Assembly: GCA_020846715.1 (NCBI GenBank)
Contig: JADLDK010000002.1
Coordinates: forward strand, 1 to 41,932
DNA length: 41,932 bases
From: Armatimonadota bacterium
Lineage (GTDB): Bacteria; Armatimonadota; UBA5829; DSUL01
Reading direction: 5' to 3'
Below are positions 1-41,932 of this stretch, piece after piece. Both the position numbers and the translations under genes were made by a program. Position 1 is the first letter of the stretch. Every line of letters starts with the position of its first letter. The notes below the pieces were generated by a model, which saw only the letters and a program-made list of their open reading frames with translations, made no database searches and had not been told where the DNA came from.

Positions 1-112
1 CCGAGTAGCAACAACACTGTTACACAAAACAACGCTCTCATGACCTCTCCTCTTCGCCGCATTCTGGGCGGCGATCCTCTTAGACGATCTCCGGCTTGAG
101 CAGTCTCACGCC
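1..112. repeat. Direct terminal repeat, left copy
   Basis: These 112 bases are identical to 41821-41932. An exact repeat at both ends of a contig is what an assembler gives for a circular or circularly permuted molecule, so the window is read as one complete genome of 41,820 unique bases. The copy contains the repressor 3' end (from 80) and, at 39-41 on the minus strand, the start codon of the secreted TPR gene. A true fixed terminal repeat of virion DNA is possible but less likely, because the repeat boundaries fall inside genes. Confidence 0.95.
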
Positions 113-616
113 TGTAAGGCGTTCATATAAGCGCACAATGGCGAGCCTGCCCTGATAGTTTTCCGCTCCTCCATCTGCTGAGCCAAGGCTCACATCCTTC
201 AAAGTAAGCAGATAGGAAAAGGCGATTGTCACCGCGTCCTCATTACTGGCCGCAGCCGCGATAGCTTCCACAATAGCCTCTGGCGGATCCGGGACCTGAA
301 ACCGGATAGAGCCTTTGGGGATTTCAGTGTTTCCATTAATGGCGTCAGCATCAGTGTCTTCAGCCCGTTCCCCATCACCGTATGCCCAGACCAGCCACGC
401 GGACTCTGGCTCTGCAATCGCCGCGGCCCATTGTTTGACTGTAGAAATACTCGGCACTACGCCCTGGAGCATTCGGTGAAGGGTGACGTGTCCGATCCCC
501 GTAACCTTTGCGGCATCGCGTGTGCTGCCTAGCCCGTGAGCGGCAAATGCTTGTTGGACTCGACGCGCAAAGGTCATGCTCGTTCGCCTCGACTCCGCCA
601 GCGTGACGACCTCCAC
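80..616 (-). CDS. Phage repressor-like HTH protein
   Basis: 178 residues from a GTG at 616. The N-terminal part (about 18-70) reads as a helix-turn-helix domain, with a TGIGHVTLHRML recognition-helix region. The rest is acidic and lacks the Ser-Lys pair of LexA/CI peptidases, so SOS self-cleavage is not apparent. Divergent placement against the small XRE gene at 706 with an operator between them makes this the likely lysogeny repressor. The GTG lies five bases after a TAGAAT -10 box, so the transcript would be leaderless; an internal ATG at 577 with a weak GAGG upstream is the alternative (165 residues). On the circular map the next minus-strand gene starts 38 bases beyond its stop, so the repressor probably heads a lysogenic operon. 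The role is inferred from position and HTH, not strong family similarity. Confidence 0.72.
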   Translation of the reverse strand: MEVVTLAESRRTSMTFARRVQQAFAAHGLGSTRDAAKVTGIGHVTLHRMLQGVVPSISTVKQWAAAIAEPESAWLVWAYGDGERAEDTDADAINGNTEIPKGSIRFQVPDPPEAIVEAIAAAASNEDAVTIAFSYLLTLKDVSLGSADGGAENYQGRLAIVRLYERLTGVRLLKPEIV

Positions 617-621
617 ACCTT

Positions 622-650
622 ATTCTAACACACCGGGAGCTAGTTGTAAA
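622..650 (-). promoter_or_regulatory. Repressor promoter (leftward)
   Basis: On the minus strand, TTTACA (650-645), a 17-base spacer and TAGAAT (627-622) form a good sigma70-type promoter. The expected start point is at or within a base or two of the GTG at 616, giving a leaderless or nearly leaderless mRNA. It mirrors the rightward promoter, which has the same -10 hexamer. Confidence 0.75.
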
Positions 651-663
651 AAATCTTTTCTCA

Positions 664-689
664 GAGTGTTGACATATATGGAAACACTC
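664..689. promoter_or_regulatory. Operator-like inverted repeat
   Basis: GAGTGTT (664-670) and AACACTC (683-689) are perfect 7-base arms around a 12-base centre. The repeat covers the -35 box (669-674) and most of the spacer of the rightward promoter, so a dimeric repressor bound here would block Cro-like and early transcription. A half-site resembling it (TAACAC, 626-631) overlaps the leftward -10 region. Confidence 0.65.
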
Positions 690-697
690 AGTAGAAT
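669..697 (+). promoter_or_regulatory. Early rightward promoter
   Basis: Consensus TTGACA (669-674), a 17-base spacer and TAGAAT (692-697). The predicted start is near 704, two bases before the ATG at 706, so the Cro-like gene would be translated from a leaderless mRNA; no Shine-Dalgarno precedes that ATG. It probably also drives the early operon, since no gap before 11652 shows a better promoter. Confidence 0.8.
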
Positions 698-705
698 CAA
701 GTGTA

Positions 706-948
706 ATGGAACCGTTAATGGAAACAACACAAGGGGCAAACATTCGTGCAGAACGCGTGCGCTATCGACTGACACAGCAAGAGCTTGCAAGCGAGCTGGG
801 GCTACTGAGATCAACGGTAGTGGAGGTAGAGCAGAGCAAGCTAGAGATCAGCCAACCGGAATACGTGCGGTGGCTGACAGGAATTAACCGACTGGCCGCG
901 CACAAGGCGGAACCGCGTACGCCTGCGGAATGCGGGGCTGGCAACTGA
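706..948 (+). CDS. Cro-like XRE-family regulator
   Basis: 80 residues. Residues about 11-60 form an XRE/Cro helix-turn-helix: helix 2 TQQELASELGL, a turn, then the recognition helix LRSTVVEVEQSK. The short size, divergent orientation and promoter overlapping the operator fit a Cro-type early switch protein. A second in-frame ATG at 718 also lacks a Shine-Dalgarno site. The C-terminal 20 residues look disordered. It could instead be an activator; the call rests on HTH pattern and location. Confidence 0.75.
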   Translation: MEPLMETTQGANIRAERVRYRLTQQELASELGLLRSTVVEVEQSKLEISQPEYVRWLTGINRLAAHKAEPRTPAECGAGN

Positions 949-954
949 TCAGAA

Positions 955-1077
955 AGTTTTCTTTTCGGTGCGGGGCATAGGGCGAACTCGCGTTGTGGTT
1001 GTCCCCGCGAGCCGAAAGAAGCGCCAGCAATCGGGCTGGCAAAGTAAAGCCCCGGGCTGCTGGAACAGTCCGGGGCG
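955..1077 (+). ncRNA. Structured early leader RNA
   Basis: Between the Cro-like stop and the next start codon lie several perfect stems. TTTCGG (963-968) pairs with CCGAAA (1012-1017). Inside it either GCGGGG (970-975) with CCCCGC (1003-1008) or CTCGCG (987-992) with CGCGAG (1006-1011) can form, but not both. Two further hairpins follow: GCCAGC/GCTGGC (1023-1028/1035-1040) and GCCCCGG/CCGGGGC (1049-1055/1070-1076). No U-tract follows, so it is not a simple terminator. Position and switchable pairing suggest an attenuator, a put-like antitermination RNA or a protein-binding leader. Function is inferred. Confidence 0.5.
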
Positions 1078-1093
1078 ATAGAAAGGAACCGAG

Positions 1094-1141
1094 ATGTTAG
1101 TCCAATTCCTACGGGATTATACCACAGGAGGGACGCGATGA
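1094..1141 (+). CDS. Possible 15-residue leader peptide
   Basis: An ATG with an AAAGGA ribosome site (1082-1087) opens a 15-codon frame (MLVQFLRDYTTGGTR) whose TGA overlaps the ATG of the next gene (1138) as ATGA. It directly follows the structured leader. The tight coupling, the rule throughout this operon, argues that it is translated, but an uncharacterised peptide this short may only load ribosomes. Confidence 0.4.
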   Translation: MLVQFLRDYTTGGTR

Positions 1142-1341
1142 GCCGCTTTGCGCAGGGTCCGCGTGACCCTCAGCGACCTTCCGAGACCTTCGACGACTAC
1201 CAGGACCGCGTCAACGGCGATGATTCGGAGTTCGAAGGCAAGTACAACCGGATGTTCAAGTACGGCGTCCAGGGTGATGCCGTGGATCCGGACGTGGATG
1301 ACTACGACTTTCGGGACTGGTGGGAGGAGCGTGGGCGATGA
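1138..1341 (+). CDS. Hypothetical acidic early protein
   Basis: 67 residues, strongly acidic and aromatic-rich, ending in YDFRDWWEERGR. No family recognised and no membrane segment or cysteine. The start has GGAGG at 1126-1130 within the leader peptide. The stop overlaps the next start by ATGA. As the first gene of the early operon, with a DNA-mimic-like charge, it could target a host enzyme, but that is speculation from composition alone. Confidence 0.65.
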   Translation: MSRFAQGPRDPQRPSETFDDYQDRVNGDDSEFEGKYNRMFKYGVQGDAVDPDVDDYDFRDWWEERGR

Positions 1342-1673
1342 CGACACTGCATTCTCACTGCACGCGTTGCGGACGGGAACTGACAGATCTCGATCGTAAA
1401 GTGGACGGAATGGGCCTGCACTGCCGCCTCCATGCACCACATAGGCGGCGAGTTCGACTCTTCGCTGTACACGAGGACGGATCCAGAACCTACAAGCTCT
1501 ACTCACTGACACATGCCGGGCGAGCACTCTCCTACGAGGTGCGAGTCAATACCACTACCGGCGAGTTCTCCTGCACCTGCCCGGACTTCGCATTCCGCGG
1601 CAACTTCTGCAAACACTGTGACCGCGCGTTGGCACATGCGACCAGGCGCGCGGGAAGGGGTGGCGTGAAATGA
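1338..1673 (+). CDS. SWIM zinc-finger protein
   Basis: 111 residues from the ATG at 1338, which overlaps the previous stop; an earlier in-frame start at 1320 would overlap that gene more. The N-terminus has a CTRCG pair. Near residue 80-95 the pattern CTCPDFAFRGNFCKH matches the SWIM motif CxCx(n)CxH, a small zinc fold for DNA or protein contacts. SWIM proteins often act with recombination machinery, and the next gene is a RecA-like ATPase, which fits. The assignment to SWIM is from the motif; the partner is inferred. Confidence 0.7.
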   Translation: MTTLHSHCTRCGRELTDLDRKVDGMGLHCRLHAPHRRRVRLFAVHEDGSRTYKLYSLTHAGRALSYEVRVNTTTGEFSCTCPDFAFRGNFCKHCDRALAHATRRAGRGGVK

Positions 1674-2554
1674 CAACCTTCCAGAAAGCCGAACGCAGGC
1701 GCGCGAAGGCGCGCATCCTCATCGAAGGCCCATCCGGCAGCGGCAAGAGCTATTCAGCGCTGCGTCTGGCCAAGGGCTTTGGCGGCAAGATCGCCGCTAT
1801 CGACACCGAGCACGGCAGTCTGTCGATGTACTCCGACGTCACGGATTTCGACGTGATGGACATGAGTGCGCCGTTTTCGCCTCAGCGCTATGTGGAGGCG
1901 ATCAAGGCCGCGGAAGAAGCCGGCTACGACGTGCTCATCATCGACTCAATCACGCACGAGTGGTCTGGCGAAGGCGGTTGCCTGGACATCCTCGAAAAGA
2001 CACCGGCGCCGGGCGGGAATCAGTGGGGGCGATGGGCTGCTGTGACGCCGCTGCATCAGCGCTTCATCGAGACGATGCTCCAGAGCTCCTTGCACATCAT
2101 TGCTACTACCCGCTCAAAAACGGAATGGGCGCAAGGCGATGACAAAAAGCCGAAGAAGCTCGGGCTGGCGCCGCAGCAGCGTGACGGCATTGATTACGAG
2201 TTCACGATGGTTTTTAGCGTCCAGGCTGACAACCACGTCGCCAGCGTCACCAAAGACCGCACAGCGCAGTTCGATGAGTATCTGCAGATCATCGACGAAA
2301 AGACCGGGGCGAAGATCGTGAAATGGCTGGAGAGCGGCGCTGATGTGCCTGTTCCGACTGCGCCAGCAGAGGTCTCGGACAATGACCTGAAGGAGCTGCG
2401 CGAGCACGTGCGTTCTCAGGCGAAGGCTGCTGGTATGGCGGCAGGGCAGTTCATGGCTCTCATCAAGTCGGTGCAGCCGAATGGGAGGCTGGTGGAGTGC
2501 ACCGAGCGTCAGCTGAATGACATCAGCGCGAAACTGAACGGAGGCCAGAAGTGA
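1670..2554 (+). CDS. AAA/RecA-like ATPase, Sak4-like
   Basis: 294 residues. Walker A is GPSGSGKS (20-27) and Walker B is DVLIIDS (87-93, Asp92). The fold is that of phage AAA_24 ATPases, to which Sak4-type single-strand annealing proteins belong. Sak4-like proteins promote annealing or recombination with a phage SSB; an SSB-like gene lies at 10059 in the same operon. The C-terminal 70 residues are a separate small helical region. Start ATG overlaps the SWIM gene stop. A role as DNA-repair or replication ATPase is likely; the exact Sak4 assignment is from family resemblance. Confidence 0.78.
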   Translation: MTTFQKAERRRAKARILIEGPSGSGKSYSALRLAKGFGGKIAAIDTEHGSLSMYSDVTDFDVMDMSAPFSPQRYVEAIKAAEEAGYDVLIIDSITHEWSGEGGCLDILEKTPAPGGNQWGRWAAVTPLHQRFIETMLQSSLHIIATTRSKTEWAQGDDKKPKKLGLAPQQRDGIDYEFTMVFSVQADNHVASVTKDRTAQFDEYLQIIDEKTGAKIVKWLESGADVPVPTAPAEVSDNDLKELREHVRSQAKAAGMAAGQFMALIKSVQPNGRLVECTERQLNDISAKLNGGQK

Positions 2555-2742
2555 GCAGGGTCGGCGATTTGCTGCTGGAGAAGCAGGCGGAGATTGACGC
2601 GTTGAAGCGCGAGCTGCTGGCGCGGGACGATGAGGTTCTGCGCTACGCATTTGTGGTTCTGGTGGTCGGAGTGCTTCTGATTTGCGTGGCGTTCTCTGCT
2701 GGCGCCGGTTGCGAGGCTCAGCGCCTCGCGGGGGGATGGTGA
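2551..2742 (+). CDS. Small single-pass membrane protein
   Basis: 63 residues from GTG (GTGA overlap with the previous stop). Residues 1-31 form a charged amphipathic helix with heptad-like spacing, followed by one strong transmembrane segment (about 32-52, YAFVVLVVGVLLICVAFSAG). No known family. Probably an inner-membrane early protein such as a superinfection or host-interaction factor; that is inference. Confidence 0.6.
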   Translation: MSRVGDLLLEKQAEIDALKRELLARDDEVLRYAFVVLVVGVLLICVAFSAGAGCEAQRLAGGW

Positions 2743-3122
2743 TGGAAATCAAAGAGACGGAAAAACAGAAGATTGTGAACAAACTCAACCGCTATGCTCA
2801 GGTCTTCGACGAGCACATGCGGGAGCCGGTGGGTGACGCTGACTTGGAGAAGATGCTGAACCACGCGGGCGCGCCGGTTGGGCGGGCGCTGGTTGACCTG
2901 GCGGTGGCCTGTGTGACGCTCAGTGTGGATGGGAACGAATTCAGCGCGCTCTCAGACGTCAGAGAGCTGGCGCAACGCATGTTTTACGATGATGAGAGCT
3001 TCTTGGTCTTTGAAGGGATTGCGAAGCGCCGCGCTATCGAGCTGGCGATACTGATGATGCGCAGAGCGGACACGCGTGTCATCAACGAGGGCTGGGTGTC
3101 GGAGCCGCTGGAGGACGGCTGA
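2742..3122 (+). CDS. Hypothetical early protein
   Basis: 126 residues from ATG 2742, six bases after a run of G (2731-2735); ATG 2736 is an alternative. Mostly helical by composition, no cysteine motif beyond a single Cys, no membrane segment. No family recognised. The stop overlaps the next start by one base (TGATG), so it is co-translated with its neighbours. Confidence 0.65.
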   Translation: MEIKETEKQKIVNKLNRYAQVFDEHMREPVGDADLEKMLNHAGAPVGRALVDLAVACVTLSVDGNEFSALSDVRELAQRMFYDDESFLVFEGIAKRRAIELAILMMRRADTRVINEGWVSEPLEDG

Positions 3123-3295
3123 TGGCGCTTTTGATTGTGAACATCGCGGTGCTCGTTTTGGCCTTGCTAGTGCTGGCAGTCACCGTGCTTCGGTATCGCC
3201 GGTTGACTCCCAGAATAGATCGGCTCTTTGAGGAAGACGGCTACGAGTTGACGAGCAAGGGTCAGAAAGTGTCGGAGGAAAGCACAGATGAGTAG
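3122..3295 (+). CDS. Small membrane-anchored protein
   Basis: 57 residues starting MALLIVNIAVLVLALLVLAV, a clear N-terminal transmembrane segment (about 3-22) followed by a basic stretch and an acidic cytoplasmic tail ending STDE. Start overlaps the upstream stop; the end overlaps the next ATG by eight bases. Function unknown. It and the gene at 2551 are the only two membrane proteins early in this operon. Confidence 0.6.
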   Translation: MALLIVNIAVLVLALLVLAVTVLRYRRLTPRIDRLFEEDGYELTSKGQKVSEESTDE

Positions 3296-3614
3296 CACTT
3301 TGTTGCCGTGTCCGTTTTGTGATGGGCCTGCACAGCTGCGGAGTTTCCCGCGCGGCGCAGATGGCCGAAACGATTATGCGGTAGGGTGCCGCACATGCGA
3401 CGCTGCAACGCGGGTGATGAAAGAGAAATGGCTGGTGACGTCGGCGTGGAACCGTCGTACGGAGATGACACCTGCCGTCGAAGCGGTGTTTGACCTGCAT
3501 CGGGAAATAAATCGCGCGGAGCAGGAGATGGCGCTAATTGTGAATAGGCTTGGAGTCGCGCTTGAGCGGTTCACTTTCAGAATAAACAAAGAAGAGGCTG
3601 TCACAGATGAGTAA
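3288..3614 (+). CDS. Lar-like zinc-ribbon protein 1
   Basis: 108 residues. The first half has the layout of the Lar restriction-alleviation family: LLPCPFCDG, then about 25 residues to CRTC, then a SAWNRR ending. A helical extension of about 50 residues follows that the five neighbouring copies lack. In Rac prophage, Lar alleviates type I restriction; many phage homologues share only the zinc ribbon and are uncharacterised. First of six tandem paralogues. Confidence 0.7.
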   Translation: MSSTLLPCPFCDGPAQLRSFPRGADGRNDYAVGCRTCDAATRVMKEKWLVTSAWNRRTEMTPAVEAVFDLHREINRAEQEMALIVNRLGVALERFTFRINKEEAVTDE

Positions 3615-3828
3615 ACCTAAGTTGGAATTAAAACAGTGCGTGTATTGTGGCGGACAAGCACGGGTTCTTCTGCGTCGGCCATGCACCTGGCGCGTGCAGT
3701 GCGACCGCTGCTACGCCAGAGGTGAACAGTGGTACCCGACGTCAGACGAGGCGGCGGCAGAGTGGAATCGTTGGATGGGAGCAGTGGGCGAGAAGATCGA
3801 AGCTGACCAGGAGAGGAACGGAGGATGA
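3607..3828 (+). CDS. Lar-like zinc-ribbon protein 2
   Basis: 73 residues. CVYCGG and CDRC supply four zinc ligands, followed by the family's AAAEWNRW signature. It is the most diverged of the six copies: the first knuckle is CVYC rather than CPFC and the tail is WNRW rather than WNRR. Start and stop both overlap neighbours. Function within the array is unknown. Confidence 0.65.
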   Translation: MSKPKLELKQCVYCGGQARVLLRRPCTWRVQCDRCYARGEQWYPTSDEAAAEWNRWMGAVGEKIEADQERNGG

Positions 3829-4031
3829 GCACACCTGACCTGTTGCCCTGCCCGTTCTGCGGTGGGAAAGCAAGCCTTCGCAGTTGGGCACCGCGCGGGA
3901 GGGTGCGCGCCTATTATGCTGTGTGCTCCACGTGCATGGCCATGTCTGCGGATTATCGAGACGAGGTGTTGCTAGAGGTCGCGTGGAACCGGCGCGCCGA
4001 TAGTGAGTCAGAGGAGATGCCAGATGATTGA
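3825..4031 (+). CDS. Lar-like zinc-ribbon protein 3
   Basis: 68 residues, close to the canonical Lar pattern: LLPCPFCGGKASL, YYAVCSTC, EVAWNRRAD. The last residues (SESEEMPDD) nearly match the end of copy 4, and the DNA there is part of an 83-base direct repeat, so copies 3 to 5 arose by recent tandem duplication. ATGA overlap with copy 2. Confidence 0.72.
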   Translation: MSTPDLLPCPFCGGKASLRSWAPRGRVRAYYAVCSTCMAMSADYRDEVLLEVAWNRRADSESEEMPDD

Positions 4032-4259
4032 GGCGGCGAAGCTGAAACCCTGTCCGTTTTGTGGTCGTGAGTTGCCGTTTTTATCACATTACGACGAGGG
4101 TTACTGGCTGGTGCAGTGCACACAGTGCTTTGCGAAGACGCTGCGTTGTCCGACTGAAGAATCCGCTGCGGATGCCTGGAACCGTCGCGCCGATAGTGAG
4201 CAGGAGGAGATGCCAGATGATTGAAGCGGCGGAGCTGAAACCCTGTCCGTTTTGCGGTG
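3984..4259 (+). repeat. Near-identical 83-bp direct repeat in Lar array
   Basis: About 83 bases at 3984-4066 and 4177-4259 (offset 193) match with only a few mismatches. Each copy covers the 3' end of one Lar-like gene (the WNRRADSE...MPDD tail), the overlap, and the start of the next (MIEAA.LKPCPFCG). The 193-base unit equals one gene length, the signature of recent unequal exchange. Confidence 0.85.
4024..4224 (+). CDS. Lar-like zinc-ribbon protein 4
   Basis: 66 residues from ATG 4024, eight bases inside copy 3; an upstream in-frame start at 4003 would add MSQRRCQ but lies in the repeat. Motifs are KPCPFCGRE, VQCTQCFAK and DAWNRRAD. N-terminus and C-terminus are nearly the same as those of its neighbours, while the middle differs, so selection or recombination has diversified the core between the two zinc knuckles. 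Confidence 0.7.
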   Translation: MIEAAKLKPCPFCGRELPFLSHYDEGYWLVQCTQCFAKTLRCPTEESAADAWNRRADSEQEEMPDD

Positions 4260-4429
4260 AAGAAGCGCGGTTGCTTAAAGATTGCGACAACTTTCTTAAG
4301 TGGCGGGTGCAGGTGCAGTGTATGGGCTGCGTTGTGGAGACGCGGCTTTTCCCGACTCAAAAAGCCGCCACGGATTTTTGGAACACACGCGCCGAACGAC
4401 CTGCTAAGAAAGGATTGAGCGAGGAATGA
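4217..4429 (+). CDS. Lar-like zinc-ribbon protein 5
   Basis: 70 residues from ATG 4217, overlapping copy 4 by eight bases. The first 13 residues differ from copy 4 only at the Glu/Lys position. Motifs: KPCPFCGEEA, VQCMGC, ATDFWNTRAE. The tail loses the MPDD ending and is lysine-rich. Start choice follows the repeat structure. Confidence 0.7.
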   Translation: MIEAAELKPCPFCGEEARLLKDCDNFLKWRVQVQCMGCVVETRLFPTQKAATDFWNTRAERPAKKGLSEE

Positions 4430-4677
4430 GCACGATTACTAAAGATCCGGTGATGCCGTGTCCGTTCTGCGGCGATGACGCCGAAGTGTATCTTGCTCGC
4501 GCGGGAGAGTTTGAAGAGATGGCAGTCTTCTACGTCCAATGCTGCGCTTGCCGCGCGCGTACCAATCTCAAGGGCAGCTACGAAGAAGCGATGGCGTCCT
4601 GGCATCGCCGCGACGCAGAGGACAAACTCCGGTTCCAAATCAGGAAGCTGGAACAGGTGAATGATGAAGATACTTAA
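4426..4677 (+). CDS. Lar-like zinc-ribbon protein 6
   Basis: 83 residues. MPCPFCGDDAEV and CCACRAR give the two knuckles (a run of three cysteines in CCAC), then EEAMASWHRRD replaces the usual AWNRR. A short charged coiled-coil-like tail follows. Last member of the array, and its end overlaps the small gene before the integrase. Confidence 0.68.
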   Translation: MSTITKDPVMPCPFCGDDAEVYLARAGEFEEMAVFYVQCCACRARTNLKGSYEEAMASWHRRDAEDKLRFQIRKLEQVNDEDT

Positions 4678-4798
4678 GACGTACAAGCCGGATCCAGAAC
4701 GAGAGGCGCGAGCTTTTGAAGTGCTGCTGCGGGAGCTTGAGAAGGCGCGTCCGAAGGCTGAAGAGCAGACGGAAAAACCTGTAGGTACACACACATGA
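4661..4798 (+). CDS. Small protein preceding integrase
   Basis: 45 residues (44 from the second ATG, 4664), charged and helical: MMKILKTYKPDPERE at the N-terminus, then an amphipathic Leu/Glu helix. Its stop overlaps the integrase ATG as ATGA, so it controls or accompanies integrase translation. No family recognised. Size, charge and position next to a serine integrase make a directionality-factor role conceivable, but nothing in the sequence proves it. Confidence 0.5.
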   Translation: MMKILKTYKPDPEREARAFEVLLRELEKARPKAEEQTEKPVGTHT

Positions 4799-6486
4799 GG
4801 GCGGCAGTTTATATGCGCGTCAGCACGGAAGAGCAACGCGAACGGCAGACCATCGAAACGCAGAAGGCTTTCGCGCTACGCTACTGCGAGCAAGCCGGAA
4901 TCACGATCGCGGACTGGTACGCTGACGAAGGTGTCTCCGGAACGGTTGCGCTGGAGTCCAGGACGCAGGGAGCCCGACTCCTGGCAGATGCGATCGCCGG
5001 GCGCTTCGAGATCGTCCTGGTCTATCGAGTGGACCGTCTAGGGCGGGACACGTGGATAATCGAGGACGCTGTTCGGCGGTTGCGAGCCGCGTCCGTCCGC
5101 TTTGCCAGCATAACGGAGATGTTCGACGCCGCCACGCCACACGGCAAACTGCTCCAGTCCATTCTCGGCGCCACAGCGACTTATGAGCGTGACGTCATTG
5201 TGGCGCGATCAATCGAGGCCACGCGTCGGCTGGCGCAAGAGGGCGCGTGGATGGGCGGCATCGTGCCCTATGGTTACAAGGTCGTGGGTGACGGACGCAA
5301 CCGTCGTCTGGCGGTCTCCGAGGACGCGTTACCGGGACTCGAGATGTCGGAGGCTGACGTCATCCGCCTCATTTTCAAACTCTCGGCCGAGGATGGCAAA
5401 TCCTGCAGTCTCATCGCCGACCACCTGAACGCCCTGGGCGTACCGCCAAGCTACGCCAAGGATGAACGCAAGGTACTGCGCGGCAAGCGCAAACAAGCCA
5501 CGGCTGGCATCTGGCGCCAAGGCAGGGTGGGAAACCTGATCCGTTCGTCGACGTACAAGGGTGTCCACGTCTACGGCAAACGGACACGCGGTGGGGCGGA
5601 GCCCATAGAACGCCTGTGTGCGCCGATTGTCTCGGAGGCCGTGTGGGACGCCGCGCAGGCGACTCTACGAAAAAATTTCCTCTTCTGTGTCCGCAACAGC
5701 CGTCGACAGTACCTGCTGCGCGCGCTGATTCGTTGCGGTACCTGCGGTCGCTCCTTTACGGGGGTGCCAGCCAAAGACTATGCCGACGGACGGTTCCGCT
5801 CTTACTACCGGTGCAGCGGTCGCAACCACTACAGGGCTGTGTATGGCGCTGACAAGTGTGATGCGCCAAACGTCAACGGCGAGGATCTGGAGCGCGAAAT
5901 CGTGTCTGATATTCTCGGATTCCTAACGCATCCGCAGACAGTCATCAAACAGCTCACAAGGCGGATGGAGAAGGAGATCGGCGCGGACGGCAGCCGGGCG
6001 AAAGCAGCGGAGCGCTGGCGCCGGCGGCTGGCTGGACTGAACACAGAACGGGACCGCATTCTGGTCTTGTTTCGCAAAGACCTCATCACTGAAGAAGAGC
6101 TGCAGCAGCAGCTCGACGATATTCGGGCGGCGTCCGATTTGGCCAGCAAGGAACTGGCGAAACTCAGCGCTGGCGCTGACCGTGAGACTCAGTTGGCGGA
6201 TTATCTCAACAGAGCCGAGCAGATACTGCACAAGCTGAAAGGGCTGGCGGCAGGAGACCTCAGCTATAGCGTCAAGCGCGCGTTGGTCGAGGCGCTGGTG
6301 GGAGGAATCAAGATCAAGGCGACAGAGATGCCTGATGGTCGCAAGGCAGCGCGAGTACTGGTGACGTACCTCTTTGCGCCGGTCAGAACTGGGATTGATA
6401 ACCACACGGACATCCATGCGGATATCAATCCGGGTTTGGAGCGTAGCTTCACGCTCATCGCGCGCACGCGAGGCGCGAAGCAATGA
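4795..6486 (+). CDS. Large serine recombinase (integrase)
   Basis: 563 residues. The resolvase catalytic domain (1-145) has the nucleophile Ser10 in YMRVSTEEQ and the VYRVDRLGRD block (76-85) with the conserved arginines. A recombinase domain follows (about 155-290), then a zinc ribbon with Cys314, Cys317, Cys340 and Cys355, and a coiled-coil region (about 390-470) as in phage large serine integrases. The enzyme would integrate the phage by recombining attP with a host attB, needing a separate directionality factor for excision. Unusually it sits inside the early operon, overlapping genes on both sides, with no non-coding DNA nearby for attP. No catalytic residue appears lost. Confidence 0.93.
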   Translation: MRAAVYMRVSTEEQRERQTIETQKAFALRYCEQAGITIADWYADEGVSGTVALESRTQGARLLADAIAGRFEIVLVYRVDRLGRDTWIIEDAVRRLRAASVRFASITEMFDAATPHGKLLQSILGATATYERDVIVARSIEATRRLAQEGAWMGGIVPYGYKVVGDGRNRRLAVSEDALPGLEMSEADVIRLIFKLSAEDGKSCSLIADHLNALGVPPSYAKDERKVLRGKRKQATAGIWRQGRVGNLIRSSTYKGVHVYGKRTRGGAEPIERLCAPIVSEAVWDAAQATLRKNFLFCVRNSRRQYLLRALIRCGTCGRSFTGVPAKDYADGRFRSYYRCSGRNHYRAVYGADKCDAPNVNGEDLEREIVSDILGFLTHPQTVIKQLTRRMEKEIGADGSRAKAAERWRRRLAGLNTERDRILVLFRKDLITEEELQQQLDDIRAASDLASKELAKLSAGADRETQLADYLNRAEQILHKLKGLAAGDLSYSVKRALVEALVGGIKIKATEMPDGRKAARVLVTYLFAPVRTGIDNHTDIHADINPGLERSFTLIARTRGAKQ

Positions 6487-6695
6487 GGATGCCGTCCACG
6501 AGCAGGCTGCTCACACCGGTCGTCTATGACCAGGCGCTGACGCCCAGAGTTTTCCACCTGACGAAGGACCGGAGCACAGCTCTATGTGATGCCTCCGGCA
6601 CACTTACCTATACGCTACTCAGTGAGCGGCGCAACATTTGCCGGGAGTGCGAGAAAATGGAGGCCAAGGATGGCGCACCCGAAGCGCGCGACTGA
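6483..6695 (+). CDS. Small putative zinc-binding protein
   Basis: 70 residues, ATGA overlap with the integrase. It contains VFHLTKDRSTALCD and a CREC pair near the C-terminus. The same order (TFHL, then a Cys after about 12 residues, then a CxxC) appears in the gene at 10450, so the two are probably paralogues. A third or fourth ligand may be histidine or come from a dimer. Function unknown. Confidence 0.55.
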   Translation: MRMPSTSRLLTPVVYDQALTPRVFHLTKDRSTALCDASGTLTYTLLSERRNICRECEKMEAKDGAPEARD

Positions 6696-6986
6696 CTCTC
6701 TCACAGAGAAACAGTGGATGCGACAGGTGGTGGACCTGGCCAAAACTCTCGGCTGGAGCACGTATCACCCGTACCTCTCGATCTACTCAGCCAAGGGCTG
6801 GCCTGATCTGGCACTCTGGCGCGAGCGCCTGATACTGGCAGAGCTCAAGACCTCTAATGGCCGGTTGTCACCGTCTCAGGTGGAGAGGTTATCACAGGTC
6901 TCAAAACTGCTGGCGTTGAGGTCTACGTCTGGAGGCCCGAGCACCTGGACGAAGTCGTGGCTGTGTTGAGGGAGCGGCGCGGATGA
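6670..6986 (+). pseudogene. VRR-NUC nuclease gene with frameshift
   Basis: From ATG 6670, residues 1-72 match the VRR-NUC (PD-(D/E)xK-like) fold: SAKGWPDLALW and LILAELKT carry the catalytic Asp and Glu-x-Lys. After LSPSQVE the frame runs into an unrelated tail ending at 6969. In the -1 frame the sequence continues as LKTAGVEVYVWRPEHLDEVV, the normal C-terminus of this family, ending at 6986 with an ATGA overlap to the next gene like other junctions here. An extra AG in GAGAGG near 6883-6887 explains it. It may be a mutation or a sequencing error; no canonical slippery heptamer is present. The core catalytic residues precede the shift, so activity could remain. Confidence 0.8.
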
Positions 6987-9532
6987 GTGGATTGCTGACT
7001 CACATTCCGGAAGAGCTGAAGGCGCTGCGGCAGTGGATCCTGTGGCGCGGCGTCCTGCGAGATGGCGACCTGGCAAAAGTGCCGATCGACGTCAACGGCG
7101 CGCCTGGCGCTCAGGTCCATCCCGAGCGGTGGGTTACATTCGAAGAGGCGCTGGCCGCTCTCGAACGTAACCGGGCGGATGGTCTCGGGTTCGCCTTCTG
7201 CCGCGACTCGCGCATTATTGGCATAGACTTGGACGATTGCGTAGATGAAGGCTCTATCACGCGGCAGGCCGACCGCATCGTGCGGCGCCTGAATTCCTAC
7301 ACGGAAGCTTCACCGTCCAAGACCGGCTTACACATCTACGTGATGGCCGAAATGCCGGGCAAGCGAAACCGCTGTCAGAATCTGGAAATCTACCCGGACG
7401 GGCGTTTTTTCACCGTCACCGGCGAGCGCTGGCCCGGAGTTTCTGAACATGTAGAAGAGCGCCAGCAAGAGCTGAACGATATCTACGCGGAGTATTTCCC
7501 GCCAGAGCCGCTGAATCCGGTCGCTCCTGCTGGCGCGCCTCTGGCACTGGGTGATGAAGATCTCCTGGCCAAGGCGTTCAAAGCCAAAAACGGCGCCCGA
7601 TTCTCCTCACTATGGTACGGTGACACTTCCGCTTATAACGCTGATGACTCTCGCGCGGACCTGGCGCTGTGCCGGCTGTTGGCCTTTTGGACAGGGGGAG
7701 ACCCCGCTCAGATCGACCGACTCTTTCGCGCATCGGCGCTTTATCGTCCGAAGTGGGAACGTATCGACTACCGCGCCAGAACCATTGAATGCGCGCTGAC
7801 GGGACAGGCCGAGTTCTACAATGGCCACAAACCGGAGTCTACTGACAGTGCAGGCGAAGACGCAGAGGAATCCGTCGAGGCCGGAGCAAAGCTGCGTGAC
7901 TACAACCTGACCGACATCGGCAACGCAGAGCGGATGGCGCACCTGCACGGTGACTATATCCGCTTCTGCTACACCAACTCATCGTGGTACGTCTGGACTG
8001 GTAAGCAGTGGCTCCTGGACACCTCCGGCGCCGTCGAGCGCCGAGCGATAAGCACCATCCGCGGATTCTATCGTGAGGCGGGGGCGGCAGAAGAAGCGGA
8101 CCGTCGAAAAGTCCTGGCAAAGTGGGCGCTGACCTCCGAAGCTGGTCCGCGCGTGAAGGCGATGATCGAGATCACAAAGGCAAGCGTGCCGGTCTCGCTG
8201 GAAGAGTTCGACCGCGACGTGTGGCTCCTCAACTGCAGGAACGGCGTGGTGGATCTGAGAACTGGCAACCTGCTGGAGCACGACCCGCGCCTGATGCAGT
8301 CCAAAATCGCACCCGTGCTCTATGAGCCAGGAGTTGACCAGAGTCTATGGCTGTCGTTTCTCGCTGACGCAACCGGTGGAGACACAGAGCTGATGGCTTT
8401 CCTCCAACGCGCGGTCGGCTACTCAGTTAGTGCATCCGTCAACGAGGAAGTCCTCCTGTTTGTCCACGGACCCGGCGCATCCGGCAAAAGCACGTTTATT
8501 GAATCCATCCGCTCGGCACTCGGAGATTACGCCACGACGCTCGACTTTGAGGTCCTACTCAAAAAGGATTTCTCGAGCGGTGGAACCGGGCCCAACGCAG
8601 AGCTGGCGAAGTTGCCCGGTGTGCGCTTCGCCGCGTCAGAAGAAGTGGATCAGGGCAAGAAGCTGGCCGAAGGGCTTGTCAAGAACCTGACCGGCAACAC
8701 TCAGATTTCCGCTCGCGCGCCGCACGCCAAACGCGCAACGGAGTTCGTTCCTCAGTTCAAGCTGTGGCTGGTCGCAAACGATGCGCCCAACGTACGAGCT
8801 GACGATGACGCTCTCTGGCGCAGGATCCTGCGCTGTCCATTCGAGCAGGTTGTGCCACCCGAAAAGCGCGACCGGACACTCAAGGAGCGCCTGCGAGATC
8901 CGGCGATCGGCGGGAAGCAGATCCTCGCCTGGGCTGTCCAGGGCTGCCTCGACTGGCTGGGCCAGGGGCTGAATCCCCCGGAGGGCGTGATACAGGCAAC
9001 GGAAAAGCTGCGCACAGGAATGGATCCGTTGTCCGACTGGATTGAAGATCGCTGCGTTCTCAGCCCCTCCATCTTTACTCGACAATCTGAATTGCGTCAG
9101 AATTATGACGATTGGTGCCATGAAGTTGGCGCGCGACCAGTCGGCAAAAACACATTCGCGGCAAGCCTTAGACGAGTCGGAGGTGAAAGTCACGTCTCGA
9201 ATTCGGTCCGCGGGTGGTTCGGAATCGGCCTAAAACTACCCGAAAGTGTAGATCCAGTACGACCCGGGTCGTACTGCAGTACGACCCGAGAAGACCCCAG
9301 AAATACCGGAAATCAAGCTCAAAATGAGGATTTTCAGTACGACAGTACGACTACTCCATGTAAAGTTCCCGCAAAATTATCTCATGAAGGAAGTTTCCCG
9401 CAAAGGTCGTACTCGGTCGTACTGGATTCTGAAAACGGCCAAAATACCACTTTTGATGAAAGTGTGACCGTGCGCAAAAATGCCGATGGCACTATCACGC
9501 GCTATCTGCCAGATGGGAGTGTTGAGATATGA
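6983..9532 (+). CDS. Primase-polymerase / SF3 helicase
   Basis: 849 residues. The N-terminal 250 residues resemble an archaeo-eukaryotic primase-polymerase: GIDLDD (about 80-85) supplies metal-binding acids and SPSKTGLHIYV the nearby His, as in phage NrS-1 type polymerases. A linker follows, then a D5/P4-type helicase: N-terminal cap (about 310-460), Walker A GPGASGKS (496-503), and the conserved LWLVANDAP and ALWRRILRCPF motifs of superfamily 3. It would open the origin, prime and perhaps extend DNA. The last 90 residues are low-complexity, and their DNA carries iterons, so the 3' end probably doubles as the origin. Start ATG overlaps the VRR-NUC stop in its corrected frame. Confidence 0.88.
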   Translation: MSGLLTHIPEELKALRQWILWRGVLRDGDLAKVPIDVNGAPGAQVHPERWVTFEEALAALERNRADGLGFAFCRDSRIIGIDLDDCVDEGSITRQADRIVRRLNSYTEASPSKTGLHIYVMAEMPGKRNRCQNLEIYPDGRFFTVTGERWPGVSEHVEERQQELNDIYAEYFPPEPLNPVAPAGAPLALGDEDLLAKAFKAKNGARFSSLWYGDTSAYNADDSRADLALCRLLAFWTGGDPAQIDRLFRASALYRPKWERIDYRARTIECALTGQAEFYNGHKPESTDSAGEDAEESVEAGAKLRDYNLTDIGNAERMAHLHGDYIRFCYTNSSWYVWTGKQWLLDTSGAVERRAISTIRGFYREAGAAEEADRRKVLAKWALTSEAGPRVKAMIEITKASVPVSLEEFDRDVWLLNCRNGVVDLRTGNLLEHDPRLMQSKIAPVLYEPGVDQSLWLSFLADATGGDTELMAFLQRAVGYSVSASVNEEVLLFVHGPGASGKSTFIESIRSALGDYATTLDFEVLLKKDFSSGGTGPNAELAKLPGVRFAASEEVDQGKKLAEGLVKNLTGNTQISARAPHAKRATEFVPQFKLWLVANDAPNVRADDDALWRRILRCPFEQVVPPEKRDRTLKERLRDPAIGGKQILAWAVQGCLDWLGQGLNPPEGVIQATEKLRTGMDPLSDWIEDRCVLSPSIFTRQSELRQNYDDWCHEVGARPVGKNTFAASLRRVGGESHVSNSVRGWFGIGLKLPESVDPVRPGSYCSTTREDPRNTGNQAQNEDFQYDSTTTPCKVPAKLSHEGSFPQRSYSVVLDSENGQNTTFDESVTVRKNADGTITRYLPDGSVEI
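9256..9423. other. Iteron cluster, probable replication origin
   Basis: Seven copies of AGTACGAC or its complement lie within 168 bases: 9256, 9278, 9336 and 9344 on plus, 9268, 9406 and 9416 on minus (leftmost base given). The first two form the perfect 20-base palindrome AGTACGACCCGGGTCGTACT (9256-9275). Between the outer groups lies an AT-richer stretch flanked by two TTCCCGCAAA repeats (9366-9375, 9395-9404). Iterons plus an AT-rich element inside the replication initiator gene is the arrangement of lambda-type origins. Function is inferred. Confidence 0.75.
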
Positions 9533-9981
9533 CACCACTCTCTTCGCTCAGGCTCAAAGGCTACTCTGTCCGACTCACGTCTCAGGGACTGCTCGCAATC
9601 TCTCCAGAGCCACCAGAGACACTGCTGTCCAAAATCCGATCCCGCAAAGCGGACATCACAGCTGAGCTGCAGGTGGAACACTCAGAAGCTGCGAAACGGA
9701 TTGACCGCCTGCAGTACCGCCTGATGTGCAGTGAGATCACCCCGCAGGCCGCGGAGGAGTTGATGACCTATCTTGCCAGGCGCACTGCCGCAACTACGGC
9801 GCCAAAAGATCAACATCCGTGCCAGTGTGGCGAAACCCTGCTCTGGCACTACCGCAACGAGGACGACAGTCTCCCATTGATTTGTTACTCGTGCCACCCG
9901 CCGAGAGAAACAGACAGCGCGTGGAATATCAAATGCTTTGAAGTTTTCGCTGTGCCATTAGACGAGAAACAAGCCGCATGA
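9529..9981 (+). CDS. TubC_N-like / zinc-ribbon protein
   Basis: 150 residues. The first 50 (LRLKGYSVRLTSQGLLAISP...) resemble the small TubC_N-type domain often found just downstream of phage primase-helicases. The second half has CQCG and CYSC pairs about 27 residues apart, a likely zinc ribbon. ATGA overlap with the helicase. It probably assists replication, but no biochemical role is known to me. Confidence 0.6.
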   Translation: MTPLSSLRLKGYSVRLTSQGLLAISPEPPETLLSKIRSRKADITAELQVEHSEAAKRIDRLQYRLMCSEITPQAAEELMTYLARRTAATTAPKDQHPCQCGETLLWHYRNEDDSLPLICYSCHPPRETDSAWNIKCFEVFAVPLDEKQAA

Positions 9982-10058
9982 ATGGTCGGGCACAGGCAGA
10001 TTTGCTGTACGGGCGCAGCTCGCACAGTCGAAGAAGACAACGGAAAGGAACGATTGAA

Positions 10059-10472
10059 ATGTCACTTAGAGAAAGACTCGCGAAGGCCGAAGCAAATACC
10101 TACTCCGGCGAAAACTGGACGCCGCAGGAGGAGGGCGACATGATTTGTGGCTTTATCACGGACATCAAAACCGTGACATCTGATCACGGCGAAGCTTGCG
10201 TGCTGACCATTGCCGACGACGTGCTCGGCGAAATGGATGTGTTTTGCGGGCGCAAGAGCTTGGCCGGACAGATCCACAAACTGCGGCCGGAGGTCGGCGA
10301 GGAGATCGGGATCCGATACGACGGACAGTATCAGACGTCGTTCGGGACAGTCGGTTACAACTATACCGTGGTGATCGATAGAAATGACAGGACGGCGCCG
10401 AAGCCGCAGGCAAAGGCTGCGGCAAACCCGGTGAAAGCCGCTGCAGAGGATGATCCGTTTGCAGGCGAATAA
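10059..10472 (+). CDS. SSB-like OB-fold protein
   Basis: 137 residues from ATG 10059, with AAGGA nine bases upstream; an in-frame ATG at 9978 would add an arginine-rich leader unlike this fold. The middle (about 25-105) alternates in a beta pattern consistent with an OB fold. An Ala/Lys/Pro linker then leads to an acidic tip (EDDPFAGE) like the partner-binding DDxPF tail of bacterial SSBs. It would coat single strands at the fork and recruit the Sak4-like ATPase and helicase. Assignment is by architecture. Confidence 0.65.
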   Translation: MSLRERLAKAEANTYSGENWTPQEEGDMICGFITDIKTVTSDHGEACVLTIADDVLGEMDVFCGRKSLAGQIHKLRPEVGEEIGIRYDGQYQTSFGTVGYNYTVVIDRNDRTAPKPQAKAAANPVKAAAEDDPFAGE

Positions 10473-10653
10473 CCGACCGATGACGTGTCTCTATGACGCA
10501 TCACTGAGCAAAGAAGAACGCACGTTCCATCTGTCCCAGCGCGGCTTTATAGCGATCTGCGGAACGAGATTGAGAACTCCTGTGCGTACGCAGGCGCTGC
10601 CAAGTGCGCCGTGGTGCCGCAAGTGCCAGGAGGCTACAGGAGGTCAACGATGA
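10450..10653 (+). CDS. Small putative zinc-binding protein
   Basis: 67 residues from ATG 10450, overlapping the SSB-like gene; ATG 10480 is an alternative (57 residues), neither with a good Shine-Dalgarno. TFHLSQRGFIAICG and WCRKCQ echo VFHLTKDRSTALCD and CREC of the gene at 6483. Overlaps the next start by four bases. Function unknown. Confidence 0.55.
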   Translation: MIRLQANNRPMTCLYDASLSKEERTFHLSQRGFIAICGTRLRTPVRTQALPSAPWCRKCQEATGGQR

Positions 10654-11174
10654 CCGAGCGCCAGTGTAGCAAATGCAAAGTCGTGAAGCCGATCGACGCA
10701 TTCAGCTATCGCCCGGACAAGGGGCGCTACAATGGCGTTTGCAAAACCTGCATCGCCGCCAGAGGCAGGGCGTGGCACGCCCAGAAAAAAGAGAGCGGAG
10801 AGCCTGTTTTCAAACTCCGGATGTACAAATCCAGAGCCAAAAAGTGGACAGGCACACTCCACAGCGCAACACCGCCGCCGCCTGAACGGGTCCAGACCGC
10901 CGATGAGCACCGCTACGGCAACCCGCAGAGAGTTGTCAACGGCGAGATCCATCGTGAGTGCAAACTCTGTGGCGCAATCGAAAAGACCAGACCAGACGGC
11001 ACGGTGTACGGTGATGACCTCACAACTCGCTGTGACGAGGTGCAGCGGCGAGACGGCTATACGCCCGAGTTTCGAGCCGGAGAATACCGCCGAATCCTCG
11101 AAAATGTCCGCTACGCTGAAGTGTGCGACAGTCACTGGCCATCTGACAACGGCATGGGGTACGTGGAAGCTTGA
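10650..11174 (+). CDS. Zinc-finger protein, HNH-associated type
   Basis: 174 residues from ATG 10650, preceded by a perfect AGGAGGT (10638-10644). CSKCKVVKPIDAFSY and CKTC match the CxxC...F...CxxC finger common in phage HNH and recombination endonucleases. A second CKLCG near residue 119 and a later Cys could make another site. I do not see the H-N-H catalytic triad, so nuclease activity is not claimed. Probably DNA-binding. Confidence 0.55.
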   Translation: MTERQCSKCKVVKPIDAFSYRPDKGRYNGVCKTCIAARGRAWHAQKKESGEPVFKLRMYKSRAKKWTGTLHSATPPPPERVQTADEHRYGNPQRVVNGEIHRECKLCGAIEKTRPDGTVYGDDLTTRCDEVQRRDGYTPEFRAGEYRRILENVRYAEVCDSHWPSDNGMGYVEA

Positions 11175-11410
11175 TGAAGCGCGATCCGCTCCAACTTGAC
11201 GCATTGACGGAAAGGCAGAGACTCAACGCAACACCGGTGGAGTCGCTGGCGCAGAGCAAGCGGCCGACTCAGGTCACGTACCTCCGACTGGAGCCGCACG
11301 TCATCACGATGATCGACCAACTGTGTGAGCGCTTCGGCTGGACGCGAGGGCGAGCCATCAGAGAGGCGATAGAGGTCATCTACTCACTCTATGTGGAGTC
11401 GGACGGCTGA
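11174..11410 (+). CDS. Possible ribbon-helix-helix regulator
   Basis: 78 residues. The C-terminal half (QVTYLRLEPHVITMIDQL, then FGWTRGRAIREAIEVIY) has the strand-helix-helix order and spacing of Arc/MetJ proteins, with TRGRAIREA like the second helix. TGATG overlap with the preceding gene. As one of the last early genes it may regulate the leftward operon that follows or the switch to late expression; that target is a guess. Confidence 0.55.
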   Translation: MKRDPLQLDALTERQRLNATPVESLAQSKRPTQVTYLRLEPHVITMIDQLCERFGWTRGRAIREAIEVIYSLYVESDG

Positions 11411-11427
11411 AAGTTATTGGCTCGACA

Positions 11428-11652
11428 TTGGCGGCAGGAGCGACGGTCTACGATCCGTGGCACACCGCACCGGAGGAGACGCTGCGGGAGGTGTTAATGC
11501 TCTGCGCTTTGCGCGCCAGGGCGGAGCGAGATCGGGCTTTGACCGGTGACTTTGACGCCGATAGGCGTGCTTACGAGGATTGCCTGGTGCTGCTGACAGC
11601 GCCACAGGGGGTTAGCGTCGATGTGCTCCTGGCGTGGCTCCTGGAGACATAA
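11428..11652 (+). CDS. Hypothetical protein ending early operon
   Basis: 74 residues from TTG 11428; the start is uncertain because no clear ribosome site is visible. Helical, acidic, no cysteine pair or membrane span, no family recognised. It converges on the leftward operon, and its stop codon overlaps the A-rich flank of the terminator hairpin between them. Confidence 0.45.
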   Translation: MAAGATVYDPWHTAPEETLREVLMLCALRARAERDRALTGDFDADRRAYEDCLVLLTAPQGVSVDVLLAWLLET

Positions 11653-11681
11653 AAAAAGCCCGGAGGGGAACACTCCGGGCT
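11651..11681 (-). terminator. Intrinsic terminator of leftward operon
   Basis: AGCCCGGAG (11657-11665) and CTCCGGGCT (11673-11681) form a perfect 9-bp stem with a 7-base loop. On the minus strand it is followed by a run of seven U, a strong rho-independent terminator. On the plus strand no U-tract follows, so rightward termination would be weaker. Confidence 0.9.
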
Positions 11682-11689
11682 AGTGAGAG

Positions 11690-11878
11690 TTAGTCTTTCC
11701 GGCTGACCTTCGGCGCCCGCCTGCGCCGGTAAGTGCAAGCGGACTCCGGAATCAGCCAATTCCTGCCGTAGCGCTCGCCCTTGAGCACTCCGGCCTGCAA
11801 TAATTCCTGGACGCGTCGCAGGCTGACGCCCATGACGGCGGCGGCCTGCTCGGTTGTCAGCAGCTTCTTGGCGCTCAT
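11690..11878 (-). CDS. Excisionase-like HTH_17 protein
   Basis: 62 residues. LLTTEQAAAVMGVSLRRVQELLQAGVLKGERYGRNWLIP is the MerR-like winged helix of the HTH_17/excisionase family (LTTxEAAxxLGVSxxxVxxxxxxGxLxxxRxGRxWxIP), with a basic C-terminal tail. It could be the directionality factor for the serine integrase or a repressor of its own operon. Last gene of the leftward operon, 8 bases from the terminator stem; its start overlaps the previous stop. Confidence 0.8.
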   Translation of the reverse strand: MSAKKLLTTEQAAAVMGVSLRRVQELLQAGVLKGERYGRNWLIPESACTYRRRRAPKVSRKD

Positions 11879-12207
11879 GCACCCTCCGGCTGCGACAACG
11901 CGGCGATAATGGCTGCACTAGATGTGCCGTGCTCGACCATTACCTGATAACAACTCGCGGACCCGCGCAAGTGATAGACACCCGCCGCGGGATCCGTGGA
12001 AGGCTCTTCCTCCTGGAGTGGACGAAGATCCTCGTCCATCTCCAGGTATCGGATCCCCTGGAGTTTCAGGTCATTATCAACGGTGATAATGACCTCACCG
12101 CACCCGCGGTAATTGCTGACTAATTCCTCCGGCACGTCCCAGACGCCGGCTATCGCCGGGTGGAACTGTCCCCTGTTTCGCTGGTAAATGCCCTTTATCA
12201 TGTCCAT
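11875..12207 (-). CDS. Hypothetical protein, leftward operon
   Basis: 110 residues. N-terminus MDMIKGIYQRNRGQFH; a middle rich in Asp and Glu (MDEDLRPLQEEEP). No motif recognised and no membrane segment. Overlaps genes on both sides, so translation is coupled. Confidence 0.6.
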   Translation of the reverse strand: MDMIKGIYQRNRGQFHPAIAGVWDVPEELVSNYRGCGEVIITVDNDLKLQGIRYLEMDEDLRPLQEEEPSTDPAAGVYHLRGSASCYQVMVEHGTSSAAIIAALSQPEGA

Positions 12208-12587
12208 ATTGCCTCCATGATTCGGGCATCGCGGTCAGCTCTCGCTCGGTCGCCGCGTGCGTGCTTCTCCGCAGCAACTTTTTCGCGGGCTTCTTCTTCG
12301 TCCCACCTCTTCCGCCACACCCCCTGGCGGTAAAGGTTGCGGCCTTTGATCCTCAATTTGGACCCGTCGGCCCTCAGCAGCGTGAAAGTGTGCTGCTGCT
12401 TGCTTGCGCCGTAGCTCTCAGCTACGACGGTCGCTGTCTCACGGACAAAACCCTCGAAGCGGGCGCTGCGGTACGAGCCACTAAAAGTGGCTCGATCAAA
12501 CCGTACCTCGTCGCCCTCCACCACGTCGCCCGTGGCGTTGACGGGGTAATCGGAATCCCCCGTGTAGTTGCTCGTGCTATACGGCAT
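12198..12587 (-). CDS. Hypothetical protein, beta N-terminus
   Basis: 129 residues from ATG 12587, with GGAGGAGG seven bases upstream; a start at 12608 would extend into the neighbour. The first 90 residues alternate as a small beta barrel (GDVVEGDEVRFDRATFSGSY, then FTLLRADGSKLRIKGRNLYR), followed by a highly charged Glu/Lys/Arg helix. No known family. It could bind nucleic acid through the barrel. Confidence 0.6.
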   Translation of the reverse strand: MPYSTSNYTGDSDYPVNATGDVVEGDEVRFDRATFSGSYRSARFEGFVRETATVVAESYGASKQQHTFTLLRADGSKLRIKGRNLYRQGVWRKRWDEEEAREKVAAEKHARGDRARADRDARIMEAIWT

Positions 12588-13120
12588 CAGTTTGCCTCCT
12601 CCAGCCACTCCGCGACGATCTCTTCAGCTATCGACCTGGTGGTGATGACCACCACGTCGTCGTCCTCAACGTCGCCGACCATGTCTGCTATGACAGCCTC
12701 GCGGCTCTCTCCGCTGGCCAGCCTACTGGCCAACTCCTCGCGGGCTGGCTCCCACCAGTCCGCATCGGCTAGAGCGTAGCGCAGGTAGCCGTCCTGCGCT
12801 GCTATGACCTGCTCCACGGGGTCGGTGTCTGGGTCTCTCTCCTCTCCTCGCGACGCCCAAGCCGCCTCAATTGCGGCGACGAGAGCGTCTCGCTCGCCGC
12901 GTAGCCAGTCTAGCGATACGCTGCGACCGATTTCCCAACGCCGCTCCAGGGCGTAATAGATGTCGGGTGACACGCCGGATTCCGACTCGTGCTGGGAGTA
13001 GACTCCCAGCACTGTTCCGTCCGTCCAGAGATAGTAGTTGTGCCCTCGGCCCTGCCGGGTGTCCTCTGCTAGTTCGGACTGCGGACTGTCGAGTATCTTG
13101 TCTAGCTGTGTAGTGTTCAT
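12587..13120 (-). CDS. Hypothetical acidic protein
   Basis: 177 residues, strongly acidic, with repeated Asp/Glu clusters (EERDPDTDPVEQ and GDVEDDDVVV). N-terminal 60 residues include a WTDGTVLGVY strand pair. No family recognised. TGATG overlap with the following gene. The ribosome site GGAGACGAAA before the ATG closely copies those of the two upstream genes. Confidence 0.6.
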   Translation of the reverse strand: MNTTQLDKILDSPQSELAEDTRQGRGHNYYLWTDGTVLGVYSQHESESGVSPDIYYALERRWEIGRSVSLDWLRGERDALVAAIEAAWASRGEERDPDTDPVEQVIAAQDGYLRYALADADWWEPAREELASRLASGESREAVIADMVGDVEDDDVVVITTRSIAEEIVAEWLEEAN

Positions 13121-13142
13121 TTTCGTCTCCCTCTAAAAATGA

Positions 13143-13352
13143 CTAAAAACGACTCAGCGCCTTCATCGAGATATCGATCATCTCTGACGCCTGTCTCTTG
13201 GTTAGCGCCCCGTTGATAAACTCGTTTCCGTTGCCACCCTCTTCGAGGATGAGCTTCGCCAGCAACCAGCATTGCCTCTCGGTTGCGCCCTTGTCACCCG
13301 CCCTGGCAGCGGCGGTGTCCAAAATCCTCGCAATCACTTTCTGCTCGCTCAT
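13143..13352 (-). CDS. Small helical protein
   Basis: 69 residues: ILDTAAARAGDKGATERQCW, then LTKRQASEMIDI. The layout resembles the C-terminal helical piece (ATERQxxxL...LTKxxASxLI) often seen at the ends of phage single-strand-annealing and zinc-finger proteins, here free-standing. This is resemblance only. The ribosome site GGAGAACGAAA abuts the ATG. Confidence 0.6.
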   Translation of the reverse strand: MSEQKVIARILDTAAARAGDKGATERQCWLLAKLILEEGGNGNEFINGALTKRQASEMIDISMKALSRF

Positions 13353-13375
13353 TTTCGTTCTCCCTGGTCTTGTCG

Positions 13376-13711
13376 TTACAGCACTGCGATAATTTCGCAG
13401 TCGCTGACCACCTCTTCGCCCGGATCAAATGTCCGGGCATCATCCAGACCTGTGCATTGCCATCCAGCTACTAAGTACGGGACGCCAACATATCGATCCG
13501 GGTCATGCTCCAGCACCTTAAACGCTGTGGATAAGCGCAAGATGCACGTCCCCGGCAGTGTCTCATCAGTTACAGTGTTGTCCATCCACTCACGAGAAGG
13601 GGGGAAGATGTGGCCAACAAGAAGGCCGGGTGTGTCCCACCGGACGCCAAAAACCAAATCATCTGCGTATTGGTCGATGATGTTTTGGATTTTTTCTGGG
13701 TCTAATTTCAT
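13376..13711 (-). CDS. Hypothetical protein, first of leftward operon
   Basis: 111 residues, acidic, starting MKLDPEKIQNIIDQYADDLV. Mixed alpha/beta by pattern; two central prolines and LVAGWQCTGLDDARTFDPG. No family recognised. Strong AAGGAG with the GGAGAACGAAA leader. First gene after the promoter at 13793-13765. Confidence 0.6.
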   Translation of the reverse strand: MKLDPEKIQNIIDQYADDLVFGVRWDTPGLLVGHIFPPSREWMDNTVTDETLPGTCILRLSTAFKVLEHDPDRYVGVPYLVAGWQCTGLDDARTFDPGEEVVSDCEIIAVL

Positions 13712-13764
13712 TTTCGTTCTCCTTATCCCTTCGGGCTGGTCTCAACTGACCAACCTCTATATAT

Positions 13765-13793
13765 ATTATCGCACTTTGACGCGATAAAGTCAA
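13765..13793 (-). promoter_or_regulatory. Leftward promoter with nested operators
   Basis: On the minus strand TTGACT (13793-13788), a 17-base spacer and GATAAT (13770-13765) make a promoter for the leftward operon. Two inverted repeats overlap it: TTATCGC/GCGATAA (13766-13772/13781-13787) and TTGAC/GTCAA (13776-13780/13789-13793). A regulator bound there would cover both boxes. Candidates are the excisionase-like protein, the RHH-like protein or the main repressor. Confidence 0.72.
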
Positions 13794-14036
13794 GGGTTCT
13801 GGAGAAAGTTTTTGAGATTTTTTGAGCGTGCGGGCAGAAAATCTAACACCTCCAGAGCACTTAATACATGAGAGAGTTTCCCACCCTCCTCTCTCGCGCG
13901 CCCCGGGGCGTAACCCTAGACCGGGGCGCGCAGTTATTCGGTGGCATTCTCCTTCTCTCTGCGAGGGAGCTCAGGCGCCTGTTTTGGACCTTTTCGGACG
14001 CTTGGGCTTCCCCGCACTTTTTGATTGTGATCTGCT
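13794..14036. other. Non-coding region, candidate cos/pac
   Basis: No convincing gene. Two perfect hairpins abut: GAGAGAG/CTCTCTC (13870-13876/13889-13895) and GCGCGCCCCGG/CCGGGGCGCGC (13896-13906/13921-13931). No U-tract follows, so they are not ordinary terminators. A non-coding, palindromic stretch just before the small terminase gene is where cos or pac sites usually lie. An attP is the main alternative, since the integrase has no adjacent spacer. The late promoter should also be here, but I cannot point to a good one. Confidence 0.5.
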
Positions 14037-14450
14037 ATGTGTCGCTCAGAGGATGAAAAAGCCGCAGCGCTCGCGGCGCTAAAAGCCAACGGCGGTAAAT
14101 TGCGCAAGACCGCGCGGGACACGGGAATCCCGTTCAGCACCATCCAGAAGTGGCGAGACGAGTGTACGAAAAGCGGGTCACAGAAAAAAAACGACGCTGA
14201 GATTGCCCTGGCGGATCTCTACGAGCGGCTGGCGCGACAGGTCTGCGAGCTGCTACCGAGTGCCATGGCCAGCGCGGATGCGAGGGAGCTCGGGACGTTG
14301 CTCGGGATCCTGACCGACAAAATGCAGCTTTTGCGAGGAGAGCCAAACAATATCACGCAGCAGGACCACAACGTTGCCGGCCGAGTCGAGCTCGAGGTTG
14401 TTCGCGGCTACGGAGACTGGCTGGAGAATCGCCGAGAGCCTGAGGGCTGA
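14037..14450 (+). CDS. Terminase small subunit
   Basis: 137 residues. The N-terminal helix-turn-helix (AALKANGGKLRKTARDTGIPFSTIQKW) is the DNA-recognition fold of small terminases; a helical oligomerisation region follows. It would recognise the packaging site and load the large subunit. ATG 14037 follows in-frame stops; GTGATC upstream can pair with the 16S 3' end. The stop lies 77 bases inside the longest frame of the large terminase. Confidence 0.85.
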   Translation: MCRSEDEKAAALAALKANGGKLRKTARDTGIPFSTIQKWRDECTKSGSQKKNDAEIALADLYERLARQVCELLPSAMASADARELGTLLGILTDKMQLLRGEPNNITQQDHNVAGRVELEVVRGYGDWLENRREPEG

Positions 14451-16806
14451 CGCAGCTCGCCACCTGATTCCGTTTACGCTTTGGACGTTTCGCAAGTACC
14501 GGTTCGCGGCGCACCTCAACGCACTCGCCGAGGCGCTGGAGGCTGTGGACCGGGGCGAAATCAAGCGCCTGATCGTGGTTATGCCGCCGCGCCACGGGAA
14601 AAGCGAGCTGGTCAGCGTGCGTTTTCCGGCGTGGTGGCTCGGACGGCATCCGGATAAGCGTTTTGTCCTGGTCTGCTACGCTGCCGATCTCGCGGAGCGC
14701 CACAGCCGGATGGTCCGGGCGTGTGTCCAGAGTCCGGCTTACAGACAGGTTTTTGACGGCATGTCTATCGATCAGACGAGCCGCAGCGCACAGCAGTGGG
14801 ACCTGGCGGGGCGTCGCGGCGGGATGAAAGCAGTCGGCGTCGGAGGTCCGCTTACTGGGTTCGGCGCTGATTGCCTTGCTGGCAACACGTTGATCAAAAC
14901 GGAGTGCGGCTTGCGCACAATCCGTGAAATTACACGGGCAGGCTCGCCGGTTATGGTGCTAACATGTAACCATAAAACCGGCACACTTGAGTATCGCCTG
15001 GCGCGTCCTCACAAGCCGAGGCTAACGCTTGTGCTCTACACGATTACGCTCGCAAATGGCACAAAAGTGCAAGCGACGAAAGAGCATCCATTTTTTGTTG
15101 CCGGTCGAGGCTATGTCAGAGCCTCCAGTCTGGAGATCGGCGATGAAGTATATCTGTATTCGGTGCGGAGATGCGTTTCACGCCAAACCGAGCAAAAACA
15201 AAAAGTACTGCACCCAGCAGTGTTACGACGCAGCGCGGCGAGAGGCTGTGCCAGTGCTCACGTGCGACCATTGCGGGCACACCTTTACAGGTCCGCCGCC
15301 CGCCCACGTTGCTCGTGCAGAACGTCATTTTTGCTCCTGGGCATGTTACGCGACAGCAGAAAGCCAAAAGCACGCTCGGAAATGTCCCATTTGCGGAGGG
15401 CGAGTGCATCGAGGCTGCACTTATTGCAGTCCGCAGTGTTCGGGCATAGCCAAACGCAAAGCCAAGCCACCCTGCAAAATGTGTGGCCTCCCATGCACTC
15501 ACGGACGTCTCTATTGCAGCCGAGCTTGTGCGGACAAAGCTCATTCGCAAGACGTTGCGGGCGAAAAGAACGGCAGGTTTCAACACGGACAAGGGAGCGC
15601 GCCCTACAAAATGGGGTTTCGTTCGCAGACCCGGCGTGCCGTGATCGAACGCGACCGAGTTTGTCAGCATTGCGGCGCGGACAGTCTTCTCACGGTTCAC
15701 CATATCAACGAGATAAAACAGGACGATCGGCTGGCCAATCTCCAGCTTCTGTGCCGGCCGTGCCATATGCGATTGCACAAATTGAAAAATCCCACCTTGC
15801 CGCACCTGAAGAAGTCTACAACCTCAGCGTAGAAGGCAACGAAAACTTTTTCGCAAATGGCGTTTTAGTCCACAACTGCCTTTTAGTCGATGACCCGATC
15901 AAAAACCGGCAGGACGCGGACTCCGAAACGGTGCGCAACGCCGTGTGGGACTGGTGGACCTCCACCGCCTACACCCGGCTGGAGGACAATGCCGCGATTG
16001 TCGTGGTCAACACCCGCTGGCACGAGGACGATCTGACAGGGCGTCTGTTGGCGGCGCAGGGCACTGACCCGCGCGCCGATCAGTGGCACATCGTGCATTT
16101 CCCTGCGATCTCTGACGCTGGTGAGGCGCTCTGGCCGGAAAAATATCCGCTTGAAGAGCTGGAGCGCATCCGGGCCAACACCGGACCTTACGACTGGGAG
16201 GCGCTTTATCAAGGGCGTCCGGCGGCGCCCGAGGGCGCGATGTTCAAGCGCGCCTGGTTTCAGATTATCGACGAGCCGCCGCAGGGCTTGACCTGGGTAC
16301 GCGGATGGGACCTGGCCGCCAGCTCCAAAGAGACGGCCGACTATACGGCTGGCGCGCGTTGCGCGTTGGATGCCGACGGCAACCTGTTCATCTCTCACAT
16401 CGAGCGCCGGCGCCAGGAGTGGCCCGAGACCATTAAGGATATGGCGTTTCTGGCCTCGATGGGCGACCGGGGTTGCCGGTGGGGCGTGGAAACGCAAGGG
16501 TTTCAGCTCTCGGCGGTGCAGCAGCTTCTCTCAGACAACCGCTTTTCGGGAGTGGCGATTCAGAGCGTCAGGGCAGACCGTGACAAGGTGAGCCGCGCGG
16601 CCGCTTGGCAGAGTAGGGCAGCGGCCGGAAAGGTCTTTCTCATTCGAGGTGAGTGGAATCAGGCGTTTGTCGCGGAGGCGTGCGGCTTCCCGGTGGGAAA
16701 GCATGACGACCAGATCGACGCGGTCTCAATCGCATGGGAGCTGCTGACAGACGGATTTATCCAGCCGCGTGTTTACAGCGCGGAGGACTTTGACGAGGAC
16801 GAATGA
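14374..16806 (+). CDS. Terminase large subunit precursor with intein
   Basis: 810 codons from TTG 14374; other in-frame starts up to about 14440 are possible because this overlaps the small subunit. The extein ATPase domain has Walker A MPPRHGKS (70-77) and, after the intein, Walker B LLVDDP. The C-terminal RNase H-like nuclease shows GWDLAAS (Asp647) and HDDQID (777-782). Residues 167-501 are an intein; splicing would join ...GFGAD to CLLVDDP and give about 475 residues, the usual size for HK97-type terminases. Without splicing the ATPase core is broken just before Walker B, so packaging should depend on splicing. Residues about 260-465 of the precursor have no protein-like pattern because that DNA encodes the HNH gene in another frame. 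Confidence 0.93.
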   Translation: MPAESSSRLFAATETGWRIAESLRADAARHLIPFTLWTFRKYRFAAHLNALAEALEAVDRGEIKRLIVVMPPRHGKSELVSVRFPAWWLGRHPDKRFVLVCYAADLAERHSRMVRACVQSPAYRQVFDGMSIDQTSRSAQQWDLAGRRGGMKAVGVGGPLTGFGADCLAGNTLIKTECGLRTIREITRAGSPVMVLTCNHKTGTLEYRLARPHKPRLTLVLYTITLANGTKVQATKEHPFFVAGRGYVRASSLEIGDEVYLYSVRRCVSRQTEQKQKVLHPAVLRRSAARGCASAHVRPLRAHLYRSAARPRCSCRTSFLLLGMLRDSRKPKARSEMSHLRRASASRLHLLQSAVFGHSQTQSQATLQNVWPPMHSRTSLLQPSLCGQSSFARRCGRKERQVSTRTRERALQNGVSFADPACRDRTRPSLSALRRGQSSHGSPYQRDKTGRSAGQSPASVPAVPYAIAQIEKSHLAAPEEVYNLSVEGNENFFANGVLVHNCLLVDDPIKNRQDADSETVRNAVWDWWTSTAYTRLEDNAAIVVVNTRWHEDDLTGRLLAAQGTDPRADQWHIVHFPAISDAGEALWPEKYPLEELERIRANTGPYDWEALYQGRPAAPEGAMFKRAWFQIIDEPPQGLTWVRGWDLAASSKETADYTAGARCALDADGNLFISHIERRRQEWPETIKDMAFLASMGDRGCRWGVETQGFQLSAVQQLLSDNRFSGVAIQSVRADRDKVSRAAAWQSRAAAGKVFLIRGEWNQAFVAEACGFPVGKHDDQIDAVSIAWELLTDGFIQPRVYSAEDFDEDE
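14872..15876 (+). mobile_element. Intein in terminase, 335 residues
   Basis: Block A begins CLAGNTLIKTECG with Cys1. Block B is VQATKEHPFFV with the TxxH needed for N-S acyl shift. Block F is EEVYNLSVEGNENFF. Block G is NGVLVHN with the final His-Asn, followed by Cys+1. All residues needed for class 1 splicing are present. Blocks A and B occupy about the first 95 residues and F-G the last 30; between them no dodecapeptide or HNH is found in this frame. The endonuclease is instead in the +1 frame. The insertion is immediately before Walker B, a typical conserved intein target. Confidence 0.93.
15143..15832 (+). CDS. HNH homing endonuclease nested out of frame
   Basis: 229 residues in the +1 frame relative to the terminase. 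ATG 15143 has GGAG (15132-15135) seven bases upstream. Four tandem treble-clef knuckles of pattern CxxC...CxxxC (Cys 5/8/23/27, 41/44/64/68, 81/84/95/99, 111/114/125/129) lead to an HNH domain: CQHC (174-177), His186-His187, Asn199, CRPCH (204-208). The knuckles would give DNA specificity and the HNH cut an intein-less terminase allele, driving homing. The gene starts where block B ends and stops within block F, so it exactly fills the intein's endonuclease position but in another frame. Confidence 0.9.
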   Translation: MKYICIRCGDAFHAKPSKNKKYCTQQCYDAARREAVPVLTCDHCGHTFTGPPPAHVARAERHFCSWACYATAESQKHARKCPICGGRVHRGCTYCSPQCSGIAKRKAKPPCKMCGLPCTHGRLYCSRACADKAHSQDVAGEKNGRFQHGQGSAPYKMGFRSQTRRAVIERDRVCQHCGADSLLTVHHINEIKQDDRLANLQLLCRPCHMRLHKLKNPTLPHLKKSTTSA

Positions 16807-18266
16807 CGTTTTTAGAGCGCATTGGCAAAATCTTTCGTTTCTCGCAGAGCTTCACGCGCTTCGAGTTCTCCTGGGCTGAGCGTCACGGCTTGCGGGACAC
16901 CTCCGCACGGGCGAATCTCGAGCGCAACCGGGCCTACGTCTTTGCGTGCGCGTCACTCAACGCAAGCGTCTGCGCCAACGTGCCGTTGCGTTTGTACGCG
17001 CGTGGGTCCACCGAGCGCTTCCGGACCCGCGCTCTCGGCACATCCGAAAAAGCGTGGCTGAAAAGCGGCGCGCTCGCGGACACGCAGGACGCCGTTGAGG
17101 TTGTGGATCCTGAGCATCCGCTGTTGGACTTGTTGACCAAAGCCAATCCGGTCATGACCGGAGTTGAGCTGCGGGAGCTGAAGTTTTTGCACCAGGAGCT
17201 GACCGGAAATCACTATCAGCACGTGGAGACGCGGAGCGTCGGAGGCCGACAGGTGCCGGTGGCTCTGTGGCCGCTGCAGCCGCAGTACACCCGCGTGGTC
17301 CCGGACGACAAGCTCATCATCCGCGGCTACCTTTACGGCAAAGACGACAACAATGCGCAGGCGTACGGCGCCGATGAGATTATCCATTTTCGCTATCCGA
17401 ATCCTGAGAGTCTGATTATCGGCATGGCGCCACTTGAGGCGGTTGCGCAGGCAGCGGACCGCCAGCAGGCCAGAGCCGCGTATGCGGAGGCGCTTTTCGC
17501 CAACAACGCGCGGCCGGACTTTTTGATCAAATACAAGGGGCAGGTCCAGGCCGAGAGCCGGCGTGCGCTTTACGAGGACTGGGATCGGCGCTTCAAAGGT
17601 GTCCGCAAGGCGGGCAAGCCGGTCATTCTCGACCAGGACGGAGAGATCGTTACGCTGGCGATGACGCCCAGAGACGCCTATCTGGTTGAGGCTGCCGACA
17701 TGGACAAAGCAGAGATCGCTGCAGCATTTGGCGTCCCGTTGACGCTTTTGGAGATGAGCGACAGCAACAAGGCCAGTGCTATCGCCGGAGAGACAGGCTA
17801 TCTGCGCCGGGCTGTCGTCCCGCGCCTGATGCGTGATCAGGCTGTGCTCAACGAGATGCTCTGTCCGCTCTTCGATGGGCGACTGTTTGTGGCGTACGAA
17901 AATCCGGTTCCGGATGACGTGGCGCTGGATGTGATGCGCCACAGGACGTACGTGCAGATTGGCGCGATGAGCGTAAACGAAGTGCGTTCGGAAATCGGGT
18001 TGGAGCCAATAGAGGGCGGCGATACTTACGACACGGCCGCTTCTCGCTTTGAGCGCGCGCAGGCGATTGCGAGTCCCGAGAATTCTTTGGAGTCTGCGCC
18101 GAAGGCTCTTGGCGCGCACTCTCACGCTTGCACTTGCAGCGCATGTGAGTCCAAAGCACTCAATCCACCGCTGAGCGCCCAGGAGCGGATGCTGGCAACG
18201 CCGGTGCGTCAGTTTTACCGGGACTGGGGAGCTCAGATTGAGGCGCGGCTGCGTGGCCAAAGCTGA
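16803..18266 (+). CDS. Portal protein, HK97 family
   Basis: 487 residues, usual length for the family. The N-terminal region (NRAYVFACASLNASVCANVPLRLY) and the LEMSDSNKASAIAGETGYLR segment are typical of HK97-type portals. Twelve copies form the ring at the capsid vertex through which DNA enters. A cysteine-bearing stretch (SHACTCSACESKALN, about 440-455) just before the C-terminus is unusual for a portal. ATGA overlap with the terminase. Confidence 0.9.
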   Translation: MTFLERIGKIFRFSQSFTRFEFSWAERHGLRDTSARANLERNRAYVFACASLNASVCANVPLRLYARGSTERFRTRALGTSEKAWLKSGALADTQDAVEVVDPEHPLLDLLTKANPVMTGVELRELKFLHQELTGNHYQHVETRSVGGRQVPVALWPLQPQYTRVVPDDKLIIRGYLYGKDDNNAQAYGADEIIHFRYPNPESLIIGMAPLEAVAQAADRQQARAAYAEALFANNARPDFLIKYKGQVQAESRRALYEDWDRRFKGVRKAGKPVILDQDGEIVTLAMTPRDAYLVEAADMDKAEIAAAFGVPLTLLEMSDSNKASAIAGETGYLRRAVVPRLMRDQAVLNEMLCPLFDGRLFVAYENPVPDDVALDVMRHRTYVQIGAMSVNEVRSEIGLEPIEGGDTYDTAASRFERAQAIASPENSLESAPKALGAHSHACTCSACESKALNPPLSAQERMLATPVRQFYRDWGAQIEARLRGQS

Positions 18267-18954
18267 TGAGCTCTCACCGGTGCGTTTGTTGCCAGAGCCG
18301 CCGGTTGCCGTGTTTGGCGATGACAACGACTGGCTGTTTCTCCTCGGGATGCTCCTGGCCGCGTGGCAGGAGGGCATTGAGGCGGCGTATTCGCGTGGCT
18401 GGCAGACGGGTGTGAGCAAATTACCGGCAATAGATGAGCTGCCGGAGTCCGTGCGCGCCGCTGCGCGCCAAGCGCTGGCGAGATCAGCTCTGGATGACGC
18501 TTCCCGGCAGATGCTTCAGGACCACATGCGGCAGGCTTCTGAGCAAATCGCGGAGACTTTCGGCGCCCGGATGCAGGACGTAGTCGCACAGGCGAGTCAG
18601 GACGCGGAGAGTGTGCAGGATATTCTGGAGGAGATTCACGCGGAGGTAGAGCGCTTCGTTAATTCGCACGCGGAGCTGGTCGCGCGGACTGAAACCGTCT
18701 GGGCAGAGCGTGCGGGTGAGGTGTCGTTTTACAAAGCCGCGGGCGCTGTGCATTTGGTGTGGATTCATCATCCGGACGCCTGCCCGTTCTGTTTGGAGAT
18801 GGCCGGGAGGGTTACAGACATTGAGAGAGAGTTTTTCGCGCTCGGCGAGACGCTTACGGTGGAGGGTGCGACGCTCAACTTTGATTACTCCGACATTCGG
18901 CACCCGCCGCTGCACCCGGCCTGCCGCTGCACACTCCTGGCGCGCTGGGAGTGA
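18238..18954 (+). CDS. Head morphogenesis protein, MuF-like
   Basis: 238 residues from TTG 18238 with GGGGAG six bases upstream; GTG 18253 is an alternative. The C-terminal part has the MuF/SPP1 gp7 signature: HHPDACPFCLEMAGRV and PPLHPACRCTL, which bind metal. The N-terminal half is helical. Such minor capsid proteins follow the portal and are needed for head assembly or DNA ejection. Overlaps the portal gene by 29 bases. Confidence 0.85.
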   Translation: MRRGCVAKADELSPVRLLPEPPVAVFGDDNDWLFLLGMLLAAWQEGIEAAYSRGWQTGVSKLPAIDELPESVRAAARQALARSALDDASRQMLQDHMRQASEQIAETFGARMQDVVAQASQDAESVQDILEEIHAEVERFVNSHAELVARTETVWAERAGEVSFYKAAGAVHLVWIHHPDACPFCLEMAGRVTDIEREFFALGETLTVEGATLNFDYSDIRHPPLHPACRCTLLARWE

Positions 18955-18984
18955 AGCAAAGCCAATGAGAGGACTCAACACGAA

Positions 18985-20634
18985 ATGAGAGTGGCGCCGA
19001 AATCCGAAACCTTCAAGCGCGGTGTGACGGATCTTAATGCTTACTGCACAGCGCACAACTCTATCACCTTGGAGTGGGGCGACACGCCTTCGGCCGGTGC
19101 AAGTGCTGTCCAGATATGGCGCCGGTCGTGGGCGCAGGGAGACTCCTTTCAGAAAGTCGCAGAGGCGCTGATCACGGACTTCGGCTACATCGACAACGGC
19201 GTAGCTGAAGGCACGGTTTACACTTATGAGATCCGCACGTGTGGCTATGGAGGCACTCCTATCGCGTCGGAATGGATTACGGCGCAGACTTACAAGCGGA
19301 TCGCTACGTATCGCACGCCGTGCCTGGGCCCGGATGGCTCTGTCCTCACTATCGAGCAGGCCAGCTCCAATAAGCTTTTTCTGAGTACGAACAACGGAGA
19401 GACGTTCGCGCAGGTTAACACCACTTCACCCGCTTCGACGATCTGCCGGTCTTTGTTCATTGACAAAACGGGCGCGCTGTATTTTCCCGCTTCGGATGGG
19501 AGTGCAAACGGTGACGGGAAAGTTTACCGGATGTCGGCGGTCAACTCTTCGCCCAAGCCGTGTCAGAAGGAAGGCGGTGGCGATCTCGTTTTGAATCCGG
19601 GCGCCGTGAGCAACATAAAAGTAACTGCGGGCGGATCCGGCTACGCCACAGCGCCGACTGTCAGCCTTTCGGGTGGCAGCGGCACCGGCGCGACGGCTGC
19701 GGCGGTTGTTTCCGGTGGCGTCGTGACGGGGGTCAAGATTCTGACGAAAGGGTCTGGCTACACTTCAGCGCCCAGCGTGGGTTTCAGCGGCGGCGGTGGG
19801 TCAGGCGCAGCCGCCACCGCAAATATCAATACCAGCTACTGGTACGACCAGTGGGCGATGGATCAGGGAGAAGATGGAGAGGGCGGTCCGTGCTGGGTGA
19901 TTGTCGCGGGAACGCAAGGCGCGGGCAGCGCGACAGCCTTTGTCGTCTATCGTTCGACGGACGGTTTCACCTTCACGGCTAATGACCAGATCGCGAAGTC
20001 CAATCTGACCGGTCGTCACGGACATAACTGCAAGTGGGACCCGTACCGCAAGTGGTGGATGCTCACCACGGGTGACGGGATGGATGGCGCGTCGCGCGAT
20101 GGGAAAAAGCTTTACGTCAGCCGTGACGCGAAGTCGTGGATTGACGTGACGCCCTATTGGCAGAACCCGAATGACCCGGCGGCCAATACTACCGGCGGTG
20201 GCTTTACCGGCATGGCCTTCACGCCGCGCAAGATCATCCTGGCGACGGACTACATCACCTACAACCACATCGTCACTGCCGACGACGTGTTCGGGACCAA
20301 CAAGCGCATCGCTTACGCACCGACGCCCAACGGCGATTTCGACCGCCCGTTCTACGGTCTCAAGACGTTCGGTGACGATTCGGGCGAGGTTTGGGCGTGC
20401 GCTTACCGCGAGGTCGGCTCCCAGCAGAAGTATTCCTACACGCTGGTCAGCCTGGACCACGGCGAGAGCTGGCGAATGGTCCAGAAGGAATCCTCCAAAG
20501 ACCCGTCCTTCACGTCCGATGCCGATGTGGCGGTGTTGGCGTCCGGGGCCAACGCGTTCAACGTGGGCAAATACCTTTACACCTACTGCACTGACGGGGG
20601 CTTCATCGCCCGGTTCAGGAGACTCACTCCATGA
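18985..20634 (+). CDS. FN3 / sialidase-like structural protein
   Basis: 549 residues. Residues about 10-105 look like a fibronectin type III domain (SITLEWGDTP...YTYEIRTCGYGG). Then beta-propeller-like blades with Asp-box features (LFLSTNNGETF, YVSRDAKSW, VSLDHGESW) recall BNR/sialidase folds. An insert near 205-275 has two Gly/Ser-rich repeats (GSGYATAPTVSLSGG, GSGYTSAPSVGFSGG) of a tail-fibre type. No complete sialidase active site is obvious. Its place between MuF and protease genes is odd for an adhesin; a capsid-surface binding protein is likely. ATGA overlap with the protease. Confidence 0.65.
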   Translation: MRVAPKSETFKRGVTDLNAYCTAHNSITLEWGDTPSAGASAVQIWRRSWAQGDSFQKVAEALITDFGYIDNGVAEGTVYTYEIRTCGYGGTPIASEWITAQTYKRIATYRTPCLGPDGSVLTIEQASSNKLFLSTNNGETFAQVNTTSPASTICRSLFIDKTGALYFPASDGSANGDGKVYRMSAVNSSPKPCQKEGGGDLVLNPGAVSNIKVTAGGSGYATAPTVSLSGGSGTGATAAAVVSGGVVTGVKILTKGSGYTSAPSVGFSGGGGSGAAATANINTSYWYDQWAMDQGEDGEGGPCWVIVAGTQGAGSATAFVVYRSTDGFTFTANDQIAKSNLTGRHGHNCKWDPYRKWWMLTTGDGMDGASRDGKKLYVSRDAKSWIDVTPYWQNPNDPAANTTGGGFTGMAFTPRKIILATDYITYNHIVTADDVFGTNKRIAYAPTPNGDFDRPFYGLKTFGDDSGEVWACAYREVGSQQKYSYTLVSLDHGESWRMVQKESSKDPSFTSDADVAVLASGANAFNVGKYLYTYCTDGGFIARFRRLTP

Positions 20635-21470
20635 AAACACGAATGGCGCTTGGCAAACTGCTGACGATGCTGCCGCAGGATATTCAAAGTGGTGTCCAGG
20701 CGCGACTGGGAGACGAAGAGCATCCCGAGCTTTTGCGCAAGGCGCGGGCTTCGCAGCTCTCGATTGAGGACGGGGAGCGCGCCGCGATCCAGGTCATCTC
20801 TACGCGCGACGTGGACCGCGACGACGACATTATGGATCCGAAAGGCTGCGTCCTGGACGAATACCGACTCAACCCTGTTGTACTCTGGAATCACGACTAC
20901 TCGCAGCCGCCGGTCGCCAAGTGCGTGGACATCCGCGCCGACGCCGAGAAGATAACTGTCAAGTCCGTCTATGCGCAGACTCCCTTTGCTGAAGAGGTCT
21001 ATCAGCTCAAGCGCGAGGGCATTCTGCAGGCGGCCAGCGTCGGCTTCGTTCCGCTCGAAGTCGTTTACAAAGGCTCTGACGGTTGGGCGGACACGGTGAA
21101 TGAACTCAAAGAACGCTGGGGCGTGAACGCCAGATATTTCAGCGACGCGTGGCGTGTTATCAAGCGCTGGATGCTCCTGGAATACTCGGACGTGCCGATT
21201 CCGGCCAACCAGAACGCGCTCCAGGTGGCTGTGGGCAAGAGTATTGACGAAAAGCTTCTGCGGCAGTTGAAGGCAAACGCAACGGAAGTGGAAGCGGAGG
21301 AAACGCCACCACACACAGACGAAGCGCCGGCGCAGCCTGTGCGAAGTCTGGACGATATAAAAGTTTCGCCTGTGCGGATTGTTCCCGCCGGGCGTTTTGT
21401 CTCCGTGCGCGAACGGCCGGTTGAGGCCGACGTGCTGGAGGCTATTTACCGGCGTCAGGGGAGACTCTGA
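20631..21470 (+). CDS. Prohead protease, HK97 (S78) family
   Basis: 279 residues. VISTRDVDRDDDIMDP, NPVVLWNHD (His88) and ILQAASVGFVP (Ser136) match the HK97 prohead serine protease with its His-Ser catalytic pair. It would digest the scaffold part of the capsid protein before expansion. The C-terminal 80 residues are a Pro/Glu-rich extension. It lies just upstream of the capsid gene as usual. Confidence 0.9.
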   Translation: MKTRMALGKLLTMLPQDIQSGVQARLGDEEHPELLRKARASQLSIEDGERAAIQVISTRDVDRDDDIMDPKGCVLDEYRLNPVVLWNHDYSQPPVAKCVDIRADAEKITVKSVYAQTPFAEEVYQLKREGILQAASVGFVPLEVVYKGSDGWADTVNELKERWGVNARYFSDAWRVIKRWMLLEYSDVPIPANQNALQVAVGKSIDEKLLRQLKANATEVEAEETPPHTDEAPAQPVRSLDDIKVSPVRIVPAGRFVSVRERPVEADVLEAIYRRQGRL

Positions 21471-21605
21471 GGCCGGGCTAGCCAGTCTGAGTGGAAGCGC
21501 AAAGTGCGCCGAAGCGGTGCAGGGGTTTTGTTATCTCAGCCGTGTATCGGAGGCGGGCGCTAGCGTCGATTCGGCTAAGAACGCAACGACTAGCGAGGTA
21601 ACAAA

Positions 21606-22949
21606 ATGAAAGTAAGGCTCATAAAAGCCTGGCGGGACCACGTCGAGGGCGACATTCTGCGCATCGACGACGAGGACGACGCCAAGGCTCTGATTGAAGC
21701 GGGCTTTGCGGAAGAGTACGACCTGGCCGCTGATCTGGCCGCTCAGAAGGCGGCAGAAGACGCGCAGGCGGCTCAGCGCAAAGCCATTGACGAAGCCGTG
21801 GCCAGGGCTCTCGCCGAGAAAGCTCCGGCTGTGGAAAATGACAACGCCAAGGGCGCTCATCCGCGCATCGAAGTCAAGGATCCGAAAGACTCTGAGGACT
21901 ATCGCAAAAAGGGCGATTACAAGAGCTTCGGGCACTTCCTGACGGATGTGCGGCAGATGGCGACCGGGCGGCAGTCTGATGCAATGAAACGCTGGCGCGA
22001 GGCTACGGAAAAGGGCGGTCTCGGGCTGAACGAAGGCTCGGCGGCTGACGGCGGGGCTCTGGTCCCGACGGACTTCCTGGCCGAGCTTCTGATGATTCAG
22101 TCCAGGGAGGCACAGCTCTTCGCCCGCACGACGCAGATCCCGGTAACAGGTGGCGCGGTGTATATCCCGCGCGTCAATGAGACATCTCGCGCAAACGGCA
22201 GCCGCTACGGCGGGGTCAGCGTGACCTGGCTCGGAGAGGGCGCTACGATACCCTCGACGCGCCCGGCATTCGCAAACGTGCGCCTGGAACCCAAAAAGCT
22301 CGCGGCAATCTGTTACGTGACAGAGGAGCTGCTGGACGACAGTCCGCTTGCGGTGGAGACAATCGTTAACACGATTGTGGGCAAGGAGCTTGCCTACACC
22401 ATTGACGAGGCCATCCTCAACGGCACGGGCGCCGGGCAGCCGCTAGGTATCATGAACTCCGCTGCGAAGGTAGCCACTACGCGCAAGTCCGGCGGCCATG
22501 TGAAGTACGAAGACATCGTGGCGATGTATTCCCGGCTTCACGCGGCCTCCAGGGCTAACGCCGCGTGGTTCATCAATCAGGCGGTGATGGCAGACCTATT
22601 GGCGATGCCGTTTGACTCCGGATCAACTGTGCCGATTCCCGTGTGGATTCCACCGGGCGGCGCGGCTGATTCGCCGTACGGACGGCTTCTCGGCCTGCCG
22701 GTCATCGAGATCGAGCAGTGCGCGGCGCTTGGCACCACGGGCGACATCGTGCTGGCGGATCTGTCTCAGTATCTGACCGCCACCAAAGGCGGTGTGCGAG
22801 CGGATGCGTCGATGCATGTCCAGTTCGTGACCGACCAGCTCGCCTACCGGTTTGTCCAGCGCGTTGACGGACAGCCCTGGTGGGCTAGTGTGTTGACGCC
22901 GGCCAAGGGCAGCGCAACGCAGGCCCCATTTGTGGTCATCGCCACCTGA
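21606..22949 (+). CDS. Major capsid protein, HK97 fold
   Basis: 447 residues. The first 130 are charged and Ala/Glu-rich, a scaffold (delta) domain to be cut by the upstream protease. The HK97 core follows: GGLGLNEGSAADGGALVP near the likely mature N-terminus, TFARTTQIPV-type E-loop region, and LNGTGAGQPLGIMNS. GAGGTAA-like ribosome site at 21594. The 135-base gap before it holds no gene I can support. It should be the most abundant virion protein. Confidence 0.92.
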   Translation: MKVRLIKAWRDHVEGDILRIDDEDDAKALIEAGFAEEYDLAADLAAQKAAEDAQAAQRKAIDEAVARALAEKAPAVENDNAKGAHPRIEVKDPKDSEDYRKKGDYKSFGHFLTDVRQMATGRQSDAMKRWREATEKGGLGLNEGSAADGGALVPTDFLAELLMIQSREAQLFARTTQIPVTGGAVYIPRVNETSRANGSRYGGVSVTWLGEGATIPSTRPAFANVRLEPKKLAAICYVTEELLDDSPLAVETIVNTIVGKELAYTIDEAILNGTGAGQPLGIMNSAAKVATTRKSGGHVKYEDIVAMYSRLHAASRANAAWFINQAVMADLLAMPFDSGSTVPIPVWIPPGGAADSPYGRLLGLPVIEIEQCAALGTTGDIVLADLSQYLTATKGGVRADASMHVQFVTDQLAYRFVQRVDGQPWWASVLTPAKGSATQAPFVVIAT

Positions 22950-22961
22950 GGAGGTTAACAG

Positions 22962-23492
22962 ATGAGCGTAGTACCTTTCGCTGAAGACCACAGAGTTCAG
23001 ATTGTCTCTACGACTGACCTGAACTCTGCGGCCAAAGACACAACCTGGGTATCGCCGCGAAATTGCCAGAAGCTCGCGTTTTTCGTTGTGAATAGCGGAG
23101 CTGCATGGACGAGTGGCAACGCAACAAGTGCTGTCACCCTCAAGCAGGCGACCAACGCCAGTGGTGCAGGCGCGAAGCCGCTTGACTACAAGTTCTACTG
23201 GCGTGGCGATGGAGACGCGACCGCCCAGGCCGGCGCGGACAGCTACACCAAGATCGGTTCGGACGCTTCACCGGCGACGCTGACGCTGGACAAGAACTAC
23301 CTAAGTAAGGTGTTCATTATTCAGATCGACCCGTCGTCTCTGGACGTTGCTAACGGATACGACTGGGTGTGTCTGAGTATGGCTGCGACCAGTGTGGCCA
23401 GCACATTTGTGCAGGTCTGGACCATTGGTGAAGACGGCCGCTACGGTGGCACGCCCGCCGCTCAGCTTACGCTGAAGCCAGCGGAGCCATAG
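22962..23492 (+). CDS. Probable capsid decoration protein
   Basis: 176 residues, beta-rich, no cysteine motif beyond single residues, strong GAGGAGG ribosome site. It is between the capsid gene and a terminator, the usual place for a head decoration or stabilisation protein. It shares a general layout (AFFVVNSGAAWTSG...YKFYWRGDG...) with the 148-residue protein at 37667, but identity is not clear by eye. Function inferred from position. Confidence 0.6.
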   Translation: MSVVPFAEDHRVQIVSTTDLNSAAKDTTWVSPRNCQKLAFFVVNSGAAWTSGNATSAVTLKQATNASGAGAKPLDYKFYWRGDGDATAQAGADSYTKIGSDASPATLTLDKNYLSKVFIIQIDPSSLDVANGYDWVCLSMAATSVASTFVQVWTIGEDGRYGGTPAAQLTLKPAEP

Positions 23493-23505
23493 AGCCAAGT
23501 GACCA

Positions 23506-23547
23506 GTGGCCTGCGGGGACTGACGTTCTCGCAGGCCACGCTTTTTT
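23506..23547 (+). terminator. Intrinsic terminator after capsid genes
   Basis: GTGGCCTGCG (23506-23515) and CGCAGGCCAC (23530-23539) form a perfect 10-bp stem with a 14-base loop, followed by GC and six T (23542-23547). It ends transcription after the capsid and decoration genes, keeping downstream tail genes at a lower level. The next start is six bases past the T-tract. Confidence 0.92.
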
Positions 23548-23553
23548 AGATCT

Positions 23554-24432
23554 ATGTCCATCATCACTTCCGGGGATCTCAGTGCACATCTGGGCGCAGC
23601 CGCGGCCGCGTACTCTGCGACGCAGCTCGCGCAGGCCACTTCGGCTGCAAACGCGCGCGTGGAGACCTACTGCGGCCGGATATTCGCCGCGGCGGACTAC
23701 GGAGCGTGGCTGAACGTAGCGCGCAGCGTTATCCTGCCCCAGACGCCGGTCAACTACATCAAGCGCATCGGGCTTGGGCGCGCGCAGATTGCACAGCTCT
23801 ATGCCCTTGCGGGTGATGCGCACTCGCTTTCTCTGAGCATTACCTCGGGCGTTTTGCGGCTGGTGATTGTGGGCGGTGTGGACGCCGGAGTGGACTCCTT
23901 CACGCTTTCGACGTATGCCTCGCTCAGCGCGCTAAAAAGCGCCGTGGAGCTTGGCGGTAAGTGGACGTGCGCGCTGGCGATAGGTTACGAAAACGAAACA
24001 CCTTCGGCCCTGGCGCCAGTCTCGACGAGTTTCCCGAACATCGGCGCGGGTGCTGGCGGATGGCTTTACGGTCCTGCGAACTACAATGCGGAGTACTCTT
24101 TCGATCCAGACAGTGGCGTTGTGCGTCTGGAAAACTGGTTTGGCGAGTTTGACTCACTTGGACAGGGTGAACGCAAAGTCTATGTGGAGTGGCGCGGTGG
24201 CTACGACACGATTCCGGGAGACGTAATCGGTGCGGCGCTGGGTATCGCGAAAGATGTGGTGATCTCCAGCGACAGGCACTCTGCGATCACATCAGAGCGC
24301 ATCGGAGACTACAGTTATTCAACAGGCTCAGGGTCATCGTCTTCAGGCGTGTCCGGCCAGTCTTCGGTGAATGTCGGCGACTTTGCCGCGACACTGGACA
24401 GATACCGCATCAGGGGAGTTTCGCACCTGTGA
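23554..24432 (+). CDS. Head-tail connector (adaptor)
   Basis: 292 residues. The start (SGDLSAHLGAAAAAYSATQLAQATSAANARVETYCGR) and end (VPGDVI-type helix, DVVISSDRHSAITSERIGDYSY) match gp6/gp15-like adaptors that dock on the portal. The family usually has 100-200 residues; the extra middle (about 75-200) is a beta-rich insert with LSLSITSGVLRLVIVGG. A Ser/Gly linker lies near the C-terminus. No ribosome site is obvious because the terminator precedes it. Confidence 0.78.
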   Translation: MSIITSGDLSAHLGAAAAAYSATQLAQATSAANARVETYCGRIFAAADYGAWLNVARSVILPQTPVNYIKRIGLGRAQIAQLYALAGDAHSLSLSITSGVLRLVIVGGVDAGVDSFTLSTYASLSALKSAVELGGKWTCALAIGYENETPSALAPVSTSFPNIGAGAGGWLYGPANYNAEYSFDPDSGVVRLENWFGEFDSLGQGERKVYVEWRGGYDTIPGDVIGAALGIAKDVVISSDRHSAITSERIGDYSYSTGSGSSSSGVSGQSSVNVGDFAATLDRYRIRGVSHL

Positions 24433-24755
24433 GTTTTCTGTCTCTGCTTAATCAGATGGCTACACCCAAAGCAGTGACAAGCTCCGTGGACTCTTACGGC
24501 GCTTACACCGAGACGCTGAGCGCCGGCGCGGCGTTTGCGTGCAGGGTGAGGCTCTTGAATGCGCGTGAAAGGCTGGTGTATGCGCAGGCCGGCGTCCAGG
24601 CGACACACAGGATGTATTGTCAGCCGCGGACTCTGGCGGACTCCGACCAGGTCACAGTCGGCAGCCGCACCTACCAGGTTGTCGGACCTGCGAACGATGT
24701 GGACGCAATGGGCAGGGTCATGCAGGTGGATATGGTTGAGGTGCGCCGAGGGTGA
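24429..24755 (+). CDS. Head closure (stopper) protein
   Basis: 108 residues from GTG 24429 (GTGA overlap). Small beta-barrel pattern: FACRVRLLNARERLVYAQAG, then DQVTVGSRTYQVVGPAND, typical of phage head-tail joining/stopper proteins (gp16-like). It closes the portal after packaging. The position between adaptor and tail terminator supports this. Confidence 0.75.
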   Translation: MSFLSLLNQMATPKAVTSSVDSYGAYTETLSAGAAFACRVRLLNARERLVYAQAGVQATHRMYCQPRTLADSDQVTVGSRTYQVVGPANDVDAMGRVMQVDMVEVRRG

Positions 24756-25147
24756 AAGACATTCTAGCGGCGATCCAGACGAAATACACCGGTAGCGCCC
24801 TTGACGCCGCTACCAACGGGCTCTTTCTCGGACGGGCGCCGGAGGGCGCGGCGCTTCCGTATCTAGTCATCCCGTACGTTCAGGAAGTTCATTCCAACGC
24901 CGAGCCCAACTTGAGCTATGAAGATTTCACCGTGCAGATATCCGCCTTTTCCGCATCCACTGGCGCCAGCGAAATACTGGATTTGTTCGAGAAGGTGAAG
25001 AGTCTTTTCGACGAAGCGAGCTTGAGCTTGAGCTCTCACACATTGGTGCGGATGCGCCGTCTGCGGGACCGGCTCCTCCCAGAGCCTCTGCCGGAGCGCG
25101 GCTGGGGTCTGCACGTGGACTACTTGATCGAAACGGATGTGAACTGA
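24752..25147 (+). CDS. Tail terminator, DUF3168-like
   Basis: 131 residues from GTG 24752. LPYLVIPYVQEVHSN and FTVQISAFSASTGASEILDLFEKV fit DUF3168/gp17-like tail completion proteins that cap the tail tube. It precedes the gp10-like gene here, the reverse of the HK97 order. GTGA and TGATG overlaps on either side. Confidence 0.75.
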   Translation: MKDILAAIQTKYTGSALDAATNGLFLGRAPEGAALPYLVIPYVQEVHSNAEPNLSYEDFTVQISAFSASTGASEILDLFEKVKSLFDEASLSLSSHTLVRMRRLRDRLLPEPLPERGWGLHVDYLIETDVN

Positions 25148-25575
25148 TGGCTGGCATTGTTGTCGAGGTCAACCCGGCCACTGTGCGCATCGTTTCGCGC
25201 GAGGGGCACTACACCGAGCGAATCAGCGCGCTTTCGGAGGCGGCGTTGGATCGCGTAGCCGCTCGTGTGCTCGCAGAGATTACCTCCAGCATGCAGGAAG
25301 AGAAGCACGGGCGACCCGGACCTTTTCGCACCCGCAGCGCGCCAGGGGAAGCGCCGGCTGTGCAGACCGGCAACCTGATTGAGAGTATGGAGGCGTGGGC
25401 GCCGCGCACTGGGGTGCGGCGCATCGGTTCAAAGCGCCATGTGGAGTATGCGCTGTATCTGGAGTTTGGCACGCAGCGGATGGCGCCGCGCCCATTTCTG
25501 CGGCCGGCGGCTGAGGTGGCGAAGCGATTTCTGCGCGAAGAGTTAAAAAAGCAGCATTCGACGCTCGGCCGCTGA
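25147..25575 (+). CDS. HK97 gp10-like neck protein
   Basis: 142 residues. The family signature is complete: PAVQTGNLIESM, YALYLEFGTQRMAPRPFLRPA. HK97 gp10 homologues act in head-tail joining or tail completion. An amphipathic helix (LSEAALDRVAARVLAEI) precedes the signature. Confidence 0.85.
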   Translation: MAGIVVEVNPATVRIVSREGHYTERISALSEAALDRVAARVLAEITSSMQEEKHGRPGPFRTRSAPGEAPAVQTGNLIESMEAWAPRTGVRRIGSKRHVEYALYLEFGTQRMAPRPFLRPAAEVAKRFLREELKKQHSTLGR

Positions 25576-25606
25576 TGAGGCGGCCGGAAGTGAGGTGAAG
25601 TAAGAA

Positions 25607-25984
25607 ATGGCAAGAGCATCAGGGAAAAGCGGCACCACGACGATCGGCGGCAACGTGGCAAAAGGCGTGACCGACTGGAATGTGGATTACTCTGCCGATG
25701 AGCTGGACTCCACGGGGCAGGACTCCGGCGGCGCCGGAGAATATCTCGGCGGCATCACACGGTGGGGTGGCAGCTTCACGGCTGTGTACGACGATTCCGG
25801 CGCGGCGAACCTGTCGAACACAGTGCCGGGGACGATCGGCGCGATATCGCTCTTGACGTCGTCCGGTGGCAGGACGTTTGCGGGAAACGTGTTGATTGTG
25901 CGCTCCCACGTGCGCAGTGTGGTCAACGGGCTGGTGAGCTGGGACATTGACTTCCGCGGCACCGGGGTGCTGACGATAAGCTGA
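25607..25984 (+). CDS. Tail tube protein, copy 1
   Basis: 125 residues, beta-rich. It has the tail-tube-like order of the next gene: ASGKSGTTTIGG, DWNVDYSADELDSTGQDSGGAGEYLGG, then VLIVRSHVRSVVNGLVSWDIDFRGTG. Located between neck genes and chaperones, where the major tail protein always lies. Which of the two copies is the main tube subunit is unclear. Confidence 0.75.
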   Translation: MARASGKSGTTTIGGNVAKGVTDWNVDYSADELDSTGQDSGGAGEYLGGITRWGGSFTAVYDDSGAANLSNTVPGTIGAISLLTSSGGRTFAGNVLIVRSHVRSVVNGLVSWDIDFRGTGVLTIS

Positions 25985-26397
25985 TGGCACGTCTATCTGG
26001 CAAATCCGGTAAGGTCTGGTGGGACGTCAATGATTCAGGCTCGTTCTCGGCGTCCGAGTACATGCTTGCCGTTCAGGACTGGAGTCTTGAGGATCAGTGC
26101 GACGAGCTGGAGTCTACCGGCATGGATTCGGGTGGCGTGGCTGAGTATATCGACGGCGTCACGCGCTTTACGGGCAGCGTCAACGTTTTTTGGGACTCCG
26201 ACGCCACCAAGGTGCAGCCGGAAGCGCTGCTGCCAGGACGCATCATTCTGGCGCGTCTGGAGGTTGTCGCCGGTCAACAGCCGCGCTACCAGGGCTACGT
26301 GCTGATAACAGGGTCCTCGCCCCGCAGCGTGACTACGGGTATCGTCAGCTACCAGTTGCGCGTGCGGGGCACAGGTGCGTTGACCAGGCCAAGCTAA
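25984..26397 (+). CDS. Tail tube protein, copy 2
   Basis: 137 residues, clear paralogue of the preceding gene: RLSGKSGKVWWDV, DWSLEDQCDELESTGMDSGGVAEYIDG, VLITGSSPRSVTTGIVSYQLRVRGTGAL. One-base overlap (TGATG). Divergence is large in the middle and small at DELxSTGxDSGG, implying an old duplication with both copies kept. Confidence 0.75.
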   Translation: MARLSGKSGKVWWDVNDSGSFSASEYMLAVQDWSLEDQCDELESTGMDSGGVAEYIDGVTRFTGSVNVFWDSDATKVQPEALLPGRIILARLEVVAGQQPRYQGYVLITGSSPRSVTTGIVSYQLRVRGTGALTRPS

Positions 26398-26416
26398 CAG
26401 CTGAGGAGGAGATTCG

Positions 26417-26845
26417 TTGAGCAGTGCCCACGCTTTTGCCGAGCCACTTCATCATCCCATCGGATCGGAAATTGTCGAGTTTCATCCGCTCACCAACAAA
26501 CAGTTCTACAGCCTCGGACCCTGGGCGAAAGGGCGGCTGAAGGCGGAAGGGCGGGAGCAGTTTTCGAAGGTCGAAGACTTCATCAAGTGGTGCTCGCACG
26601 TCGAAGGCTTAAGTGAATTCTCCGAAGAGGTCAATCAGCGGCTATATTCGCCGGAAGGCTTCATTCGCACGCTTTGGCTTTCGGCCTCCTCGGCCAGGCC
26701 TGATCTGACGGAAGAGCAGGTGGCCGAGTGGTTCTACGTCGAGCCACTGGCATTGATGCAGATCGCCGCAAAGCTTCTCAATCCACCGGATCCGGAGGAC
26801 GCCAATGATGGCGACAGCCCCCCGTCCAGAGCGCAGGCGGACTAG
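26417..26845 (+). CDS. Tail assembly chaperone (gpG-like)
   Basis: 142 residues from TTG 26417 with AGGAGGAG ten bases upstream. It lies between tail tube and tape measure and has the helical, acidic character of gpG-type chaperones, including WFYVEPLALMQIAAKLL. It ends in SPPSRAQAD just after a slippery C-run. It would coat the tape measure during tail assembly. Confidence 0.78.
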   Translation: MSSAHAFAEPLHHPIGSEIVEFHPLTNKQFYSLGPWAKGRLKAEGREQFSKVEDFIKWCSHVEGLSEFSEEVNQRLYSPEGFIRTLWLSASSARPDLTEEQVAEWFYVEPLALMQIAAKLLNPPDPEDANDGDSPPSRAQAD

Positions 26846-27033
26846 ACTGGGAAAGCCTGCGCGTGTGGTTGATCGAAGAGAAGAAGTTGCAGCCTTCTGA
26901 GATTGACAATATGACGCCGCGCCAGACGCGTGCCCTGGCGAAAGGCTGGGAGGCGTGGGACAAACTTTTGAGCTGGGAGCGGGCCGATGAGCGCGACCGC
27001 ACCCTGATGACACTTCATGGAATTGCCCCCTGA
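26417..27033 (+). CDS. Frameshifted tail chaperone (gpGT-like)
   Basis: The heptamer C CCC CCG (26818-26824) allows a -1 slip from CCC-CCG to CCC-CCC. The -1 frame continues GTC CAG ... with LDWESLRVWLIEEKKLQPSE, MTPRQTRALAKGWEAW and ends at 27033, overlapping the tape-measure ATG. The fused product has 136+69 residues, total 205. This is the classic G/GT arrangement; the extension has its own coding quality, so the shift is well supported. Confidence 0.82.
26818..26824 (+). promoter_or_regulatory. -1 ribosomal frameshift site
   Basis: C CCC CCG in the zero frame of the tail chaperone fits X XXY YYZ with X=Y=C. Seven codons later the zero frame stops at TAG (26843-26845). The -1 frame stays open to 27033. 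GC-rich sequence just downstream may fold to stimulate slippage. Confidence 0.8.
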
Positions 27034-28346
27034 TGCTAGACGACAGACAGATAGATCAGGCCTTTATTGAGATTCGCGCCGACCTGAGCAAGCTTGGCGG
27101 CGATATGCAGAAGGCTCGCCAGATCATCAACGATGCCACGCGTACATCTGGCGCTGAGCGGCCGATGACACCGGCGGCGCGGGCTTATCAGGAAGCCCTG
27201 CGCCAGACGCCAGGCACGGACGAGTATCGGGAAGTCCAGCGCATTTCCAATCAGATCGCACGACAGAACCGCCAGACGCTGATTCAGGAAGCGCGCGATG
27301 AAGTGGAGGCCCGCAAACGCCGCACTGAAGAGCTGAAGGCGCAGATGGAGGCACGGGCTCGCACTGAAGACGATGAGATCCGCCGCAAGGAGGATTTCGC
27401 CAGGCGCGAGGAGCTGGCGGCCAAACAACAGCAGAAGGCAGCCGATGCCGCCGCTGCGGCAAGACAGAAGCTGTGGGGAATTGGTGGCGGGAACCTCGGA
27501 GTGATGACCGAAATGGGAGCTCTCTTTGGCGGCATGCAGGTGGCGCGCGGCGTGCAGGGGATGCTTGAAGGTCAAGGCGGCACTGGCGCGCAGGGCAGCA
27601 TTGCCGGCGGCCTGATGCAGATGCTCCCGATTCCCGGTGTGCAGATGGCTGGAATGGCGGTTGGCGGTGTGTCACAGATAGTGGATGCGATAAACAAATC
27701 CACAGCGCGTGCGATGATGCCCAAGGACATCGATATGAGTGTTGAAGGCCGCCGCCAAAGAGCACGCGAGGGGCTTGAGGCAGCCTATGCCGAGCGCGAG
27801 GAAAGTGGAGGCTTCATCGGACGCATCCGCTCTTTTGCCAGCTTTATGATTAACCCGGAGCGGACAATGCGTGATCTTTCGCGGCTTGGCTCTCGCGGAA
27901 GGCAGCTCGAGGAAGAAGTGAACGATCCGAACTACTACGCCGCGCAGCAAGCCACCGAGATGCTCGATGCGGCGTCTCCGGCGCGATCAGCCCGCCGCAC
28001 GGCTACGCGCTACCGCGACTTGGCGCGAGTTCTGCGTGATAAGGCCAGGCGTGGTCTTGAGCCGCGCGGCAACGAATTGGCCGATGAGCTGGAACGGGCA
28101 GCCGGTAACGCGCTGGCGGGGATAAACCCGGCGTCGGAGCGCGAAGCCAGAATGAGCTCAATCGGCGATATCTATCGCAATGCGGCGCTGGTGGGCGCCA
28201 ATGAGCGCTACTCCCGCAGCGGCATCAACCCGCAGGCGCGTACGGCAGACAACACAGACAAAATGGCTCAGCTTTTGAATGAGATGTTGAACGTCCTCAA
28301 AGGGCGAAACGGCGGTGTGAAAACCGCAGGGGCGGTACTCGGATGA
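27033..28346 (+). CDS. Tape measure protein
   Basis: 437 residues. Long charged coiled-coil (about 60-145, QEARDEVEARKRRTEEL...AKQQQKAADAAAAA), then a Gly/Met-rich hydrophobic stretch (about 150-225, GVMTEMGALFGGMQVARGV) that may insert in the host membrane, then more helices. Tape length sets tail length; at the usual 1.5 angstrom per residue this predicts about 65 nm, a short siphovirus tail. Position after the G/GT pair supports the call. Confidence 0.85.
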   Translation: MLDDRQIDQAFIEIRADLSKLGGDMQKARQIINDATRTSGAERPMTPAARAYQEALRQTPGTDEYREVQRISNQIARQNRQTLIQEARDEVEARKRRTEELKAQMEARARTEDDEIRRKEDFARREELAAKQQQKAADAAAAARQKLWGIGGGNLGVMTEMGALFGGMQVARGVQGMLEGQGGTGAQGSIAGGLMQMLPIPGVQMAGMAVGGVSQIVDAINKSTARAMMPKDIDMSVEGRRQRAREGLEAAYAEREESGGFIGRIRSFASFMINPERTMRDLSRLGSRGRQLEEEVNDPNYYAAQQATEMLDAASPARSARRTATRYRDLARVLRDKARRGLEPRGNELADELERAAGNALAGINPASEREARMSSIGDIYRNAALVGANERYSRSGINPQARTADNTDKMAQLLNEMLNVLKGRNGGVKTAGAVLG

Positions 28347-29248
28347 GGCGCATTCTGACCGGAAATCCGCTGCCCGGGGACTACAAGGAGCTGGCGGAAG
28401 TTGAGTCGCTGGAAATGAATGAAGACGGGCTGATTGCCCGTCGCGCCATCATGTGCCGCTGGGATGAGCGTTATTTTGCGGCGATGAGCGTCTTTGCGTT
28501 CGACTCGCCTTATCCAAATCCGCTCCCAGACCAGTTTCAAAACACCGTCCTGGTCGTCAAATCGCACTCTTTTGAAGGGATGGGCCCGACTGGCGACGGC
28601 AGAGTTTTCGAGGAGTGGCCGTTCTGCAAAGTCACCGCGGTTTATCGAACTCCGCCCTATCTGGGTCAGGAGTTCAACTTCAGCGTAGAAGCGCTGGAAA
28701 CCACCGAGGGTCGTGTGTGGGAGAAGGTCAGCGCGGAAGCAGGCAAGGATGTTCATGTCGAGATACCAACCTCGATAACCATGCCCACGGCGGAAATCAA
28801 CATACCCTGCCGGCGCTGGAGCGTTCCCTACCGCACGATCATTCAGACCACCGGGCGCATCAACAAGAACGACTATTCGGAAGGATGGGGCATTCCGAAA
28901 CACACGTTGTTGATGGTGGGCGCCCAGACTCGCCAGGGGGTGACCTCTTTCGGTCAGACGTACTGGGACGTCGTGTATCGCTTTATCTACCGCAATCGCT
29001 CGTGGAATGAAGTCTGGCGGGCGCCGAGGCAGCTGCGGGACGCAGACGGTGTGCTTCAGTGGAAAGATGAGAAGAATCAGCTCGACCCCATTTATGTAAA
29101 AGGCCCGGTTGGAAAAGCTGGTTGGGACGTTCCGGTGGACACGGACAAAGAGGCAACGGAGGATGGGCGCTATTTGTACGATGAGGCCGATTTCACCTAT
29201 GTCTTCCCGCAGAGCTACATGAATCCGCCGCCGGAGGGCACGCTGTGA
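28343..29248 (+). CDS. Tail protein, possibly distal tail
   Basis: 301 residues, beta-rich. N-terminus MRRILTGNPLPGDYKELAE; a middle region with repeated aromatic/Pro motifs. No confident family. Just after the tape measure is the usual place of the distal tail protein that starts the baseplate. ATGA overlaps on both sides. Confidence 0.55.
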   Translation: MRRILTGNPLPGDYKELAEVESLEMNEDGLIARRAIMCRWDERYFAAMSVFAFDSPYPNPLPDQFQNTVLVVKSHSFEGMGPTGDGRVFEEWPFCKVTAVYRTPPYLGQEFNFSVEALETTEGRVWEKVSAEAGKDVHVEIPTSITMPTAEINIPCRRWSVPYRTIIQTTGRINKNDYSEGWGIPKHTLLMVGAQTRQGVTSFGQTYWDVVYRFIYRNRSWNEVWRAPRQLRDADGVLQWKDEKNQLDPIYVKGPVGKAGWDVPVDTDKEATEDGRYLYDEADFTYVFPQSYMNPPPEGTL

Positions 29249-30018
29249 GTGTGCGCCGGTTTCGCAGAGGAGATACTCTTACTGCCGAGCGTCTGAACGA
29301 TCTGGTTGATGCGGTGAATGCCGGCATCACGCTGCGTCCGGGCCCAGGGCTCGAAGTGCGTCAGACGCGAAACGGAACGGTCATTAGCTTGCGACCGGGT
29401 GCGCTTGAGCCCGGTGGTTCCTCCAAAGACGGATTCCACGCGCGTATCACAGCCGCAAATGCCCTGGACGCCACACGCTGGCGCTACAGCTTTGAGCAAG
29501 TCCAAGAGAAGCCCACAGCGTGGAAGACCGTCTCCGGCGGCAAGACCGGTGTTGCGAAGAATCTGGCGGAAACTCCGGACGTCACTTTCCAGTACCAGCC
29601 GGTGAAGATCGGCGCGGTGGTCTGGATGAAGGCGCGTGTCGTCGCACAAGAGGAGGGAGACTCTGAGACGCACTACTGGTTTGAGTGCGCTCAGAACGCG
29701 GACTGTGACCCGGGCGTGTCCAAGCCTTTGTTGTCTGTGGGCAGCTACCGTGCGCCGGCCACAGACTCCTGGAGCGTGGTGAAAAATCCGGGCGCCGGTT
29801 TTACGCTTGCCGTGCCGACAAACGTTTTCTACGATCCGTCGAGCGGCATCTTTACCGGTAATGCGCGCTTTCTCTACGTTGATGACACAGGGCGCATTGT
29901 GGGTGTCTCGCCTCAATTTGAAGGTGGCGTGGTATTCCGCGCCGCTGATTGTGACGATGAGCAGGGCGGCTCCGGCGATGTTGACGGGCGCATGATTATT
30001 GTGCAGGCGGCTCCTTGA
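29245..30018 (+). CDS. Tail-tip protein, unknown
   Basis: 257 residues. N-terminus RRFRRGDTLTAERLNDLVDAVN is a pattern seen at the start of phage tail proteins in this position (FxxGDxLxAxxLNxxxxAV). The rest is beta-rich with a CAQNADCD pair. Stop overlaps the next TTG start (TTGA). Confidence 0.5.
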   Translation: MSVRRFRRGDTLTAERLNDLVDAVNAGITLRPGPGLEVRQTRNGTVISLRPGALEPGGSSKDGFHARITAANALDATRWRYSFEQVQEKPTAWKTVSGGKTGVAKNLAETPDVTFQYQPVKIGAVVWMKARVVAQEEGDSETHYWFECAQNADCDPGVSKPLLSVGSYRAPATDSWSVVKNPGAGFTLAVPTNVFYDPSSGIFTGNARFLYVDDTGRIVGVSPQFEGGVVFRAADCDDEQGGSGDVDGRMIIVQAAP

Positions 30019-32774
30019 AGCGCAAGAACGGACACCTGCTGAAGTTTGCCGATGGGCGGCTGATGCGGGAGTGCTGCTGTGGCGGGTCATCCGAGCCGCC
30101 GCCTCGACCAGTGCGCCCAGAGATCATTTCGCCGGTCATTGACGACCATTCGGACCTTCTCACCGGCGGCGCGAGCTTTGAGGCGAACGTCTTTGAGTAT
30201 TATTTGGACTCTTGGGCAACGCCGGACGGTTACACGCCTGTTACAGACCTGCCTTGCTGGTGTGGACAGGGCGGCTGGACGTGGCGGTGGGGTCCGTATC
30301 TCGGCGCAAACATCGCCTGGCGGATCCGATGGGACGCGCTGCCGGACCCGTACAATCCGGGTGACGACCCAAACAACGCACACTTCCGGCTGGAAGCGGA
30401 CGTCTTTCTGCAATGCGGCGCTTCCACACTGAGCGAGACGATAACGGTTTATGAGGGCGCTATGCGCCTGGAGCTTTACGCGCCCACGTTTGGCTACTAC
30501 TTTTACGTGCCACAGGTCCACTTCACGGTGGACGTGAGTGCTGCGTTTCCGCTGCGCCACCGCCTGGACTACGCGGAGTACGACACCTGGGACCAGACGC
30601 ACCTTCTCGACGGTCAGGACATCAGCTCCGATCCGGCCAACTATACGCCGAAGAAATGGGCTACCGGATCCTGGGAGTTTTGGCCGGAGGACATTCCGCT
30701 TTTTGGCCAACAGTGCTACATCCGGGTGGACATGCAGGCGTCCAACGAAGACGGCCAGGGCGCGCAAAATCGAACGGTGCACGGTTCAGTGGGTGTTGTT
30801 CAGGTCGGTGGCGCCGGGGAGCCAACTCCGCCGCAGTTCACCGGCCCGGCACAGGCGGACATGGCGCAAATCGTACTTTACACGGAGGTAGCCGGCAACG
30901 CCGGCGAAGCTGCGCGCGTGCGTGACATGAGCAGCTATTCGGCGTTGCCCAATCTGCGCCCGGCGATGTTTGAAAAAGGTACGTACGTCGCCGGCGAAGA
31001 GCCGACGCTGATCGGCATGCCTTCGCCCGTGACACCGGAGGACCTCTACTGGTTCAAGGTGCAGACACTGCCCAATCAGATCATTTGCTTTTTCGAGGGC
31101 ACACAGAAGATTGACCCAGACGTGCGCGATCCGCTGCACATCAGTTTGAGCTACGCCCCGCGTTATGATATGCCACTTGGCATCTATGCCCGCAAAGCGG
31201 ACGGAGAGCTCACGGAGCGTTCGCTGAAGGTGGCGGAGCACACTTTCACCGGCTCAACGGTGATCGCGCACCAGAAAGACTGCTACGCCTACAGCGTGCA
31301 GTCCAAATGGGGCGACACCGGCAACGTGGGCGTGGCAGACGTCCAGCAGATCGGACCCTACCATTTTGACCGTCCGGCGCTGGAGGCTGCGCACTATCAG
31401 CCAGGCGCATGGCGCGTTCCTCTGCGGATTCCGCTGGCGATGGCGGTGTGGGATGCCATTGGCGTGCGGACTCAAAGCGGAGTGGTCTTTGACGATGGAA
31501 GCGGAGACTGGACGCCGTCTGGCTGTTCGGTATCGTTTTCGGGCGGAAAGCTGCGGGTGGTGGTGAGCGCACCCGGTCAGTCTATCAGCCGGACCGTTGC
31601 GGCGTCCAAATGCTGTTTGTCGAGTGCGCGCCTGATGCGCTTCAAGGCGTCCTGCTCCATCGCGCCCGCGGCGGCCTATGTGAAGTGGACGCCGGCGAAG
31701 CAGTGGGGATTTACGCTCGGGAGCACGGTTGAGACGCCGGTGACACTGGACCTGTGCGCGCCGGACAACTTAAGCGGCGCAGACGATGCTATGCAGTCTC
31801 GGTTCTACGCGGAGTGGATGCAGACGCAAGGTGGCTGGGGTTGGGGCGTGGACAACGGCCGCGATCGCTCTTACTCACCAGACGGCATTCACTTTCTGGA
31901 TTCAGAGGGAGGCAATCACAAGGCGGCTTTCCAACCGACTGTCACTATCACTTTCTCCACGGTAGGTACGTGGACGTTTGACGACTTTGGGCTGGTGGAT
32001 TCGGATTTCAACAAGACAGGCGTCGTGGGAGTTGCGGATATGATCGCCGACGACCCCGAGTGGCAGTCCGGCCAGCTGCAGACGCAGCTCGGAGACGTGG
32101 ATCTCTTTGTGCGGCTTGGCGTCTTTGCGGTGCGCGGGCGCACTGTGATGCAGGAGGCGATGGGCTGGGGCTGGGACGACCCGCTGGCCGGGCGCAAAGC
32201 GGAAGCGCAGTGGCTCGGTGGAATGGTCTATCAGAACCGGCGGCGGATGGGTCCGCTGCGCAGTCTGGTGTGGCTCGAGAGCTTGCGGCGCTGGGAGGAC
32301 AACCCGTGGCAGAGTGGTCAGTTCCTTGGGCGGCTCCTGAGCGGTGAGCCCGATCCGTCTTCCGAGCGCTACACTTTGCCGATGCAGTTTTTTAACGACG
32401 CTCAAGACTGCACAGCGCTTCAGTTTGCGTTGAGAAGCTACGGCGACACAGCGCTTGAGGCACATCTTTGGGCTGATCAGCTCATCTGCCGGCCGGGGTT
32501 CACCGCAGACGCACCCGGCGTTTATTCGCTAGTCTGCCAGCGCTGGTTCGGCGGCCTGACCTACGGCGTAATGGCGCAGGCGGGAATGGGCCCGGCGGGC
32601 GGCGCATCGGTGGGCGCAAACAGCGCCGACGACTCACAGAGCACAAGTACGCACGCGGACGGCTATTATCAGACGCCCGGGCTGCATAAAGAATCCTACA
32701 CGGTGGCAGGCGGCGGGTCTTCGCAAACTCACGCCGTTGAGAGCTGGACGAGAATAAATCTGGAGAAGACTTAG
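30015..32774 (+). CDS. Large tail-tip protein, unknown family
   Basis: 919 residues, largest protein of the phage, from TTG 30015. Begins KNGHLLKFADGRLMRECCCGG, then beta-rich regions with many Trp/Tyr (for example GGWTWRWGPYLGANIAW and GGWGWGVDNGRD) and a Gly/Ser-rich C-terminus. Probably a baseplate hub or adhesin. I recognise no enzyme domain. Ending at a TAG directly followed by the next ATG. Confidence 0.55.
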   Translation: MKRKNGHLLKFADGRLMRECCCGGSSEPPPRPVRPEIISPVIDDHSDLLTGGASFEANVFEYYLDSWATPDGYTPVTDLPCWCGQGGWTWRWGPYLGANIAWRIRWDALPDPYNPGDDPNNAHFRLEADVFLQCGASTLSETITVYEGAMRLELYAPTFGYYFYVPQVHFTVDVSAAFPLRHRLDYAEYDTWDQTHLLDGQDISSDPANYTPKKWATGSWEFWPEDIPLFGQQCYIRVDMQASNEDGQGAQNRTVHGSVGVVQVGGAGEPTPPQFTGPAQADMAQIVLYTEVAGNAGEAARVRDMSSYSALPNLRPAMFEKGTYVAGEEPTLIGMPSPVTPEDLYWFKVQTLPNQIICFFEGTQKIDPDVRDPLHISLSYAPRYDMPLGIYARKADGELTERSLKVAEHTFTGSTVIAHQKDCYAYSVQSKWGDTGNVGVADVQQIGPYHFDRPALEAAHYQPGAWRVPLRIPLAMAVWDAIGVRTQSGVVFDDGSGDWTPSGCSVSFSGGKLRVVVSAPGQSISRTVAASKCCLSSARLMRFKASCSIAPAAAYVKWTPAKQWGFTLGSTVETPVTLDLCAPDNLSGADDAMQSRFYAEWMQTQGGWGWGVDNGRDRSYSPDGIHFLDSEGGNHKAAFQPTVTITFSTVGTWTFDDFGLVDSDFNKTGVVGVADMIADDPEWQSGQLQTQLGDVDLFVRLGVFAVRGRTVMQEAMGWGWDDPLAGRKAEAQWLGGMVYQNRRRMGPLRSLVWLESLRRWEDNPWQSGQFLGRLLSGEPDPSSERYTLPMQFFNDAQDCTALQFALRSYGDTALEAHLWADQLICRPGFTADAPGVYSLVCQRWFGGLTYGVMAQAGMGPAGGASVGANSADDSQSTSTHADGYYQTPGLHKESYTVAGGGSSQTHAVESWTRINLEKT

Positions 32775-33620
32775 ATGGCACTGTTTCGATGGCGCGGCGG
32801 CTACAGCGCCGACTTCAACGATGGACGAAACTGGGTAGATGCGAATGGCAGCACGTACGCCGCAGGCACTTATCCCGGCTCGGCTGGTGCGGACGATGTA
32901 GTTTTTGACGCCGCCAAGGGCGCCGGGACCAACTGCAACGGCTACGACGGCAGCGGTGGTACGGCACTGACCAGTTTTCGCATAGGGAGCCTGTGGGATG
33001 GCACGATCGGCAGCTCCGGCACACCGCTGAAGCTCACCATCGCAACAGTTGAAGTAGACGGCGCGGCTATGCCTGTTGACGGGTTGCACCTCTACGGCGC
33101 CAATGCGACCGGCTTGACAACTGTCACGGTTCACCGCGCTACTAATGGCATCAACCTCTACGGCAACGTCAAGTTTCTTTATCTGCTTGGCGGATCGGCC
33201 GTCTGTGAGAACGCATGGGTTTCCGGGCATGAGGTACTTGTTTCCTCGAATGCGAACGCGATTTCAGGTGGCAATCTGACAATTCCGAGCAGCGGTGCTG
33301 CGCCCTCAAACGGGGTGACCCTGATTGCCGGCACGCTCTCCAGCGCCAAGAGTCTTGATTTGAATATCTCCGGAGGCACGGCGACGCTCGGCGCCGGTGC
33401 AGGCGTTGTGAAGCTTTATGCGGGTGTGGTGAACTGGACAGCCGGCAATATCACAACGCTGAGCGCCTACGGCGGCACTTTCAACGCCCTGGCGCCGACG
33501 CCGCAGAGCATCACGACAATCCGGATGCAGCGCGGCGCGACGGTGAATCTGGACAATGGGCTGGGCAACGTGACGTACAGCAATTTGTATCAGGACGGCG
33601 GGACACTGTCTCTTCCGTAA
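32775..33620 (+). CDS. Tail appendage, copy 1
   Basis: 281 residues. The N-terminus (FRWRGGYSADFNDGRNWVDANG...AGTYPGSAGADDVVFDAA) resembles the WxGxxxxxWxxxxNW start found in beta-helix surface proteins. The rest is repetitive short strands (SSNANAISGGNLTIPSS, GTLSSAKSLDLNISGG), fitting a beta-helix fibre or spike. Paralogue at 33630. Confidence 0.62.
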   Translation: MALFRWRGGYSADFNDGRNWVDANGSTYAAGTYPGSAGADDVVFDAAKGAGTNCNGYDGSGGTALTSFRIGSLWDGTIGSSGTPLKLTIATVEVDGAAMPVDGLHLYGANATGLTTVTVHRATNGINLYGNVKFLYLLGGSAVCENAWVSGHEVLVSSNANAISGGNLTIPSSGAAPSNGVTLIAGTLSSAKSLDLNISGGTATLGAGAGVVKLYAGVVNWTAGNITTLSAYGGTFNALAPTPQSITTIRMQRGATVNLDNGLGNVTYSNLYQDGGTLSLP

Positions 33621-33629
33621 GGAGCTTTT

Positions 33630-34526
33630 ATGGCAGCGAGAACTTTCCGATGGCGCGGGGCGAGCTCCGGTGCGTGGAACAATCCGGCAAACTGGGTGGA
33701 TGGGTCTGAGGTGGCGTGGGGCGCGGGCAACTACCCGGGCTCTTCGGCGCCTGATTCGGACACCGTTCTTTTCGACAAGGCGTTGGCCAGCGGAGCGCAT
33801 TCACCCTCTGGCTACGACGGGAGCAGTGCGCCCGGCGCAATCGCCAAGCTCAGAATCGGTATTGACTACACGGGAGGCATCGGCTCGGCATTGACGCCAG
33901 TGACGTACGACTGGGACACGGTGAGCATTGATGCGCCGTTTTCCCAGCCGATCTACCTGGCGGGCAAAGCCACCACCAACACCAACATAAACATTGTGCG
34001 CGCAAATACAGTGGGGCTTTCGGGTGAGTGGGCCACGGTGCGGATACTGCGTGGCGTGGTGGGCATCACCTCCGGCAAGGCCAATAACATTGTGCTCAGC
34101 TACATCTCGTCGCCGCAGTCCGATGCGCAGCTCACAATCGCCAGTGCGGTTGGTGTCATCAATTTGTTTGAGATATTTGCCGGGCAGCTCGTGTGCAATC
34201 AGGGCACGAGCACGGCGAATATGGGATTCAAAATCTCTGGTGGCAAGGTCACGCTCGCAGGACCGGACGCGCCGCCATTTCTGGAGATCTACGGCGGCGT
34301 GTTGGACTGGCAGAGCGGCAATATCGGCAACATCTATGCACGCGGCGGCATCATCACCGTTGAGAACGGGAGTAGTGCCCGGACGTACGACTTCATCGAG
34401 ATGTATGCCGGGTCCATTGTGCGCCTGGACAACGGCCTTTACAACGTGACCGATGCCCAAAGCGGCATCGTGAAATACGGTGGAGATCTGTCAGCTCCGC
34501 CTGGCGTGACGTACACAGTGGTGTGA
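33630..34526 (+). CDS. Tail appendage, copy 2
   Basis: 298 residues. FRWRGASSGAWNNPANWVDGSE...GNYPGSSAPDSDTVLFDKA matches copy 1, and both end on a ...VRLDNGLxNVTxxxxxxxGGxLS motif. The middle has diverged, as expected of receptor-contact regions. AAGGAG ribosome site. Followed by a terminator. Confidence 0.62.
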   Translation: MAARTFRWRGASSGAWNNPANWVDGSEVAWGAGNYPGSSAPDSDTVLFDKALASGAHSPSGYDGSSAPGAIAKLRIGIDYTGGIGSALTPVTYDWDTVSIDAPFSQPIYLAGKATTNTNINIVRANTVGLSGEWATVRILRGVVGITSGKANNIVLSYISSPQSDAQLTIASAVGVINLFEIFAGQLVCNQGTSTANMGFKISGGKVTLAGPDAPPFLEIYGGVLDWQSGNIGNIYARGGIITVENGSSARTYDFIEMYAGSIVRLDNGLYNVTDAQSGIVKYGGDLSAPPGVTYTVV

Positions 34527-34550
34527 GGACCTGTACCTCGGAAGTTTCGA

Positions 34551-34579
34551 GCTCTCCCGTTTTGCGGGAGGGCTTTTTT
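34551..34579 (+). terminator. Intrinsic terminator after tail genes
   Basis: GCTCTCCCG (34551-34559) pairs with CGGGAGGGC (34565-34573), one G-U pair, loop TTTTG, then six T. Ends the tail operon before the lysis genes. Confidence 0.92.
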
Positions 34580-34599
34580 GTTATCTGAAGGGTCGTGTT

Positions 34600-34839
34600 T
34601 TGTTGAACGACATCGAGCTTGTCAAGTCGATCGTGCAAATGGGAGCAGCCGGCATTCTGACGCTGGCCGGGTACGGGATGCTGAAGTTTTTGGGCGAGGA
34701 GCGCATTGACCGCGCTTCGGAGCGCCAGGCGTGGTTCAAGCGCTTCGACAACGTGGCGGAGCGACTGGAAAGGCTCACGGCGGAGGTGACAAGTCTCTGT
34801 GCGGAGCTGCGACACAACAGAAACAACGGAGTGAAATGA
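34600..34839 (+). CDS. Small membrane protein, holin-like
   Basis: 79 residues from TTG 34600 (or 34603). One membrane segment near the N-terminus (about 9-30, VQMGAAGILTLAGYGMLKFL) followed by a charged amphipathic coiled coil. Resembles spanin- or holin-associated small proteins. Overlaps the next start (ATGATGAG). Role inferred from location beside the next gene. Confidence 0.5.
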   Translation: MLNDIELVKSIVQMGAAGILTLAGYGMLKFLGEERIDRASERQAWFKRFDNVAERLERLTAEVTSLCAELRHNRNNGVK

Positions 34840-35096
34840 TGAGTTTGCATGAGTTGCTGATTTCGGCCGGCGGCATCGGGATTGTCGTGAAGCTGGTGAT
34901 GGATATCGTGAAGGCCCTCACCAACATCAAGGGACGTACGACACAGGCTCTGGCGCTGTGCGCTTCCGTGGGACTGGCCGTCTTTGGCGCGCACCAATAC
35001 CTGCCTAACGCGGACCTCGCGGAGGCCATCTGGGTCGGTTTGCAGGCTGGCGCGGCGGCGATCGGCATCGACCAGGTGCTGAAGAAGGACGTGTAG
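34836..35096 (+). CDS. Putative holin
   Basis: 86 residues from ATG 34836 (or 34839). Two to three hydrophobic segments: ISAGGIGIVVKLVMDIV, ALALCASVGLAVFGAHQY, and IWVGLQAGAAAIGIDQV. Short, multi-span, at the start of the lysis region, so a pore-forming holin is the best guess. The endolysin lies 1.7 kb downstream. Confidence 0.6.
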   Translation: MMSLHELLISAGGIGIVVKLVMDIVKALTNIKGRTTQALALCASVGLAVFGAHQYLPNADLAEAIWVGLQAGAAAIGIDQVLKKDV

Positions 35097-35098
35097 AA

Positions 35099-35245
35099 AT
35101 GAGTGCTCTTTTGTTGATTTTAGGGAAAATCGCCGCGATCGCGGCAGGGATTGAGGCGTTCGAGAAACTCGGCGTACCGCAGGTTATCCGCGGCATCAAA
35201 TACAAAGGCGTGAGCTATAAGCTGACGATCGAGCGCGATGTGTGA
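35099..35245 (+). CDS. Small amphipathic protein
   Basis: 48 residues: MSALLLILGKIAAIAAGIEAFEKL, a hydrophobic helix, then a beta-like basic tail (GVSYKLTIERDV). Two bases after the putative holin. Possibly an antiholin or tail component; no family known. Confidence 0.5.
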   Translation: MSALLLILGKIAAIAAGIEAFEKLGVPQVIRGIKYKGVSYKLTIERDV

Positions 35246-35247
35246 CG

Positions 35248-35421
35248 ATGGCTAAGGCTGTCTCGGAGCGGCACATCTACCGGACTGTCGCGAAAGTGCG
35301 AACGAGCCTGAACGATGCGCTAGTGATGGGACGCCTGGACTACAAGGAGTTGGAGCGCCAGCTAGACCGGCTTCTGGAGCTTCTGCTGCGCGCGGAGGAC
35401 GTTTTTTCTGGTGAAGACTGA
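35248..35421 (+). CDS. Small helical protein
   Basis: 57 residues: VRTSLNDALVMGRLDYKELERQLDRLLELLLRAEDVF, a predicted coiled coil. Two bases after the preceding stop; overlaps the next GTG start by 11 bases. Function unknown. Confidence 0.5.
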   Translation: MAKAVSERHIYRTVAKVRTSLNDALVMGRLDYKELERQLDRLLELLLRAEDVFSGED

Positions 35422-35767
35422 CGCGATTCCCGACTTTGATGACGCAGCACGATTGCTTGGTTACACGGAGTTCTTCATCTTTTCGCTTCGGTGGATTATG
35501 CGAGGCAGGCATGACCTGCCTGTCCCCAAATGGCGCGAGCAGGCAGCACAACGCGCCCGCGTGCTGTTCGAAAATGCACCTGAGGATATGCAGAATCGGG
35601 CGCAACACTGGTGCGCCAATGTGGTCATAGATTACAAAGATATGGTGGAATACGCGTACCGCGTCGAACCGGCAACGACAGAGTTTGAGAACCACGCGCG
35701 TGATTGTATCAATCCTGACTACGATGGTCTTGCCATTGATGCCAGCATCCGCCAAGTAGACGAATGA
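35411..35767 (+). CDS. Hypothetical protein
   Basis: 118 residues from GTG 35411. Contains LGYTEFFIFSLRWIMRGRHDLP and a helical acidic C-terminal half. No domain recognised. ATGA overlap with the next gene. Confidence 0.55.
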   Translation: MKTDAIPDFDDAARLLGYTEFFIFSLRWIMRGRHDLPVPKWREQAAQRARVLFENAPEDMQNRAQHWCANVVIDYKDMVEYAYRVEPATTEFENHARDCINPDYDGLAIDASIRQVDE

Positions 35768-36246
35768 TTGCCAACTCTCCACCAGCAATCATTGAATACG
35801 TCCCGGTTCACGCATTCGGGACGTACGATGATGAACAGGGCAAACCCTATGAGATGGGGAGTGACTGGCTGTTCATTCCGGTGGAGCACCGACCGGTCTG
35901 GGTAAGGCTTGATGCGCTGCGGCGCTATCCGAAGCCTCTGAGCCGCCAGGGCGCGGGGGAGGTGCAGTTCTACGGCGTGTGCACAGGGCAAGTCTGGGGC
36001 GGTGGCGGGAACCCGTATGCTCCAGCTTCCTCTTCTCTCGCGCCGAGTGCGTTCCGCTTCTCAGATGGGACGGGTGAGGTTGTGGTGTCGGGCAATTTCT
36101 ACGCTGAGGTAGGCGAACGGTGGATTATCGCGGGGCGCTATGAGGAGTCTGGAGGGCAGGTGTATGTGCAGTCTTACAGGACGGAGTGGCTCCCGGACCC
36201 GCCAGACAGTCTGTGGATTGACAGGGTTTTGGGGTCGGTGAGGTGA
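35764..36246 (+). CDS. Hypothetical protein
   Basis: 160 residues, beta-rich with many aromatic residues (GSDWLFIPVEHRPVWVRL, GEVVVSGNFYAEVGERWII). The second half could be an OB-like barrel. No family recognised. Confidence 0.55.
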   Translation: MIANSPPAIIEYVPVHAFGTYDDEQGKPYEMGSDWLFIPVEHRPVWVRLDALRRYPKPLSRQGAGEVQFYGVCTGQVWGGGGNPYAPASSSLAPSAFRFSDGTGEVVVSGNFYAEVGERWIIAGRYEESGGQVYVQSYRTEWLPDPPDSLWIDRVLGSVR

Positions 36247-36248
36247 GC

Positions 36249-36267
36249 TATCCGGTATTTCCGGATA
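36249..36267. promoter_or_regulatory. Inverted repeat upstream of sigma gene
   Basis: TATCCGG (36249-36255) and CCGGATA (36261-36267) are perfect arms around TATTT, in the 66-base gap before the sigma-like gene. Could be an operator or a small mRNA hairpin; no U-tract follows. A related TAGCCGGATG follows at about 36283. Confidence 0.5.
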
Positions 36268-36312
36268 ACTGGAAAGCTGACATTAGCCGGATGGTTATTT
36301 CACTTTCCTGCC

Positions 36313-36831
36313 ATGAGTAAGCCGTCCCCCCGAGGGATACCGGACTCGGTGGTGCTGCGGGCGCGGGAGGGTGACGGACGGGCGGGAGACGCGCTTCTCC
36401 GTGAGGCACTGCCGCTGGTGCAGTCGATAGCGACACGCCTGCGCTGCCGCCCAGAGTCGCGGGATGACCTGGTGGGCGCAGGTCTGGTGGGCGTAGCGAA
36501 AGCGCTGCAGCGCTTTGAGACCGGGCGCGGCGCGTGCTTTGCGACGTACGCCTACAAGTGCGCCAGCGGAGAGATGATGCAGTTTTTGCGAGACCGCTCG
36601 CGGCTGATTCGCATTCCCTGGCGGGAGCAGGCGAAGGCTGAGAATCCTGATGTGTTTGTGTATCTCCCGCTGGAGGAGTGGATACCCTGCGGGGCGCGGT
36701 GGGAAGAGGACGTGGTGACGATGCTTGAGGCTCAGCGTGTGATTGACGCCCTGCCGCACAAGCGCGGTGGTGAACCGCAGGCCAGACGCAGGAAACAGGC
36801 GCTGGCGCAACATTTTGGATGGGTGAGATGA
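36313..36831 (+). CDS. Truncated SigB/F-like sigma factor
   Basis: 172 residues. LVQSIATRLRC, then DDLVGAGLVGVAKALQRFETGRGACFATYAYKCASGEMMQFLRDRS (51-96) is a complete sigma region 2, with the DLVGAG and FATYAY core-binding and -10 recognition helices most like SigB/SigF-type factors, followed by RLIRIPW, the start of region 3. The rest of region 3 is short and region 4 is reduced to VIDALP...QALAQHFGW without a helix-turn-helix, so -35 recognition is probably lost. It may redirect host RNA polymerase to late promoters. No Shine-Dalgarno is visible before its ATG. Confidence 0.8.
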   Translation: MSKPSPRGIPDSVVLRAREGDGRAGDALLREALPLVQSIATRLRCRPESRDDLVGAGLVGVAKALQRFETGRGACFATYAYKCASGEMMQFLRDRSRLIRIPWREQAKAENPDVFVYLPLEEWIPCGARWEEDVVTMLEAQRVIDALPHKRGGEPQARRRKQALAQHFGWVR

Positions 36832-37367
36832 AAACACCGACTACTTACGCACAGACTGTGGCGCTGTTCGGCAATCCGGCGAAGTCCGACGGCACGTTGA
36901 ACAAACAGTGGGAGCGGGACAACATCGTAAGCATGAAGATACCCGCAGGCTACCCTATGTTTTACCTGGGCACGAAGGTAAGAACAATCCGGATCCACAA
37001 GCTGTTGGCTCCAGACTTGCAGCAGATATTCACGGAGATTTGGGACGCCACACGCATAATCGTGAAGCAGGAGCGAGGCTACGGCTATTCCACCGCGTGG
37101 TACGACAACAGGACGCGGGAGAAGCTGCACGACCTCGGGCTTGACCAGTTCTCCGGTAGTTACAACTTTCGTCCGGTTCGCGGTGGGACTCAGCTTTCAA
37201 GCCACGCATTCGGCATTGCGATAGACATCGACGCGGTTCACAACCCGCAAGGCACGAAGGGGCGCATGCCGGCGTTTGTGGTTGACATCTTCGAGCGGCA
37301 TGGCTGGCAGTGGGGCGGCAGGTGGCGGCGTATTGACCCACAACATATGCAGTTCAGGAAGGAATAG
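36828..37367 (+). CDS. Endolysin, M15 peptidase
   Basis: 179 residues from ATG 36828 (ATGA overlap); ATG 36819 is also in frame. The zinc-peptidase motif SHAFGIAID (His126, Asp133) and the C-terminal HMQF (His173) are those of M15 L-alanyl-D-glutamate / D-Ala-D-Ala peptidases. No signal peptide, so release needs a holin. It would cleave peptidoglycan stem peptides at lysis. Confidence 0.9.
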   Translation: MKTPTTYAQTVALFGNPAKSDGTLNKQWERDNIVSMKIPAGYPMFYLGTKVRTIRIHKLLAPDLQQIFTEIWDATRIIVKQERGYGYSTAWYDNRTREKLHDLGLDQFSGSYNFRPVRGGTQLSSHAFGIAIDIDAVHNPQGTKGRMPAFVVDIFERHGWQWGGRWRRIDPQHMQFRKE

Positions 37368-37369
37368 AA

Positions 37370-37657
37370 ATGGCATATTTGGATGTTTACAATCTCAAGG
37401 CGGGCACATCCGGTGGAGAGTTGAAGGCACGGGCGCAGGTGGCAATGGCGGAGCTTGCGATTGAAGCGCTGCAAGATGGCGGCGCTTCTGAGGCACTCAA
37501 AGACCTCGCTAAAGAGGTCTTGTTGGACACCGAAGGGTATCTGAACCGTATCCTGTGGCCGTTTCTGACTGACGCCACAATTCAGACGAAGGCGAACACG
37601 GCGAGTGACGCAGAAATCAAAACCGCTGTGACTAACGCGATTGTGATTTTCCTGTAA
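37370..37657 (+). CDS. Hypothetical protein
   Basis: 95 residues, helical and Ala-rich; AAGGA ribosome site. Located between endolysin and tail-related genes. No family recognised; possibly a fibre component or chaperone. Confidence 0.55.
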   Translation: MAYLDVYNLKAGTSGGELKARAQVAMAELAIEALQDGGASEALKDLAKEVLLDTEGYLNRILWPFLTDATIQTKANTASDAEIKTAVTNAIVIFL

Positions 37658-37666
37658 GGAGCAGAC

Positions 37667-38113
37667 ATGGCAATCATAAAATGGTCTAGCTACGGCTCCT
37701 ACACGGCGGCATTTTCCGCAGGGGATTTGAAGAACAAGAGTAACACGGCGCGAGTTCTGAGCGGCGCTATTGACAACTCCTCTGACTGCAACCGCTGGAT
37801 TGACCTGACCTGTGCAGCGAAATATGGGACAGCTCCTTCGGCGGGCGGGTATGTGGCCGTGTATCTGATTCCGGCAGTGGATGGAACCAACTATGCCGAC
37901 GGTGATGCTTCGGTTTTACCGCAGGCGTCGCTTCTCTTGGCGGTGTTTGCGCTAAAGGCTTCCACGTCTCAGCAGTTATTGGCTTCGACTCGGATAATGA
38001 TTCCGCCGTGCAAGTTCAAGCTGCTCTGGGAGAATCAGGCGGGGCAGACTTCGACCAACACTGACAGTGAGAACATGGTCAGCTACCGGATGTACAACGA
38101 AAGCGCGGCATGA
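37667..38113 (+). CDS. Structural-type hypothetical protein
   Basis: 148 residues, beta-rich: YVAVYLIPAVDGTNYADGD and a wide spread of small residues typical of virion surface proteins. Perfect TAAGGAG ribosome site. Sits directly before the LamG-like and fibre genes, overlapping the former by ATGA. Probably part of the adsorption apparatus. Confidence 0.55.
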   Translation: MAIIKWSSYGSYTAAFSAGDLKNKSNTARVLSGAIDNSSDCNRWIDLTCAAKYGTAPSAGGYVAVYLIPAVDGTNYADGDASVLPQASLLLAVFALKASTSQQLLASTRIMIPPCKFKLLWENQAGQTSTNTDSENMVSYRMYNESAA

Positions 38114-38889
38114 GCTACTGGGGCAACCGAAAACCTCCGCTTGGGGTAAGGTACGAAGTTGATTGGGGGCATCCACTCGCCAAAGGGTTGAAGGGTATAA
38201 ATATCTACAATGGTGAGAACCAGTGGAAATTAAGTAACCGCGATACGAAGCACTCATCCGGAATATCAGCGATAACACGCGATGGTATTGGCATGCAAGG
38301 TGGCGGCATGACAACCATGCCGGATTGGTACGCATTACCAAGCCAACCATTACCGGATTTCACTCTCATCTGCCGGATGAAAATTACAAGCTCGACATCA
38401 AGTAGCAATAACTATTGGCTTTATAGCCGATATGCAAGTCGCGTCGACGACATCAGAATATGCACGGTTTATCAACAGGTCACCACGGATTACTTGCGGT
38501 TATCGTTGAACGACTTTCAACTCACTTGGAACTCAGGCTTTACCGTTAAGTCTGGCGACACATGGACAATAGCCGTCACGTATTCTAGCCCGAACGCAAT
38601 ACTGTATATTGATGGTGTCGAAGATTCTTCAGGTACAGGCAGCCAGAACACTCGAATTGGCAACTCCGCCATGAACGTTGTAAACCCGCAAAACATGGGT
38701 GGAAACAGCAACCCTTTTGGGGTTTACCAAATGATGTACGACCGTGCGTTATCCCCTGAAGAAATAATGGCGGTGCAACTTGAGCCTTACGCGATGATTC
38801 TGCCGCCTGACCTGCCTGTTTTCTATTCGATTCCATCTGCTGCGTTTCAGGCAGCGTGGGCGATGAACTCCAATTTGGTACTGTCATGA
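38110..38889 (+). CDS. LamG-like (concanavalin A fold) protein
   Basis: 259 residues. PDFTLICRMKI, TWTIAVTYSSPNAILYIDGVEDSS and MYDRALSPEEIMAVQLEPY are the hallmark strands of LamG/ConA-like domains, which bind glycans. In phages they occur on fibres and capsids. The gene is visibly richer in A+T than its neighbours and uses different codons, so it was probably acquired recently. Confidence 0.8.
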   Translation: MSYWGNRKPPLGVRYEVDWGHPLAKGLKGINIYNGENQWKLSNRDTKHSSGISAITRDGIGMQGGGMTTMPDWYALPSQPLPDFTLICRMKITSSTSSSNNYWLYSRYASRVDDIRICTVYQQVTTDYLRLSLNDFQLTWNSGFTVKSGDTWTIAVTYSSPNAILYIDGVEDSSGTGSQNTRIGNSAMNVVNPQNMGGNSNPFGVYQMMYDRALSPEEIMAVQLEPYAMILPPDLPVFYSIPSAAFQAAWAMNSNLVLS

Positions 38890-40559
38890 GCTTCAAAAAG
38901 AACACAGCCGCGAAACTCTTTTTCTGCTTGGTGGATGCTACTGACGGCTCGGCCATGACGGGGGCGAGCGTCACGGCCAAGCGCTCGATTGACGGCGGCG
39001 CACAGGCAGACACGACTGGCTCAGTCTCGGAGGTGGGGCTGGGACAGTACGTGTTGGCGGGGGCGGCAGGTGACTTCAACGGCGCAGAGATAGGATTCCT
39101 CTTCACGGCGAGCGGCGCGGTGCCGGTAAGTATAACCGTCCACACGGATACGAAGGTTGTTTCCGACCTCCACGACGCCACAGACGTAAGCTCCAACGTC
39201 ACGGCTATCAAGGCGAAGACGGACAACCTGCCAGCTTCGCCTGCGGCGGTCGGCAGTCAGATGACGCTTGCGGACGGCGCTGTGACTGCCGCGAAGATTG
39301 CCGCAAGCGCGCTGGACAACAAGGGGAACTGGAACGTCGGCAAGACTGGCTACTCGCTCACAGCCACTACCGGACTCGGCAACCAGACTGCGAACATCAC
39401 TGGAAACCTGTCTGGCTCTGTCGGCTCAATCGCCACGGACGGGCTTTCTGCGGCAAGCGTGAAGGCGGACGCGGTAACGAAGATTCAGAGCGGTCTGTCC
39501 ACGCTCAACGCTGCGGGTGTGCGCTCGGCTGTGGGCATGTCCAGCGCCAACCTCGACACTCAGCTTTCAGGGATACCTGCGGCGGTGTGGACGGCAGGCA
39601 CGCGCACGCTTACGAGCTTCGGTTCTTTGGTTTCTGACATCTGGGGTTACGCCACACGCACGCTCACAGCGTTCTCGGACTCCTCTGGCGTCACGACGCT
39701 TTTGAGCAGGATTGTGGGCACGCTGGCGTCTGGCACGCACTCTGCGCAGTCGGGAGATGCGTACGCAAGACTTGGCGCACCTGCAGGGGCGAGTGTGTCG
39801 GCAGACGTTGCGGCGCTCAAGTCGGAAACCGCGAGCATCCTCGCAGACACCAACGAACTCCAGACGAATCAGGGCAACTGGGCTACGGCAGACGTGCAGT
39901 CGGCGTTAACCGCGCAGGGCTACACGACAGCCAGAGCGCCACTGCTCGACCACCTGGATGCGGACGTGTCCTCTGTGGGTGGCGCGTCAGTGTCGGACAT
40001 TGTGGACGGGGTGTGGGATGAGGCGCTGGCTGGTCACACGACGGCTGGTAGCGCAGGAGCGGCGCTGGCGACGGCGGGCAACGCTGGCGACCCTTGGAGC
40101 ACGGCGCTTCCGGGTTCTTACTCCAACGGTCAGGCGGGCTACATTATCGGCAACCGCATGCCCTACATTGCACAGCAGGTGGCTTGGCTGTCGCCGGGCG
40201 TCACTCCAATCCTGCAAAGCTCCACAATGCCAGGTGGCGACCGGATACTCTGGATTGGCGCAGACCAGACCACAGACGACACGGCTTGGATATGGACGGA
40301 CACGGATGATGCGTGGCCGGACTGGACTAACCTAACGTTCGATCTGTATGTGCGCGGTCCCGGCATCAACCAGCACTTCGCTGTGAGCAAGATTGTCGGC
40401 GGTCCGCACAAGGTTTTGCGCGTGGAGCCTGCGAAGGGCGCGACCAGGCTCTTCAAACAGGGCGCGTACGATTATGCGGTGTGGATGACGAACGCCTCCG
40501 ATGAGACGCAGCCGCTGATCGAAGGCGCTATGACAGCGCTGAACTATCCGAGGGCGTAG
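38886..40559 (+). CDS. Tail fibre-like protein
   Basis: 557 residues from ATG 38886 (ATGA overlap); an ATG at 38856 is in the preceding gene. Repetitive Ala/Ser/Thr/Gly composition with phased repeats (DGAVTAAKIAASALDNKGNW, ATTGLGNQTANITGNLSGSV), a trimeric-fibre pattern, then a globular C-terminus (about 420-557) with many Trp/Asp. Likely receptor-binding fibre. Some of its repeats resemble prophage side-tail fibres. Confidence 0.75.
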   Translation: MSFKKNTAAKLFFCLVDATDGSAMTGASVTAKRSIDGGAQADTTGSVSEVGLGQYVLAGAAGDFNGAEIGFLFTASGAVPVSITVHTDTKVVSDLHDATDVSSNVTAIKAKTDNLPASPAAVGSQMTLADGAVTAAKIAASALDNKGNWNVGKTGYSLTATTGLGNQTANITGNLSGSVGSIATDGLSAASVKADAVTKIQSGLSTLNAAGVRSAVGMSSANLDTQLSGIPAAVWTAGTRTLTSFGSLVSDIWGYATRTLTAFSDSSGVTTLLSRIVGTLASGTHSAQSGDAYARLGAPAGASVSADVAALKSETASILADTNELQTNQGNWATADVQSALTAQGYTTARAPLLDHLDADVSSVGGASVSDIVDGVWDEALAGHTTAGSAGAALATAGNAGDPWSTALPGSYSNGQAGYIIGNRMPYIAQQVAWLSPGVTPILQSSTMPGGDRILWIGADQTTDDTAWIWTDTDDAWPDWTNLTFDLYVRGPGINQHFAVSKIVGGPHKVLRVEPAKGATRLFKQGAYDYAVWMTNASDETQPLIEGAMTALNYPRA

Positions 40560-40685
40560 GCCTTTACTTTGGCGCGGCAGCGGGGTATGATGAAGTCAAT
40601 CACCCTCCCCTCTTCGTAAAAGGTACTTACCGTCTTCCTCTGGCGATTGGGCCGAGCACAGCCGGCAAATACGCTTTCATCTCAG

Positions 40686-40802
40686 CTACGTTTTCAGCGC
40701 GTAAGCGATTCCAAGGACTCCGAGTATCAAGCACACCCACATCCACCAGGACCAGGGCGGGAGTTTCAGGCTTCTGATCGTAGATGTGCGCCAGGGATTC
40801 AT
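40686..40802 (-). CDS. 38-residue membrane protein
   Basis: Short frame MNPWRTSTIRSLKLPP, then one Trp-rich transmembrane segment (WSWWMWVCLILGVLGIAYAL). GAGG upstream of the ATG overlaps the previous stop region (seven bases apart). Third gene of the leftward lysogenic group. Too small for family assignment. Between 40560 and 40685 I see no gene. Confidence 0.5.
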   Translation of the reverse strand: MNPWRTSTIRSLKLPPWSWWMWVCLILGVLGIAYALKT

Positions 40803-40809
40803 TCGTCCC

Positions 40810-41145
40810 TCACGATCGGACCCATCCGTCGAGCAATCCGACTAGAACCGCGTACGCGAACACAAGCACACAAATCCAGAACCAGATTCTCAAAATGAGG
40901 TTGATTGAGCCGGTCGATCGGTCGATGCGACGCAGGCACTCCAGCATCTCATTCTGCACGTTCTCGGGGGCGGCGGTGTTTGCCGGCAGCGGCTGTGTGA
41001 GGTTCTTTGGGGGGCTTGGGCACAGATGCCCTACATACGGGTCATAGACCTGACCGCACCACTGGCAGGTTTCCGGGCAAGCGTGCGGCTGTCCCACGTA
41101 GTAGGTTTGCTGGCACTTCGGGCACTTCTTCAGCTGCATGGCCAT
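40810..41145 (-). CDS. Zinc-ribbon membrane protein
   Basis: 111 residues from ATG 41145 (an earlier in-frame ATG at 41193 overlaps the upstream gene). CPKCQQTY, CQWCG and further Cys/His make one or two zinc knuckles at the N-terminus. A linker leads to a C-terminal membrane anchor (INLILRIWFWICVLVFAYAVLVGLL). Cytoplasmic zinc-ribbon anchored in the membrane; possibly superinfection exclusion or host modification. 20 bases after the TPR gene. Confidence 0.68.
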   Translation of the reverse strand: MAMQLKKCPKCQQTYYVGQPHACPETCQWCGQVYDPYVGHLCPSPPKNLTQPLPANTAAPENVQNEMLECLRRIDRSTGSINLILRIWFWICVLVFAYAVLVGLLDGWVRS

Positions 41146-41165
41146 TAGTGTGTTTCCGTCAGCCC

Positions 41166-41861
41166 TCAGTAGGAAAAGCTGTCCACTTTCCATGTCCGGG
41201 TCCAGTTGTCCCGGTGCACGACCATCCTAAAGCTTACCGTATTCAGCGCACCGAATCTGTTCCGTATTGCCGCTTTGCCCGTGACTTGAAGGCTTTTACT
41301 GCTAAGCGCTTTGTAGTTCGTCCCGACAACCTTCTCAAAGTGTGCGCCGCGACCGAACCTCCCAGTGGGCAGGTTTTTCATGCGCTCCGCCACCAACGCT
41401 TTGCATGTCTGAGGAAAAAGATAACCACCGCTGTTTAGGTTCTGGACGTAGGCAATGCGGGCGTCATCTGACACGCTCGTTGTTGGGACCCCGGCAGCGT
41501 CCATTGGAACTTCAACCTCTTTGCCATCAACCTTGAAGACCTGCACCAGCCCGTGCAACCCCTGACGTATGGCGATCAACTCCGGTTCGGTCTTTGTGGC
41601 TTCCGCTTTCGGTGGTATCTCCTGGCCCTGCAGTTCTTTGGCTCTGGCGAGCATCTTCCGCGTGTGTTCGCTCGAAGGCTTGAGCTCCAGCGTCAGCTCC
41701 CACTCTTCGATGGCGGTGGCGTAGTCTTTGGCCTGGAAGGCTTTCTCGCCTGCGAGGTAGTGCTGACGAGCGCCAGCCTCATCCACCGGCGCTGTAGTCT
41801 CCTGAGCAAAGCCAGGCGCGCCGAGTAGCAACAACACTGTTACACAAAACAACGCTCTCAT
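41166..41861 (-). CDS. Secreted TPR protein (lysogenic conversion)
   Basis: 231 residues from ATG 41861 with AGGAG five bases upstream; a start at 41882 would add MRRRGEV. The N-terminus MRALFCVTVLLLLGAPGFAQ is a cleavable signal peptide (cleavage likely after AQ or before ETT). One to two tetratricopeptide helices follow (YLAGEKAFQAKDYATAIEEWELTLELKPSS), then an unrecognised C-terminal domain with several Val/Phe strands. On the circular map it lies 38 bases behind the repressor stop and probably shares its transcript, so it would be made in lysogens. Confidence 0.75.
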   Translation of the reverse strand: MRALFCVTVLLLLGAPGFAQETTAPVDEAGARQHYLAGEKAFQAKDYATAIEEWELTLELKPSSEHTRKMLARAKELQGQEIPPKAEATKTEPELIAIRQGLHGLVQVFKVDGKEVEVPMDAAGVPTTSVSDDARIAYVQNLNSGGYLFPQTCKALVAERMKNLPTGRFGRGAHFEKVVGTNYKALSSKSLQVTGKAAIRNRFGALNTVSFRMVVHRDNWTRTWKVDSFSY

Positions 41862-41932
41862 GACCTCTCCTCTTCGCCGCATTCTGGGCGGCGATCCTCT
41901 TAGACGATCTCCGGCTTGAGCAGTCTCACGCC
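41821..41932. repeat. Direct terminal repeat, right copy
   Basis: Exact copy of bases 1-112 (see the left copy). Joining at this repeat closes the genome and restores the secreted TPR gene next to the repressor. Annotated genes that touch it should be counted once. Confidence 0.95.

What the first reader, a model, noticed from the sequence alone, without database searches (positions are those of the whole stretch)
14872..15876. Intein with its homing endonuclease nested in a different reading frame
Seen: a complete intein (Cys1, TxxH, His-Asn, Cys+1) interrupts the terminase just before Walker B. Its frame stays open for 335 codons, but about 205 codons in the middle have no protein-like pattern. 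That same DNA encodes, in the +1 frame, a 229-residue four-zinc-knuckle HNH protein with its own ATG and GGAG ribosome site, ending inside block F. Known: intein endonucleases are normally in-frame domains, and free-standing ones occur between split-intein halves. Inference: here the endonuclease is a separate overprinted gene, and its DNA read out of frame serves as the intein linker. I know of no described example of this exact arrangement, but cannot search.
Basis: partly seen in the sequence, partly recalled or inferred. Interest (0 to 1): 0.95.

Follow-up and report, generated by a model that had tools for sequence, protein, structure and literature searches.

The report
Intein hiding endonuclease in second frame
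A predicted self-splicing insert in a phage DNA-packaging gene carries, in a shifted reading frame of the same DNA, a second gene predicted to encode a DNA-cutting enzyme that likely spreads the insert, and the same two-in-one layout recurs in dozens of other virus and bacterial sequences.

Summary
A complete intein (14872-15876) interrupts a phage terminase just before Walker B. Its frame stays open, but its middle is mostly predicted disordered. The same DNA encodes a 229-residue, four-zinc-knuckle HNH protein in the +1 frame (15143-15832).

It is neither an artefact nor unique. Of 79 viral loci found with an HNH profile, 45 carry the HNH in the +1 frame of an intein-bearing reading. Of 86 distinct inteins of 200-420 aa among the loci held, 83 have a second same-strand frame (+1 or +2) open for at least 150 codons. 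Of 80 such frames scanned, 53 match HNH_3, 36 HNH and 7 DUF559; the intein frame of the same DNA matches no endonuclease (0 of 80).

Synonymous shuffles expect 543 stops in the intein frames; there are none. In 87 of 87 informative pairs, substitutions peak at endonuclease codon position 3. A 98%-identical pair differs by one 510-base in-frame loss that leaves a mini-intein.

Best reading: a class of two-frame inteins whose homing endonuclease gene doubles as a passive intein linker. Splicing, cleavage and translation start are inferred. The closest precedent found, the ShiLan insertion, has no splicing domain. One unread preprint may overlap.

The parts
14374..14871 (+). Terminase large subunit, N-extein (start codon uncertain; TTG 14374 is the first in the ORF)
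   Evidence: ORF; weak NF033889 terminase match to residues 50-168, E 2.4e-6, below its cut-off; intein-less relatives align up to the site
14872..15876 (+). Intein, 335 codons, one open frame; inserted before the Walker B strand (LLVDDP)
   Evidence: PF14890 E 8.4e-15, TIGR01443 and TIGR01445, translation, empty sites in 6 of 9 relatives aligned
14872..15159 (+). N-terminal HINT part (Cys1, TxxH, GDEV block)
   Evidence: pLDDT 91-97 for residues 1-90; PDB intein matches
15160..15801 (+). Intein-frame linker: the endonuclease DNA read out of frame
   Evidence: pLDDT under 50 over most of it; 0 of 80 in-frame spans, the window's included, match an endonuclease family
15802..15876 (+). C-terminal HINT part (blocks F and G, His-Asn)
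   Evidence: TIGR01443 E 4.3e-8; pLDDT 92-96
15132..15135 (+). GGAG, possible ribosome-binding site of the endonuclease frame
   Evidence: Sequence, 7-base gap to ATG 15143. Across 79 loci such motifs are not clearly enriched over other frames
15143..15832 (+). HNH endonuclease, 229 aa, +1 frame relative to the intein
   Evidence: PF01844 E 3e-7; model pLDDT 82.9, pTM 0.42; family of 36 with invariant H186, H187, N199, H208
15662..15781 (+). HNH motif (residues 174-213 of the endonuclease)
   Evidence: PF01844 match span; pLDDT blocks 89-96 over residues 171-210
15877..16806 (+). Terminase large subunit, C-extein (Cys+1, Walker B, nuclease domain)
   Evidence: PF03237 and PF17289; TIGR01630
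14037..14450 (+). Probable terminase small subunit (HTH protein; inferred from position)
   Evidence: PF13384 E 1.3e-5; no PHROG match at E<=0.001
16803..18266 (+). Phage portal protein
   Evidence: PF04860 E 1.3e-54

Best explanation
This is a two-frame intein: one stretch of DNA inside a phage terminase gene reads as a complete intein (splicing predicted) in the terminase frame and, shifted by +1, as a complete HNH endonuclease gene whose product likely acts as the intein's homing enzyme. Steps. (1) Shown: the intein reading is open from Cys1 to His-Asn/Cys+1 and matches both halves of a HINT domain. (2) Predicted: the precursor splices and releases functional terminase, and the roughly 200 residues between the HINT halves are a mostly disordered passenger. 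(3) Inferred: ribosomes start a second time inside the intein, at or near ATG 15143, and make the separate HNH protein. (4) Inferred: the HNH protein cuts intein-less terminase alleles at the Walker B site, so that repair copies the whole element. (5) Shown in relatives: selection keeps the endonuclease's amino acids and mainly keeps the intein frame free of stops; in one pair the endonuclease gene is missing through an in-frame deletion that leaves a mini-intein. (6) Shown: the layout recurs, with +1 and +2 versions and two nuclease types by Pfam (HNH and DUF559).
For: Domains, model and insertion site. Same layout and frame offset in Gordonia phage Clown and Synechococcus phage S-EIV1; a +2 version in the records of Acinetobacter phage Highwayman, Tetrasphaera phage TJE1 and a Rhodobacteraceae phage (intein motifs there read by eye). 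Surveys: 45 of 79 HNH-relative loci nested at +1 and 0 at +2; 83 of 86 distinct inteins of 200-420 aa have a second frame open for at least 150 codons. Pfam at E<=0.01: HNH_3 in 53, HNH in 36 and DUF559 in 7 of 80 shifted-frame ORFs, against an endonuclease in 0 of 80 intein-frame readings of the same DNA. Shuffles: 0 stops against 542.8 expected in intein frames, and 0 against 425.2 in endonuclease frames. Substitutions: endonuclease codon position 3 is highest in 87 of 87 pairs with at least 20 changes, while host codon position 3 is highest outside the middle in 87 of 87. Deletion pair L111/L135. Controls: in-frame LAGLIDADG inteins L199, L201 and L230 have no long second frame.
Against: No experiment shows splicing, HNH synthesis or cleavage. 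Shine-Dalgarno motifs before the endonuclease frame are not clearly enriched: 20 of 79 loci against 17 and 12 in the other two frames; under the rule some loci show no candidate start (L111, L155, L158, L184, L186; for L155 the scan range was cut short). The intein-frame shuffle is conditional, because one search kept only inteins whose two blocks share one stop-free segment. The window's HNH has few close relatives (1 protein at E<=0.001), so its own substitution pattern was not measured. In the phylum survey, 20 of 21 inteins parsed had no recognised nested endonuclease, so the layout is not general. One control fails: L174's second intein, in-frame LAGLIDADG, also has 346 open codons at +2. 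In-frame HNH inteins also exist: L084 here, cyanophage CL131 dCTP deaminase in print.
Confidence: 0.87

Rival explanations
1. The endonuclease frame is reached by a programmed ribosomal frameshift within the intein, making an N-extein/intein-N/HNH fusion instead of a free HNH protein.
For: The offset is the same in all 45 nested HNH-relative loci; some loci have no candidate start codon under the rule used; Shine-Dalgarno enrichment is weak. I did not scan for slippery sequences.
Against: ATG codons near the expected start of the endonuclease frame occur in 65 of 79 loci against 42 and 35 in the other frames; some loci have long Shine-Dalgarno matches (L162, L204, L214).
Confidence: 0.12
2. 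The HNH protein serves DNA packaging rather than homing; HNH proteins encoded next to terminase genes are known packaging components.
For: HNH packaging proteins are described (Kala 2014, seen only as a reference); freestanding relatives of the +2-type HNH sit beside terminase genes in phages BP10 and EauM-23.
Against: Nested nucleases also sit in inteins of readings that look like helicases, and there they match DUF559; the HNH gene is mostly missing in L135, whose terminase flanks match L111; intein-less terminase relatives exist.
Confidence: 0.08
3. The endonuclease is a dead remnant; only the intein is functional.
For: Mini-inteins, one of them at the same site as a nested relative, show that the endonuclease is dispensable.
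Against: The HNH residues (H186, H187, N199, H208) and zinc cysteines are intact in the window's protein; relatives show purifying selection on the endonuclease; the window's HNH frame has no stop where 3.2 are expected.
Confidence: 0.08
4. Sequencing or assembly error: two compensating indels in an ordinary in-frame intein-HNH fusion.
For: No reads were available.
Against: The same offset occurs in many contigs and in two phages; neither frame has a stop where many are expected in 80 loci.
Confidence: 0.01
5. The second open frame is a chance by-product of base composition.
For: An antisense ORF of 229 codons also happens to be open here (15116-15805).
Against: Shifted-frame ORFs match endonuclease families down to E 1.1e-22; the layout holds at 32-34% GC (L019, L020, L113, L145); shuffles.
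Confidence: 0.005

Closest known systems
[quoted passage not shown]
   Same: An HNH gene in a shifted frame of an insertion that stays open in the host frame; thought to home; translation start unresolved
   Different: That insertion has no intein splicing motifs or fold and is thought to stay in the protein; here a complete HINT intein surrounds the endonuclease and the insertion would be removed. Other host genes and sites, and also DUF559 nucleases in relatives
Bifunctional inteins with an in-frame endonuclease domain (LAGLIDADG in L199, L201, L230; HNH in cyanophage CL131 dCTP deaminase, PMC6293099, and in L084)
   Same: HINT halves flank the endonuclease DNA
   Different: There the endonuclease is a domain of the intein and is translated in frame; here it is a separate reading, and in relatives the intein frame through it is the less conserved one
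Phage terminase inteins (Kelley 2016, PMC5050341)
   Same: Inteins in the terminase ATPase domain, one site in Walker B; splicing was shown there for five terminase inteins
   Different: Cleavage was tested there for two inteins with an identifiable endonuclease domain; the passages read mention no shifted-frame endonuclease
Split inteins with a free-standing endonuclease gene between the halves (recalled, not searched)
   Same: The endonuclease is a separate gene associated with the intein
   Different: Here the intein reading is continuous through the endonuclease gene, so splicing would be in cis

Membership tests
Intein (HINT protein-splicing element) | Cys/Ser1, block B TxxH, His-Asn at the end, Cys/Ser/Thr+1 | tested here: met
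   Translation; C1, H72, H334, N335 invariant in 38 inteins; Cys+1
Intein (HINT protein-splicing element) | HINT fold and insertion in a conserved site of a host protein with an intein-less counterpart | tested here: met
   PDB intein matches, best E 1.0e-6; empty sites in 6 of 9 relatives aligned: L237-L240, L245, L249; for L241-L243 the script picked a reading that did not align
Intein (HINT protein-splicing element) | Self-splicing activity | not testable with these tools
   -
HNH homing endonuclease | HNH motif with metal and zinc ligands | tested here: met
   PF01844 E 3e-7; invariant residues; model. Foldseek gave no PDB match at E<=0.001; matches to proteins that I recall as HNH nucleases are local, E about 0.03-0.25
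HNH homing endonuclease | Cuts intein-less alleles and promotes copying | not testable with these tools
   Indirect only: patchy presence and one in-frame loss
Canonical bifunctional intein | Endonuclease domain in the intein's own frame | tested here: not met
   The window's in-frame span matches only intein families; HNH is in the +1 frame
ShiLan-type out-of-frame HNH insertion | No splicing domain in the insertion | tested here: not met
   A complete splicing domain is present
Split intein with free-standing endonuclease | Intein halves encoded in separate readings | tested here: not met
   One open reading of 810 codons spans both halves
Self-splicing group I or II intron | Intron RNA structure | tested here: not met
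   No Rfam match at E<=1 in 13500-17500

The most novel reading that the evidence does not exclude
Two-frame inteins are a widespread, previously unrecognised class of mobile element in phages and their hosts: the homing endonuclease is a separate gene in a +1 or +2 frame, and its DNA read out of frame is the intein's linker. The layout arose more than once and recruited at least two nuclease types, so overprinting frees the endonuclease from the splicing protein while locking both to one stretch of DNA.
Probability: 0.68. Interest if true: 0.88.

Novelty: new variant of a known kind. Interest (0 to 1): 0.83.

Why it matters
An intein of this length with no endonuclease in its own frame would usually be read as degenerate. 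In the set examined here nearly all such inteins have a long second frame, and at least 58 of 80 of those frames match a nuclease family (53 HNH_3 plus 5 DUF559 scanned singly without an HNH_3 match). That changes how intein mobility, loss and spread are counted. It gives a large natural set of long same-strand overlapping readings in which one is constrained in sequence and the other mainly to stay open. It also raises a testable question: how a ribosome starts a second gene deep inside a translated coding region.

Tried and rejected
Considered and rejected: assembly error, chance open frame, group I/II intron (Rfam), split intein, canonical in-frame fusion. The first HNH search gave 7 loci; the 4 of 7 that I printed have a short HNH protein in its own reading, and I did not use the 7. 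Foldseek with the HNH model gave no PDB match at E<=0.001. Six paper searches aimed at intein/out-of-frame wording and four wider ones turned up no shifted-frame endonuclease inside an intein with a splicing domain; only listings were seen except for the four papers named in the report. The preprint 10.1101/2025.01.02.630785 (title mentions 'Non-Canonical Architecture'; seen only as a reference) is not held, so priority is open. A test for Shine-Dalgarno enrichment gave a weak result. The splicing-domain tree has 10 well-supported inner branches of 100. In the empty-site alignment 3 of 9 relatives did not align.
Full report
WHAT IS THERE. The window is part of an unnamed 3.2 Mb genome (G000, contig C2) and carries phage genes: a serine-recombinase integrase (4795-6486), a primase (6983-9532) and a major head protein (21606-22949), a probable small terminase (14037-14450), the large terminase (14374-16806) and a portal (16803-18266). 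The large terminase is interrupted at 14872-15876 by an intein of 335 codons: PF14890 E 8.4e-15, TIGR01443 and TIGR01445. It sits directly before the Walker B strand. Of 9 terminase relatives from other genomes that I aligned, 6 read straight through the site, for example ...TGYGA-LLIIDDPVK in L237; for the other 3 (L241-L243) the script's longest reading did not align there. From ATG 15143 to the stop at 15832, in the +1 frame, lies a 229-residue protein with four zinc-knuckle pairs and an HNH motif (PF01844 E 3e-7).

STRUCTURE. Read in the intein frame, the model (38-sequence alignment) has confident HINT ends (pLDDT above 90) and a middle with pLDDT under 50 at 101-147 and 191-293 except residue 277; helices in 149-190 score 55-77 by block. 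Its best PDB matches are inteins, NrdJ-1 and Mtu RecA, E 1.0e-6 and 1.7e-6. The HNH protein (36-sequence alignment) has mean pLDDT 82.9, with 89-96 over residues 171-210, but low pTM (0.42) and no PDB match at E<=0.001; the top hits are zinc-finger proteins, and local matches to proteins that I recall as HNH nucleases lie at E 0.03-0.25. In those 36 sequences H186, H187, N199 and H208 are invariant.

RELATIVES. A protein search of phage records gave 8 records: Gordonia phage Clown (2) and Synechococcus phage S-EIV1 (1) have the HNH inside the annotated terminase in the +1 frame, at the same insertion site; in the 5 halovirus records the match is annotated as an HNH gene of its own (two regions looked at). 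A search of viral contigs with a profile of the window's, Clown's and S-EIV1's HNH proteins gave 79 loci: 45 have the HNH nested at +1 in a longer open reading followed by an intein C-terminal motif, 34 are not nested, none is nested at +2. The 79 include near-copies. Of the 34 I scanned 9 with Pfam; one of them, L084, holds an in-frame intein with HNH_3 in an AAA ATPase.

A SURVEY NOT BASED ON HNH ALONE. The loci then held, HNH-derived ones included, were scanned with two intein-block profiles: 123 intein candidates, of which my zinc-knuckle HNH profile hit 46 in the +1 frame, 10 in the +2 frame (weak scores), 0 in frame, and missed 67, many of them mini-inteins. L084 and the S-EIV1-type inteins were not picked up by these block profiles. 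Of 86 distinct candidates of 200-420 aa, 83 have a second same-strand frame (+1 or +2) open for at least 150 codons; the exceptions are L147, L221 and L230. I dropped these three and three near-copies (L110, L118, L194), leaving 80: 48 at +1 and 32 at +2. Pfam at E<=0.01 on the 80 shifted ORFs: HNH_3 53, HNH 36, DUF559 7 (a member can match several); on the same DNA in the intein frame: seven families, none an endonuclease. Of 20 of these ORFs scanned singly, 14 matched HNH_3, 5 DUF559, and L174 nothing. With the DUF559 protein of L188 as query, 5 viral loci came back, and 5 of 5 are nested at +1 (L292 scanned, DUF559). That DUF559 is a Vsr-like nuclease is recalled; Pfam's overlapping MTES_1575 is named a restriction endonuclease.

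TWO GROUPS. The +1 group holds terminases at the Walker B site and readings with ...DE/C...HNC/H... junctions that look like helicases (a label from the motif, not tested), the latter with DUF559. The +2 group has other sites. On a tree of the splicing domain alone, +1 and +2 rows are separated by one change, with shuffled labels far higher, but only 10 of 100 inner branches are well supported and the root is unknown, so the tree cannot tell separate origins from a frame switch. Phage records with the +2 layout: Highwayman, TJE1 and a Rhodobacteraceae phage; frames were computed and intein motifs read by eye. Phages BP10 and EauM-23 have a relative of the +2-type HNH as an ordinary gene next to the terminase genes, which suggests where a nested gene could have come from (inference).

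SELECTION. Permuting synonymous codons so that the endonuclease stays the same gives 542.8 stops in the intein frame over the 80 loci, 0 observed; permuting so that the intein reading stays the same gives 425.2 in the endonuclease frame, 0 observed; 62 and 77 of 80 loci have P<0.05. The first count is conditional, since required both intein blocks in one stop-free segment; for the second I took the longer of two frames. Independent of that, among 91 related pairs, 87 have at least 20 changes in the middle. In 87 of 87 the changes are most frequent at endonuclease codon position 3 and the endonuclease is more conserved than the intein-frame reading, while outside the middle the changes peak at host codon position 3. 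The pairs share loci. The four pairs with fewer changes are uninformative; in one (L155/L194) the intein frame is the more conserved. In 17 pairs sharing no locus (near-copies among them), the sums are 744, 694 and 1311 by endonuclease position. So in relatives the endonuclease is the protein under selection, and the intein reading through it mainly has to stay open. The window itself had no close pair for this test.

A NATURAL EXPERIMENT. L111 (nested) and L135 (mini-intein of 152 aa) are 98% identical (1033 of 1056 aligned bases) and differ by one 510-base gap that removes most of the HNH gene and keeps the intein frame. Direction (loss rather than gain) is inferred from the remnants of HNH sequence in L135.

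CONTROLS. Inteins with an in-frame LAGLIDADG domain (L199, L201, L230) have second frames of at most 54 codons; L174's second intein, also LAGLIDADG, has 346 open codons at +2 and so fails this control. Of 21 inteins parsed from 30 loci of a PF14890 survey over 291 genomes of the phylum, only the window's has a recognisable nested endonuclease; four others have second frames over 120 codons that look unlike proteins by eye and were not scanned, and in-frame endonucleases were not tested there. The layout therefore belongs to one set of inteins, not to inteins in general.

HOW IT IS TRANSLATED is open. ATG codons in the endonuclease frame near the expected start occur in 65 of 79 loci, against 42 and 35 in the other frames, but Shine-Dalgarno matches of 5 or more bases only in 20 against 17 and 12, shuffled mean 9.4 (L174 left out). 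Some loci have long matches (L162, L204, L214), others no candidate. The window has GGAG 7 bases before ATG 15143.

LITERATURE. PMC11855218 (abstract, sections 18 and 19, and passages) describes the ShiLan domain, an out-of-frame HNH in phage methylases without splicing motifs. PMC5050341 (passages) shows that terminase inteins splice and that two cut intein-less DNA. PMC6293099 (passages) has an in-frame HNH intein. PMC12613952 (passages) mentions an out-of-frame HNH in a methylase. In ten searches I saw no paper on a shifted-frame endonuclease inside an intein with a splicing domain; the library is open-access only, and the preprint 10.1101/2025.01.02.630785 could not be read.

Noticed in passing
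L111 and L135: 98%-identical terminase inteins differing by one 510-base in-frame gap: likely recent loss of the nested endonuclease leaving a mini-intein.
   Followed up: yes
L175, L188-L191, L193, L291-L295: Readings that look like helicases carry inteins with a DUF559-type nuclease nested at +1 (DUF559 seen singly in L175, L188, L189, L193 and L292), including Longilinea arvoryzae KOME-1 (L188).
   Followed up: partly
L002:2162-3301: In phage Clown the HNH frame stays open through the intein's end into the C-extein before its stop.
   Followed up: no
L231 and L232: Acinetobacter phages: Highwayman has a related HNH nested at +2 in its terminase, BP10 has it as a free gene upstream of the terminase genes; their terminases are not close, so this is no clean before/after pair.
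   Followed up: partly
L084:1492-4005: AAA ATPase with an intein that carries HNH_3 in frame, a contrasting ordinary arrangement.
   Followed up: partly
L174:5121-6446: In-frame LAGLIDADG intein that nevertheless has a 346-codon open +2 frame; not explained.
   Followed up: no
window 15116-15805, minus strand: A 229-codon antisense ORF is also open across the endonuclease; no domain was sought.
   Followed up: no
window 4795-6486: Serine-recombinase integrase, suggesting that the window is a prophage or temperate phage.
   Followed up: no
window 27033-28346, 30015-32774, 38856-40559: Long ORFs in the phage region without Pfam or PHROG match at E<=0.001.
   Followed up: no
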